Part shown: positions 1 to 64,000 of the stretch, one piece after another
Layout: every line of letters starts with the position of its first letter
Numbering within the stretch: position 1 is the first letter of the stretch
NCBI RefSeq assembly: GCF_964340395.1
Contig: NC_135553.1
Span: 12,762,501-12,826,500 of the forward strand
Reading direction: 5' to 3'
Source: Glandiceps talaboti
Lineage: Eukaryota > Hemichordata > Enteropneusta > Spengelidae
Length of the DNA: 64,000 nt
Notes under the pieces: model-generated
The model's database searches: none
What the model saw: the letters and a program-made list of their open reading frames with translations, nothing else
What the model was told of the DNA's origin: nothing
Made by a program: the position numbers and the translations under genes

Positions 1-245
1 CCCCTTCCCGCGTTAATTCGTTCTTCTCTAAGACAATTCAGTCTGCAGATGAAAGGGAAAACACAAAAGTAACTCTCCATACATTAATTGCCACAGTGAA
101 GACAACTGCAAAACTAATCATGAACTAGCCTATGACATCTGCCCCACATACACACTTGCTGTAAAGTACTAAATAAAAGGAACAGTAACTGCAATGATAA
201 GTAGATTGATTAACATTTGTTGAGAATGTAAAAAAAATAATCGCA

Positions 246-935
246 TCGTCACACCACTTTAGACAACATTTCCCGACGAGAAACTATTCTCTCCTTTTTA
301 GTGACCTACCAAAATATGCCAATAACTTGTTAAAACTAAAAGCTACATCAATAATATTTTCAGGACAAGTGCGCTTTGGTATCGCAAATGTATGTATCGA
401 ATTATATTGAATTTGAAGCATGCATTCTTGAGATATAGCCTAATTACCGAAAACCATTAATTGTATAAATTGCTATAAATTGTTAATATTGATAGGATGT
501 TTACCGAAACCTAATCAGTTCTTGTCACTACCCTACAGAACACATGCAATAAATTTCGTTTGAATTGAGTCAGTCGTTATTTAGAAAATGGTGATATTAT
601 AATAAAAGTCGCACCACTTTAGACAACATTTCCTGACAAGAAACTATTTTTGTCTTTTTTTGTGGCCTACAGAAAATATGCCAATAACTTATTAAAACTA
701 AAAGCTACATTAGTAATATTTTCAGGACAGGTGCGCCTTGGTATCGCAAATGTATGTACCAGGTTATTATGAATTTGGAGAGTGCATTCTTGAGACATAA
801 CCTAATTACCGAAAACAATTAATTATGTATAGTCATGGGATGTTTACTAAAACCTAATCAGTTCTTGGCATTACCTAACGGAACATGTGTACAAAATTTC
901 GTTTGAATTGAGTCAGCCGTTTTGGAGAAAACGAT
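246..935. repeat. Tandem duplication, two units of about 360 bp
   Basis: The stretch from about 246 recurs from about 608. Both copies share the caccactttagacaacattt start, the ggtatcgcaaatgtatgta middle and the tttcgtttgaattgagtcag end, with scattered substitutions. The second copy runs into an ACAG/ACAC microsatellite (about 935-985), a common 3' boundary for interspersed repeats in marine invertebrates. No coding capacity is seen. It may be a dimer of an interspersed repeat or a local duplication. Confidence 0.8.
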
Positions 936-985
936 GACACAGACACACAGACAGACAGACAGACACACACACACAGACACACGGA

Positions 986-3600
986 CACACAGCCTTTCAC
1001 CCACTAATACATCTCTTCCTTAAGGAAGAAAAAAACTACTTATGGTAAGGTATTCTGAAATGTACCAGAGATGTGTACACAGGTAATCATAACTGTGTAT
1101 TATATGTGTACTGCCTGTACATCGTTTTAATGAAAACTGATTTTACACAAACTCAAATCTTAAACTACACTTGTTCGCACTATTCACAGCACTGGTATCA
1201 ACTAGTTGATAAAACGGTACAGTCAGTACACATCTGTATAATACATATATTAAGTAACGATTTTGACATCACGGCAATGTTTGACAGTGGAAATCCCTAG
1301 GGTAGGCATAGACCCTCCACCATGGTGGAGGGTCTATGGGGTAGGGTAGCATACGTATATAATCGAGGGGGATACCGAAAACGAGGGGCAAGACACTAGA
1401 TGAATGGGGCACTAACAACGGTTACACCACACAGAATGTCCCTTTTCATGACTATAGCGATGTTGTCTCCTCTAACATTGGTTGAAGATTTACCTTTATA
1501 GCAAATTTCCGACCCAGACTAACATCGAGGGGTAGAATAAACATTGCACTCTGAGTGAACCGTTTGCTATCAAATATTATGTATTTAGTGCTACGACACT
1601 GTGTAACAGTAGACGCTTTTAAATACTCTTAATGCAGTCTTTTGATTGAAACCATTTACGACGTCTCGTCATAATGTAACCGTATTTACAACTCAAAAGT
1701 ATCAAACCATATGGTATATCTAGTTTTTTCCACAATTTACGAGTTTTAATTTCAAAGTTCACGCTGTAACTAACATATAATTCTTTCGCTTTGTCGAATT
1801 GCAAGTAATTATTCGCAGAGATGACACGCAAGTGATATCGTGGAATATGTGAGTGAACAGTTAACTGTTCAGGAAAAATTAAAATAATTCTGCGTCGAGG
1901 GCACGTTGTACGTCTGGGTAGGGTGGATACTACGTGTATATAACTTGGTTAAGTTTTACAGAACTAGCAAAAGAATGTATTTGTTAGGTTATACTTTGTT
2001 CTACTGTGCCATTTTATTTATATTTCTCTTATTTTTTGTATCGATGATTGCCCTCTTATACTTTCGTGTCTTCATGTTATTTTCAACTCAACTTGTCTCC
2101 CGTTTCCTGTATCCTTGATATTGTAGAGTAGTTCATTTGTAAGATTTACACATTTTAGAATCACATGCCTATTCAAAGACATTCTGTGGAAAGGACCTCG
2201 TTCCGTTCATACTCCTGTACAAATACTTTCCACTGTCACACCTGGTCATAGTATACGCAAATCTGAAATGTATATATATTAGTATATATATTATTTTTTT
2301 ATTTGCCAGAGGTCGAAAAAAATTTTTACATATCAAGTGAGGAAAATGAAATAATCAAGTAATCACATCGCCAATGAGAAAAAAAAGTATATATAAAAGA
2401 ATAACTTGAACTTCTGGCTGGACCACAAAAATAGTTTGTTCAAACAATGGAGGGTTCGAAAATGTAGAATCACTTTTACATCAATAGTAAAGGAGTACAA
2501 ACATTGCCTGAATCTTCGACTAGTTTTGCACCACAGTGGGCTATGTCGTAGAACCTTGATTCGAATATAAAACCCAGCTTTGATATTTATATTTCAGTTT
2601 TCACCTGAACGTTGTGAATAATATTGTAAATCATTTTTTGTAAATTAAATGTAAAGTACGAATTTCATTGTTCACCATTTCAATGTTGTGACGTGTCATA
2701 TTGCAACATGTTCGCGGCACGTTTATGCGCTTTTCAGATCTCGGTTAGTCGTCCATGGATTGGGTGCTTTATTCAGAAACTCACAAAAAGCAGTATTATG
2801 GCCTCAGAATTATCACTTGCGTTCATGTGTTTGTTACAATATCAAATGTTTGATGTCCAAGCCAAGAAGTCAAGACAAGGCAAGACGTACACGCTGTTTT
2901 TACATAAACGTTTCAGTCTTGCTTCGTTTTTCCACCAGAATCAAAGAAATTGCACAACAAACGCAATATTTTGATGTGTAATACTTCAAATGCAATGAAA
3001 GTTTGTTATTTTGTCATGGTAACATTTCATAAACCGACAAAAGGTATGATATAAAGAATTTCAGATACAAAACATTACTTAAGATGTACAGTGTTATGTA
3101 ATTCCTGTAATTCATTACATAATAACGACACCTATGAATCCACACGAAGTAAAGTAGCTAGACGTTACAACACTCGCTTACCAATATCCCTTTCAAGAGT
3201 ACCCTGATTTCTCGTAATTCGAACTGAAGCAACATACCCAACTGACGTCATCGTTTCTATGGAAACGGAAACTGTAGTCACTTTGAGCAGGAAAGTTTGT
3301 TAAACGTGTTTCACGAACGTACAGGTAAAATATTTCATATCCGTTACCCCTTTCAGCAAGTATAGTAATTTCCTTCGACGGTTGGTTCGGGTCAGTGCGG
3401 AATAAGCGAAAAAAGATGCACTTAGGATCAAACTTTTTGTTTTTAATAATTACTGTTTGTGTAGGAGTGTGAATGTGTGGTTTAACAATATACACACATT
3501 AATCTTCATTCACGTGTTTCCCTGTCTCACGAGTGAGTGATTTTTGCTCTTGTTTATTTGCGCTTTCACATTTACTTAGTATTACCTAGAGAGTATTAAG
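986..3600. other. No recognisable gene
   Basis: AT-rich sequence with only short chance open frames, none with a recognisable family or splice context. It contains one perfect 32-nt palindrome at 1307-1338, listed separately. Confidence 0.5.
1307..1338. repeat. Perfect 32-nt palindrome
   Basis: The arm catagaccctccaccatg reads identically on both strands around 1322/1323, with no loop. It is flanked on both sides by agggta-like sequence. It could be the fused ends of a small inverted-repeat element or a cruciform-prone site. No function can be assigned. Confidence 0.85.
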
Positions 3601-3683
3601 CTTATGATATATCATTTATATCATATTTCTTTTAACAGCTTACGTACATTGTTACTTATTACCCAGCCATTTATATTCAAATG

Positions 3684-3877
3684 GGCATACATACATATAC
3701 ATACATACATACATACATACATACATACATACATACATACATACACACACACATACACACACATACATACATATATACATACATACATACATACATACAT
3801 ACATACATACATACGTACATACATACGTACGTACATACACACATACATACCTGTACATACATGCATACATACATACA

Positions 3878-3908
<31 letters not shown>

Positions 3909-4008
3909 TACATACATACATACATACGCGCGCGCACGCACACAGGCACACACATGCGCACACATGCATACATACATAACATAACATACATACATACATA
4001 CATTCATT
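3684..4008. repeat. (CATA)n microsatellite, about 320 bp
   Basis: Mostly CATA repeats interrupted by CACA, CGTA and a CGCG/CACG block near 3925-3955. Long open frames on both strands here encode only His/Thr/Tyr/Ile or Tyr/Val/Cys/Met repeats and are artefacts of the 4-bp period. Confidence 0.95.
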
Positions 4009-5942
4009 TTAATTGAGGTATGTAGTTTGACAAGCAGTTGAGGAGGTCCATTAGTTTCATTTAACCATAGATTCCAAACGAAACGGGTAAAACCACCAAA
4101 ATCTAAAATTTCATGAAAGGCGTACATTCTAAGATCCATACATATTTGAAAAATATGTTAGTTTATTCATTTTTCATTCCATTTTGGTATCCCACACTAA
4201 TAGACTTAAATAATATCGTTAAGTGTCTATAAATAGAACTTTTCGTTCAAAATTCTGTATCTATAGAGAATTGGACGAAATCTACTAAAATTAATTATAG
4301 ATTCTTATCTGAAGTCTGTGTAAAATGTAATTGTAGCTTTATGAATCCAATAAATAGAAAAAACCCCATATGGTCACATATTATTTTTCATCACACAAAG
4401 CAAATCCCGCTTGTTTCACATGTAAAAGTGTTGTTTAGGTACGCGCGTATGGCGCGCGCCGTGACTGACCATTAACCTCATTACAAAATCGTAGTATAGC
4501 TCGTCCTGTTCTGTGCCACTTCGGCAAGTTTCATCTCAATCTCAACAGGCGTCGGGCTTCTATATTTGAACGTTATTGAATTGACCAAACATTTCTTATG
4601 ACAGTAACAATTTTTTGATTAAATTATAAAGTGATAAAGTTTAATTTATTGTCAATTGGATCATGTGATCATGTGTTTTCTATTGTTTTCCCCGTGTACT
4701 CACTGTTGGCTTTATGCATGTGTCGTAGACTATGGAAAATGAAATAAAACGCACATTTTACGGAAATACATGTACCTACTTTTACATTGTAATACATTCA
4801 TTATTTCTCCTATATGTGATGACACATGACAACTAAATCTTATAATTCCATTGAAAAAATGCCTTTCGTTGAACCAAAAATATTGACAGTAGAATAGTTC
4901 AATATTTCGTTCCTACCAAGTTTGCCGTGCGCAAAACAATGCGCGATGCAAAACGCGCGGACGTCATTAACCGAAGAATAAGATAGATTCAAATATATGG
5001 GCATGTGGTCAGGGGTGTGTTGGGTCATGAATGGCTTCACTTTGGGTCATCACTTAGATAATTAGACTCTGTACTAGTTTCTAGTGACACATATTTAACA
5101 TATTAATACACTTTAATGAAGATTATCAATAAATAATCATACAAGCGATGGCCTTTAAAACAGTGGTATATCTAGATCCACCTATTAGGGAGGTTATTAG
5201 TATATAAAAATGGTGGCAATCTATCTCGGGCTTCATCATTTTCACCTAGTACAACAACAATTTTCGCTTCGAGATGCACGTGTAATGATTATTCTGTATC
5301 CAGGTTCTAATAGACTCGTTTCTGTGGCTAGTTACTGTGTAATGGATCACCACTGAATGATGTATACTGCTTCATATTCGATGGAGTGGATGAATACTTC
5401 GTAAGCCTAATATCTTTAATGGCATCATTAATCCAATCATTTAGATTTGGCTCACTTACATGTCATGTTGTGCCCTCATATTTCAGTATGTGTAAACGTT
5501 GAAGTGTGTTTTATTCAACTGAAATGAGGCCACTAGTCCATTCCTTCGGATAAAATCAAAGTGTTTTTAAAAAACACAAGCAAATGGAAATACAGCGGAA
5601 CAGCGCTGGTTTGCCGTTTTACTGATGGGACCAGATGTTGTTGTTTTTACATAAAGATATAGTAGATATATTTTAATCGCAACAAACGACAACAGATCTA
5701 GAGGCTACTCCCATATCAGATACACCTGTACCTATTCACGCAATAACAAGTGATATTAGCATTACTATTCTTTTACATATTTACATAATTTTTACGTTAA
5801 TAATATACGTATATAGCAAAGTAGAAACAGCTTCTCCTGAAATAAATACACACAAACGTAATGGTTTCAGTAACTTTCCTATTGACAAGCAACATGATTA
5901 ATTTGTCTGCTCCATCTGTCCGCGACACCCATTCTTTTGTCT
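4009..5942. other. No recognisable gene
   Basis: Unique-looking AT-rich sequence with no coding, RNA or repeat structure that I can support. Confidence 0.5.
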
Positions 5943-6081
5943 TGTGTGTTTGTGTTTGTGTTTGTGTTTGTGTTTGTGTTTGTGTTTGTGTCTGTGTCTG
6001 TGTCTGTGTCTGTGTCTGTGTTTGTGTTTGTGTTTGTGTTTGTGTTTGTGTTTGTGTTTGTGTTTGTGTTTGTGTTTGTGT
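5943..6081. repeat. (TGTGTT)n hexanucleotide microsatellite with a TGTGTC core
   Basis: About 22 hexamer units. A central block (about 5990-6020) has the variant TGTGTC, flanked on both sides by TGTGTT. The symmetrical layout suggests that the variant arose inside the array and spread by slippage. Confidence 0.95.
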
Positions 6082-7619
6082 ATTAAAATGTATATCTTGT
6101 CCCACCAGCGAAACGTCACAACCCCTTTTTCTGTTGTAATCTTTCCTAGTTCAAATGAGCCTATCATTGGACACTATAAGCATGGGAAGTACGTTACGAA
6201 TATGGTCTTCGAAAATGAAGCAATCCGTACACAGGTAAATATTAACTCTCATACCAACGTTGACAGTAGCGGCAGTAAAAAGATTTGTGAATGTTATTTA
6301 CACCAAGGCTATTTGTGATCCCATCTTACACCAAAACTTTATTTTCGATTCGAAAAAAAGTCATATTTACGTCTAAAATAAATTATGTCGAACAATTTAA
6401 CATTAAAAGGGCTATATTGAGATTTGTCTTATGGATTATAAAATTGAGTAATTATTTTTCTTTCGAAGTTTGAAGGATTAGTGTCTCGGATCTTCAAACT
6501 GACATGATTTTAGCCCTCACCGTACCGAGTTGCATATATTACCCTTGTATTACAGCAAAATTAATCGTGTGTGTGTTTCAATGAACAAAAAATTAATATT
6601 GGGTTGGCGGATAATGACAGAAGGTTAATCGATGATTTGGTTCAGAAATCCCCTTGCGGCTGCATGTAGGTTATTAATAATTAAAATGTCATATGATAAC
6701 ACTGGCCTAATATTCGATACCACTCCAATAAAAAAAAAACCGCCATGATTCAACAACAGCTCTGCCAGTATTTATTTATTTTAATGGTTTCTGATGATAT
6801 GTTATGAAACTATTGGACTGCTTTTTAGTGCTTGCAAATTATCCCCATTTGCAATATTTTTCATGAGTTTTACAGCAAACAAGAATTAAATGAAAAGTAA
6901 GCATCCCTGCTATGTCCATATCTGTACTTTATGCGTTTTGTATTTTGGTTTGAGTGTCTGGGCAGGAAATCTTTTCACTCGTGATGTTGTGAAAAGCCGA
7001 GGTCAAGCAAACTCAATATACTACCTGTCTGTTCACACAATAGTCTCTCTATGTTATATTCGAGTACAGGCTTTCAATACGCATTGCGTTTTTCGATTTC
7101 CTGTGTTGCTTTTATCTAGGTCTGGCCATTATAGCACATTAGTCGTTTCAATCTGCAACGCTCAAGATATATGAGTTGTTCGTACTTGTATCTATTAAGT
7201 TGTTTGTCGCCCATAGAAAGTGTTTATTGATACAATATATGATCCCTAAATGTATAAGAGTCGGGCCTTGCGTAGGACTTAACGTGGTCATTTATGTTTG
7301 ATTCTTTGTGAACAAAGTCTTAATAGGTAAACTAGATATTTTTTGTCGTTAACAAGCACGGCGAGATTTTCAAATATTACTGATGAAAGGTAGGGATGGA
7401 ATTGTGGTTCCATTCAGACTATTGCCGTATGACAATCTTTAAGACTACTTCACCCACAAATAAAACTCAAATAACAACGTATAGTGCATTGAAGCTAATT
7501 TTGATAACGACTTTCATAAACCCATGATAGTGTGTACCTTTATTTTCAAATAATTGCATATTTTCGGGGATGAATGGTCAAGAGTCGTCATTAATCTAAA
7601 GCCTGACTAATACCTAACT
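6082..7619. other. No recognisable gene
   Basis: One 94-codon open frame (6890-7174, plus) has no recognisable domain, and no splice-consistent neighbour was found. I treat it as chance. Confidence 0.45.
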
Positions 7620-7795
7620 GGCTCGCTCGCTCACACAACCACCAACCTACCCAATCTCCCACCCACCCATGCACGCACGCACGCGCGCACTCACTCACTC
7701 ACCCACCCACCAACCCGCCCACCCACCCACCCACTCACTCACTCACTCACTCACTCACTCACTCACTCACTCACTCACTCACTCACTCACCCACA
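7620..7795. repeat. Compound (CTCA)n/(CCAC)n/(ACGC)n microsatellite
   Basis: Successive tetramer blocks: gctc, caccca, gcac, then a long actc run to 7790. Related motifs that change by single substitutions lie next to each other. Confidence 0.9.
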
Positions 7796-8615
7796 GTAAT
7801 TACTATTGATACGTCTATAAAATATTGTTTACGCAAGGAATTATAGGCTTAGTACCAAAAGTATGATTTCTATCGACCCAAAGCAGAATTAGAATCCCTT
7901 CCGACAAAATACACATCTGATTACTAACATGAACTCCCTTTGGTAAATGCAAACCTTGAACTTGAACTCAAAAGTAATTCAGTTTACCAAGCAAAGTTAT
8001 TTGTTTACTCATTAAAGATTTTTTTCTTTTAATTTGAACTATTGTTATTCTGATTTTTATTATCTTTTGTTTCTACAATCTGGGGTGTGCATTTCCCATC
8101 ATTTCTGAAATGTGTCAGGTTAATACCTCACGACAGGATAATGCCTTGAAATACTAACTGAACTGTCTAAGACTACCCCCGAGTATGAAATAATATATCA
8201 AGGAATATTATGGCGTATCAGATTGTTTAGCGACGTGACAGTGGTACATAAATGACTGTAAATATATATGTATATTAATCTAACTCTATTTTCGTGACGG
8301 AAATGTCTCATTTGTATTTTAATAGCCATCCTCAAAGATGACCAATATGTATTAAATTGGAATTGTAACAATTTTACAATGTATTTTGATATATTTTATC
8401 AGATGCCACCTTCGTTAACCTGCATATGTATACTGGTAATGCAATTTCCCTGTTTTGTTCCTCACCATATGTTTTTTTTACATTTAGATGTTAGATTATC
8501 AAAGAAACGAATTCTGATTGATTGTTACTATCTTACGTCAATGTTAGCAGAAAATTAAATACGGCGATTTACTGCACGACCGATATATTTCAAGTCGTAA
8601 ACAAAATCTGTCTTA

Positions 8616-9459
8616 GGAAGCCTTCAGTAATTACAACGGTGGGGTGGGGTGGGGAGAGAGAATCAAGTCCGGTCTGTGGCAAAACATATTACCCTCCCCT
8701 AGTCCGTTGTGCTAAAATCTGACCCTTCCCCAACTTCCATTCGCTAACGTGTGACACCCCCGTTCAAATATATTTTCAATGAAGAAACATTTGTTAACAC
8801 TGCCTCCCTATGGCGTAGTTGTTAGAGCTCAATATTAGTAGTCAGGGGGTCCTAGGTTCGAATCCCACTGTAGACAGGGAATTTGTCTGTAGTTAGATCC
8901 CACCACATTGATAATTTTTAAAGGCATTTGCTGTTTTCCACTATTACCACCACTGTCAGTTTGTGTTTGTATTAAATCGATGCCTGTATTTAGATCCAAT
9001 TTGCTGAGCTGAAGGTCAGAACGTCCAATCACTAGATGTGCGCACAACTAACAACCTCAGAACCGAGGTCAACATCGCCACTCCACTACACATTTGTCCC
9101 CAATATCTTACCATGATGTTCCCCCTTTATTACTGTGATACTCACTCCTCTCCAGGCTCACACCACAATTAACAGTTAATTAACTGCATTTCACTGATAT
9201 GTTATGATCGTACTTAAAATGGTGGCAGTGGCTGGATGTGGTAGCTGTAGGATTTGGAACCGGTGGCAGCGGTGGGATCATGTCAAAATCTCAAAATAAT
9301 GCAAAGTTCGATTTAAAAAAAAATGAGTCAAAGTAAAATGTAACCCTCTCCTAATTTCCATTTTCTAAAATATGGCCCTCCTTCGAGGACCACTTTGTAA
9401 AAAGTGACCCACCCGCTAATCCCTCCCGCCTCCCCCCTTTGTAATTACTGAAGGCTCCC
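8616..9459. mobile_element. TTA-flanked inverted-repeat element (family A, copy 1) carrying a tRNA-like segment
   Basis: The left end ggaagccttcagtaattac and the right end gtaattactgaaggctccc are inverted copies of each other. Each is flanked by TTA (8613-8615 and 9460-9462), the target duplication typical of PIF/Harbinger-type elements. Inside, at about 8808-8875, is a tRNA-like piece with a tggcgtagttgttagagc A-box-like stretch and an exact ggttcgaatcc B box. A homologous full copy lies at 50642-51499, and a short derivative ends at 33385. No transposase is encoded, so the element is non-autonomous. Confidence 0.75.
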
Positions 9460-10324
9460 TTAATATAGGTCAATTAAACAAATATGTCGCTATGGTATAT
9501 ACCTCACGTTTTATGTTCTCTTTATATTTGATATATTACCAAATTACCAAGACGAAATTAATAGGATTTTGAAATCTACATATTTTACGTTTGACTAAAT
9601 ATACCTTGCAACACACATCGAAATATGATGTGAGCGTAATATACATTACAAGGAAATATCACCTCGCCAAATATTTACAAATGTTTGTATAACTTTACAT
9701 AGTTCGTGACTCTCCATTAAAATTGTTTGATGTCTTGTTCGTTCCGTCTCTCTGATACAATCCAGTAAACCTGCTCCAGACCTGACGATTCTTCTCTTAT
9801 CTGTATGAACTTCATTCGCCTTCTGAAAGGCACAGAATTATGCCAGAGTTTGGCTTTGGCTTTGTCCCTACTTGTCAGTGTACGTTACTTTCATTTTATT
9901 TTTTTTACAATTGTTGTTCAGTGTAAGACAAACGATTTTATGATCTGATAATGATAGTATTAATGATAGTGATAACCGCGTTGTCTTCAGCAGTTAGTAG
10001 ACTTGGCATTATATGTAACAGATCATATATGTTACACAACAAATATTACAAAATTCTCTACCATGACTGGCCTCAATTACTATTCCTCACCTCAATTTCC
10101 TCTCAAAGTATGATCTTAAATTTGTTTTCTGATATTTTAAAGAAGCAAGCAATATTTGCATGAAGTTCACATTTGATTCGACATTATTTGTATTTGCAGG
10201 TACTACATCCCCACCCCGCTCCTCGCCATCGCAACCACTTTCAGGTTTCTCCAACCAAGAACTAGCCTGGTTTGATTCTGATGTTAAACGTGATTGCCAT
10301 GATAGTAAGCTAACTATGGATATT

Positions 10325-10540
10325 AAAAGATAAATGCTCATACAATATCTTGTAGTGTTCCAGTCTAGTTTTAAAGGCAACGAAAATGTTGGGTTGGATA
10401 ACACACTCCGGTATATTGGTCCACTGAGTTATAACAGGTTGAGATAAGAAACATTTCAGACTGGAGTAGGCTTGAAAAACACGCGATATAGATGTACTAG
10501 TTGAAATGTGAAGGCTATGTATCATACGTACGTAGTATAA
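10325..10540 (-). pseudogene. Decayed non-LTR retrotransposon (LINE) 3' coding end
   Basis: The minus-strand frame ending near 10310 contains a pattern seen at the C-terminus of many LINE reverse transcriptases: F-x-S-x-x-V-I-x-x-W-x-x-x-P-x-x-V-I, then about eight residues on F-K-x-R-L. The usual W-N-x-L-P is degraded to W-T-N-I-P. No reverse transcriptase core is visible upstream, so this is a short 5'-truncated fragment. The call rests on one motif. Confidence 0.45.
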
Positions 10541-11394
10541 TCTATAAACCACTGGACCCCATCATTCAACCTTGTCTGTTTTTATCAAAACTTTGACAAG
10601 GTGAAAGGCGAAAAGTACAATATGCAAAACATCCACACACGGTTCCCATATTATTTTGGGTGTGAAGAACATATTTCAGGAAAGTTGAGACATAAATCTC
10701 CTAAATTAAATAAGTACTGTACAAGTTTTAACAACGTTTTTGCGTCAAAAGACAATTTACAAATTACATTAAGTTTGATCGACCATAACGGTCTTTTAAG
10801 CATCTGTTGCAATTATATCCTTGTAATGGTCAAACTAGAATGGTTGTAAAAATGTTACTTTTGCATCATAACGGCGAATCTCTGAAATACTGAAAATGAA
10901 TTCATCTATGTTTTTATGATCTCGTAGCTCTTAGCTAAGTTTACACTCCATATTTCATTTTAGGATCTGAATTCATCGTAGCGACATATATGTATTTAAT
11001 AAAAAGAAAAAACATATGCCTGTAACTTGAACAAATAATATATCACTTTTTTATTGCAATTTTAACGAACCACCCAAAATATTTCGTAAGTAATAATGAA
11101 TAATAAAACCACTTCGCTATTACTAAAATAGTAACGGGATGATTGGAGCATAGAGACAAGATACGAAATGAATTATAAAAGGTCATTAAGCACAGTCTCC
11201 AACTTTATGGTCCTTGGTGACTACTTTACTTTCATTTTGAAATGACATGTTATTTCAAGTAATCAAATGTGTTGGAACATGTTTACCAACTCGTAAGTTC
11301 TCCTAAAAATTCACATAATGACATAAAAAAAGACATTATTTCATAATTTTGGAAATGCCAATAAATTCTTAAAACTCACTCGCACTTTGTCGAA

Positions 11395-11700
11395 TGTGCA
11401 AATACTTGGTTCCCTCTATCTAGCAATACAGGTTACCTGCAACGAATTACGTGGGTTCAACTCCCACTGGAGAGAGGGGATTTCTGTGAGCGACCTAAAC
11501 CACAAGTGAGTGTTCTACATAGCTGATGGTTAGTTTGCATCATCGTGTCTCGCTTACAAACTTAAGACGAGTGCAGATTTAGGGTGTACTCAAGGAGTAA
11601 ATGACTCGAACACTCGGTACCCGCAGGTGCTAGCGTTACCAGACCGAGTTGAAAAATGGACTGTTGACTGACTCGAATTTGATAGTACGTTCCACAGTGA
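11395..11700 (+). mobile_element. Possible tRNA-derived SINE fragment
   Basis: A B-box-like gggttcaactccc occurs at about 11453-11466, with a weak A box upstream, followed by about 230 bp of non-coding tail. It does not fold into a complete cloverleaf by eye, so it is not called as a tRNA gene. The boundaries are guesses. Confidence 0.35.
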
Positions 11701-12645
11701 TGAGCGTCCGACGTATACATATTCCTTTCCTCAACTTAAAATCATGTGGCATATCTTTGTATATTTGTCTAATATAAAAAATAAATTGCCGGAGCATTTG
11801 TCACTGCAAAATATAAATAAAATCAAAATAAATAAAACAATGATAACCCTAGCTCATGAATGAATGTTGCTACTTATATTAATGGATGTGTACTAGTTTG
11901 TACTTGTATTATTTCGTACGCTGATTAAAAGTTGAAAATGGGGGCCACACTGTTGCAGACTGTTCTAGTTAAACGACGTGATTATCAGTGTGTTAAGGTG
12001 GTTTTGAAACTGATGTATTTTGACGACAATGTCGAAACTGACATATTTTGAAGATATGGCCAAAACAGGTTAATCTGTTACCTATCTCACCAAAACACAT
12101 ATCTGTAACTGTAAGCGAACTTTACAGCTTAGAGGACTTTATGCTTTACGTTCATTTTCTACATACACCTCACCCAAACACACTCATCTAACCTTATTCT
12201 GAAGTGGTGCATTCACTGTGGATATTGATGAAGAGTCGTTTGACTGCACTTTAATAATTACATTTTGTACTTTATGAAAATGTAACTGAACATGTACCCG
12301 ATTAAGACACTGCGGTATTTCATTCTTTTACACTCAGGAGTCAGACGTACCCAACAAATCAACAGAGCCTTCACATATACCGTTACCTTGGAAACGAGTA
12401 TTTGTGACAAAGTAGAATGTTTTCACATCGATAGATCATGGAAATTGAGTAGATAATAGAAATATGTACAACAGCTACATTTTATCCTCAAAAGATTGAA
12501 ATGTGATGAAATAGATGGATTTTTTTTTTATCTCAATGTACTAGTACTTGTCGAAAATGAAAAGACTTTAGTGTACAGAGTCTGACAACGCATTGACCAA
12601 ATTCAACATAAGCCATTTGAAGAGCTTAAATCACTAGGTATTCGT
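11701..12645. other. No recognisable gene
   Basis: AT-rich sequence without supported features. Confidence 0.45.
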
Positions 12646-12771
12646 TTGTTTGTTGTGTGTTTGATTGTTTGTTTGTTTGTTTGTTTGTTTGTTTGTTTGC
12701 TTGCATGCATGTCTGTCTGTCTGTCTGTCTGTCTGTATGTACGTACGTACGTGCGTGCGTGCGTGCGTGCG

Positions 12772-12805
<34 letters not shown>

Positions 12806-13050
12806 TGTATGTTTGTATGTATGTATGTATGTATGTATGTATGTATGTATGTATGTATGTATGTATGTATGTATGTATGTATGTATGTATATGTGTGTGT
12901 GCGTATGTATGTATGTATGTATGTATGTATGTATGTATGTATGCATGTATGTATGTATGTATGTATGTATGTATGTATGTATGTGTGTGTGTGCGTGTGT
13001 ATGCGTGCGTGTGCGTGTGTTTGCGCGCGTGCGTGCGTTTGTGTGTGTTT
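12646..13050. repeat. Compound tetranucleotide satellite, about 400 bp
   Basis: Ordered blocks: (TTTG)n, (CTGT)n, (GTAC)n, (GTGC)n, a long (GTAT)n, then (GTGT/GCGT)n. Each block differs from the next by one substitution per unit. The long open frames in all phases are products of the 4-bp period. Confidence 0.95.
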
Positions 13051-16000
13051 AAAACGCCCATGCATATTTTTTCGTGAAATCGCGAACATACCGCTTTCGA
13101 AACTACTGTATTACTAGCTTACGTGAAACATTTTTGTTCAATCGCTTCCACCGTTAACATTTTCCAGTCTTTTGTTAAACTCTATGATGTCATAAAAATG
13201 TATCTGTCGGTGCTGAATTTATACACTTTTGTCGAAGAACTATTTCTAAGCTTAAGGTTCGAATCAAATCGAAAGTTTGAGGAAATGCAAACAGTCGCAA
13301 AGTATTATATTGTACTACGTTTGGAGGTAGCAAAGTTCTACATAACGATGTGTATCATATGTTAACAGCAATTCCGTATTCTGGTTTTGATCAAATAAGT
13401 GCAATTTTAAGACTTGAAAAAAAAAAATATATATACAGTATATGAATATAGAAATAATATGATTTATGTCATTCATTAAAATATACACTCGATAGTAACG
13501 GATGATAAAAAATGACATTTATCAAACCACCCGGCCCGGGGGGTTGATGTTGTCGTAACAGGTTCACATATACACTGTAAGGAATGTCTTACCTCTAGCT
13601 GCTTGAAGTTCATGCTCTTATAAGTCTTCAAGGCGTATCTAATTTGACGCCATTTTATCACCTCTTATGTACAATGTTTGTTTAATTACGCGATTGTACG
13701 GTAGACGTGGAAAGCATATTATAAAAAGGACGTATTGATACGTGCTTTCGGAATCAGCGACGATAATACCATCAAGACTGTAGATGTTCTAACCACATTA
13801 CTGTTGGTTTTTTTTTAGTCTAAAACAATGAATTGTAGACCGAAAATAGACTAACGATCTTTGCCATTATAATATATATTTCAATTCGATTAAAATCTTA
13901 ATTCTTTTCAAAAAACATGTTTTTAAAATAAAATATTAATTTCGCAAAGTTTTGGCGGGAAGGAGTTATGTAGTCAACGAAACCAAGAATCGTTGTACAG
14001 CAGTGCAGGTAAATCTGACCATATTGTTGTCAACCACAGACTTTGATGTATTTCACCACACGAAGGCCGCGAGCAAATATTTTTGATAGAGCACTACATA
14101 TTTTTAATGCTTTATTTAATTTCGCCAAGGAAAGAAAATTATCAAATAAAGTTACAAAGTATTTTGTAATGTAATATCAATATCCCAAGTTTATTCATTT
14201 TAAATGATAAAATGTTTGTGGTTACACTTAGAAATTTAATGAACTCGAAGCAATTCATAGATATCTCTCAATTAATCAGAACTAGGAACATTTAGCATTA
14301 TTTCATCTATGGATAATATGAATAGTGTGATTTCATTTCTAGAAAACAAAACAAAACAAAAATTGCAAATAATGTAATTGTTGTCAGTTATTTGTACTAA
14401 CTTTTGTTTTGTTCGAATAAAACAACGTAACATTTCTTACCTTTGGAGCAACCAGTTCTCACAAAATCAAACTGTAGTGCAAAAAGTAGAAATGAAAGAA
14501 AAAACAGCGAGGACAGTGTCCCCATGTTTTTCATACCAGGAAAAAAATGGATTCTAGCGTCCCCCTGTATCGCTGACTGCGATTTACAAGAATCCGCAGC
14601 TAACAGTTTTCACATTCCATCCGTATGATAAACAGAGTGTGGCTTGACGCTACCAGTTGAAATTTTTTTATAGTGATGTTATGAAATGACAGGTTATATC
14701 ATGCGCATGCGCAGATTATCGCCGTAAACCGAAATACGAGAGTATTGTCGTGGTGCTAGCAACAGAAGCTAGAAAACTTATTTGCCCCCAGCAAAGGGTG
14801 ATATAAGTACTGCTCACAATTTCTAAAAAAAAACCATTAACATAGATCTGCTAGACTACGGAAACCACAGAATGAGTGGAACGATTCTTAACTTTCACCG
14901 AAATTGTAATTAATTTCCTCTGGTAACAGTTATTCATGGCAATATATGCAAATTACATCAATAACCGACGGTTAATGTACTTGTATATGCAAATTAGGTG
15001 AATAATTGGACGATAAATATCTTTTATAAACTAGAGAACGGAGTTGGAATGTTTCCAAAGACCTTTTCAGTATTCACGTAATTGTCACTATGTGTGTGTT
15101 GCTTTGTTTCCTAGGTAACAGACAATCACGTGCACTGAATGACACTCGTTTTCACAACTAACCATAGAGAGTGGAGGGGTGAACTATCTAAAATATTTTC
15201 GCTTACTGGGGAAAATGAGCGAATCACCCCAACCCCTCCCCACCCCCGAAAAAATCAATCAAACTTTATTTATTTACTTAGTAGAAAACATCTTCTTCTT
15301 GATTTTAGTACAACTGCGGGCATACACTTAATAAAAACATATTTTGAAATGATTTTTAATTGATTTGATTGATACTTTAATTAATTGGTTGATTGATTGA
15401 TTGACTTGTCGTTACGTTAATCGAGTAATTGTTCGATTGATTGACTGTTGATTCATCTACCTATGGTCAAATTATTGCATTGTTTGTCTCATCGGTTATT
15501 CATTACGCATGGTGAAATAAATCAATATTTTTCAAATGTCAATATCCGAGCAGCAGATAATTCAGGAATTTTCAGGAATTTTTGTTGTTGAAAAAAATCG
15601 ATAAATTTTCCAAAAATAATATATCAGGGAATATATCATACGTACAGTCAAGTATGGAACTACTCAATCAAATGCAATCGCTCAGAGATCGATCAAACAA
15701 GAAACTGACAACCAAACTTTTAAATTAGAAAATATGTACTTTTCAGATCACCAAGCAAACCCCCGGATGAAGTGATGACGTCACTGCATCACCGCTCTTG
15801 ATATGAGCAATCGCCTACAACATGAAATGGCGCCTCATTTGGACTGATTAGTTTCCCCCACTTAGTTTCCTGTTCAGTTCGCACCACTACATTTTATAAG
15901 TTGTAAATGTCTTTAAAATTGGTAGGAAAATTCCAACAACTGCATCCTGACAAATTAAGTCAATTTGTGATGACGGAAGAATGTAGTAAAATGCGACATT

Positions 16001-16440
16001 TAGCGGACATTCCGCAGGAAAACGTTCATTTCGTCCAGGCGTCATGCTATTCACGTCCACACAAACAAAACTGACAACTCTGTACTTGTTTAAGCTTTCA
16101 AAGCGGTGTTTGGAATTTTAGAGCAATTTTGGCGGGTTATTCAATAAGGAATTAATTAGGTGCAACGGAAAACGACAATTCTGACTGGGCGCAAGGACAT
16201 ATTTTAATATCTGAACACAAAGTACTTACATCAGTTATGACTTGCTCTCTGAAAAGAAGAGGAAAGTGAAGAAAATGTTACACATTTCAAATGAGCAAAA
16301 ACCTTTGATTCAGAAATATAATATTGTTCGAATCCGTGTTTGATTTTAATTTCTATTTCCTAAATGAGAAAGTTTACTTTCGAGATTTTGAGTGAGGTTA
16401 AAAGCAACAAAAGCAACAACAAAACACACAGAAACAAAAA
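13051..16440. other. No recognisable gene
   Basis: Short chance open frames only. Small simple-sequence patches occur, such as tgattgattgatt near 15385. I see no domain, RNA or splice-consistent coding block. Confidence 0.45.
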
Positions 16441-16450
16441 ACGAAAAGAT

Positions 16451-16530
16451 CCAAACACCCACCCACCCAGTCAACCAACCAACCGACCAACCAACCAACC
16501 GACCAACCAACCAACCGACCAACCAACCAC
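16451..16530. repeat. (CCAA/CCGA)n microsatellite
   Basis: Runs of CCAA with CCGA variants about every 12-16 bp form a higher-order pattern of about three repeats. They are preceded by CACC units. Confidence 0.85.
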
Positions 16531-16825
16531 ACACATACAAGAAATGTCAAAGAAGTCCTTTCGAAGAGAATGAGTTTATATTTAGGTAAGACACTGTGTG
16601 TATGTGTCTTCTTAATCGTTGCCAACCACGACGGGTATGAAATCATAATAAACCACGTAGCAAATCTAGTCTCATCAAAATTGTCATAGGAACTAAGTGT
16701 AAACAAATATAACAGCAATGGCCTTTTTGGAACAAAAAAACAATTAGCATAACCAACAATGTAGCACTGGCTTACTAAAAATTCGATGTGGTAACATATT
16801 GTGAAGCATGCGCATAATCAGATTT

Positions 16826-16861
16826 ATAGTTTATTTATTTATTTATTTATTTATTTATTTT
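16826..16861. repeat. (TTTA)n microsatellite
   Basis: About nine tttatt-type units followed by T-rich sequence. Confidence 0.85.
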
Positions 16862-17488
16862 TTAGTTAATTATAATAATTATTTTTTTCTTGTTTTTTTT
16901 GTAAAATGTGTTTGTGTAGCATTATACGTACTGGAGCATACTTACCCAACACTTGTTATTATTTGGACTTAAATACAGATTTCTGGCATAATCCATAGCA
17001 TATAAACTCAAGTTGCATGTATACTAAAAGGATAAGGAACCCCTTACTATGCAAACTGAGTTAAGAACATTCAAGGACGATTTGATGATGACATCAAAGG
17101 CAAGCAGCGACCTTAAGGTTAGGCTAGCTTACTTTATTTATTGTTTAATTTATAATACATACATTTGCTGATAATCCACCCGAGTAAAAAGCTTATAACT
17201 TATAATTCACTGTATTAATCTAGGGCAAAATAGAACCAGACGATTCGTCGTCTCAAACTTTCAAATATAAATGTTATGCATATTGGTACACTTCATCATG
17301 ATCTGGTTTACTATCGTTTAACATGAATTACGAACAGCTGCTAGCTTAGATTTCATATTTTCCATAAATTTATGTAAATTATGAATGATAGGGTCACAGA
17401 CGAAATATTAGTAATATCACTGTTTCATGAATGGTAATGAATAGTAAAACGTTAGCTATAGGCGTGTAACATATATTATTTACGTATT

Positions 17489-17604
<116 letters not shown>

Positions 17605-18829
17605 ATGTGATATACAAAACTGTATAGTTGTCGCTGCATGCTTTAAGTATGTGAATCCGACCTTCTTTGTAATCACAAGTTAAATTTGCTAAAATACGAC
17701 ACATTATAGGTATACTAATTACATCTAAACGTACCCTATGATGTCATTTAATGTCATCAAATGTTTTCAATCAAATATCGTAATACTCTGACTTTCGGGT
17801 ACATAACCCCCGAGGTGATGCCGTCTAGCCTTTTAAGTTTTCTAGCAATATGAAACACTCAATGTAATTTGATTGCTTTTTGAAATATGAACAAATGCAT
17901 TAAAATGTAATAGAAAGTTGCCATCAATGAAAGAGAAAAAAACGTACAACTAAATTCATGCTAATGTTCAATGGCCCTGCTTGATGAAAACATTCAGAAA
18001 CCAACGAGAAAGAAAACATTCTACACTAAGAACTAGCAAGATTTTCTTGCTACACTTTGTCTAAATAAAATGGATCATTTAAACATACTGCAACTAGACG
18101 CAGACATGCGGGCGCCAATGTTTTGATGTCTGCATCTGATGTCTATACGGTGGCACGTTAATTTGTATACATTGTATAATTTGTTAACATGTAGCAAGAA
18201 ACTGTATTCTTTCAATCTTGCTATCTTAAAGTGCAGCGTGTGCAGTTTCTTATTCCTTTGCCGCATGGTTGTATCAAACAGACTGAGGTAGTGAACACAA
18301 ACTTGAAACGGGTTGTAGGCATTTAGTTAATATGCATCTATATTACTCGCAAGATCAAGATACGTCGTTTACAGACTTTTGCTAATTGTATATTTGTACA
18401 TGCGTTGTCTGTAGTTGTAAAATGAACTCGCTACGAATGTCGCATTATCACACCTCACTTGACAAGACATAAAACTGTTTCGTTGATGATAGTACTTTGG
18501 CAACAACATGTCTCAGTATACCGATTAATTTTAATGCCTTCAATCGTCCAGTAAAACAAAGGCACCGAAATAGCAGCGACTTCTGTCGCCGGGGAAATGC
18601 GTCGGAAACACTGAAGGTTGTAATAATTGAAAATCCTGCCATGTACATGTAAGAATTTATTGATTTGCTATGAAAGAGTACATTTGATATGACAAGTGTG
18701 AAGTCATGTCGATAACGTTCCTATTTTTTAAGCATGTGATTGACTATCAAATATACTAAACTATTGTTAGCAACAAATCTAATTATTTCTAACTGTTGAC
18801 AGGTCTCTCGTAGTATTGGTAGGTCTCGA

Positions 18830-18965
18830 GTGTATGTATGTATGTATGTATGTATGTATGTATGTATGTATGTATGTATGTATGTATGTGTATGTATGTA
18901 CATACGTACGTACGTACGTACGTACGTACGTACGTGTGTGTGTGTGCGCGCGCGTGTGGGTGGGT
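18830..18965. repeat. (GTAT)n then (GTAC)n compound microsatellite
   Basis: About 17 GTAT units are followed by a perfect run of GTAC units (18904-18934), then GT/GC repeats. GTAC units are self-complementary, so this block can form a cruciform. Confidence 0.95.
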
Positions 18966-19828
18966 GGATTGATGGATGTTATACATATCAACATATCAAC
19001 TGTTGTCAAGGGTGTGGTTGTGGTTGCTAGAGCCGATTGTTAGCATGTCTTGACTACATGCATGCATGCGTGTATGTATATGCGTGTGTGAGTGTCTGTC
19101 TGTGAGTGTGTCTGTCTGTCCCCTAACATACATTGCATCTGATATCAGCAAAACAAGTTATCAAAAAAAATGCGGTTCGTGAAAATGTACAATATTCAGC
19201 GACGGTAATTCATACATCAATCCAGCTTTAATGGGCGATTTCTGTGATTATATAGCCTCTGTTGCCATATATTTTACTTTAATGTCTGCTATCAAATTCC
19301 GGTAAAGTAGTAAATGCAAAGAGTCATCACGCTAACACGACAGATGTTGTGTATCTTTAAACGCGGTAGTGAACAGCGGTGAGTCAATAAGACTCTGTGT
19401 TGATATTTGTGATACAAACACATTCTCGAGGAGCTAGTTGCCATCGGCAAAGACCAAGTGAACACACGCGGCGATGTATAAAGTCAGTTCATAACGAGAA
19501 TATACGTATGGATTGTTATTATCGATCGATACAGTGTCATATGTCCAGAGTCATGTATGAAATGCAAACATGTCAAAATATAGAGACCAAACGATCAATT
19601 CAATGCCATTTATTTTTCACTGTCGAGGGCATTTTGAAGAAGAACGATTGTGACTAACATCACTAGACGCCATGGATATGGCTGTGAATGGCCCAGTGGC
19701 TTTTGTAAAATGTATTAACTTTGAAGCTTTTGAATTTAATCTTCTAACAATAAAAGTTGTAGTTGTTGTAGTTGTAGTTGCAGAAATTTAAATGGCATAT
19801 TTCAGTCAGACTAATGTAGCAAGAAATC

Positions 19829-19929
<101 letters not shown>

Positions 19930-20583
19930 AGTAACCTCCAATGCGCTGTAAACGGTGCGACTGTAGTGCAGATTGAGTATTTATCTAAATTGAGTAAAGG
20001 CAAATGTTAATGAAATAACTTAGATTTAGTATTAGGACCAGCATGTTGCAAATTGTGGAATTATTTTAAAAGACATCCTATAGTCTAGATCTCCCACATG
20101 CAATGCATTAAATATAATCATATATTATAATAAATTATATTTAGCATGGCCTTCTACAGAAAACTTGATAAAAATCTGATATTTCATGAATCTAAATCTG
20201 ACTCTTATCTGAAAACCTCGAAGTTTACAATGTAGCATAATCCAGTCATGTGCGTTCTAGGTTAGACTGAAAGATTCAACGTTGTGGGCGCTCTTTAAAT
20301 CGCTCAGATACAGACACATACAGGCAGCTAATGCACAATACGACTTTTATTGTCTTCAATTCCTATTGATTGTCCAGCTAAAGTTTTGATACAACAACGT
20401 CCGAATGTAACTCTACGGACTTGTCCACGTCATGATCAATTTTGTTTTGCATGGAATTAATTTCTTGTGTAAATTTAAGTCAAAATACTGCATTCACACG
20501 ACAATACTTACAACATTTGTGTATGCTAATATTTGTATTTCTTAATTTGATACACTTATAAGGGAAGGTTATGGTATGGTGAT

Positions 20584-20586
20584 GGC

Positions 20587-20618
<32 letters not shown>

Positions 20619-21760
20619 ATTTATGTTGTATGTGTGTACCTGTCTGTGTTATCATTTTCTTCCTCAATTTACATGAAATTTGGTACACACCTTTTAGGGT
20701 AATGGCTAGAACAGAGATGGTTTTCATAGCCATTCCAGGATTATTTGAAAAGGTATATCATGCATGACAACAATTTTGCGCATGCTTCAAATTTCACATA
20801 ATTTCGTATGTATACATCGATAGTCAATAGGGCACATATATTGCATACAAACTATGATGTCTCTTTTAACCGCATACGAAAAGTCTACTTTACCCACCTT
20901 ACCCAACTTTTACCCTACATGTGACCCACCTAACCAACATCTCTGTCCAGGGGTAGTATGAGATGCAGTACCACTTTTGACTAGCTACAGCTCCCAGAGG
21001 AGAGATCATCGTGGGTAAATTAAGGCAAAGGAGGAACATCATCTCATACTTCCCACATTTACACATCCTCTGCTCAAGTTTTACCCCGGGTGGAAAGCCA
21101 TGACTTTTTGTATAGTGATAATGAGTGACTTGCATAAATAAAGATTTTCTGTCACTTGGCAGTATCTTAACAATGAAAGCTGTAAATTTCATACAATTTG
21201 ATACACACATGGATGACAACAAAATTTCCCACCAAGCATGTTGGTGTAGCCTTAAATCTAACGAATAATTTGCACAATGTTGATTATCAGCAAATTAGGC
21301 AATATCTGAAATGAAGAGAAACTTCAAATTTTATATAATTTGGTAAATACATTGATGATAACAAAACTAACTTATCCTATATATCGTCTAAATGTTGCTG
21401 TTTTATTTTCATGCTTCATTTGCATAATTAATGATAATAAATTAGACATCATCCTAAGTTTATGAGCATTAATATAATTGTAAATAATTTGGTACATTCA
21501 TTGCCAACAACAAAACGTGTCCAATAAAGCCTGTTGGTGTAGCTTGTAATTTTGATGAGTCATTTGCATAATTAATGATTTTCAGTAATTAGGCAATATC
21601 TGAAGAATTCAAGCTTAAAATTTTATATAATTTGGTACATAAGCTTATAACAAAGTACATGTGCTCTCTGTGGCCAGTTGATGTAGTCTTTAATTTCAAT
21701 GGGTTGTAAGTAATCAAATGTACAAATTAAGTGATACACCTTGTATGGAGGCTAAGAATT
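20584..21760 (+). repeat. (CTGT)n followed by diverged tandem repeats of about 140-170 bp
   Basis: A CTGT run (20586-20616) leads into repeated blocks built around ttatataatttggtacat, followed by gacaacaaaac, a gttggtgtagc stretch and tttgcataattaatgat. At least four diverged blocks are visible (near 21190, 21340, 21490 and 21630). A similar CTGT-plus-aatttggtac arrangement recurs at 45440-45640, so this is an interspersed family that starts at a microsatellite. It has no coding capacity. Confidence 0.65.
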
Positions 21761-24704
21761 TCACAATCTGCTGTGAAAGAACTAATCAAAAGACCTTACT
21801 GAAGGCATTCAGTTTACATCTCGATTCTTCTTGTAGTATTACTTGATATGACTTACACTTCATTGTAAAATCTTTGTTTGTAGTATAAAAACTAGAATAC
21901 TGTTTGCATAGATACAAAAATGCAGATGGACAATCAACAAAATAAGAAAGTCACAAACTTAAAACCACTGAGAAATTTTGACACAATTTATCAATAAATG
22001 CTGATATCATTACACCCGGTAGGGTGGTGTCTCATACAGCGAGTTTTTCTTGAGTGGCAACATTATTCAATCTCATTTCTAACTTCTGAAATGAATTATT
22101 GAAGGGAAGAAAAAATGTCATGTAAGTTTACTGTTCTACTTAATTAGTTTCCATGATCTCCTAGTAAAGGTTTTTTATGCACCTTGCTTACCCCTGTCAC
22201 CCAATAGTATTTACATAACTGACAGGGATAAATTAAGAATAAGGTCGTTAAGTTATGTTTGTTTACAAACAAAATCAAACTACATGCATGCTGCACCAGT
22301 CTGACACATTTTCAGGATGGCGGCTTTGCAAGTTTGCTATTATGTAAAGCACACACAGCACAACAGTGGCTTTAGTTTGTGTCTGTCTTAGTTTGCTGAT
22401 ACCACTTTTGCCATGGTAATAATATAATTGTATTCAGTGCCTGGTTATAGTATCTCAATACTAACTATACAGCTTACCATAAGAACCCACAGTCATAATG
22501 CAATCATATATTTCCTACTAAGACATATTTTCAATAACTGTACTATAACAGTTCTATACATTATAACTGTAATAGATTTCCTCATTATATACTTTCCATG
22601 ACTTCTGTAGACTCTGAATATCTATATCACTAATAAGTTAGATTTATACTATACTATCTAAACCATCTACTGTTGTTACTACCAAAATTAGTCAGAGTAC
22701 ATATGCATTAGATTAACAATGAATATTCATGATTATGTATCTGAAGGTACTATAAGCACTTAGCAGTCATGGCATTGACAATTTCTATGATGCAAGTCTA
22801 AACTAAACATAAAACGAGGAAATTAATAACCCGCAAAAATCCCATCCCACTAATTTGAAAGGAAGGTACTTTGTAATATCATTTTTGAATTGATAACATG
22901 ATTTAGAAAGAACCATTTTTGAAAGTTAGTTTGTTAAAATGGACATATGGATGAGAAATGGATATATATTTTGTATTTTTAAGTAATAAAACAATGATAC
23001 TATCTTTTGCTACTTGAAAAACACAACGTGAAACAGCTTAGCTAGGCCAAGTGTTTATGGACCAAGTCAGTGTTTGTAACTACAATGGAAATGAACAGCA
23101 AACAAATGTAAAAGTTTACGTAGGAAGAGATTTTTTTCTTCTTTTAAAAGCTTTTTGCAAGTTACAAACACAGAAATTGGCCAAGTTAGTTCTTTCACAT
23201 TTTTTCTCAGGTACCAACAAACACTAAAGTTGTTTTACCAATTAAATGTCCAAAACAAATTCCCCATTTTCCATCCATATGGTTCATCTTTCAAAAGTTG
23301 GTTTTTGAAATTTTCCTATGTTTATATAATGTCTCGGTTTTGGTCTCCCCTACAACTGTACAACCCACAAAAAAAACACTGGTGCGTTTGCTCGCTCATG
23401 GTAAGCAAGAATGAGACAAGACGTCGATAACTTATCACAAAGCATAAACACCACAGGAGCCAGTATCCCGTGACTCCCATAAATGTTTAGTGATAGAATG
23501 CAACATGGTATAACAATGGAGTGTGACCGTTAGTGTTCAATTATAAGCAAACTGATAAAAGCGTTGCTTGAACTTACATCAGAGGCACCCCTTGTTGTTT
23601 TTGTATCAGTTGTATTTATTGTTGTTTTAATGTAACTTTGTTGTTATATGAAATGTTTCTTTAGCTCACTTGATTTAAGCAAATTCACTGGTGTTTTTTT
23701 GTGGGTTGTATCAAAATACATATCATTCTCTAATTATGGGAACATGGGCCTATTTGAGAAAGAAAAGTTAAAACTGCAATAGCTGCACCTGAAACATTTT
23801 TTGAAACTTTTGCTAGATTATGACGTTAATCATAATACTATACATCTTGCACAGTATTATGATCACATGGCGCAATATATTCAATCAAATTGATTGTTGG
23901 GTCGGCACCCAAAAATCAGCAACCCCCATCCCATCCAAACACTTATCAACTCACCACTACACTACTTATAGATAAAGTATACCTCTAATTGTCTAATTAT
24001 GTCTAATTATTGGTATTTTAACAATTTTCAGTGAATACATGGTTGGTTGTCAAAAATAGTAAATCAGTAACAGAGAGCGTAGGTTTAAACACTTTAAGTA
24101 AAACCCACCCAGTATTGTATAAATGTATGTGTTTTTAAATGAATATAACAAGATATTGGTTTTACTTCGGGTTAACTAATTATTTAGTTTGCCTAACTTA
24201 GCATGCTACAGATCTGACAATTACTAATGTTAATTAAACATACATCACTAGGTACAAATTAGAAATAAATCTAGAAATTCTTTATATGAAATCAATGTAA
24301 CACAGAAAAATGTTGAGATTTGGCCCATGTCCCTTTAAAAGAAAATTTTTAAAAGGGAGAGTTGGAATTGAAGCCAGTAAACCTGAGATTGAATGATGTT
24401 TGGTTCAACAAAACTTAATAATATTACTATGGTTCTTATCTAACTTGACACAACTCTTTCCAAAATTGCTACATTTTCTTCAAATGTAGCAAAATATGTG
24501 TCAGATTTTTGTTGTGTCACATGATATTATTTCATGTTAGCTGACTTCAAATTGTAACTTCCAAGTCTCTTTAATCTGTGACCATGAGTCAAAGATAGGT
24601 GGAAACTTCTCAGTGATTATGGTATTGCTCATCACGAACTTGACAGTCTTCAGAGATCTTCTTGCCTTTTTTTCCATTCGGCAGAGACAAGTGCATGTAA
24701 GTGT
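21761..24704. other. No recognisable gene; presumably 3' flank of the MLKL-like gene
   Basis: AT-rich sequence downstream of the minus-strand MLKL-like gene. It presumably includes that gene's 3' untranslated region, but I could not place a convincing poly(A) signal. Short open frames here have no recognisable features. Confidence 0.4.
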
Positions 24705-27700
24705 TCACATGGAAGGCAATGTCGTGTAAATTAACCCAAGGGTGTCAACAATTTCTAGAAAGGAATATAAACAGATGTTAAACACAAACATTTCAGATAC
24801 TTTCATAAAAAAGTCAGTCTACATGGTGGAACAACAAATAACAATGAATTACATATGAACAAAAAAAAGAAGATGATCATTGTAATTAGACATTTTTTTG
24901 CAATTTTCAACCTCAAATGCAAATTTCATATCTGCACACCCTAACTAATGTCCCAACCAAATACTAAGGCAAGCCCTTTTTATGTCAACTGGGACTTTGT
25001 AGGGGCCATATAAAAATTGCACACATTGAAGATTTCCAAGACACCATGTTCAAGTTATCTACCTTACGGTACATTCATTTTGCAATGACATGACTCTGAA
25101 CATTCCAGATGAGGAACAATGAGGGCTGAATCACATGGCCATACATGACAAATTTATTAAAATGTGCCTAAAATAACTCCTTTAGTTCCTGACTTGATTT
25201 ACAGCCAAGCTAGCAGTATACAGTTGCATTTGAAGTGTTTGTGAATGCCACCATTTTGGCTGCGGCAGAGCAAAATGATAGTTTTTGAAGGTATATTTAC
25301 TCAACTATTGTTACCCACATTTCTCATGCGGATAAAAACAGTGTTTCCGATAATACGGCCTCTGAAAATAGTGTAGGTAGGTTGGGAGTTTTATTTTATT
25401 TTATCTTTCTAATTGCTTTTAACGTTGCAAAATCAAATGAAATGTCATTCAGAATAACCCTGCTTGATAGTTTGATGAAGTATGTACAGACATCACTGGG
25501 GAATGAAAACAGACATATATGAAGGTCAAGACTAAGAATTTCTTATCGTTTTATTTTTAAATGTTTACATAATGTTTAAGGTCAGTGGTAGGGTCGGTCG
25601 GGTTATCAGAAATACACTTTTTTAGAAAAGTATCCAGGATTGGACGGTGATACTGTAATGGAAAAACTCACCACCAAAGTTAGGAGGTCTCAAGAGTTCA
25701 TTATGTGACCGACATCTATCAATCAAATTGCAAAGATCAGGTGGGCATGTACAGTCACTGGGTATTGGCTCCATCTTCTTCTTGTTTACCACATAGTCAT
25801 CAATCTGTTTATCAGTCATTCCTTTACAAAAAATACAAGAAAAAAAAAGTTGATATATGTTCCATTTGTTAAAAGTATTTCTTCATCCATCCTAAAGTTG
25901 TTAATAAGGAAAAATAGGTAAAATGACATTCTGCATTCTCACTATTTTGACACTTTCATTTAAGACATCAGATAAGTTTGATTTCTTCCACTGTGAGTTT
26001 GTGTTCATGCCAAAAAGTTATAGACATACAGTATTGTAAGCCCTCATTGATGGAAATGTCTGAATGTGTACTTTATATCTGAACAATCATCTTTGTGGTA
26101 CAAGTATACTGTGCTGCTACATAAACCAAAACACATTACTCGTATGGGAGTGCATCTATGCTCTTTAAAGGAGAATGCCACTAGCAAATAAACGTATTTC
26201 ATAAAATTGGGTTCTGGAGAGCCATTTCTTGGTTTCTCATTGTAGACACCGTGGTGAAAAAGATATACAATTTGGTTTTTCTTGGCAATCGAGTGAAATT
26301 TATGTAATGTGAAATCCATGAAATGACCATCCATAACCCCAAGTATATGGAAATACCTTTTATTTGCTGGAGTGTCATCCCATTTTAAGGACAAACCATA
26401 GTTTTGTTACAAGACAATGTAAATAATGAATTATTAATGTGTCTGTGTATGTATATTGTGAGTCAGAGTTAAACACCAGACTTATGTATATATTCCAGTT
26501 ATGTACAAAGTGAAGTGTACATTCATACTTTAAGTTAAAGGGAATGAAAGATGAGGCTGATTTCACCCTCGCTGCATTTCTTAAACTTAGAAATACAGTT
26601 CATTGCATGGCATCTCTAAAAGAGACCTATGAAATTTGCACATTTTGGTTCAGTAGTGAGCTACTGGATATTGCAGCATCATGGGAAGTAAACATTGTTT
26701 GGAGCTTCTTTTTATTCACACAGCTGACTCCAAATTATGGCATTGTTCCAAGATATATGATCATAGCTCATAACTTTATTTATTTCCCATGCTTACTCCT
26801 AGCATCCTGCAGGTCTTTTATGAACCAATTTTGACGAAGTCAAGTTTTGGTGCTCAATTTTTTTTTTCAAGGCTTTGCGATTCAGAGACAGTAGCAACAA
26901 TTTTTCTGGGCCTCCTAAAATAAGAAGTTATGCAAAGACAAAATCAGCATCACATTACCATTTCAACATTTAATATTGGGAACAGTCAGATAGGCAGCCA
27001 GACAGACAAGTTACAGAGAGACATAAACATGCATGGACAGAAAGACCAAAGTGACACGCTGTAGTATCTTCCTTTGGGAGATGAAAAAATTGATGGCTGA
27101 TACATGTATTAATGGTGTACATTTGAGGTGAAATGTGATGAAATACCTTCATATGGAGTCTTGAATGTGGCAATTTCCCACATAACGATGCCATACCTAT
27201 AGAAAATTGAAAATGTCATCAGTTAATATGGGCATTTTGTGATATCATTAAGTTAATTATTGGTGGAGTGAAATTCTTCCTACAACTCTAATATGACAAC
27301 GCCAACAAATTTGACTGCAGCAGAGACTGGCCACCTTTGAAAGTATAATACTCTGGCTTACGATTTTCACAAATGGTATATACATTGTACAAGTAGTAGG
27401 TGAAAGGTGCACTATCATATTTAGTGTGTTTCTATGATTATGGAGATGATATGCTATCTATCTAAGTAGACTTAATGTAAATAGTCTTAAATGTTATGAT
27501 TATCATCTTTAAAAGCAAAATTAGGAATTATAACGTAACTACAGTGTAGATGTATTTGCTGGTTTGTGCTATGACAATCATACACATCATATTCAAAGTT
27601 ATATATCATACAATCATTAGAATTAATCCAAGAAATTAGGAGTGTAGGTCGAAACTCGGATTTTCACGTTTTTGCGATCTTCAGTCGTCTGAAGATTGCA

Positions 27701-30700
27701 AGTGTGAAACTCTGAGTTACGATTTATGACCTCCTAATTAATAGGGAACTTGCAAACCCGCCATGTTGAATATTGCATCATGGGAAATGTGATAATAAAT
27801 GCTAATCAATTAGTATTATGAACAATATTGTTATATTGTTTGTAACCACGAATGATCAATTCATAGTCACCCTGACCATTGTGGGAGGTTTATTTTATCA
27901 GTAGTTCCAGATTAGGTAATACGATAACCTCAGATAATCCCATAGTCCTTTGCGTCTGAGCATGCTGTCTGGATTGCAAGTTCCCTATTGGATTAAGTCA
28001 AAATGCTCTTTTACTAATATTGCATTGAACACTGTTCTCTCAAGTGAGATGCATCTATCAATACCACAATTATTGTGTATTTTTATTCACTTTCATTCTT
28101 AGAATTCTTAACTATAAAGAGAGAGACAAAATTACTTACGAGTATACTTCACTTCTCTCATTATACTTAAGATGAATGCCACTGGGCTGCAGATGTTCAG
28201 GTGCTATGTAAGTTAAATTTGTTTTTTTAGAACTACTGCTGTGTCGAGCTGCTGAACTCTTTGTCAAGCAAAAACGAACATCAGAAATCTGCAATACAAC
28301 AAATACAATGGAAATACAGCATTTAGCCATCTTCTTCTAAAATTATTTACATCAAGTTTTCAAAGTATTTTGTGGACAAATTTTATCTTATGAAATCAGC
28401 AAATTGTGACTGTTTGCCAATCAACCAACCAACCAATCAATCAATGAATCAAAAATAGCTAGAAAGTACCTGAATCCAGTACACACTACTGATCAAAGTT
28501 GTTGAACAAGAAATACCCAGTAGAGGTATTTAAAATGCCCTTGCATAAAGTCTTAATATCTTTCCTGAATTTATCAAACATGAGAGTACGGCGTATTCAA
28601 AAAAAGGTAGTCTGTTCCATGTGGGGGTGGGGGGCATGTGAAAATGTGCAATCACTGTGAGATTCCATTGAGGCTAATGGGGTATATTAACCCCGTAGCA
28701 ATCACTGATGTTACTGTGTCTTCAACTTTGATGTGTGACAGTCTCAATGAACAGTCTAAACAAATCATTGCCAGTTGTCAAATTCTACAGTTCAAAGTAG
28801 CAGACATGGTTTGATCACTGGTGTAGATGCTCACATCGTCACAAACCACGGCCTGTTTTACGGCAACGTTCTTAACGAGCCTCCCACTTAAAATTTATTT
28901 CGAAGTGTAGTGGTAGAAATAATAACTCTGGTTTGCGAGAATGAGATGCTCAATGACATACATACATGCACCTCTGTCAGCAAAGAAAACAAAAAAATCT
29001 TTAAGTAAAAATGAAGAACAAAATTTATCTAAAAACGTATTTTTAGTGACAGCTACTGAAATAAAATTATGTTACAAAAGTCCTGAAGCTTGATCATCAC
29101 ATTTTTCTCAAAAGTAAACTTACCTTGACATGCAAGTCTTCATTGACAAGAAAGGTCACACTTGAAACACATCTATGTAACATTGGTGGTTCTCCATTAT
29201 GAATACGGAATAGTCCACTTGCTCCTTCAAGAGCCATTCGTATTTGAAGTCTGACGTTCAGATTGTGCTTTTTATGGTCAAGCACTTCTCTCAATGTCCA
29301 TGGCATATATTCCATGATATGAAGGAATTTATCTGAAAATTAAAGAAAAATAATTTTACATTGGTGTAATGCTACATTACATCTACCTTAGGGACAATCA
29401 GATTGTCACGCAAGCTCAATAAACGAACTTCGTTCATTTATGGGGGAGGGGTCTGGCACCAAAGCGATTGCTGAACTTCATTTTTGCACTTCTAACCAAA
29501 TTTTGAAAACTTTCATGCCTTCAATGATAACAAGTTCTGTATTTAATACTGAGACAATTATAAGTTAATTCAAATTTATTGATGTAAATGTGATATAAAG
29601 TGTTGGGTCTTGGGTTAGTATTTGTGTTTATACCACGTTTTAAAATCTGACCAACTGTAGGGATGGGATCCTACAATAGTTACTATGGTTTATACCACAT
29701 GTAAACATGTGAATGTTGCACTAGTGAACCTATTTAGGGGGAGGGGGAGGGGGAGGGGGAGGGAGATGGGGTTTCGGCTTAAATGAACTTCTTTAATTTA
29801 AATGTAAATGCACGTTTTTTTCAATTAAATGAACTTCGTTCTTTTATTGAGCTTGTGTGAAATTGTGCGATCATCCCTTACACAAGCTGAGTTGAACACG
29901 TCTGAACAAAATAATATGGGATTTAGATGCAGGTTAATTTACATGTACATCACAAAAAACATGCATTTACATCATGGCTTTTGTGATGCTCAATGTACCA
30001 GTCTAAATGTTCAAAATCACCATTATTTTTCATGGTTTTCATAAAATATGATTGTGCAGGTACAATTATGTCCAAACATTTTTCTTCACTCAGCAGGAAA
30101 AGAACCCATAAAATTAACTACTCTAATAATCCTGCAATGTGAATGTTTGATGTAACATGCTCATGGCAGAAAACAAGGTGACCCTGGCTTCGTATAAATG
30201 TAATAATATACTGTTTTTATACATCTTGCTGTGCTCTTGTAAACAAATGATACATGGTGATACAACATTAATACCAAATGAAGGGAACTGTGACAATCTG
30301 ATTACACAAATTTCACTTGATCTGGATGTCAGTGACAGCTTGAGATTGCAATTTGTTAAAACCGTAACAGGCATGCATGTTTCATTTACCTGGCTCTGTA
30401 CAGATTCCAAATAGTCTAATGACATTCATAGCTTCTAATTTTTTCAGGTTCTCAGCCTCTTTTCTTAGGCTTAACTTCAGTTTCTCATTTGAGCCACTGT
30501 AGCAAGAAAGACCAGCATTAAAATACAGTTATTTATATGAAATCTGCAAAAAACAAACTATCTTGAATAGTGACTGAGTTATGGGAAATGTAGTGTTAGT
30601 CAATAAAAACAAACAGGTATTTAACAATGGGGCTTATAGTTTATGGGCAATCACACAAAGTCACACGGGGGGGGGGGGGGGGGGGGGGCTCGAGGCGGTC

Positions 30701-33700
30701 TGGCATCAATGAGATTGCTGAACTTCATGTTCACACCTCTAACCAAGTTTCAAAAACTTTCATGCCTTTATGATAAAAACTTCTGTATTTACTACTAAGA
30801 TGTTGATAAGGAGATAAAACTTTACTGCCAATGCGAGATAATAAACAGTGCTGGGTTTACAATAGTATTTTGATGTGTTTATAACCGTAAGCAGGTTCAT
30901 AAGGCTTAAAGTTCATGTTTACCCTCATGTTTTTATATTGCATCGATCGTAGTGGTGTGACCGCTACAATTTTCATCATGGTTCACATCATATATGAACA
31001 TGCCATGTCGCACTTGTAAATGCTCGCTGGGGGTTTGGGGGGGGGGGGGGGGGGTTTGGGGTTGTCTAAATGAACAATGTTCGTTTATTGAGCTTGTGTG
31101 ACATTGTGCAATTGTCAATGTATATAAACAATGCCAAAAAGCAAAATGGAAAATTGGGTTGGTCTCAACACAATTCAACTACAGAATTCTAGACGGTATG
31201 ACTATCATCATAGGGTCAGTAAACACAAATTAATTTACTTACATCTTTGGAATATCGAACATCTTTACTGCTACAACATCAGATGTTGTCTTATAAACTG
31301 CTTTATATGTAGTTGAAGAATCCCCCTCTCCAATGACCTCTTTGATGCTCAGTTCACTGCTATTGATGTATTTCAAGTCATTGCGTGGTTGAACAATAAT
31401 GCTGCCTCGCTCTATTGATATAATGGAAAGAATAGCAAGTTGGTTATTCCAAAGAATATTACTGATTGGATAATCCAACTACTTAGAACAAAATGACTTG
31501 TCATTTGGTTGAAATCTTCACAGTATGTGCAAAATCCAGGGTAAAGTATATGCTAGTATGGTACAGATACTGCTTAAATACAAAGATTGATACAATACAA
31601 ATATTGTTTGATACTTTACAAATGCTTTTTGATATGGCATGAATATAGTTTTATATGGAACAGACATCACTGCATGAAAGTGTAGCATTTCGGGATCTCA
31701 GAGTCTGTATACATGATGGTCACACAGTGGAATTGCCAAAAATCCAGAAATGCCGCATTTCTGTTGTATGACCGTCATGTATACGGAACGAGAAACACCA
31801 CTTTTTATGCAGTGTATATATATATGTAATAAGGTACAGATACTGTTTGATATGCCATGGAATTATTGTATGATAAGGTACAGATACTACTTGTTAAGTA
31901 TCCAATTGGTACTATTTGATATGGTACATATATGGTCAGATACGGTAGAGAAACTATTTGGTATGGTAGAGATACTTGACAGTAGGGATACATTTGTACC
32001 TGTGTAACATGGTACAGATACTGCCCTATGCCTTGTTAAAGACCTTGCGTCATACAACTGTTTTAGATTGATGCTGTTAACTATATCTTTCAGTTGCTGT
32101 ATTTGGTGAAATTTACTGTAATGTTAAAAGTTTAGTTAGTATAATTTCGTAAGATTTTTTGTTAGGCCAGATGATGAAATAGGAGCAGTGAAAGTAAGAT
32201 ATTTGTTGAGTTTTAATGTAGCAGACTTAGTAAGATTTTTGTTGAACCAGATGACGACAAATTGTTTCTTCTCATCTGATTAAACATCATTGCTTGCCAG
32301 TGTTAATATTGATATTTGTATCAAACTTACTTTCTGCTTCTCTCCTTTGGGCTAAAGCTGCTGCAATTTCACCATATATGCCAGTTAGATTTGATATGGA
32401 TTCTGCCATTCTTTCATTTTCTATGTGTAGCTCTTGAAATCCCGAGTCAACCTCCTCTCTTAGAATGGTTTGGCCTGTAAACAAAGCGAAAGTACAGTCT
32501 GTGTATAAGAGTATGACAGAACCCCATGGTGTGCGAGTGCAAGTGTGGCATACTTGGGGCATTTTCATGAGTTCTTGTAATGTTCTCGGCAGCAGTACTT
32601 TCACAAGCTTAGCAAGTGAAAGTACAGCGGAAAACACTGCAAGCACAAATGCAAATACCCCTGAGTACCCACACTGACATGAGGTTCTGTTATTATTACA
32701 ATGTACATATGTTTATCCAAAACAACAAATTTCCATAAAAAAATGACACTGCAATCACGCGCACTCATGTAGAACGAATGATAGCATCTTCATTTGCATA
32801 TCATTTGCATGCAGGTATGCAATAATGTTTTCGGTTTTGCACTGCAGTGCAAATACCTCGTGTATGCGTGTATATCGGTGCAAGTAATCTCTGGTACATA
32901 TGTAATTACTAGTAATACTGTCCTATAACAGTTCAACACATAACTGTTTTCCATCCTTTCACTATTGGCTTACTAATTATAAGATCACATCACCTTACTG
33001 ATATGAACTACTTCTTCATAGTGATAAAAACGTGTATACAGACGTCCTAGTTATTTTCTATTAGTGATAGAGAGACTGTGCACTATGGCACTAGTACTAG
33101 AACAGGAGCCCTATGAAGTTGCTATAGTCTGCAGTTGCCAGAAGCAGCTTGAACTTGAATTTGAAAGATTTACATCTATAAATCAAGCAATCACTGTCAA
33201 GAACACATACTTTATGAAAAGACCTTTTATATTTCGGAGTGGGAACTTCCCATTTAATACTGACTAGCTATAATACTGACTAGTACTAGAACAGGAGCCC
33301 TATGAAGTTGCTATAGTCACCTTCAGCAAACATTTCAAACAACCCAGTCCTGATTCCCCCCCCCCCGTAATTACTGAAGGCTCCCTTACCACTGGAAGTT
33401 TAATGAGACTTTAATATATCAGTCATTGAATGACTCACACATACATATTTATGTTTATAAAAATACCAGTTTTGAGTTCAATAGCAAAGAATTGTGTGTC
33501 TACACCATGTTATCAATGGCAAGTTTTCTAACTTTGGGCTCCACCCCTTCAAGTGTTTCAACTTTGACCAGTTACTATCAGTTACCTCTCCTGATATCTT
33601 CAACCATTTCTTGAAATGACTTCCAATCATTCTTTTCATCCTCGATATCTTGTTGAATTTTCGTCGTTTTATCAAACATTTGATCGATGGTACTCTTCAT

Positions 33701-34060
33701 AGTCGCATTCAGTCCCAAGGTCAAAGCTGGAACTAACTGATCAAGGCGAACGTTGATATCGTCAAAACGAGATTTTATTTCCTCTCTTTTCCATATTTTC
33801 CGGACAAAATGAATACTCTTGAACTCAGCGATGAAAGTTTTGGAAGACTTTAAACACTTCAGAAGATCTGCCAATGCTTTGCGATATACTTCCTGGTCGT
33901 TGGCATTCAAGTCTCTGACATGCTCGACGGGTTTAACCAGACTTTCAATCCTCCTTTTCAACCTTTTGCAACGGGTCTTGTTCGATCTCACCTCTTCTAC
34001 TATCTTATAGATTTCTAAGGCAACTGTCAAGACACTTTGTACGATTTCAAGAGCCGCCAT
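24705..34060 (-). CDS. MLKL: MLKL-like necroptosis executor pseudokinase, 9 coding exons, 500 aa
   Basis: Joined exons (minus strand) are 34060-33586, 32474-32331, 31411-31243, 30496-30390, 29332-29124, 28288-28140, 27196-27147, 25821-25672 and 24754-24705. All have GT-AG borders and matching phases, and total 501 codons with the stop. Residues 1 to about 125 form an amphipathic helical bundle with a Lys/Arg-rich second helix (TRCKRLKRR), as in the MLKL membrane-permeabilising domain. Residues 160-205 resemble the brace. The kinase-like domain runs from about 225 to 500: glycine loop GEGDSS (third Gly lost), VAVK with Lys256, and helix-C Glu276. HRD is changed to HRC (351-353), the catalytic-loop Asn is replaced by Thr358, and DFG is replaced by DVR (371-373); APE is kept (397-399). 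A Ser-rich activation loop (SSSSKK) could be phosphorylated. In vertebrates MLKL is activated by RIPK3 and breaches the plasma membrane; that function here is inferred. Human MLKL has 471 residues. Confidence 0.93.
25349..25562 (+). repeat. Interspersed repeat (family C) in MLKL intron 8
   Basis: The region starting gataatacggcctctgaaaa is homologous to 43059-43292, in the same orientation. Both share a ttattttatttt run, an aaatgtca-cagaata segment and an acagaca segment before aaggtcaag or gggtcaag. Ends and class are undetermined. Confidence 0.6.
27634..27736. repeat. Imperfect fold-back repeat of about 100 bp in MLKL intron 6
   Basis: The arm ggtcgaaactcggattttcac to gcgatcttcag faces ctgaagattgcaagtgtgaaactctgagttac across a 4-nt loop (tcgt), with a few mismatches. 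It looks like a small fold-back element. Confidence 0.6.
27740..27989. mobile_element. Small MITE with 15-bp perfect terminal inverted repeats
   Basis: aatagggaacttgca at 27740-27754 and its exact reverse complement at 27975-27989 enclose about 220 bp of non-coding sequence, directly after the fold-back at 27634. No clear target duplication was identified. It lies in MLKL intron 6. Confidence 0.6.
29391..29877. mobile_element. TTA-flanked MITE (family B, copy 1) in MLKL intron 4
   Basis: Terminal inverted repeats of about 45 bp include gcaagctcaataaacgaac at the left and an inverted, slightly diverged copy at the right. TTA is present on both sides (29388-29390 and 29878-29880). The interior holds a ggggga run. 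The layout fits a PIF/Harbinger-type non-autonomous element. Confidence 0.75.
30645..31110. mobile_element. MITE family B, copy 2, in MLKL intron 3
   Basis: Homologous to 29391-29877: it shares gattgctgaacttcat and ctaacca-gtttcaaaaactttcatgcc segments, and the right end has cgtttattgagcttgtgtga. It contains G runs of about 23 (30667-30689) and 20 nt. The left terminal repeat is eroded, so the boundaries are approximate. Confidence 0.65.
31557..32030. repeat. Diverged tandem repeat around ggtacagatactg in MLKL intron 2
   Basis: The phrase tggtacagatactgttt, or a close variant, recurs at about 31557, 31832, 31877, 31924 and 32010, mixed with gatatggta units. It is a degenerate minisatellite interrupted near 31704-31783 by an imperfect inverted repeat (gtatacatgatggtc / gaccgtcatgtatac). 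Confidence 0.55.
33280..33388. repeat. 39-nt direct repeat and MITE remnant in MLKL intron 1
   Basis: The 39 nt at 33280-33318 also occur at 33091-33129. They are followed by a stub ending gtaattactgaaggctccc-TTA (33367-33388). That end is identical to the right end of family A (copy 1 at 9441-9462), so this is an internally deleted copy. Confidence 0.65.
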
Positions 34061-35127
34061 GCTTGACTTCGACTGTGTATCCTATAGTATGACTTATGAC
34101 CTCGGTGTGACGCACATCCGGGTACTCCGCTAAAGGCTCGCAAAAACTTTGAATATTGTAGAAATTTCTACAAATGTCTTTCGTAGCTCGCTTTGGAAGC
34201 AAATGGAAGAGGACTTGTGATAATCAATATAGGGACAAATTATAAGAGTTCGACGGCATGTTGGGCCTACTACAACTCGAGTCTCGATCATAATTTCATA
34301 TCCCAACACCACAGTCGCTTGTGAACTAATATTCCATTCCAGGATGGTGATATTCTAGTCTACGATGATCGTAATACACAACAATGACGTTACTATTGGT
34401 ATTTACGATATTCATAAAATGCCAGTACCGTTACTGGTGACTTGTGTTGAGGGTCATGTCACTGATCTAGACCTGCATCGATGTGCACGGTCTGCAAGCA
34501 GGACTACACGCACTGTGGTGAGTGCATGGATACTGCATACTGGTACGGTGAGCAGCTCCTAGCTAGGCAGCGTTGCCATAAAAAGTCGTCTGCCACTACT
34601 TTCAGTCTAAGGCAAAGGATAAAATCGATGCGAAGAGTTTGGGGCACTGCCCGGGGGTGGAGTGGAGTGGAGTTGGGTGGATGGGGGTATACGGCCGGTA
34701 GGGTGCATGGGACGTAACTCTTCAGGAACTCGTTCGGAAGGTGAACTATATGTGCATTGTGGGATCGTGACCCGACATGAACCGGGAAGTTACCTGCAAC
34801 TTCGTCAGTTGTTGTGCGAAGATCACCGATGTACAGAGTAGGCCTACTTATGCGGTAAATGGATGTTTCTTATAATTTTCCTTTTTTCTTCAAATGCAAT
34901 AACCAGCAGATTGTCCCTTTGTGTGGTTTTGCATGAATACATCGCTGTTGAGATTACTGACGGGCCAAAGAGTTGTTGACTGTTGTTGTTTGCGACGACC
35001 AAACGATATTGTCCCGAGATATTGTTACATCAAAAGCCCAGGTCAAATGCATCCGCTATCACAAATCACTGTAGCTGCAATAATTGTAGCGGGAGTTTCG
35101 ATTTTGCGGTGTTTTACTCCTCCTTTG

Positions 35128-35190
35128 AGCTTTTTTCGTTCCGTTTTTCAAATTAAAACAATGTTGAACAACCGCGGAACGAAAAAAGCT
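35128..35190. repeat. Hairpin with 16-bp perfect stem
   Basis: agcttttttcgttccg and its exact reverse complement are separated by 31 nt. It lies in the region between the MLKL-like and TRADD-like genes. It could be a small element end; no T-tract or termination role is implied. Confidence 0.7.
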
Positions 35191-35254
35191 AAACATTAAA
35201 TAAGATAATTAAACCACCAAAAAACCACCTCAAAATCTAAACTATTAAACGCTA

Positions 35255-35299
<45 letters not shown>

Positions 35300-35574
35300 C
35301 GAGAATCACTGCAATGATCACATGTACGTTTGCGAATATATGATGACAATACATTCTTCTAGACGTGTGAATACTTTGACGAACATAACTGGATGTCACT
35401 TTCAAAAGATTATAGGGCTGGCTGCACTTACAGAGATATTTAATATTAAATAGTACATATTCATTCAGTATCTGAGTTCAGACATTCGTAAATCTACTTT
35501 TAAATGTTTAATTAAGGTTAAAATACTGTACCCTTCATCACATTGTGTATTATATATATTTTTTTGTTATTTTG

Positions 35575-35691
35575 TATGTTATGTTATGTTATGTTATGTT
35601 ATGTTATGTTATGTTAAGTTATGTTGTTGACAGTTGTGTTATGTTATGTTATGTCATGTTATGTTATGTTATGTTATGTTATGTTATTTTC
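35575..35691. repeat. (TGTTA)n pentanucleotide microsatellite
   Basis: Two runs of TGTTA units are separated by tgttgacagttgtg. Confidence 0.9.
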
Positions 35692-36212
35692 AGTATTCAC
35701 GTCTTTTTTATTTGCCACAGAGTATGTATTTTTGTATTTATAGTATAGAAAAAAATAAAATAATGAGTTACTGGGTTGTAACTTCAACATGTAGTATTAT
35801 TTTGTGATAACTTAAAGAATGGCATGTAGTCTTTTTAGAAAGTTGAAAGTCCGCTGTTAACAGAAGTGAAAGGGTATATGTGCTATTTGATATTCCCTTG
35901 ACTGAGTAAAATACAAAGCTATCTGGGGTATATAAGTATAGGGTAATATCAAATTATTGTTCAGATAAACTTTATATCAGTTAGTTATAAACTATCATAT
36001 TCTTCATGCTAGTAAACTTAGTACAGAGGTTAAATGTTTCTGTGTAAATATTATGCAGATATAGATGTCAAATCCATAATGCACACCATACATGTATGAT
36101 GTGTTACAGTGAGTGTGGAAAAAACTCTAACAATTAACTCTAAAATGTCTTTCCATCAGTTAGGATTGGTCCTGAGTGATAGTTCTGTCATACTGCATGT
36201 GAGCAGAAACTA

Positions 36213-39200
36213 ATGGTGATGGCTACCAAAACACATAAAAGTCATTATGAATCTAATGAAACTGGTTATTCAGGTAAGCATACTATCTCATGTCAGATTT
36301 CTTAGTGCATCCACTTTACGGACTCTGCCAAAACAAAGTGGGGGGGGGGGAGGGGGTGTTGACTTGCTTGGGTTCTATCTATTCTGTATTCATCTGTATG
36401 TGCATACATTCATCCTCCATGCACAGCCATCATTGACATGCACTATCAGATTTCACTCAAACTTGATACAAAAGGTTATGCACTACACTTATTCTATGCT
36501 AACAAAATGAAAATCAGAATTTATATACTTTTACCAATGGGAACTACAATCATCATATGGTCATTCATTAATTTTGCTGCTAGCTAGTTAGATTTTCAAA
36601 AGCCAAATGATGTATATTTCCTGAAAAATCAACCACAGTGCAGTACAAAAAATATTAGTACAATCCAACTCTTAAGTAATTCTTCAAATGGAAGAAAAAT
36701 AATACAAATATAACAAATTTTGGTCCTTGAATATGATGTTTTAACAAATAACTTGATTAGTTTTGTATATCTGCTTTATATTCATAGTTGAAGAGAGTAC
36801 ACAATGGAAAGGTTCTTTGAGACTAGTAATCCACTCTGAGAAGACACAGAAAGATCTTGACAGTGGTGATGCTAGTAAAAGAAGAGATATTTTCACTAAA
36901 ATAAAGGCTGTTTTTGAAAAAGATGGATCAGACCCAGAGGTGTATGATGTTGATATTAGAAATGATAGAGTGGTCATTGAATTAGTATTCAAGTCTGAGG
37001 ATTGCTGTTTTACTTTTTTGAAGGTTGGTAATTAGTATTTGTTTTGATATCTAACTAGAAATTATAACCTAATATCATGTCAATTTCTGAGAATAAGTTT
37101 ACATTCAAGCAATTAATTATCCATTTATGACAGACATAGTAGACAATTTAGTTGACATTCCATTTTGTGCACACTTTGTTGCAAAATCCTCTTCTCTCTT
37201 ACAGTCCCATAGGCTTCCCTAAATTGTCTTTATGTGTACCTTAACCAAGCAGCTAGCAGCTGATACAATGCCCATGTTTGCTGCTCCTGCATTGGCTACA
37301 TGAGCAATGCACTGGTATGACATGGCAATTTAGCCAGCAAGACTGTTATGCTTAGTTTATATTGTTTATATCGAATTTATAATTTGGAATCTATTGTCAT
37401 CTAACTACAAGTATTTAGGTTAAACTTGACTTACTGTGAAGTTATTTACTTCGTGAGGTCAACAATAGTAACTGAAGCAACCATGTGTTGTTATGCTGTT
37501 GACATAGACATGTGGATATTATAAATATCATAAGGCAAAAATAATAATAAATTAAAATTTCTTTACAGAATCATTTTACTCAGTGTACACACAAGAGAGT
37601 ACTGCAGCATGCTCTATATAATGATATTCACGAATGTCAAATCTTTGTTGGAGACAAATACATTAAGCCAGCTGATTATGAAAAGAACATATCTTCAGCA
37701 GTCTGCCTGGTCAACCAAGTAAGTCATCTTTATATCATATCAAATATGAAATATTCAACACCAGTAAGGAACAATTCTAACTTGGATATTCTATATTACC
37801 CCAATATGAGTATGTGTGAATGGGGATATTAGGTGGTTATTTGTTCAACCTGGATAATAACATGAAGCAAATGTAAAAATGCATGATACGGAGCTTTCTA
37901 TTTTTATGACCCACTGATTAAATGTTTACTAAGTGTGTACTGTTATTGTAATTATGATTATAATTTAAGTAGAGAGCTAAAACATAAATTAATGCAGACA
38001 ATAGCAATTTGATAATGGGTGCTATTTGCTCTCTCATAGGACTTTAAATTGTTATTAAATCCATTATCTGTGTAACATCTTATGACTTACTCCAAGTGTT
38101 TTTATTACCATGGAGTAACCATTGACATCACATTTCAAACTCACTATATATATAATTGTATGTCACAGGCAATAGCTATAGTGACTCTAGAGAATGACAG
38201 GCTCTGTGTTAGTAGACCAAGTATGGAGCCTTTAATAATGACATGGGGAGGGGCAGGGGAAAGGGAGTCACTTTTTACAAATTGGTTCATGGCAAGAGGT
38301 GGGGGTATTTCCTCTCATGACTGACGCGTTTCTGCTGCACTTTGAATTGCTATTCTCATGATGCTGTTTCATATTTGTTGTGTCTGTGTGTCACTATGGT
38401 TCTGAAAGTATGGCTGTATAGAACCTGAAACCACTTATGCAAATATCCAGAATACAACACATTTGCATTTACACCCATGTCACAGTGTCGGCTGGTTCTA
38501 TCATGATTGTGTAATATATTTTCAGAATCCACTTCCCAACAAAAATTCTGAAATGATAGATGATGTAACTGGTAAGATGGATAACCTCAGCATAACAGAT
38601 GCAGCTGAATCTTGTGAACAAAGTTGTGAAAGTACATCAACTCAAAGTCAAGAAATTGACTACAGTAAGTATTTGTACAACCATTTGGACATTTTTTGTC
38701 AAGAACATTAACAATTCTGTGATGTTAATTACTTTAATAAAAAAACAACCAATCACAGTATGATTATTGTGAAGTTGTTTACTTGTTCTTAAAGTTCTCA
38801 TAGACAGTGTACATAGTGGCTACAGGATTATACGATTACTTCTTTAAGATGGATCTGTCATATACATACTAGACTAGTGTACCATTTATTCATAGAGTTT
38901 GCACACAAACATCAAACCAGTATACACATTACAATGTGCAACAAGAAGGCAGTGAAGAAAAGTTTTTTTTTTAACCAACAGACTATTATGAAAAAATGAT
39001 TACAAAGTTTCAGAACTTAGTAGTTTTTGTTGTGGACATGCCTTTACATGCACAGTCAACAACAGTATTTGTGGCTGAGTGGTTAAACCACTGGCTTCTA
39101 ATGGCTGTGATTTGAGCCCTAGCGTGGATTTTAGTAAATCTACCAGGCTAATTAAGTAAGTGACTCTACTCAACAGTAGTTTTTCCCTAGGCTTCTAATT

Positions 39201-39627
39201 TTCTCACACAGTAGCACTGAACCCAAAGTCTTCAAATTTACAGGTGTTATTCACCTGTGTTCCTGATTTCATTGAAGTCAAAGATTTCTATAGAAATACA
39301 TATTAGATCTTATTATCTTTGTGTTCTCCAGATAATTTGCAAAGACCCATCACCAGAAATCAGCAGCTTGAATTCCAAAGAATCTTAGGTGGTGATAAGT
39401 GGCACGATGTTGCAAAACGGTTAAATGCCCTTGGTTGTAAGTTTCTAACTGATGCCGATATTGACACCATAGATGTCGACTGCCGAGACACGCCTGAGAA
39501 AACTTATAAAATGCTGAGGAAGTACATTGACTCTGAGGGAAAAGATGCAACTCTTGGTCGCCTTGTAAAGGCAATGGTTCTTTGTGGTTTTAAAACCCAA
39601 GCAGAAGAACTTATTGCCGTTGAATAA
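36213..39627 (+). CDS. TRADD: TRADD-like TNF-receptor adaptor, 5 coding exons, 293 aa
   Basis: Exons 36213-36273, 36788-37023, 37569-37718, 38526-38664 and 39332-39627 join in phase with GT-AG borders (294 codons with the stop). Residues about 24-150 follow the TRADD N-domain pattern: a W-x-G-S start (WKGSLRLVI), GSDPEVYDVDI before the next strand, VVIELVFKSE, FLK, and a closing region ending in CLVNQ. A polar linker rich in Ser, Glu and Asn (150-195) follows. The C-terminal death domain (about 200-291) has the signature W-x-x-V-A-x-x-L, then ML-x-x-Y and ATL-x-x-LV-x-A-x-x-x-x-G. Vertebrate TRADD (312 aa in human) recruits TRAF2 through the N domain and RIPK1/FADD through the death domain at TNFR1. 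Binding partners here are inferred. An upstream untranslated exon is possible. Another death-domain adaptor is less likely because both domains match in order and size. Confidence 0.88.
39066..39200 (+). mobile_element. tRNA-derived SINE fragment in TRADD intron 4
   Basis: tggctgagtggttaaaccac is an excellent pol III A box in a Ser/Leu-tRNA-like context, and gatttgagccct is a degenerate B box about 35 nt on. A non-coding tail follows. A complete cloverleaf is not evident, so it is not called as a tRNA gene. Confidence 0.5.
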
Positions 39628-40000
39628 ATATATACACTTTTGGCAATGCAGAATTTTACTTTTTAGTGTTTCTGATATCTCATTAATCCATTTGAAATGA
39701 AGGAACTTTGTGCTTCTGTGAGATCATCTTTTGTGATTGGATTACCAGCTGCAGTGCTTCTAACTATTGCAACACATTCACTTAATGTTTATTGTGATTG
39801 GATTGCGATGGACCAGTTGCAGCTCTTTCTAGCTAGTATGAGACATTCATCCAGTGTTTAATGTGTGAATCCCCACAATGGCACATTGAGTTGCTTATGA
39901 AATCTTCTAGCTGTCAACTGCAAACAGTTGCAACCTGGGTGACATTTAACCAATCTGATTAAAATCTGATGTGGTTAACATGGCTTGATTCCGATATCTA

Positions 40001-40006
40001 AATAAA
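40001..40006 (+). terminator. AATAAA poly(A) signal for the TRADD-like gene
   Basis: An exact AATAAA about 370 nt after the stop codon, followed by a T/GT-rich stretch (ttttctttgttaattgtctttt). It is the first canonical signal after the coding region. The 3' untranslated region also contains an imperfect duplication of about 85 nt around ttgtgattggatt (39732 and 39792). Other AATAAA sites lie further downstream, for example at 41214. Confidence 0.55.
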
Positions 40007-43000
40007 TTTTCTTTGTTAATTGTCTTTTATTTTCATGTCATTGTTCCAGGAGTGATTCCAGCCTTCCCATGGTGGCAATCACCCCGGAACAACAAAAATT
40101 GAAAACAAACGACACTAATCAAAGGAAATAGAGGTAAATAAAGAAATTGAACGTCTTTCACCACATTAAATTTTAATCAGATTGCATTTAATAGAGCAGA
40201 ACAGTGACACTAAATGAAAACTTGAAACTTCTTTGAATGTGATAATACATTGTAATATTGTAATAAGGGATCTCCCTATAATGTACACCATGCAATTATC
40301 ATCCCTTGCATATACTTTTATGGATCATGATCAAATACTCACTATGGAATCTGAAGTCTTGTGAAACATGGATGAATAAAGTCTTGTCAAAAGACTTCAA
40401 CCAGAGACAATTAGAGTAGGGGTAGGGGTGGTGGTGGTGGGGGGTCAATCCGGCTATGCACATATTACATTTCAGCCACTCATGCTCAGCATCTTGAGTT
40501 CATAATGTGACTTCTTCTCTTTCTACCGAAACTGTTAATTTACATGGTCAACAGAGAATTGATTAAAATCGTTTTTTTTTCTGAATAGTTAGATAGGGTT
40601 TGAGATAGTAATAAATATAACATTTTAGACAATAACCAGTAACACAATTTAGTAGTCACAACAGATCATTGTTTTTGGGGACTTGTAGATCATTGGTTTT
40701 GGGGACTTGCAGAAGACTATTTTTTGTGAATGTCAGTTCACAGTGATAATTTAAAATATATGACTATAAATACAAAACATGTTTGTATAAGTGGTATTGT
40801 GTCAGGTCATAGGTATTCCTCACATAATAATGATGTAAATTATAATGAACATCTGCAAGACTGATCTGATTGCCACCAATGGCCCGGCTCCGTCCATCAC
40901 CAACCAATCTGACATGTTTTTAGAAAGGTAAAACTATGTTTTCAAGTATGCTAAAATTATCTTATGTGATTGTTTCTGTAAAATTCTGTACTACTTATGG
41001 ACTTGCAGGTTTTGTTTTAGTTTGCTATTATGTAGACATGTTACATTCAGACTTGTTAGAACATTTTCCATCAAAAGTACTAAATACAGATTCAAATGAA
41101 ATGTAAATTTTCCTGAAAAATGTTTTGATATTTTAAGTCAACAAACCAAATTATGAGAAGTCTATTTTTACATGAAATTATTCTGTGTAATGAACAAAAT
41201 GTACTTATCCATTAATAAAGAAAATAAGTTTAGAGAAGTTAATGTATAATCGTTTCCTGTTATGAACAGTAGAAGTTGGGCAACTTCTGTATTGAGGGAA
41301 AGATGGTATGTACATGACATACTACCCATTCTAATGTGTATTGCTCATAATGTCCTGCCTCTGCAAATTGGGTTTATGTAATTGGAGACCTGTCGTTTAT
41401 TGTGCAAGTGGAGTAGGTATATGGCTGAAAACATTAAGTTCATCAGTATGGCATATCAAGGGAATTACAAAATGTATAGGTTATACACGGCTTTAGCTGT
41501 GAAAAATCATGCTGATGTTAATATATTGCTGTTGTTTTCCTCTTGATAATATGTCTTCATCAAAGACATAGCCCCAAATCAGTAAATGTGCTATTTAATC
41601 AGTGTTTAAAGTATGGTCCTACCATTCACTGGAATGACTAGAAAAAATATCTATTCATAACATAAAGTGATGTTAATAGATACAGACACACTGCAGGAGA
41701 AAATGAGCATCTGCTGAACAAAACATTCAAAAGTGACACAAGATGTGGAGATAAATGATGAATAACCATCGAACTTTGTTTAGCAAATTAAAATTTGGGC
41801 CAGAAGATTGATTTACAAGGTCAAAGGAAGGTCGGTTTGTAAACAGAATGCCAATATATAAAAACATCGATGCATAACCTTGAGTCTATACATCGGAAAC
41901 TTCAAACATATTAATTGCCAATTGACCTTGAATATGAAGGTCAAAGTCATGAGATATTGTATTATAAAAAACATACTGCTGATAATATTGGTGACAGCTG
42001 TAGACAATTTGATGGCCCCATGAACAAAACGACCACTTTGAATATGAAGGACAGGTCAAATTTATTTGTCTGGATAGAAAGCTTGCCTATAACAATGTGT
42101 GTACACGCTTCAATGTTGTCTCTAGGCATGAAAATTCCAAAGTTATTGAGCAATTTGGCATTAACCAATAAGATGAACGTCAAGGTCAAAGCTAGTGTTT
42201 GACTTAATAACTTACTTCTGTAAATATGGTGTTCTCAGTTGAATGGTATCTCTAGCTAGTTTACAAAACTTCAAAGGTTATCGAGCAATTTCCTGTTTGA
42301 CCTTAAAGAGGGTCAAGATCAAATGTTAGGGTATAAAAAGAAAGCCTCCTTCCGATAATATGGGTGTAGACACTTTATTAGATTCTTCATTATATAAGTA
42401 TATATTCAAGTTTTTGCATTATGGCTGAAAGACAACTGTCGGCTGGTTTACCTCGAAAAGGAAGTCAAGGTCACCACTGGTAATGTGGGGTAGACATTTA
42501 CGTGACGCCTGTATTCACTAGACATATTGAGGTATGGGGAGAATGTGCAATCTACTATACATGTGACCTCCATTTCGCCATAAAGGTAAAGTTCACCAAA
42601 TTACGTGACTTGCAATTGTATCGTATAGTGTTTGACATTAGTGAGATCTGGTTGTAATGAAGTCATATAGTGAGTGATATGTGGCCGACAGACGGATGGG
42701 TCATTCCCATACACACCCATTCGAGCGGGTATTGACTGTTTAGGTACTAAAAATAGTAGGAATCTACATCTAATATCAAACGCTTGTTACAAAATACCTC
42801 AAATTGTTATATATTAAATACACACGACACAGGAAACCCTTTCACAGTTTGTTGCATACCTGTTAAATGATTTATACTGTTTTAAACTTTTATAATGATA
42901 GCCTGCGTAAAACGTATACACCAAGCAGCTAGTGTAGTTTAAGTCATTTATTATACTTATGTGGAGTTACGACACAGATAATAGTAAAAATAGTCTTGAA

Positions 43001-43382
43001 GTATATACAGAAATAAAATTAATTAGTCAGTCAGTGGGCAAAAAGTATGGTTTGTTAGCGATAACATGGCCTCAGAAAATAGGGTAGGTAAGTCAGGATG
43101 TTATTTTATTTCATTTTATCTTTTTAATTGTTTTATTTTTGAAAACAATATTGCTTTGACCCCAAAACAAACAAAATGTCAGTCAGAATACCCATTCATG
43201 TGATAATTTGATGAAAAATGTACATACATCGCTCAGAAAGATAACAGACATCCGTGAGGGTCAAGAAGACAACGAATTATTTATTTTTTGTGATTATCGG
43301 ATTTTTGGCCTTGGCATAGTTTTTACTAAAAACAATAATCCTTGATGCTTGAAATACAACATGTACATGTACAACTACAAAG

Positions 43383-43429
<47 letters not shown>

Positions 43430-43824
43430 CCACCACCACCAAAATAAAACCCAACAAAGCGTTTCAGGCAACCCCATATGTTGCTTTCTGATTTCTAAGG
43501 GCTTTAATAATTAATACATTTATTGTTTAATAAAATATCATATCCTATTACTTTTAAAATTGGGTTTCAACCACTAATACGAGAGAGGAACAGTACGTAT
43601 CTGCTTTATTCATTTAATGTTTATAGACACGCACTTCACTAGTTTGTTGGGTGATACGACTGTTGTTCTCAGTACAATCTGTGTTGTAATTATAGTTTCC
43701 TGCCCCAACATAAACAAGATGCTATTTTACACTTATACTCCCACAGTAATCCTGTTTACGGCGCTGAATGATTGACTGCGATAGTAAAACAGAGCTGTCT
43801 GCTAGAATAACATCTGAAGGATTA
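40007..43824. other. Intergenic: repeats only
   Basis: No coding block recognised. From 41890 to 42640, diverged units are built around ttgaatatgaaggtcaaagtc and attgagcaattt, a weak tandem array. 43059-43292 is a second copy of repeat family C (see 25349). 43385-43431 is an (AAC)n run. 40420-40442 is a GGT/GGGG simple-sequence patch. Confidence 0.5.
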
Positions 43825-44473
43825 GGGGAGAACCATTTGATTTCGGGGGGGGGGGGGTATGGAGGAAGTAGGTATGGGAGCAAATTTTTTTCCCATTCAG
43901 AGTGACAGCAATTTTTTGTCTGTCTACCAGTCAATTCCTCTAAGTTCTCAGGGAAGATATTATTTTTTGTATTTCATTATATTTGTTGTTCCTCAATTTT
44001 CATTGTCAACTTGAGAAAGATTTATTTGTACATCTTTATAAGAGATTTATATTGAAAGAAACATATATTGATTTTAACACTAGTTTATTGATTCCTGTCT
44101 TGTTTTCTAAATTGTCTTAATTTACAGAAGCCAAATAGTCCCCTTCAGATATTGACTGCGTCATTGAGATATTGCAACAAAAATCCTGAAATCGTGGGTC
44201 AGAAAAGGAAAGGAAAACTTTGTGTGCACTTGGGTTTAAAGCAGAGCTATATAGTGCATGCGCGCCGCCAAAGACTACATGAGAATAAGATTTCCAAATT
44301 TGCTCATTTCTGGTGCATTGTGACAATTTTTTTTCTTCAATTCTGTCTGTTATGACAATTTTTTTTCTCAAGCCATTACAGGATCAAATTTTTTTCATGG
44401 TTCACCTGGAAACAATTTTTTCTCTCTCAAAATCCTCCATACCCCCCCCCCCAGAAATCAAGTGGTTCTCCCC
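43825..44473. mobile_element. TTA-flanked MITE (family D), 649 bp
   Basis: Left end ggggagaaccatttgatttc and right end gaaatcaagtggttctcccc are inverted copies with a single mismatch. The match continues through a G13/C13 run and a further tatggagga stretch, about 45 bp in total. TTA flanks both sides (43822-43824 and 44474-44476). No transposase is present. It is a third independent TTA-duplicating family in the window. Confidence 0.8.
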
Positions 44474-44972
44474 TTATACATGTCGTATTTTGCTTTATAT
44501 TGTACCTTTAATTTTACATCTCAACCCTATGTCAGGGTGAAAGCAACGGCGATCTATGATTCAGAAATTCGAAATTTATTCTATGAAAAGTGTTCTGCAT
44601 TCAAGATTCCGTATCATGACTCACTTGCCGTCAAACAATCATGTTATGACATCATTGGCGACACGGGGGGACAGTTCAAGCAATCCAATATGCCTCGGCC
44701 ATGTACCAATCTAGATACCCAAATAATTGACCGACTTGTTTGTCATCAGTCGGGTCTACTGCAGGCGTTGCTTCTATTATGACGTCAACAGGAAACCATT
44801 CCCCAACTGTACCTAGAATACAAATTAAAAGTTCTTTACTTGGAACTTGAATTGGATGGACTTCTGAACTCTGGAGTGTACAGTTGTTTGGTCAGATTTT
44901 CGACTCGATGTAGGTAGGCATAAGATGGAGACGTTGTGCAGTGTTCTCCATATGTAAAGTGTTTGTTTTGTA

Positions 44973-45438
44973 ATGGACTTTTCAGACGTCATCCTGCCGT
45001 ATTTATTGCTGTTATGGTGTTGTTGTAGACGAACACAAGCAATTGGAGGTGAGATTTCGTTTTATTATGTTGTTGTTTTAACTGTTAACTCAGTTGCCAA
45101 CTATTTGTATGATATCCTTACAATTAACTCGATTCACGGTTATTCTTATCATTAGAACTTTTCATGGTGGTCTATGTGCACTGTGTTAATTTCACAGAAT
45201 AATAAATTAATGATATTGACAAATGAACTTAAGTTTATAAAAGCCAAAAATACTCGAAAATTGTGTCGCCGCAGACAAGCAAGGAACATATTGATTTGAA
45301 TAAGTCGTTCGACTAATTGCATTTAATAATTAGCTGTATATAAAGTTTAACTGAACATTAAATGTTCGATTTTTTCAAGTTCCTGTACACCAAAAGTCCT
45401 ATTATCCTAACCTTCTTAGGGGACATGGATTTTGGTTG

Positions 45439-45499
<61 letters not shown>

Positions 45500-47142
45500 G
45501 TCTCTGTGGACACAATATCTCAAAAACTACTGCATCGACTCTAATGAAACATCTAATGAATATTAATTAGTCGTTTGCATAATTGAAGGTTTCTACTAAT
45601 TAGGCATATACCAATTTCAATATAATTTGGTACCATTCGTTAAACATCACAACATTAATAAATGCAAAGTTGATAAACACAGATATACTCGGGGGGGGGG
45701 GGGGGGGTTAAAGACCAGATTCAAATATAAATATACTAACAGAAAGGCCAACTCTGATAAAAGGTGTATTTATGTTTTTGGTCTAAAAGTACCGTGCAAA
45801 TGATGTTTTAACACCAAATACGGCCACCATTCAGTGAGAAAGGATATCAACAGCAACGTGATGCATGCGTATATATCTTCTTCTGTATCACTTTCGGACT
45901 AGAAATTGACAAAACTTAAATATGGCAAAATGTACTAATAGCCCAATGTACAAGAAATTGCTTGATTTTGGCAACTGAATCAGGATCATGGGAAATGTTC
46001 CCAAAAGCTACGTATTAAGGCACTTCGCTGCGGTAGTCAGCTTTCCACAAATGGAGTACATATAAGAGTCCGGTCATTATTTTTAACGTTTTTGTGTTCT
46101 TTGGAGTAATGTTCTAACACCAATCTCCAATGTTGTCCGAGGTCGTTGGTTGCATAGATATTCCAACTATTTAAGTACGTGCTAACATGAGTAATATTAT
46201 CTGTTCAGTGACCAACACCCCTGTTAGCAGAGTAGACTGCTCAACGGCACCAGATGGTCTGTATCCACATCCGACGGATTGTACCAAGTATATCAATTGT
46301 GGATCTGGTCTTGAATACGTATCTTCTTGTCAGACTGGTTTACTCTTTAACCCGAGACAGCTTAACTGTGATTGGCCACAAAATGTACCAGAGTGTACAG
46401 AAACACGGTCCTCATCAACAATGGTCAAGTTGGAGCAATCTTCTGCAAGCATAGTTGTCGCACATTCGTCAGGTAAATGTTCCACCCCCACTTCTCTCTT
46501 AGACATGTTTCTCACCACCCCCTGTCACTCCCTACCCCCATATGTCACAGCTTACTCTTGAGCTCCACTCTTTCTCTCCCCACTTAGTCTCCGTCCGTCT
46601 GTCTGTCTTGTAGCATGTGATCAGTATATATATACGTGCCTTGCATGATATACTTTCTACCTTACCTTTTCAGTGACGAACATCCCAGTCAGTGAAGTAT
46701 ATTGTTCCACTGCACGAACAGATCTGTATCCACGTGTACATCCAACAGATTGTACCAGGTACATCAACTGTGGATCTGGTCAGGAACACGTCTCTCCTTG
46801 TCCGCCTGGGAAAGTCTTTAACCCAAGACAACGTTACTGTGATTGGCCAGAAAACGTACCTGAGTGTGACGAAATACGGTCTTCAACAACAAATGTTAGA
46901 GTGACTTTGGGACAGACTACCAAACTAACAAGTGCAAGCATCCCTGTCTCAAATTCGCCCTGTAAATATTATACTTTACAGCTTTCTCTGTATTTTTTTC
47001 TGTGACATATTCTTGAGACTCATCACGTATCTGTGCATGTCACTTGATTTATTGACCCCCCCCCCTGTCTACTTTGACTTTGTGTGTGTGACTCTTTGTA
47101 TAAGTACGTACTCTGTCTGTCTATGTGAGTCTGTATCTCCGA

Positions 47143-47200
<58 letters not shown>

Positions 47201-48264
47201 TTCTCTCTGTGATTGTGATTGTGTACATGCTGAGTTTGTTCCGTTTAATTTATTCTCAATTTTTACTACGTGGTGGCTCCATATGGGATAATATGGCAAG
47301 CGACAGAGGGAGGGGTATCACGTGGAAATTACTACAAGTGACGTACATACATCCAGGCATGCCATGCACGAAATCTCTAAGACGCACGTGTGCTGTTTTT
47401 ATTTTAATTTTTGTGTGCACTGTTACTTGTGCTTCAGCTGAAAACTGTGAATCTGCAACTTGAAATTCAAGTACGTGCATGGCAAAAACTTCATTTTGAC
47501 TTGAGTCACAGCTACAGAGTTCGTGTACACGGGAAAGAGTTAACGTTTTCCATAAATTCAAAGATCTTCAAACAGCGCAACGTATACTAGGTGTATACCA
47601 GTCGCTACTTGTGATATGACTTTTCTGTTATAAATTGTAAACTGTCTATAATTATATCAAGAAATATTGTGAAACATTCTTGGAAATCAAATAGTGTTAT
47701 TATAAGAGTTTCTGCCAGATAAACACCAAGGAACTTGGTGAATACTGTCAATATGAAAGAATCTTGCCAATGCTTATTATTTAATACTTGCTAACATTGG
47801 TATTGTGATCTTATCCTTACGTTTTCAGTAACCAACACCCCCGTAAGCAGAGTAGACTGCTCAACAGCACCAGATAGTTTGTATCCATTCCCAGCGGATT
47901 GTACCAAGTATATCAATTGCGGATCTGGTCTGGAACACGTCTCTCCTTGTCCGCCTGGGAAAGTCTTTAACCCAAGACAACGTTACTGTGATTGGCCAGA
48001 AAACGTACCTGAGTGTGACGAAATACGGTCTTCAACAACAAATGTTAGAGTGACACTGGGACAGACTGCCAAACTAACAAGTGCAAGCATCCCTGTCTCA
48101 AATTCGCCCTGTAAATATTACACTTCACGACTTTCTCTTTAATTGTATTTTTTCTGACATATTCTTAAGAGTCATCACGTTCTGTGCATGTCTCTTGATT
48201 TTGTTGATCCCCCTCTGTCTACCTTGACTTTGTGTGTGACTCTTTGTATAAGTACTCTGTCCGA

Positions 48265-48308
<44 letters not shown>

Positions 48309-49307
48309 GTGATTGTGGAATGGAAGGTGTACATGCCGAGTTTATTCAGTTTAATTTATTCTCAAGTTTTACTTCGTGGTTGCTCCATATATATGGGATA
48401 ATAGGACAAGCGATAGGGGAGGGGTGTCACGTCGAAATTACTACAAATAACGTACGTATACACATCCAGGTATGGTATGCACGAAATCCCTAAGACGTGT
48501 GCTGTTTTTATTTTAATATAACATTTTTGTGTAGAATGTACTATCTTGTGCTTCAACTGAAAACTGTGTGAATATGCAACCTGAAATTCAAGTACGTGGC
48601 CAATACAATTTTGGTGTCATAAACTTTACTATATACTAGTATTAATTCTCATTTTGACTTGAGTCACAGCTACAGAGTTCGTGTACACAGGAAAGAGTTA
48701 ACGTTTTCCATAAATTCAAAGATCTTCAAACAGCGCAACGTATACTAGCTGTACACCAGTCGCTACTTGTGATATGACTTGTCTATTATAAATTGTAAAC
48801 TGTCTATAATTATATCAAGAAATATTGTGCAATATTCTTTGAAATCAAATAGTGTTATTATAAGAGTTTTTGCCAGATAAACACCAAGGAACTTGGTGAT
48901 TTCTGTCAATATGAAAGAATCTTGCCAATGCTTATTATTTAATACTTGCTAACATTGGTATTGTGATCTTAAAGCTTATTCTTACGTTTTCAGTAACCAA
49001 CACCCCCGTAAGCAGAGTAGACTGTTCAACAGCACCAGATGGTTTGTATCCATTCCCAGTGGATTGTACCAAGTATATCAATTGTGGATCTGGTCTGGAA
49101 CACATCTCTCCTTGTCAGTCTGGGTTACTCTTTAACCCGAGACAGCTTTACTGTGATTGGCCACGAAATGTACCTGAGTGTAAAGCAACACGGTCGTCAT
49201 CAACAACGGTCAAGTTGGAGCAATCTACTACAAGGATACCTGTCACACATTCGCCAGGTAAATCACTAACCCCCCCCCCCCTATTTCGTTTGTGTTTGTG
49301 CATATAC

Positions 49308-49392
<85 letters not shown>

Positions 49393-52061
49393 TGTGAATA
49401 ATTTAGTAAATTGGAGGACATCTAACCCAATTTCTAAACACATTCTTTTGAAAATGCTGTACACAGCAGCAGGATATGTATGTATACCAGCCAGTGACTT
49501 ACAAAGCTCTCTTGAATAACAGTCGGTGTATGTATACCACAGTAACTGTATAAGATATTTAATTGTGCTATTACTGATGTCATTTCTTTACATGTGATGC
49601 AAATGCAACTGACTTCAGCGTTGGCATTAATTACACCAGTTATCACTTCTGGGGTTACAATATCAATAATTATCATCATTGGTGCAAGCATTGGAATAAT
49701 TGTGGTATGTCGAAAAAAGTTGCATGCCAACAAAAATGGTAATGTTGTGATTATGACGTATGGCGGTGGTGCAGGACACCAGATACACATTGAAGACCCG
49801 GAAGTTCCTGAAAACCATCAAACAAGTGAGTGAAGATGAGAATTATTTTTTTAGAGTTCTTCAAAATTGACTTTACTAAAAAGGGCAAATGAATGGTAAA
49901 TTTCACAGGGAAAAGGAATCACTAACTTGTCGAAGAGAATTTTATATGGGCGCTATGTACAATGATAGTAATAAACTTCCTTGCAGTGAATGGTTGAAAA
50001 TACCTTAACCACCTTACTTATGTCAACTTGCACAATTGAGGAATATATTGAACAATTTCTCCATCATCAGTCTGTCTCTATAAATCATTTTTCCTACATG
50101 CAATATCCGATTTTAAACACACCTGGTACACAGATGATATATCATTCTGAACGTCACTATGTTATGGAAATTTGACCAGATGGCTACCATAGTGTGGTTA
50201 AAAATCATTACTGACTGCATTACTCAAAAACTATAATACATAGAGACATCACTCAGTGCCTACCCTTACATTATAAGGAACAAGCTTTATTTAAAGACCT
50301 TGACCTTTGCTCTTCCTTTTACCTTTATGGTCAATATTAAAAATGGAGGCATTTGTTGCATATTGCAGATACTTTCTAGGATTTATTTGTTTCCACCATT
50401 TAACATTTACAAAAAAATCATGTCACCATTTTGCCACATGGTAGTAATGTATTGGAGAGGGAGGGAGTGTGTCTTGTATGAAAACTTGTTCTGGTAGAAA
50501 GACGGTGTTACTTTTCTAGAATAGCCAAAGAACCCAATATAATTTCTCATAAATCTAATGTTCATGTGTTCACACTCAGTCCTGTTCGACTTAGTGTTAG
50601 CAATGCAGTAATTTGGCAAAATTCTCAAATGTACATATATTGGGGCACCTTCAGTAATTACAAGGGGGAAGGCTGGGGGAAATCAAGCCCAGTCTGTGGC
50701 ATAAAACGTGCCCCCCCCCACCTTCCTCGTCCATTGTGCTAAAACGTGTCCCCCTCCCCCTGCCTTCCTTGTCCATTGTGCTAAAATGTGCCCCCCCCAC
50801 CTTCCTCGTCCTTTGGGCTAAAATATGACCCCCCCCCCATCCATTGTGCTAAAATGTGACCTGACCTCAATGCCCTTTCCCTAAAACATGACCCTTCCCG
50901 ATGATTAAAATATTTCAGTGAAAAACATTTTTAACACCACCTGCCTGTGGCGTATAGTTGTTCGAACTCAAGATTAGTAGTAAGGAGGTCCTGGGTTCAA
51001 ATCCTAGAGAATGGGAATTTTTCTCTCTAGATTTCTCTGTAGTAAGATCCCATCACATTAGTAGTTTTGTTGTTTGCCACTGTAATTGCATCACAGTCAG
51101 TGTGTGTTTGTGTTTTGATCTGTTGCCTAAGCTGAAATCAAGAACTACCAAAGATTAATTGCACATGCAACTGACAACCTCAGGACCGAGGTCAACATCT
51201 CCACTCCACCACATTATCTTGCAATGCTGTTCCACTTTACTACTGTGCACCTGCTCCTCTCCCCATACCACAACTAAGAGTTAATTCACTGCATTCCAAT
51301 GATATGCCATGATATTCCTTTACAATGGTGGCAGTGGTGGGATGTGGTAGCAGTAGGATGTGGAACTGGTGGCAGCAGTGGGATCATGCCAGAGTCATAA
51401 AATAATGCAAAGTTAGATAAAAAATTGTGTCAATTGAATGTAAATTATACCCCTTTCCCTGGCCCTTCTATTTGCAATTACTGAAGGTCAGGAGCTCCCT
51501 TATGTTAGTATGTTATTATAGGGATATACCACGTATTTTCCTTTCTTTAGCCAGGGAAAATATAAGTGACATATAAATGCATTGGCCCTGTCACTTCCTA
51601 TCTTTGACTTTAAGTGACAAAAATATGTCAGGAATATTTTTTGGTCGAATGAAGAAAGTATTGGAGAATAAAATAATTATGTTGTAAGCATATATATTTA
51701 TGAAAATCAAGAAAATAATTTGTGTCATTTTGTGTTTAAAGATGCAGAGCTGCAAGACCATCTCTATGAAGTACCTTATGATCAACAGGACTCTGAAAAT
51801 GATGTAGAATTCGAGACATATGATGATATTGAGGTAAATGAATGGCCAGAAGCAGAACTGTGCCAAGTGCAAACTGGGGTTGATTATATAAGTGTATGTC
51901 TTAACAGTGAATGGGATGATTTGGAACAGTCCCAATGCAAAGATCTGGCTGACAACACATGTCATGAAGAACCCCACGATCAACAGAACTTTGGCAATGA
52001 AGTAGAGTTCGAGCCTTATGAGGCTTTGCCACTACCTGAAAGCACAGAAGTAGAACTGTGA
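44973..52061 (+). CDS. Membrane receptor-like protein with four chitin-binding type-2 domains and a tyrosine-rich tail, 7 exons, 566 aa
   Basis: Exons 44973-45048, 46209-46472, 46674-46961, 47829-48110, 48994-49257, 49619-49825 and 51742-52061 are all phase 1 and join to 567 codons with the stop. Exon 1 encodes a hydrophobic signal peptide (LPYLLLLW core). Exons 2-5 each encode one six-cysteine peritrophin-A/CBM14 domain (D-C-S-T, DCT-x-YINC, C-x-x-G, CDWP, PEC) with a Ser/Thr-rich linker. Exon 6 encodes a membrane helix (about 399-421) and a basic stop-transfer CRKK. The tail carries YEVP (Tyr469), YDDI (Tyr487), VDYISV (Tyr509, fits the ITIM consensus) and YEAL (Tyr553). The predicted role is cell-surface binding of chitin-like glycans with signalling through SH2 proteins; the ligand and signalling are inferred. 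The all-phase-1 structure is typical of shuffled extracellular modules. Exon 1 is the least certain part. Confidence 0.8.
45438..45640 (+). repeat. (CTGT)n microsatellite with interspersed-repeat tail, in intron 1
   Basis: About 15 CTGT units lead into acacaatatctcaaaaactactg and then ataatttggtaccatt, related to the repeat at 20584. It sits in the first intron of the chitin-binding receptor gene. Confidence 0.75.
46674..48993 (+). repeat. Tandem duplication of a 1.16-kb exon-plus-intron unit
   Basis: 46674-47828 (exon 3 plus its intron) and 47829-48993 (exon 4 plus its intron) are close copies. The introns match along most of their length: gtaaatatta start, CTGT microsatellites at about 47142 and 48262, gtcacagctacagagttcg, cagcgcaacgtatacta, and aacaccaaggaacttggtga. 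The duplication created one extra chitin-binding domain in frame. Confidence 0.85.
49311..49389. repeat. (AT)n dinucleotide microsatellite in intron 5
   Basis: A pure AT run of about 39 units between the last chitin-binding exon and the transmembrane exon. Confidence 0.95.
50642..51499. mobile_element. TTA-type inverted-repeat element (family A, copy 2) in intron 6
   Basis: Homologous end to end with 8616-9459. The left end is accttcagtaattaca and the right end is gcaattactgaagg, followed by ggagctccc-TTA. It contains the tRNA-like core (B box gggttcaaatccta at about 50994) and the shared acaacctcaggaccgaggtc stretch. Near its left end, a unit ending ttgtgctaaaa-gtg is tandemly repeated about four times (50700-50865). 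The left TTA is mutated. Confidence 0.7.
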
Positions 52062-52146
52062 CTGCTGCAAAATAAGACTGACTACACGTCTTGATGAAGA
52101 AACTATCTGCAAGAGTAATTGTGCTGGCTGAAGTAAAAGGAAGGAC

Positions 52147-52225
52147 TTGGAACAGTCCCAATTTAAAGATTTAGCTGACAACACATACCACAGAACCTCA
52201 AGATCAACAGAACTCTGCTATATAC
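52147..52225 (+). pseudogene. Third, decayed copy of the receptor tail repeat in the 3' untranslated region
   Basis: ttggaacagtcccaat and the following sequence through gatcaacagaactctg match 51921-51995 of the coding tail, but lie after the stop codon and are out of frame. The two in-frame copies begin near 51760 and 51958. Confidence 0.65.
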
Positions 52226-52383
52226 ACAATAGTAATGCTATAACACAAAGTTACGGATAATCAGGAATTGTTTAATCTGATAGTTAGTAGTTAGGACAAA
52301 ATGTTTTTTTTTTTAAAAATTGCTGCAATCCTTTTGTAAAATTTGTCATATAATGGATACACTTGACATTCAGACATTATACT

Positions 52384-52618
52384 TTTCTGAAATGTTTAAA
52401 ATGACATAACTTTCCCTGAATGTTTAAAATGTCAAAACTTTCCCGGTAATGTTTAAAATGACATAACTTTCCCTGAAATGTTTAAAATGTCAAAACTTTC
52501 CCGGAAATGTTTAAAATGACATAACTTTCCCTGAAATATTTAAAATGTCAAAACTTTCCTGGAAATGTTTAGAATGACATAACTTTCCCTGAAATGTTTA
52601 AATGACGCGTCTTTCCCT
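52384..52618. repeat. 29-bp minisatellite with alternating unit types
   Basis: About eight units alternate between a form ending gacataactttccctgaa and one ending gtcaaaactttcccggaa, each starting atgtttaaaat. This gives a 58-bp higher-order repeat. The last unit is degenerate (gacgcgtctttccctgac). Confidence 0.9.
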
Positions 52619-52992
52619 GACATTCCAAAATTTACATACACTATACTACCAGTGGAAACTAAAAAGTATTTGTAGCTATCACATAAAATGCCTTAATCTC
52701 ATGCAATTTACATTTTTCTCTTAAAACTTCCTGTCCAATTTTAGTATTATGCCAATGAAATTGTACAATTTCTGAAAGGCAAGTTTTAAAATGTGTATTG
52801 CCTTACACGAAAAAGTTCTTTTTAAAAAAATATGTCAGTAATTATCTGGTGATACTATGTAATCCAGAACCATTGACTTTAGAATACCAATTTTAGGTAC
52901 AGGACTTATAGTATGTATAAATACATATATATACATTCAGACAAAAGTTTAATTAAAAATACAAATTGCATTTTAGAAAATCTCTTGTCTCT

Positions 52993-53052
52993 ATGTATGT
53001 ATGTATGTATGTATGTATGTATGTATGTATGTATGTATGTATGTATGTATAA
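52993..53052. repeat. (GTAT)n microsatellite
   Basis: About 14 GTAT units. Confidence 0.95.
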
Positions 53053-53073
53053 ATATATACTATAAGCCTAAGG

Positions 53074-53402
53074 TAAAAAAAAATTGTTTGGTTCCAGTAA
53101 CCTGACCCAACCTAGTTCTTTACTTCCTACCCTAAATTTTTTTTGAGGCAATTTGAAGGAAAAACATATTGAAAAATCGAAACAATTTACAAAGTCACGC
53201 AAAAATAGTGACAATTGAAGATGTCATCACCTTGTGTACAGACCATATGGAAGGGCTCTAGACAAACAACGGGAAAAACATAACCTGTACCAGATCAAAA
53301 AAGTTACAAAATATATGTATATATATATGAAAAATACAATAAAAATCCTACTTACCCATCCTAATTTTAAATTGGGTTTATTGGAACCACACAATTTTTT
53401 TT
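53074..53402. mobile_element. MITE-like element with inverted ends
   Basis: The left end aaaaattgtttggttccagt is an inverted copy of the right end, which contains attggaaccacacaatttttt, with two or three mismatches. About 280 bp of AT-rich interior has no coding capacity. The target duplication is unclear. Confidence 0.6.
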
Positions 53403-54054
53403 TGAATTTGGCCTTATCAAAGGTAGTACTTAATTAATCTAGTCTCAATTATATTTGCTTTTTGCGATTTTTTAGTTAAAAATACAAATTGTATTGTAGA
53501 AAATCTTTTGTCTAAATATACATGTAGTGTTTTTACAGGCTAATATCAGATTACAATTAGAAGCAGTTATCCAGTGGAGCTGTAAAGAAGGCTGGTCTTT
53601 ATCATCCAGAATGACAAATGTTATTTAATCTGTATGACTCTGCTGATAAGACCGTAATAATCCTAGACTGTGGGATTCAAGCATTAGGGTTTAAGAAATC
53701 TGAACAGTACCCCAGGGCTTGAAATTAACATTTTTCTTTGGTAGTCCTAGTGGGGTACCACTTTCAGAAAACAGTAGCCCAAGGATGGTGACTAATTGTC
53801 TCATATTCCTCAACTGAAAACAGAGTTCCTCTATTGGAAATATGTGTGATATTAAAATTCTTTTATGTTTTGTAAATCTTCCTTTCTTTAAGTCATTACA
53901 TAATCAGTGGTGGCCTGAGCAGGCTACCAGCTACTTATTATGGTAGTCCCATCACAAGAATTGGTAGTCTGCGGACATGTGACTACTGTGAATTTCAAGC
54001 ACTGTACCCTTAATGCTACATGCATGCGAAGTTTCGATGTTCAGCTTCATGAAG
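53403..54054. other. No recognisable gene; intergenic 3' flank
   Basis: Sequence between the receptor gene and the convergent ADPRM gene. No supported features. Confidence 0.45.
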
Positions 54055-55377
54055 TTAAAATTCTATTTCCAAAGTGGGAGTTAAGCCAAACCCCCTCATG
54101 ACAACTTTGTTTGAGTAAACGTCAACAATTGCATAGGAATTACTGTCAGGTTCTACTTCAATTATGCCATCCATTAGAATGTGGTGTATGCCATGATCTG
54201 TGCCAAGACTGTATTCATGTTCATGTCCACAAAAATATGCTACTACACAGTTGTATTTGTGGATGATTTCCAACACTTCATCGTAGTTCCACTGTAAACA
54301 TATAGGACTTGAAGCTGATGGATGGATTGGTGTATGACCTGGAAAGATAAAGAATACATGTTGAGGTTTAGAATGACTCATTGACAGTGATGGCACTACA
54401 GCAATTAAATTAAAGGGTAGCCTAAAGTGTATGAGAATTTCAAATACAAAAGTTTTTTTTTTATATTTACACTTTCAATTCACTTCAAACTAAGTTATAT
54501 ACAGTGATCAATTTGAGCCGCCATTAGTTTTTGGTGGTTTTTTTTTTTATGTTATTGGCTAAATTCTATTGGGCAAGATTTGAAACACAACTCTGTTTGA
54601 AAATCTATTACATGAAGCATGCAACTCTATGAAAGTGATTATAAATCTCAGATGTAAAATATTTTCGGAGCAGCGAACTAAAAGTAACTCACCGAAGAGG
54701 ACGACTTTTTCTTCTTTGTCACAGGCACTCTGCAGAATACCATCCAACCACTGTAACTGACATTTTGACATGGCACCATTAAACTGTACAAATCTCCTAT
54801 CCAAACCTTGTAGTCCCTGTGGTGAATTCTTATCTTTATTTCTATTCTTCTTCTCCAGTATTGCTTTCGCCTGTTCATAAATAGAGCTTCCTTCCTCATA
54901 GCCAAGCATTGCAATATCGTAATTATCCAGCACAACAAAACGAAAACCTTCATGAGGGCTGAAGTCATAGTAACTATTTCTAAGTTGTGGTGAAGTCTGA
55001 GGACCACTGTATAAGTCACTCAGTAAGAGTTCATCTTTTTTGAAATTATAGACATCGTGATTGCCCAATACATGGTGGACTTTACCTGAGAATTTTCTGA
55101 ATTCATCAAGTACTGCATTCAATGCGGTCTTGCTGGTTTCCCTGCTTCCTTCATATAGATTTCGAGCATCAATTGTGTCTCCGAGGTTGACAACAAAGGA
55201 CACATCACTGGGATCTTGGTTCCAGGTCTGGACTGCATCTCTGAGAAGCTTCAAGGAAGACCTATAGTATCGCCATTTTGTTTGGGTGAAATTCATCTTG
55301 TTATCCGAGTCAGCATACTGCACGTCTGCTATAACACCAAAACTAAATCTTGGCTTGATCTTTTTTATAAGTGACAT
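54055..55377 (-). CDS. ADPRM: Manganese-dependent ADP-ribose/CDP-alcohol diphosphatase, 2 coding exons, 322 aa
   Basis: Coding exons 55377-54693 and 54338-54055 join in phase 1 with GT-AG borders. A calcineurin-type metallophosphatase fold is shown by ADVQ (17-20, the Asp-x-Gln form typical of ADPRM), GDTID (66-70), GNHD (105-108), GHTPIHP (229-235) and GHEHE (266-270). NSPQGL and VQFNGA in the middle match the family. Length is close to the human protein (342). The start is the ATG at 55377, just before FSFGVIADVQ. An acceptor at 55430/55431 puts an untranslated segment upstream, so a first non-coding exon lies further right. The enzyme hydrolyses ADP-ribose, CDP-choline/ethanolamine and cyclic ADP-ribose in the cytosol (family knowledge). 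A 113-residue overlapping frame in the same exon is a shadow. Confidence 0.93.
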
Positions 55378-55430
55378 GACTATGAACTTCACTTGTTGAA
55401 GACTGTAGCCCTCTTTTAGTTGAATCAAGT

Positions 55431-57135
55431 CTGAAATGGAAATGTAAACATATAATGAAGTCAAGTTTTGGCGGCATACAGAGAGGACAGGGTCTTACAA
55501 GTGTAGAAGTTTTGTCATAAGTGCAATTATTATCAGTAGTAGGTGGACTTACATCTATGTTGCTTTTGTGTCACAATACTGAATAGTCCACCACTGGATA
55601 TTAGCACCTTCATATACCTTTGCATTGGAGTACTGACACAGTGACACTTCCACTAAACAAAGATGTGTCCAACATAATGAAGATATGCAAATGCATGTCA
55701 GAGAGTAAAAACAAAAGACAATACAGTGGTGAACAATGGAAAAACCTCCAAAGGTGACAATGGGTTCTTTTAAATATTACTATATTGTTTCTTTGATTCA
55801 TCTATTTCAGAAAGCATATGTGGCACAAACTGAGATGCAAGAAAAATTCAAACAAACTCTGATCATCAATTGCACTACTCATGGACCTTGACAGGGACAT
55901 AAAGTATTAAAACTTTATAACTGCATTCTGTTGACACAAGTCAAGTAATTACTAATTTTCTGATACAAATAATGGAAAATCATTTAAAAAGAAATATTTA
56001 AATGTAGTTAGTCTCTAGAGCAGTAGACAGTTTTTCATTTGCAAGTGCATGTGATGCTAATATAATATATCACATTGTAAAGGGTGATTCAAGTACAAAG
56101 TCCTACCCCATTGTATACATTTTGTATTTACATAATTTTCATTGCTATAGCGATAATAATTTTCATTTGCAAAATTCAAAACAACACCGAAACTTCTAAT
56201 ATTAATTTTCATATATATACTGATCATGAGTTTGTTTTATGAAGTTGTAATTGCAGTGAATGCGATATTGTTGATGACAAAAACCAATGGGTTTAAAAGA
56301 CCAGGGTTCCGATCCAATATCTTATCACTGTGGAGCCATGAGGATTACATAGCATTATTCTTTTGTTCTGGGCCAACTTTTTCTATAGTTTTGTCAGACA
56401 AATGTTCTTTCACACCTACAATTTCACCCCCTCCCATTTCTTGTCTGTTAATATATGCTATGGACTGAGACCGGGGACCAGGTCATGATCAATTCATATT
56501 CTGAGTAATATGTATGCTAGTAATAGCTTGAGCTCCCAAACAGCACATTCTCCGTATTTTCTCAGACACGTGTACCTCACCGGAGCGTATGATCTATGAA
56601 TTAGAGCTAGTTACAGGTACATGAGATGTATTATATTAGTGCACTGAAGTCATTTGTAGTTATCATGGATGTTGTTTACCTGATGTCCTCAGCTCGCTGT
56701 TGTCACAGTCGTCACGTCACTTGAACAGATACTATTATCACAATCAAGTAGACATGAGCTTTACGTTCATTATAGAACACGCCGAGTATTCACTATACGA
56801 TTAATAAGACCATTTCTACTTCTGTTTTGTGGAGATTTTCTTCACCGGTGCAGTTTCAGTCCGAAGGAATACAAATTCAGCGTTGAAATGTTTCCCATTC
56901 TCACTACAGAGGGCGTACTGCACAAGAGCAAAGTATCAAAACAAACAAATATCAGACGACGCAGAATCAAAGTGACGATCTCTGTGGCTGACACATTTCT
57001 TGTCAAATCTCTAAATAAGGTACAACACAAAAAATCCAACGACAAGAAAAGAAGAGAAACAGATAGCGACGATTAAATAGCAACATTGGGTAGATCCGAC
57101 GAACGCACAGCGTAACGATTGGAAAGTAGGTGAAA
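55431..57135. other. Upstream region between divergent ADPRM and GST-like genes
   Basis: No conserved coding sequence. The stretch from about 56660 to 57135 is richer in CpG than its surroundings and probably contains the promoter of the plus-strand gene at 57136; this is inference. Confidence 0.4.
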
Positions 57136-57331
57136 ATGGCGGATGTTGACGCAGAAGTTATCAACGCTACTGCAATCGGCCTATGTGCAGGGATAATCGG
57201 CGGCGTGGCGATAACTTTAGGAGGTGTTGCACTTGTGAAATACTACAGAAGAAGGTCCAAGAAACCTAAAAGTCTGAAGTTGTATCACAGCTTTCCTTTC
57301 CGATCAGTGAGATGTGCATGGCTTGTGAAAG
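57136..57331 (+). CDS. First exon of a membrane-anchored glutathione S-transferase-like protein (partial)
   Basis: ATG at 57136 (aaaATGGCG) opens a 65-codon exon ending at a donor (AAAG|GTTAGT). Residues 12-36 form a hydrophobic Gly/Ile/Val-rich segment, predicted to be a single membrane anchor, followed by the basic YYRRRSKK. Residues 46-65 (KSLKLYHSFPFRSVRCAWLV) fit the first beta-alpha of the thioredoxin-like N domain of GSTs, where S/R-S-x-R follows the first strand. The rest of the domain must be in later exons, which I could not find before the right edge. The intron is filled with transposons. The GST assignment rests on about 20 residues; a different thioredoxin-fold protein is possible. 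Confidence 0.55.
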
Positions 57332-57367
57332 GTTAGTGACCACAGGCACTTGAATCAATCTGTTATA

Positions 57368-57756
57368 ACTGTGCAGTGACTGTAACGTACTCGCTTAGTA
57401 CACATGTATACGCTACAACAAGACAAGAGCAGCAGCAGCAAAACAACAACAAATAATGATATTCAGATAAAGATTGATTCAAATGCTTGTGTTAATGACT
57501 ACGTACATTGTATACTTTATATAAAAAAGTTGTATTTATGACTGACTAAATGATAAAGCTTTCTAGTCAATCATTTAGTCAGTCATAAATACAACTTTTT
57601 TATATAAAGTATACAATGTACGTAGTCATTAACACAAGCATTTGAATCAATCTTTATCTGAATATCATTATTTGTTGTTGTTTTGCTGCTGCTGCTCTTG
57701 TCTTGTTGTAGCGTATACATGTGTACTAAGCGAGTACGTTACAGTCACTGCACAGT
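57368..57756. repeat. Near-perfect hairpin: 187-bp arms, 15-nt loop
   Basis: 57368-57554 is the reverse complement of 57570-57756, with no mismatch found by eye. The loop is 57555-57569. The 14 nt gctttctagtcaat around the loop (57558-57571) recur at 57766-57779, just past the right arm, as expected for a template-switch event. No coding content. A (CAG)4 patch lies in each arm. Confidence 0.9.
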
Positions 57757-57773
57757 GCACAGTGTGCTTTCTA

Positions 57774-58205
57774 GTCAATTGGACCCCTCGTCAATTGGAC
57801 CCTAGTCAATTGGACCCCTAATCAAATGAACCCTCGCCGTAACCAATGTAAGTTGTTCAGGGATATTCGAAATATTATTATTAAGAAATAGATAGCACAA
57901 ATACGAGTGTAGTCTGTTTGGGTGTGGGAAAGGTATCCACCGTAACATTAACAAGAGTAAAGTGTAGAACGGGAACAGTCTTGCGCTGGAGTCTTGCGAA
58001 CCATGCACCCACGTGGGTTAACGAACTACAGATTCACGGTGTGCATTAAATGAGACCAAACTTTATCGTGTGCAAGCAGGATTATATTTTACCCACAGTT
58101 TAACCCAAACTTTTATCCAATTCACCAGTTGCAATTGATAAATTTCCTTGCCTCAGGCAAGGGTTCATTTGGTTAGGGGTCCAATTGACGAGGGGTCCAA
58201 TTGAC
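57774..58205. mobile_element. 432-bp element with complex terminal inverted repeats
   Basis: The left end has gtcaattggacccctcg followed by further gtcaattggacc units and then cctaatcaaatgaaccct. The right end is the inverse of the same series (agggttcatttggttagg, then two ccaattgac units). The left end has one extra 15-bp unit. No transposase is encoded. No clear target duplication was found, and the element is nested inside the composite MITE. Confidence 0.65.
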
Positions 58206-58452
58206 CTGTTTCCAATGATAAAATATATACAGACTGATTCACCTGCAAGCACAGGTACTCGAATCAATCTGTAGGATTTTTAAACAAAATGTATAGTGAA
58301 TAACTACTACACTATAATTAAAAAAAAAGATCATACAGATTGATTTGAGTGCCTGTGTCTGCAAGTGCCTTTGTTAGTGATAAATCTTCATAGACAACAT
58401 TTGGCTATGTAGCTATATGTAGTTGCAATAGTGTTGTGATTCTCCCAAGTTT

Positions 58453-58972
58453 ACATCCCAATAATAGACTCATCTAGATAACAACGTACCGCATTAATCA
58501 GCGTTCTATATTGTATTGCTCAACTTGGCCGACGGCCTATATGGAGTTTTCCTAGCCTTATCGATGTGTAGAATTTCACACACGGATGTAAACAACTGAC
58601 TTTCAAAATTCCGACCCTGATCAGTAAAAATCCTGAATAGACACCCGAAATGTGCGAAAAATTTGTTTACTGAAGCTTGAGCCATGGCTTCTGTGGTTTG
58701 TGAACTCAAAGGGATGCATTCAACCCATTTAGTGAATTGATCAACCATCATCAACACATATTCATGACCCCTAGCGGTCTTAGGTAGCAGTCCCAAAAAG
58801 TCAAGGTGTACCAGTTCCATGGGTGAACCTGCATGGTAGGAAGTCATAGGACACTTTGGGTGTTTCCTGGAACGTTCATTACGGTTACAAGCTGAACACT
58901 CTACCACAAAACGATGGACTGACTGCCTGAGACATGCCATACCAATAGAACCATTCTTTCATTTTCGCTTTA
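58453..58972 (-). pseudogene. Ty3/Gypsy-type integrase core, broken
   Basis: The minus-strand frame encodes a zinc-finger CxxC (CSACN), then a retroviral-type integrase core with HLDFLG (first Asp), YVLMMVDQFTKW, and TDQGRNF (second Asp). The catalytic Glu region is lost: a small deletion shifts the frame right after YRPSA. A second frameshift lies near 58930, just upstream of the first CxxC. The remaining 3' part is truncated at about 58453. This is the right-hand continuation of the fragment at 62342-62515, from which it is separated by the hAT insertion. It is a dead relic; family-level assignment is to Metaviridae-like LTR retrotransposons. Confidence 0.8.
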
Positions 58973-59017
58973 GTACGAGCAGGGTTCTCCACAGACTTAA
59001 TCTTGTGGTGGACAATC

Positions 59018-59105
59018 ATTAATATTCATGAAGTAATTAATATTCATAACATCATTAATATTCATGATTTAATTAATATTCATGATTAATTAATGTTAAT
59101 GATTC
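59018..59105. repeat. Subterminal 18-bp repeats of the hAT element
   Basis: attaatattcatgaagta, attaatattcataacatc and attaatattcatgattta follow in exact 18-bp steps from 59018, with a degenerate fourth and fifth unit. They begin 37 bp from the transposon end. hAT elements often carry subterminal repeats that bind transposase; that role is inferred. Confidence 0.85.
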
Positions 59106-59566
59106 AACTTCTATGTTAATTTCAAACTGACACATTGTTTACTGATACACACCAGTGTTTATCAATGCACATACACAACACTACTTAAGTTCATACACTA
59201 CACAAACTTATGGTTTTATGGTTGATAATTTGTCTTGCTTTTCTACACAAGTTTATTTTAAAGACATTCTAGTAATTCTACTAATGTGCAGGATACAGTA
59301 CTGGTTTGAAATAAAAGGACTGATTAATAAAAAAAAATAATGCTCACAATTCAACTTCTATATGACTTCCAGTGCATATACACACACCACAGTATTGATT
59401 TGAAATGCAATGACTGATTAATAAAATAAATGACTGCTTAATAAAATAAATATCATGACTGACTGACTGACTGTAAATACTGGGTTAACTGTAAATGTTC
59501 AAAGTTACTGTTCAAATTTTAAAATTAAGTTCAAGTTCACCCTCCATCATTATCAGCTCAAGTTCA

Positions 59567-61663
59567 TTACTTTGAATGGCACGAAATCCGAATGCGACGA
59601 TTCTTCACACCAGCCCACCGTTGAACTGCAGCTGGATAATCATAACTGTCCACTGAAGGACCGTCAGTGGCAATCCTCACTAAACTGTCAAGTGAGGCTT
59701 CATTCAGGCGATTGCGTGGCAATGTTTTAATTAACTTCAACTGGGAAAATGTTCTTTCGCTATCAGCAGTGTGACAGGGGAGAACGCGATAAACTTTGGC
59801 AAGTTGTGTTACTCTTGGAAATGCAAAAGTGAGTGACGGCGTTATACACAGATGGTTGACGATGTAGTCGGATGTCACGTCTGGCTGTTTTAAAATGGTA
59901 TCTCTGGCGTAGACCCGGAACCCGTTCCACTCGTTGACGACGTCTGCTACATCTTCTTTTGGAAGAAAGTGTTGTGACAGTGTTCTCACATCGTCGCTGG
60001 CATCGGAACTAAGATTATGAAAATCGAAGATGCTAAACTTGCCTAGAATGCCTGTATCTTCATCTGGGAACCGTTGTTCAATGTTAGAGATTATGGTGTC
60101 TATGTATTTTTCGCGGATATGACGCTGGAAGAAATCTTCATCGTCGCCACGTTTTTTTACCGTTATATCTGCCTGGTGAACCTTTTGAAGGAATTCGGGT
60201 AAGTCGTGTAGATTTGCTCCGTCCCTGGTCTTCATGTCGTTCAAGCAGGACTTCACTAATGGCTTGACTTGACTGTACTCGAACTTTTTCGCTTGAAATG
60301 CCTTCGATAGTCTGCTTACATGTGGAAGCAGGTCACACAGCAGCAACATCGATGCGATGAAACGCCAGGATGACAGGAGAGCTTGAAGACCAACGGCTTT
60401 GGCGTCGCCCCGTTCTTCTCCCTCACAATCAAGACTCAGAACAACACTGACAAAAGTGTTCTTCAACCGGGTGACTGATTGTTCAATACTGAGCCATCTC
60501 GTTGACGACGGTTCGATTGGTCGTAGTTGTTTTTCTTGTAGTAGATTTGACTGGATCGTGAGAAGGCCCGCCATACGTACTGTGCTGTTATTGAAAAAGT
60601 CATACAGCTGCCTGAGGATTGATGTGAACTTTTTCACGTAAGGGACTGCATTCGCTGCCTGTACAGCTGCCAACTGGAGACGGTGTGCATGGCAGTGGAT
60701 ACCAATAGCTGTCTCGGCAATGTTCTGTAATCTCTTCACGACCCCAGAATGTTTACCAGTCATAACACTGGCGCCATCTGTCCCAATTCCAACCAAACTA
60801 TCGAGTTCGACTTCCTTCTCACGCAGATAAGATGACACGTGATTGGTAATATACACTCGGCATTCAGGGTCACGGCCAGGTCACCACGTGGTTTCAGTGG
60901 TTCGATCATCTTTAGAAATCTAACTGTCAGATGCCCGTTTTCGTCCAAATATCTACAGTTCAAAGTCAATTGTTCACTGGTACAGACATCTGTTGTTTCA
61001 TCAAGCATAATGGAATAAAATTCTGATTTCTTCAACTCAGTGATCGTCTTCTCTTCTAAAATTGATGGCAGGATATACAGCATTTCTTGGATAGATCGTT
61101 CACCCGTGTATGTTACGTTCTTACAAACATTCAGCTGTTGCTTGATTGATAAACCGAGTTGAGTCAGGAGATCGAGGGTTGGTTCAAAATTTGTTGTGTG
61201 TGGTATTCGACGTTTTGCTAGGAAGTATAGAACAGTGAAGGCTGATGTGATTGCGTCATTAGCTATTTCTGGATTGATAACTTCGCCGATGTTTTGACTT
61301 GACAGTGACTGAAGTTCGAATTTGATGGTATCTTTATGAGCTGCGGTTTGTTCGTGATCTTTGATGCTACTCAATCTGATTCTCTTGCACGGATATCGTT
61401 CCAGGTACCACGATCATATGGGCGCATGTTGTATTTCTGACATAAACGACAGAACATTGCAAAAGTATAACCATTCGCGTCCTCTCATCCATTCATTTCG
61501 GAATGACGCGGACTGTTTGGGAGTGTACTGTATACCCCTGTCAGTGACTTCGCTGTCTAGCTTGGCCTTCTTGACTTCACTTCTCGGCAGTTCTGTTGGA
61601 ACTTGGTTTTCTTCATCGTTATTCTTCCGTTTACGGTTGAGTCATGTACTTGAAAAGCGACAT
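59567..61663 (-). pseudogene. hAT transposase (ZNF862/DUF4371-like), frameshifted
   Basis: The likely start is the ATG at 61663 (ACCACCATGTCG). A zinc-finger region (FCRLC, later DHEQTAAH) is followed by a DUF4371-like RNase H fold (MLDETTDVC around 61010; GIGTDGASVMTGKHSG around 60780). The hAT dimerisation region lies near the C-terminus (SERTFSQLKLIKTLPRNRL). The frame is broken at about 61640, 61465, 61395 and 60870, giving two large remaining blocks (61374-60760 and 60856-59567). Full length would be about 700 residues, as is normal for this clade. With these breaks it is not expected to give a full-length active transposase, unless some are sequencing errors. Confidence 0.88.
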
Positions 61664-62341
61664 GGTGGTGTTCTCTGTCAGGTTAGAAGTGGTACTGGAC
61701 GAGATTTTTTTTTTATGCACATGGCCACTGCAGAAATTATTTCAGTGATAATGTTTCAAATTAAAGTTATTATTCAACTTCACAAAATGATCGACTCGGC
61801 AACACTGTGTTTTCTTTAATGTTATTTTATTCTTAATATCACGTATTTCACACCATCACAGTGCTTGCATTGTTGGTTCATGTTCAACGTACACACGATA
61901 GAAAGACAGTGATAGTATTTGTATGGGCGGCACTTTTAAATGATGTTTGACAGTGAAACACTACAACTCTTTTGTCGCGGCTTTTACCGACCGACTTTAG
62001 CGGTCTTTGTATCAGATCTGAACGACAAAGCATCGTGTTAGTTGCTTTTGTTTTCGCAATGCAAAGAGTCCGTCTAAGTGTTAATGAATTATTGTCCACC
62101 ATTGATAAGTCCCCCACCCCTGTCGCATCACATAATAGAATGAAACAAACAAAAAACGTGACTTTGGCAATGGCAAATGTTTAAAACGGAGCTACAGTAT
62201 TTGAAAACAAATTCAGATGGGCGGCAAGTTTTAACAATGGAACAATAGAACTGGACGCAAGCTTTTTGTGGTGGCTTTTTCCTTCGAGACGTGGACGGGA
62301 GCACCCACTGTGATCCACCGTGTGGAGAACCCTGTACGAGC

Positions 62342-62515
62342 TACTCCCTGATGACCAGATGTAGGAATGTTATGATTCAATTCTAACACTTCCCTTTGCA
62401 TTGAAACTGGAACTACTATTAATTTCACAGTCCCTTCGCACTTCCAAAGAACACTATCTTGTAGACAGAACTGATCCGGTTTTTCATTCTGACACCAATG
62501 TTGTGATTCTCCCAA
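62342..62515 (-). pseudogene. Ty3/Gypsy integrase zinc-binding domain fragment
   Basis: The minus-strand frame contains LNHNIPTSGHQGVAR, the HxxxxxxxHxG histidine pair of the H2C2 integrase zinc-binding domain, preceded by a linker (LGESQHWCQN). It is cut by the hAT at 62341. The target duplication falls in the Ala-Arg-Thr codons. Its core continues at 58972. Confidence 0.75.
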
Positions 62516-62517
62516 GT

Positions 62518-63140
62518 CTCTAATCTTGTCAGGGATGGCTGGGTCGACTTTGGATAATCACAAGCAGAAATATTACAGTACACTGAATGTACTTACACGA
62601 GTGATAAGCAGCTCCGGCGACGCACAGTACTTCCTCCATATGGAGAGGGATAACCTCAGCTTCTGGTAGCTAGATGAGACGGTATAACACCAATTTGACG
62701 TCTTCTGTAAAGATACACCGCACCATGTAGTTTCCAATACAACTTCCAAGTGGGTCTGTATTCACCAATAACGGATAATAACGTCCTTCTTGCCGTGGGT
62801 AAGATATCAAGTATTTAGTACCAATAATACATGTGTTTCCAGTAACAAGTATAGTTTCCAACTGCGGGCCAAACGTCTTGAGACCACGAGGGCCTTCGCT
62901 GTTGGTAATTCCGGTTGGGAGAGAACTTTACTACCATATAAGGAGAGTCCAACATCCAACCAAAGGTCGTCCCCTAGAGGTCACAGCTGACATGATTGAC
63001 AGGATGTCTCTCACACGAGGACAAGTTACACTCAATGTGAAAGGCTATTTCACAACACTCTCCCCAACTTTATTTTTGGGAGGTTAACCCCGGGGTCCCA
63101 TTGATTTAACCCAGATTAAAGTACCAATAATTGATGTACA
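62518..63140 (-). pseudogene. Degenerate retroelement pol-like segment
   Basis: A minus-strand frame around 62861-62670 (IGTKYLISYPRQEGRYYPLL to VRCIFTEDVKLVLYR), followed past a stop by PEAEVIPLHMEEV, resembles the linker between protease and reverse transcriptase of Gypsy polyproteins. No protease or reverse transcriptase motifs are visible. The assignment is weak and rests on position and pattern. Confidence 0.3.
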
Positions 63141-63579
63141 AACTGTGTCAACAAACACCAACGAACTTTAACTCCAAAACAACAACTAACATGTTTGAAC
63201 ACCTTATCTATTAAATCGAGGGCTCCATTCCATATCTCCAATTTATGGTCGACTGGTAAATAACCCTCACTAATCTGCTACTGCCTATACAATAACAGAA
63301 TGAAAAACCATGTCATCATCATGAATAACACACAAGTACCTGTGATACGGTCCTATACTCTACACAAACAGAGCGGAAAAGAGAAGAATGAGAAAGCCCC
63401 CTAAGACTTAATCGTAGGACAAGTATCACCCTCCTCTACCCAACATGGTAGGAAACTAACTCAACTCTCAACACTGTACCTGAAAGAAAACATAGTTGAG
63501 AAGATCAAATAAAATACAGGAAAGTGTATTGAAACAAACAAGAAACCCCATGTTTTTTCCCCCAAACTAGTTGCAGCCA
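63141..63579. other. No recognisable feature, probably retroelement-derived
   Basis: Non-coding stretch between two retroelement fragments. It may include LTR sequence, but no repeat partner is present in the window to define one. Confidence 0.3.
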
Positions 63580-63945
63580 CTAAGGTGGGTCATTCCTCTC
63601 ACAGATGGGATACATATACTCTTCCTTCGTCTTTGCAACCTTGTCCTTGGGAGTAACCCCAACACATTTCCCATGAAACCATTCCAAACATGTACTGCAT
63701 AAGATCATGAATGAACCATCGAACGGCTTTCTACAATGACAATACACCTCTTTCTTCTTTACTTTACCTGCCACTATTGACTCTTGCGTACCCAGAATGA
63801 CCTTATACTTATGTATCCCCTCTGGGAGTTCCTTATCTGTAGAACGCTTCATGCGGCCGTGATTAACTGTCATTTCCTTAGTACATTTTTTTACTCGGAA
63901 TAGATATGGAGTTAATTTAGCAGTGGCAACTCCGAACCTTTCCAT
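63580..63945 (-). CDS. C-terminal Gypsy-like integrase tail with a PHD finger, 121 codons
   Basis: The frame opens with LFRVKKCTKEMTVNHGRMKR, which resembles the C-terminal tail of Ty3/Gypsy integrases (V-N-H-x-R-x-K). From residue 67 it has CHC, CSTC, WFHGKC and a final PIC: a PHD-type zinc finger, with the last cysteine pair reduced to one Cys. PHD fingers bind histone tails, and some Gypsy lineages carry a chromatin-reading module at this position to target integration. It lies 5' (on the minus strand) of the integrase start at 62515, so it belongs to another element copy. It is probably a fragment and not a host gene, although the frame is intact. Confidence 0.55.
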   Translation of the reverse strand: MERFGVATAKLTPYLFRVKKCTKEMTVNHGRMKRSTDKELPEGIHKYKVILGTQESIVAGKVKKKEVYCHCRKPFDGSFMILCSTCLEWFHGKCVGVTPKDKVAKTKEEYMYPICERNDPP

Positions 63946-64000
63946 GGTGGACTAAATTTACGACTTTTCCCTTTAACTGTTGCGGAATCTAACACATACA
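63946..64000. other. Window end, no feature
   Basis: Short sequence upstream of the PHD fragment; too little to interpret. Confidence 0.4.

Follow-up and report, generated by a model that had tools for sequence, protein, structure and literature searches.

An MLKL gene and a TRADD-type adaptor gene lie head to head in the hemichordate Glandiceps talaboti

We analysed a 64-kb window of the Glandiceps talaboti genome (positions 12,762,501-12,826,500 of contig C6; assembly of 590 Mb in 47 contigs) and found that it contains two spliced genes arranged head to head, an MLKL gene on the minus strand (34060 to 24705 of the window) and a TRADD-type gene on the plus strand (36213 to 39627), with start codons 2,152 bp apart (Table 1). 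In the models that we built by hand for both genes, the introns begin with GT and end with AG and the reading frame is kept at 12 of 12 junctions, and an in-frame stop lies no more than 90 bases upstream of each start codon. Both hand-built proteins are identical to the NCBI models for this hemichordate, in which the minus-strand gene is labelled MLKL and the plus-strand gene is labelled "uncharacterized protein LOC144434895". The rebuilt and NCBI models agree with an initial annotation of this DNA, made from the sequence alone, that had described two complete, intron-bearing, divergent genes with starts 2.15 kb apart in an invertebrate, and the host is an invertebrate deuterostome. The MLKL and TRADD-type adaptor pair on C6 is real; of the two assignments, that of MLKL rests on solid evidence and that of TRADD on good evidence. 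Scans of the 64-kb window with Rfam (gathering scores) and for tRNAs gave no matches.

Table 1. Features of the MLKL and TRADD-type gene pair, in window coordinates.
Feature	Position	Strand	Remarks
MLKL exon 9 and stop codon	24705..24754	-	
MLKL exon 8: pseudokinase C-lobe	25672..25821	-	
MLKL exon 7: pseudokinase C-lobe	27147..27196	-	
MLKL exon 6: DVR replacing DFG, serine-rich activation loop	28140..28288	-	
MLKL exon 5: catalytic loop, HRC replacing HRD	29124..29332	-	
MLKL exon 4: pseudokinase N-lobe	30390..30496	-	
MLKL exon 3: pseudokinase N-lobe, glycine loop, VAVK lysine retained	31243..31411	-	
MLKL exon 2: brace region	32331..32474	-	GT/AG splice sites
MLKL exon 1: start codon and four-helix bundle (MLKL_N)	33586..34060	-	Pfam residues 8-147
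CpG-rich block, candidate shared promoter	33601..35400		CpG o/e 0.75-1.56 in 400-bp windows; most of MLKL exon 1 and the MLKL side of the gap
Intergenic gap	34061..36212		2,152 bp between start codons
TRADD exon 1 and start codon	36213..36273	+	
TRADD exon 2: TRADD-N fold, first part	36788..37023	+	Predicted fold
TRADD exon 3: TRADD-N fold, second part	37569..37718	+	Predicted fold
TRADD exon 4: linker	38526..38664	+	
TRADD exon 5: death domain and stop codon	39332..39627	+	Pfam, PDB match

The minus-strand gene has nine exons (1,503 nt) and encodes a protein of 500 amino acids, in which Pfam recognizes an MLKL_N domain at residues 8-147 (5.2e-25; 88.1 bits against a cut-off of 27) and a kinase domain (2.1e-40). 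When this protein was searched against PDB sequences, full-length MLKL (6lk5) aligned to residues 6-488 of 500 (2.6e-51), and within the best 60 of 1,699 matches the top 11 sequences were all MLKL. Four further MLKL proteins from hemichordates were aligned with the window protein, which is 54% identical to that of Ptychodera and 51% to the longer Saccoglossus protein. Across this alignment the VAVK lysine is invariant and the HRD aspartate is replaced by C, N or S. The DFG site reads DVR in the window protein; both Ptychodera and the longer Saccoglossus protein have DCG there. With an MLKL_N domain, a brace region, the motifs HRC and DVR, and MLKL as the best PDB matches, the gene has the MLKL layout and dead pseudokinase that had been proposed for it. 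An AlphaFold2 model of the same protein was discarded as too poor (mean pLDDT 53). Published work, cited here and below from portions of each paper, already includes a hemichordate MLKL from Saccoglossus (PMC11476962) and describes hemichordate MLKL as present in several copies (PMC11932488); the Saccoglossus MLKL-NTD was assayed but is absent from those named active in the portion used (PMC11476962).

The plus-strand gene has five exons (882 nt) and encodes 293 amino acids. Its C-terminal death domain is recognized by Pfam (1.5e-8) and has human TRADD as its best match, as does the corresponding domain of a second copy on contig C8 (see below); TRADD is also the closest match of the death domain in a tandem copy. 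This match is reciprocal for TRADD among the 13 death domains compared, out of 148 death-domain matches in the genome. For the N domain, the best match of the predicted fold is TRADD-N, with 15% identity to human TRADD-N in the structural alignment. The annotation of this protein as a TRADD N domain plus a death domain was borne out for the death domain by Pfam and by the best match to TRADD; for the N domain it is supported by the predicted fold but not by sequence, as Pfam TRADD_N (PF09034) was not detected in the window or C8 copy in scans with E values up to 1 and up to 10, and TRADD-N was not reached in PDB by sequence with either the N domain alone or a two-sequence profile. A scan of the genome with TRADD_N gave a single weak match (E 5.28), on C14. 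The best 50 matches of each fold comparison include none labelled DEDD2 or NCOA6, so the fold leaves the clade unfixed. A protein search with the window TRADD recovered only the query itself (E up to 0.001, 311 candidates), a result that shows little since the C8 copy was also missed. From its death domain and its modelled fold, we regard the plus-strand gene, on good evidence, as a putative TRADD-type adaptor; the best matches of the two window proteins are MLKL and TRADD, and not unrelated kinases or other death-domain proteins.

A genome search with the window protein revealed a second TRADD at C8:16,707,328-16,710,109, with four exons whose splice phases match those of the window gene. The two copies are 37% identical overall. 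The death domain of the C8 copy matches human TRADD at 1.6e-12 and RIPK1 at 3.8e-3, and by score this copy is nearer to human TRADD than is its counterpart on C6. The C8 model lacks an exon 1, and the gene may be unannotated or unexpressed. A partly decayed copy lies on C6, about 40 kb beyond the window TRADD, so that C6 has two places with TRADD-type sequence and C8 has one. Three genes that we take to be neighbours in human 16q22-q23, CBFB, GLG1 and NOB1, are all on C8 and none is on C6 (3 of 3 markers tested, all 16q), and a genome-wide profile search gave no MLKL_N match on C8. As C8 holds its own TRADD together with the three 16q markers, this contig would seem to be where TRADD originally resided, and the C6 copy seems to be a duplicate, an arrangement that supports TRADD orthology and speaks against an ancestral pair. 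The C6 TRADD beside MLKL is probably a lineage-specific duplicate and not part of an ancient unit; judged from these sequences, the old C8 TRADD would have been duplicated and one copy would have settled 2.15 kb from MLKL on C6.

Two other accounts of the identity and history of the plus-strand gene were weighed. It could encode a member of another TRADD-N clade, of DEDD2 or NCOA6 type, that acquired a death domain independently and is not a TRADD orthologue. Such an origin would fit the report of Kaur et al. (2021, PMC8195603), which in the portion used confines the classic TRADD-N clade to vertebrates and describes an expansion of the DEDD2 clade in hemichordates (22 copies), and it would fit the silence of Pfam TRADD_N. 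It would also fit the beta2-beta3 turn of TRADD-N, at which the same authors describe a tiny residue and a serine, with occasional substitution (PMC8195603), and which reads RNDR in the window copy and GEDK in the C8 copy, the serine not being evident by eye. However, DEDD2 carries an N-terminal DED (PMC8195603), whereas the order here, a TRADD-N fold and then a C-terminal death domain, is that of TRADD; the death domain is nearest TRADD in both copies, and reciprocally so among those compared; and one copy lies on the contig with the human-16q markers. We consider membership of another clade unlikely. The initial annotation had inferred that this animal keeps adaptor and executor as one divergent unit, wording that implies an old one; the second TRADD, together with three 16q markers on C8, suggests a later duplicate. 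In its fullest form, the pair would be an old deuterostome adaptor-executor unit that stayed close in hemichordates and was loosened in vertebrates, both genes remaining on human 16q. The adjacency of the genes in G. talaboti and the human locations of TRADD at 16q22.1 (PMC5469829) and MLKL at 16q23.1 (PMC7195448) speak for such a unit, but all three 16q markers are on C8 and not C6, and C8 has a TRADD of its own, which scores closer to human TRADD, and no MLKL_N match, so that we hold an old unit to be quite improbable. Ancestral linkage, under which C6 was expected to match human 16q, was dropped when 3 of 3 markers proved to be on C8.

We then consider the sequence between the two start codons in light of the promoter that the genes might share. 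Within 20-42 kb of the window, the only 1-kb bins with a CpG o/e above 0.6 are those at 34-35 kb (0.90) and 35-36 kb (0.96), and the ratio is 0.37 in the MLKL gene (24705-33400) and 0.18 in the TRADD gene. In 400-bp windows the CpG-rich block ends at about 35.4 kb, well short of TRADD exon 1. One CpG-rich block between depleted genes fits a bidirectional promoter together with an unseen TRADD leader exon, and both genes may fire from such a promoter. Similar CpG-rich windows are found at about 1.6-4.8, 11.4-19.6 and 56.8-61.6 kb (the whole 64-kb window has a ratio of 0.63), which means that the block does not stand alone. A scan of the gap for motifs, of low power given the 0.08-0.67 chance matches expected for each NF-kB, ISRE, STAT and AP-1 consensus, gave no match to NF-kB (strict or loose), ISRE, STAT, AP-1, CRE, ETS or NRF1; TATA-like sites numbered 6 against 4.3 expected. 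The shared promoter that had been suggested for the pair would fit the single block between the genes, with the blocks elsewhere and the lack of NF-kB, ISRE, STAT and AP-1 consensus in the gap speaking against it.

Exons for a kinase, a RHIM-like core and a death domain, ordered on C8, show that the genome holds a predicted RIPK1-like gene. A genome search for the RHIM gave four matches, of which the best (20.8 bits, on C1 in a repeat-rich stretch) was the sole one over the cut-off, and the same search was positive in 1 of 14 control genomes. The third match, at C8:7,559,466, is weak (18.6 bits, E 1.57) and is flanked, in order on the minus strand, by kinase exons (with VAVK, HRD and DFG) and a death domain. 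Its core reads IQIGNQNYM and scores 16.8 bits in frame against Pfam RHIM, below the cut-off of 20; a tandem copy at C8:7.545 Mb, in which Pfam detected no RHIM, has IQIGDGNTM at the same position. The death domain of this gene matches RIPK1 at 1.4e-11, ankyrin-3 at 1.3e-6 and TRADD at 6.4e-4, and the best matches of its kinase exon, RIPK2, RIPK1 and RIPK4, are nearly tied. RIPK1 is cited as known from Hemichordata in the part of a sea cucumber study used here (PMC11507063).

Scanning the genome with MLKL_N gave eight matches, six of them over the cut-off, and at three of these six loci a death domain is no more than 6 kb away; for the other three the distance is 13.8 kb, 0.99 Mb and 3.07 Mb. 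Of the whole genome, 0.275% is as near as 6 kb to any of the 148 death-domain matches, for a P of about 4e-7 under random placement, a value that is to be read with a radius set after seeing the data, with the clustering of gene families and with 148 as a lower bound. On C13, a four-helix-bundle (4HB) exon (19,961,884-19,961,497) is predicted to splice in frame to a death-domain exon (19,959,915-19,959,584), giving an open model of 239 amino acids with MLKL_N (2.9e-18) and Death (1.5e-10) and without a kinase. The death domain of this model is nearest CRADD (2.8e-9), and a single-sequence search with its 4HB reached MLKL chains at only 0.3. When the C13 model was used as query against 628 candidate proteins, with lengths of about 131 to 418 amino acids covered, nothing matched at E values up to 10, so that this collection gives no independent model of the gene. 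At C18:18.78 Mb, a predicted and broken locus combines, in compatible phases throughout, a 4HB exon interrupted by a single in-frame TGA, a pair of brace-like exons, of which the second uses a GC donor, and a death-domain exon. An MLKL paralogue that has pseudokinase exons lies some 11 kb away. The death domains of C13 and C18 are scarcely alike (7 bits). Neither an MLKL-TRADD gene pair nor an MLKL-death domain fusion was found in the portions of the openly accessible literature covered.

Our analysis leads us to a joint reading that we hold to be somewhat probable, namely a real MLKL-TRADD pair, a late TRADD duplicate, and a relay from TRADD through RIPK1 to phosphorylation of MLKL. TRADD would couple a death-domain receptor to RIPK1 via death-domain contacts, RIPK1, clustered by its RHIM, would phosphorylate the serine-rich loop of MLKL, and phosphorylated MLKL would release its four-helix bundle onto the membrane, leading to rupture. 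We infer these steps because the vertebrate pathway runs in this way, and the echinoderm case shows that the last switch can differ. More tentatively, and with less confidence than we place in the relay, death domains might themselves wire necroptosis in this animal, through the MLKL-TRADD pair and through the C13 and C18 4HB-death domain proteins, which are without the pseudokinase and would be opened by clustering, with no RIPK3 needed and with a TRADD that predates vertebrates. Under such wiring a receptor or adaptor complex would recruit the fusions directly, and clustering would take the place of phosphorylation or cleavage in opening them.

Head-to-head gene pairs are common in animal genomes, and the two genes could be neighbours by accident, with the gap and perhaps the promoter common to both and without joint function. 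No common regulatory motif was seen in the gap, and the presence of TRADD-type sequence at three places (two on C6, one on C8) likewise fits chance adjacency; against it, 3 of 6 MLKL_N loci have a death domain within 6 kb, two of them in compatible frame, where only 0.275% of the genome is so placed, and we think an accident rather unlikely. The relay to MLKL phosphorylation has a competitor of its own. To our knowledge, activation of an invertebrate MLKL is known from one case, caspase cleavage in the sea cucumber. If MLKL were switched on by proteolytic cleavage in G. talaboti as well, TRADD would act in a separate branch (NF-kB or caspase signalling). The sea cucumber protein is cut by caspase-1 after Asp17 of LVAD, with phosphorylation undetected in the portion of the report used, and does not bind its RIPK3 homologue (PMC11932488). 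VAD, however, is present in none of the four hemichordate MLKL proteins checked, and no [LIVWY]xxD motif precedes residue 104 in the window MLKL, other cleavage sites being possible; cleavage as the switch here strikes us as improbable. Phosphorylation by the RIPK1-like kinase is the switch that we favour.

These genes bear on when the components of necroptosis arose. RIPK3 is stated to be confined to vertebrates or craniates in the parts of two papers used here (PMC11507063, PMC11932488), the second of which also names a sea cucumber RIPK3, and MLKL has been described in echinoderms, hemichordates, amphioxus, tunicates and a rotifer (PMC11476962). TRADD has been placed among vertebrate domain-shuffling genes in a study whose main text, in the portion used, is without hemichordates (Kariyayama et al. 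2024, PMC11788884). In the passages used, it was not found in Paracentrotus nor, as cited there, in Strongylocentrotus (PMC6394757), nor was it found in Aplysia (PMC9334734); a Ciona paper refers to TRADD- or FADD-like proteins in several animal groups (PMC10923776). The occurrence of MLKL, TRADD, RIPK1-like and 4HB-death domain genes in one hemichordate genome would put the origin of this set before vertebrates, and the set gives concrete proteins for testing how MLKL was switched on before RIPK3.

Compared with known MLKL genes of vertebrates and invertebrate deuterostomes, the window gene has the four-helix bundle, brace region and pseudokinase in common, and it differs in adjoining a TRADD gene, in its motifs HRC and DVR, and in that its genome has another five MLKL_N loci above the cut-off. 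As in TRADD, a predicted TRADD-N fold precedes the C-terminal death domain in the product of the plus-strand gene, and human TRADD is the best match of that death domain; here the gene occurs in an invertebrate, at two loci plus the partly decayed tandem copy, and its N domain is missed by Pfam. What the putative RIPK1-like gene shares with RIPK1 is a kinase of the active type, an IQIG core and a death domain for which RIPK1 is the closest match, and in contrast to ambulacrarian RIPK1, reported without a RHIM in the portion of the sea cucumber study used (PMC11507063), the IQIG core is seen here in two tandem copies, of which one scores under the Pfam cut-off and the other is missed by Pfam. 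Like the "all-in-one" fungal NLRs with a HeLo/4HB domain, as described in the part of the review used (PMC12881547), the predicted C13 protein places a 4HB-type killing domain directly on a signalling partner; unlike them, it belongs to an animal, its partner is a death domain, and it has neither an NLR nor a pseudokinase.

A tandem copy of the TRADD-like death-domain exon was observed on C6, in the neighboring region L018 (C6:12838001-12848000; positions 3647-3940, + strand), and is 81% identical to the window copy of TRADD. Ahead of this exon in L018 lie a SAM-domain exon (540-818) and two incomplete copies of the beginning of TRADD exon 2; one of the two copies continues into a microsatellite. 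We also observed a frame-shifted fragment of a TRADD death domain on C8 (L041, C8:16702001-16712000; 5807-5924, + strand), within the intron of the C8 TRADD gene directly after its first modelled exon.

Two RIPK1-like genes lie in tandem at C8:7.543-7.576 Mb (regions L030, L031 and L032), carrying kinase exons, an IQIG core and a death domain. An additional RHIM-like core, VQIGDNN, occurs in an otherwise unassigned minus-strand ORF (1333-1668) of a C4 region (L029, C4:5637412); scored in its frame, it reached 15.4 bits, below the Pfam RHIM cut-off of 20 bits.

Other features of the window
Feature	Position	Strand	Basis
Four repeated exons, one cysteine pattern	46175-49397	+	sequence
Possible membrane segment after these exons	49546-49830	+	sequence
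Metallophosphoesterase-like gene	54055-55494	-	by eye
Putative mobile-element fragments	58506-63951	-	by eye

Judged by eye, the ORFs among the mobile-element fragments include integrase-like ones, others that resemble hAT or ZMYM-like transposases, and PHD-finger ORFs. The cysteine pattern of the repeated exons appears to resemble that of chitin-binding peritrophin domains, and the metallophosphoesterase-like gene, as judged by eye, putatively resembles ADPRM.
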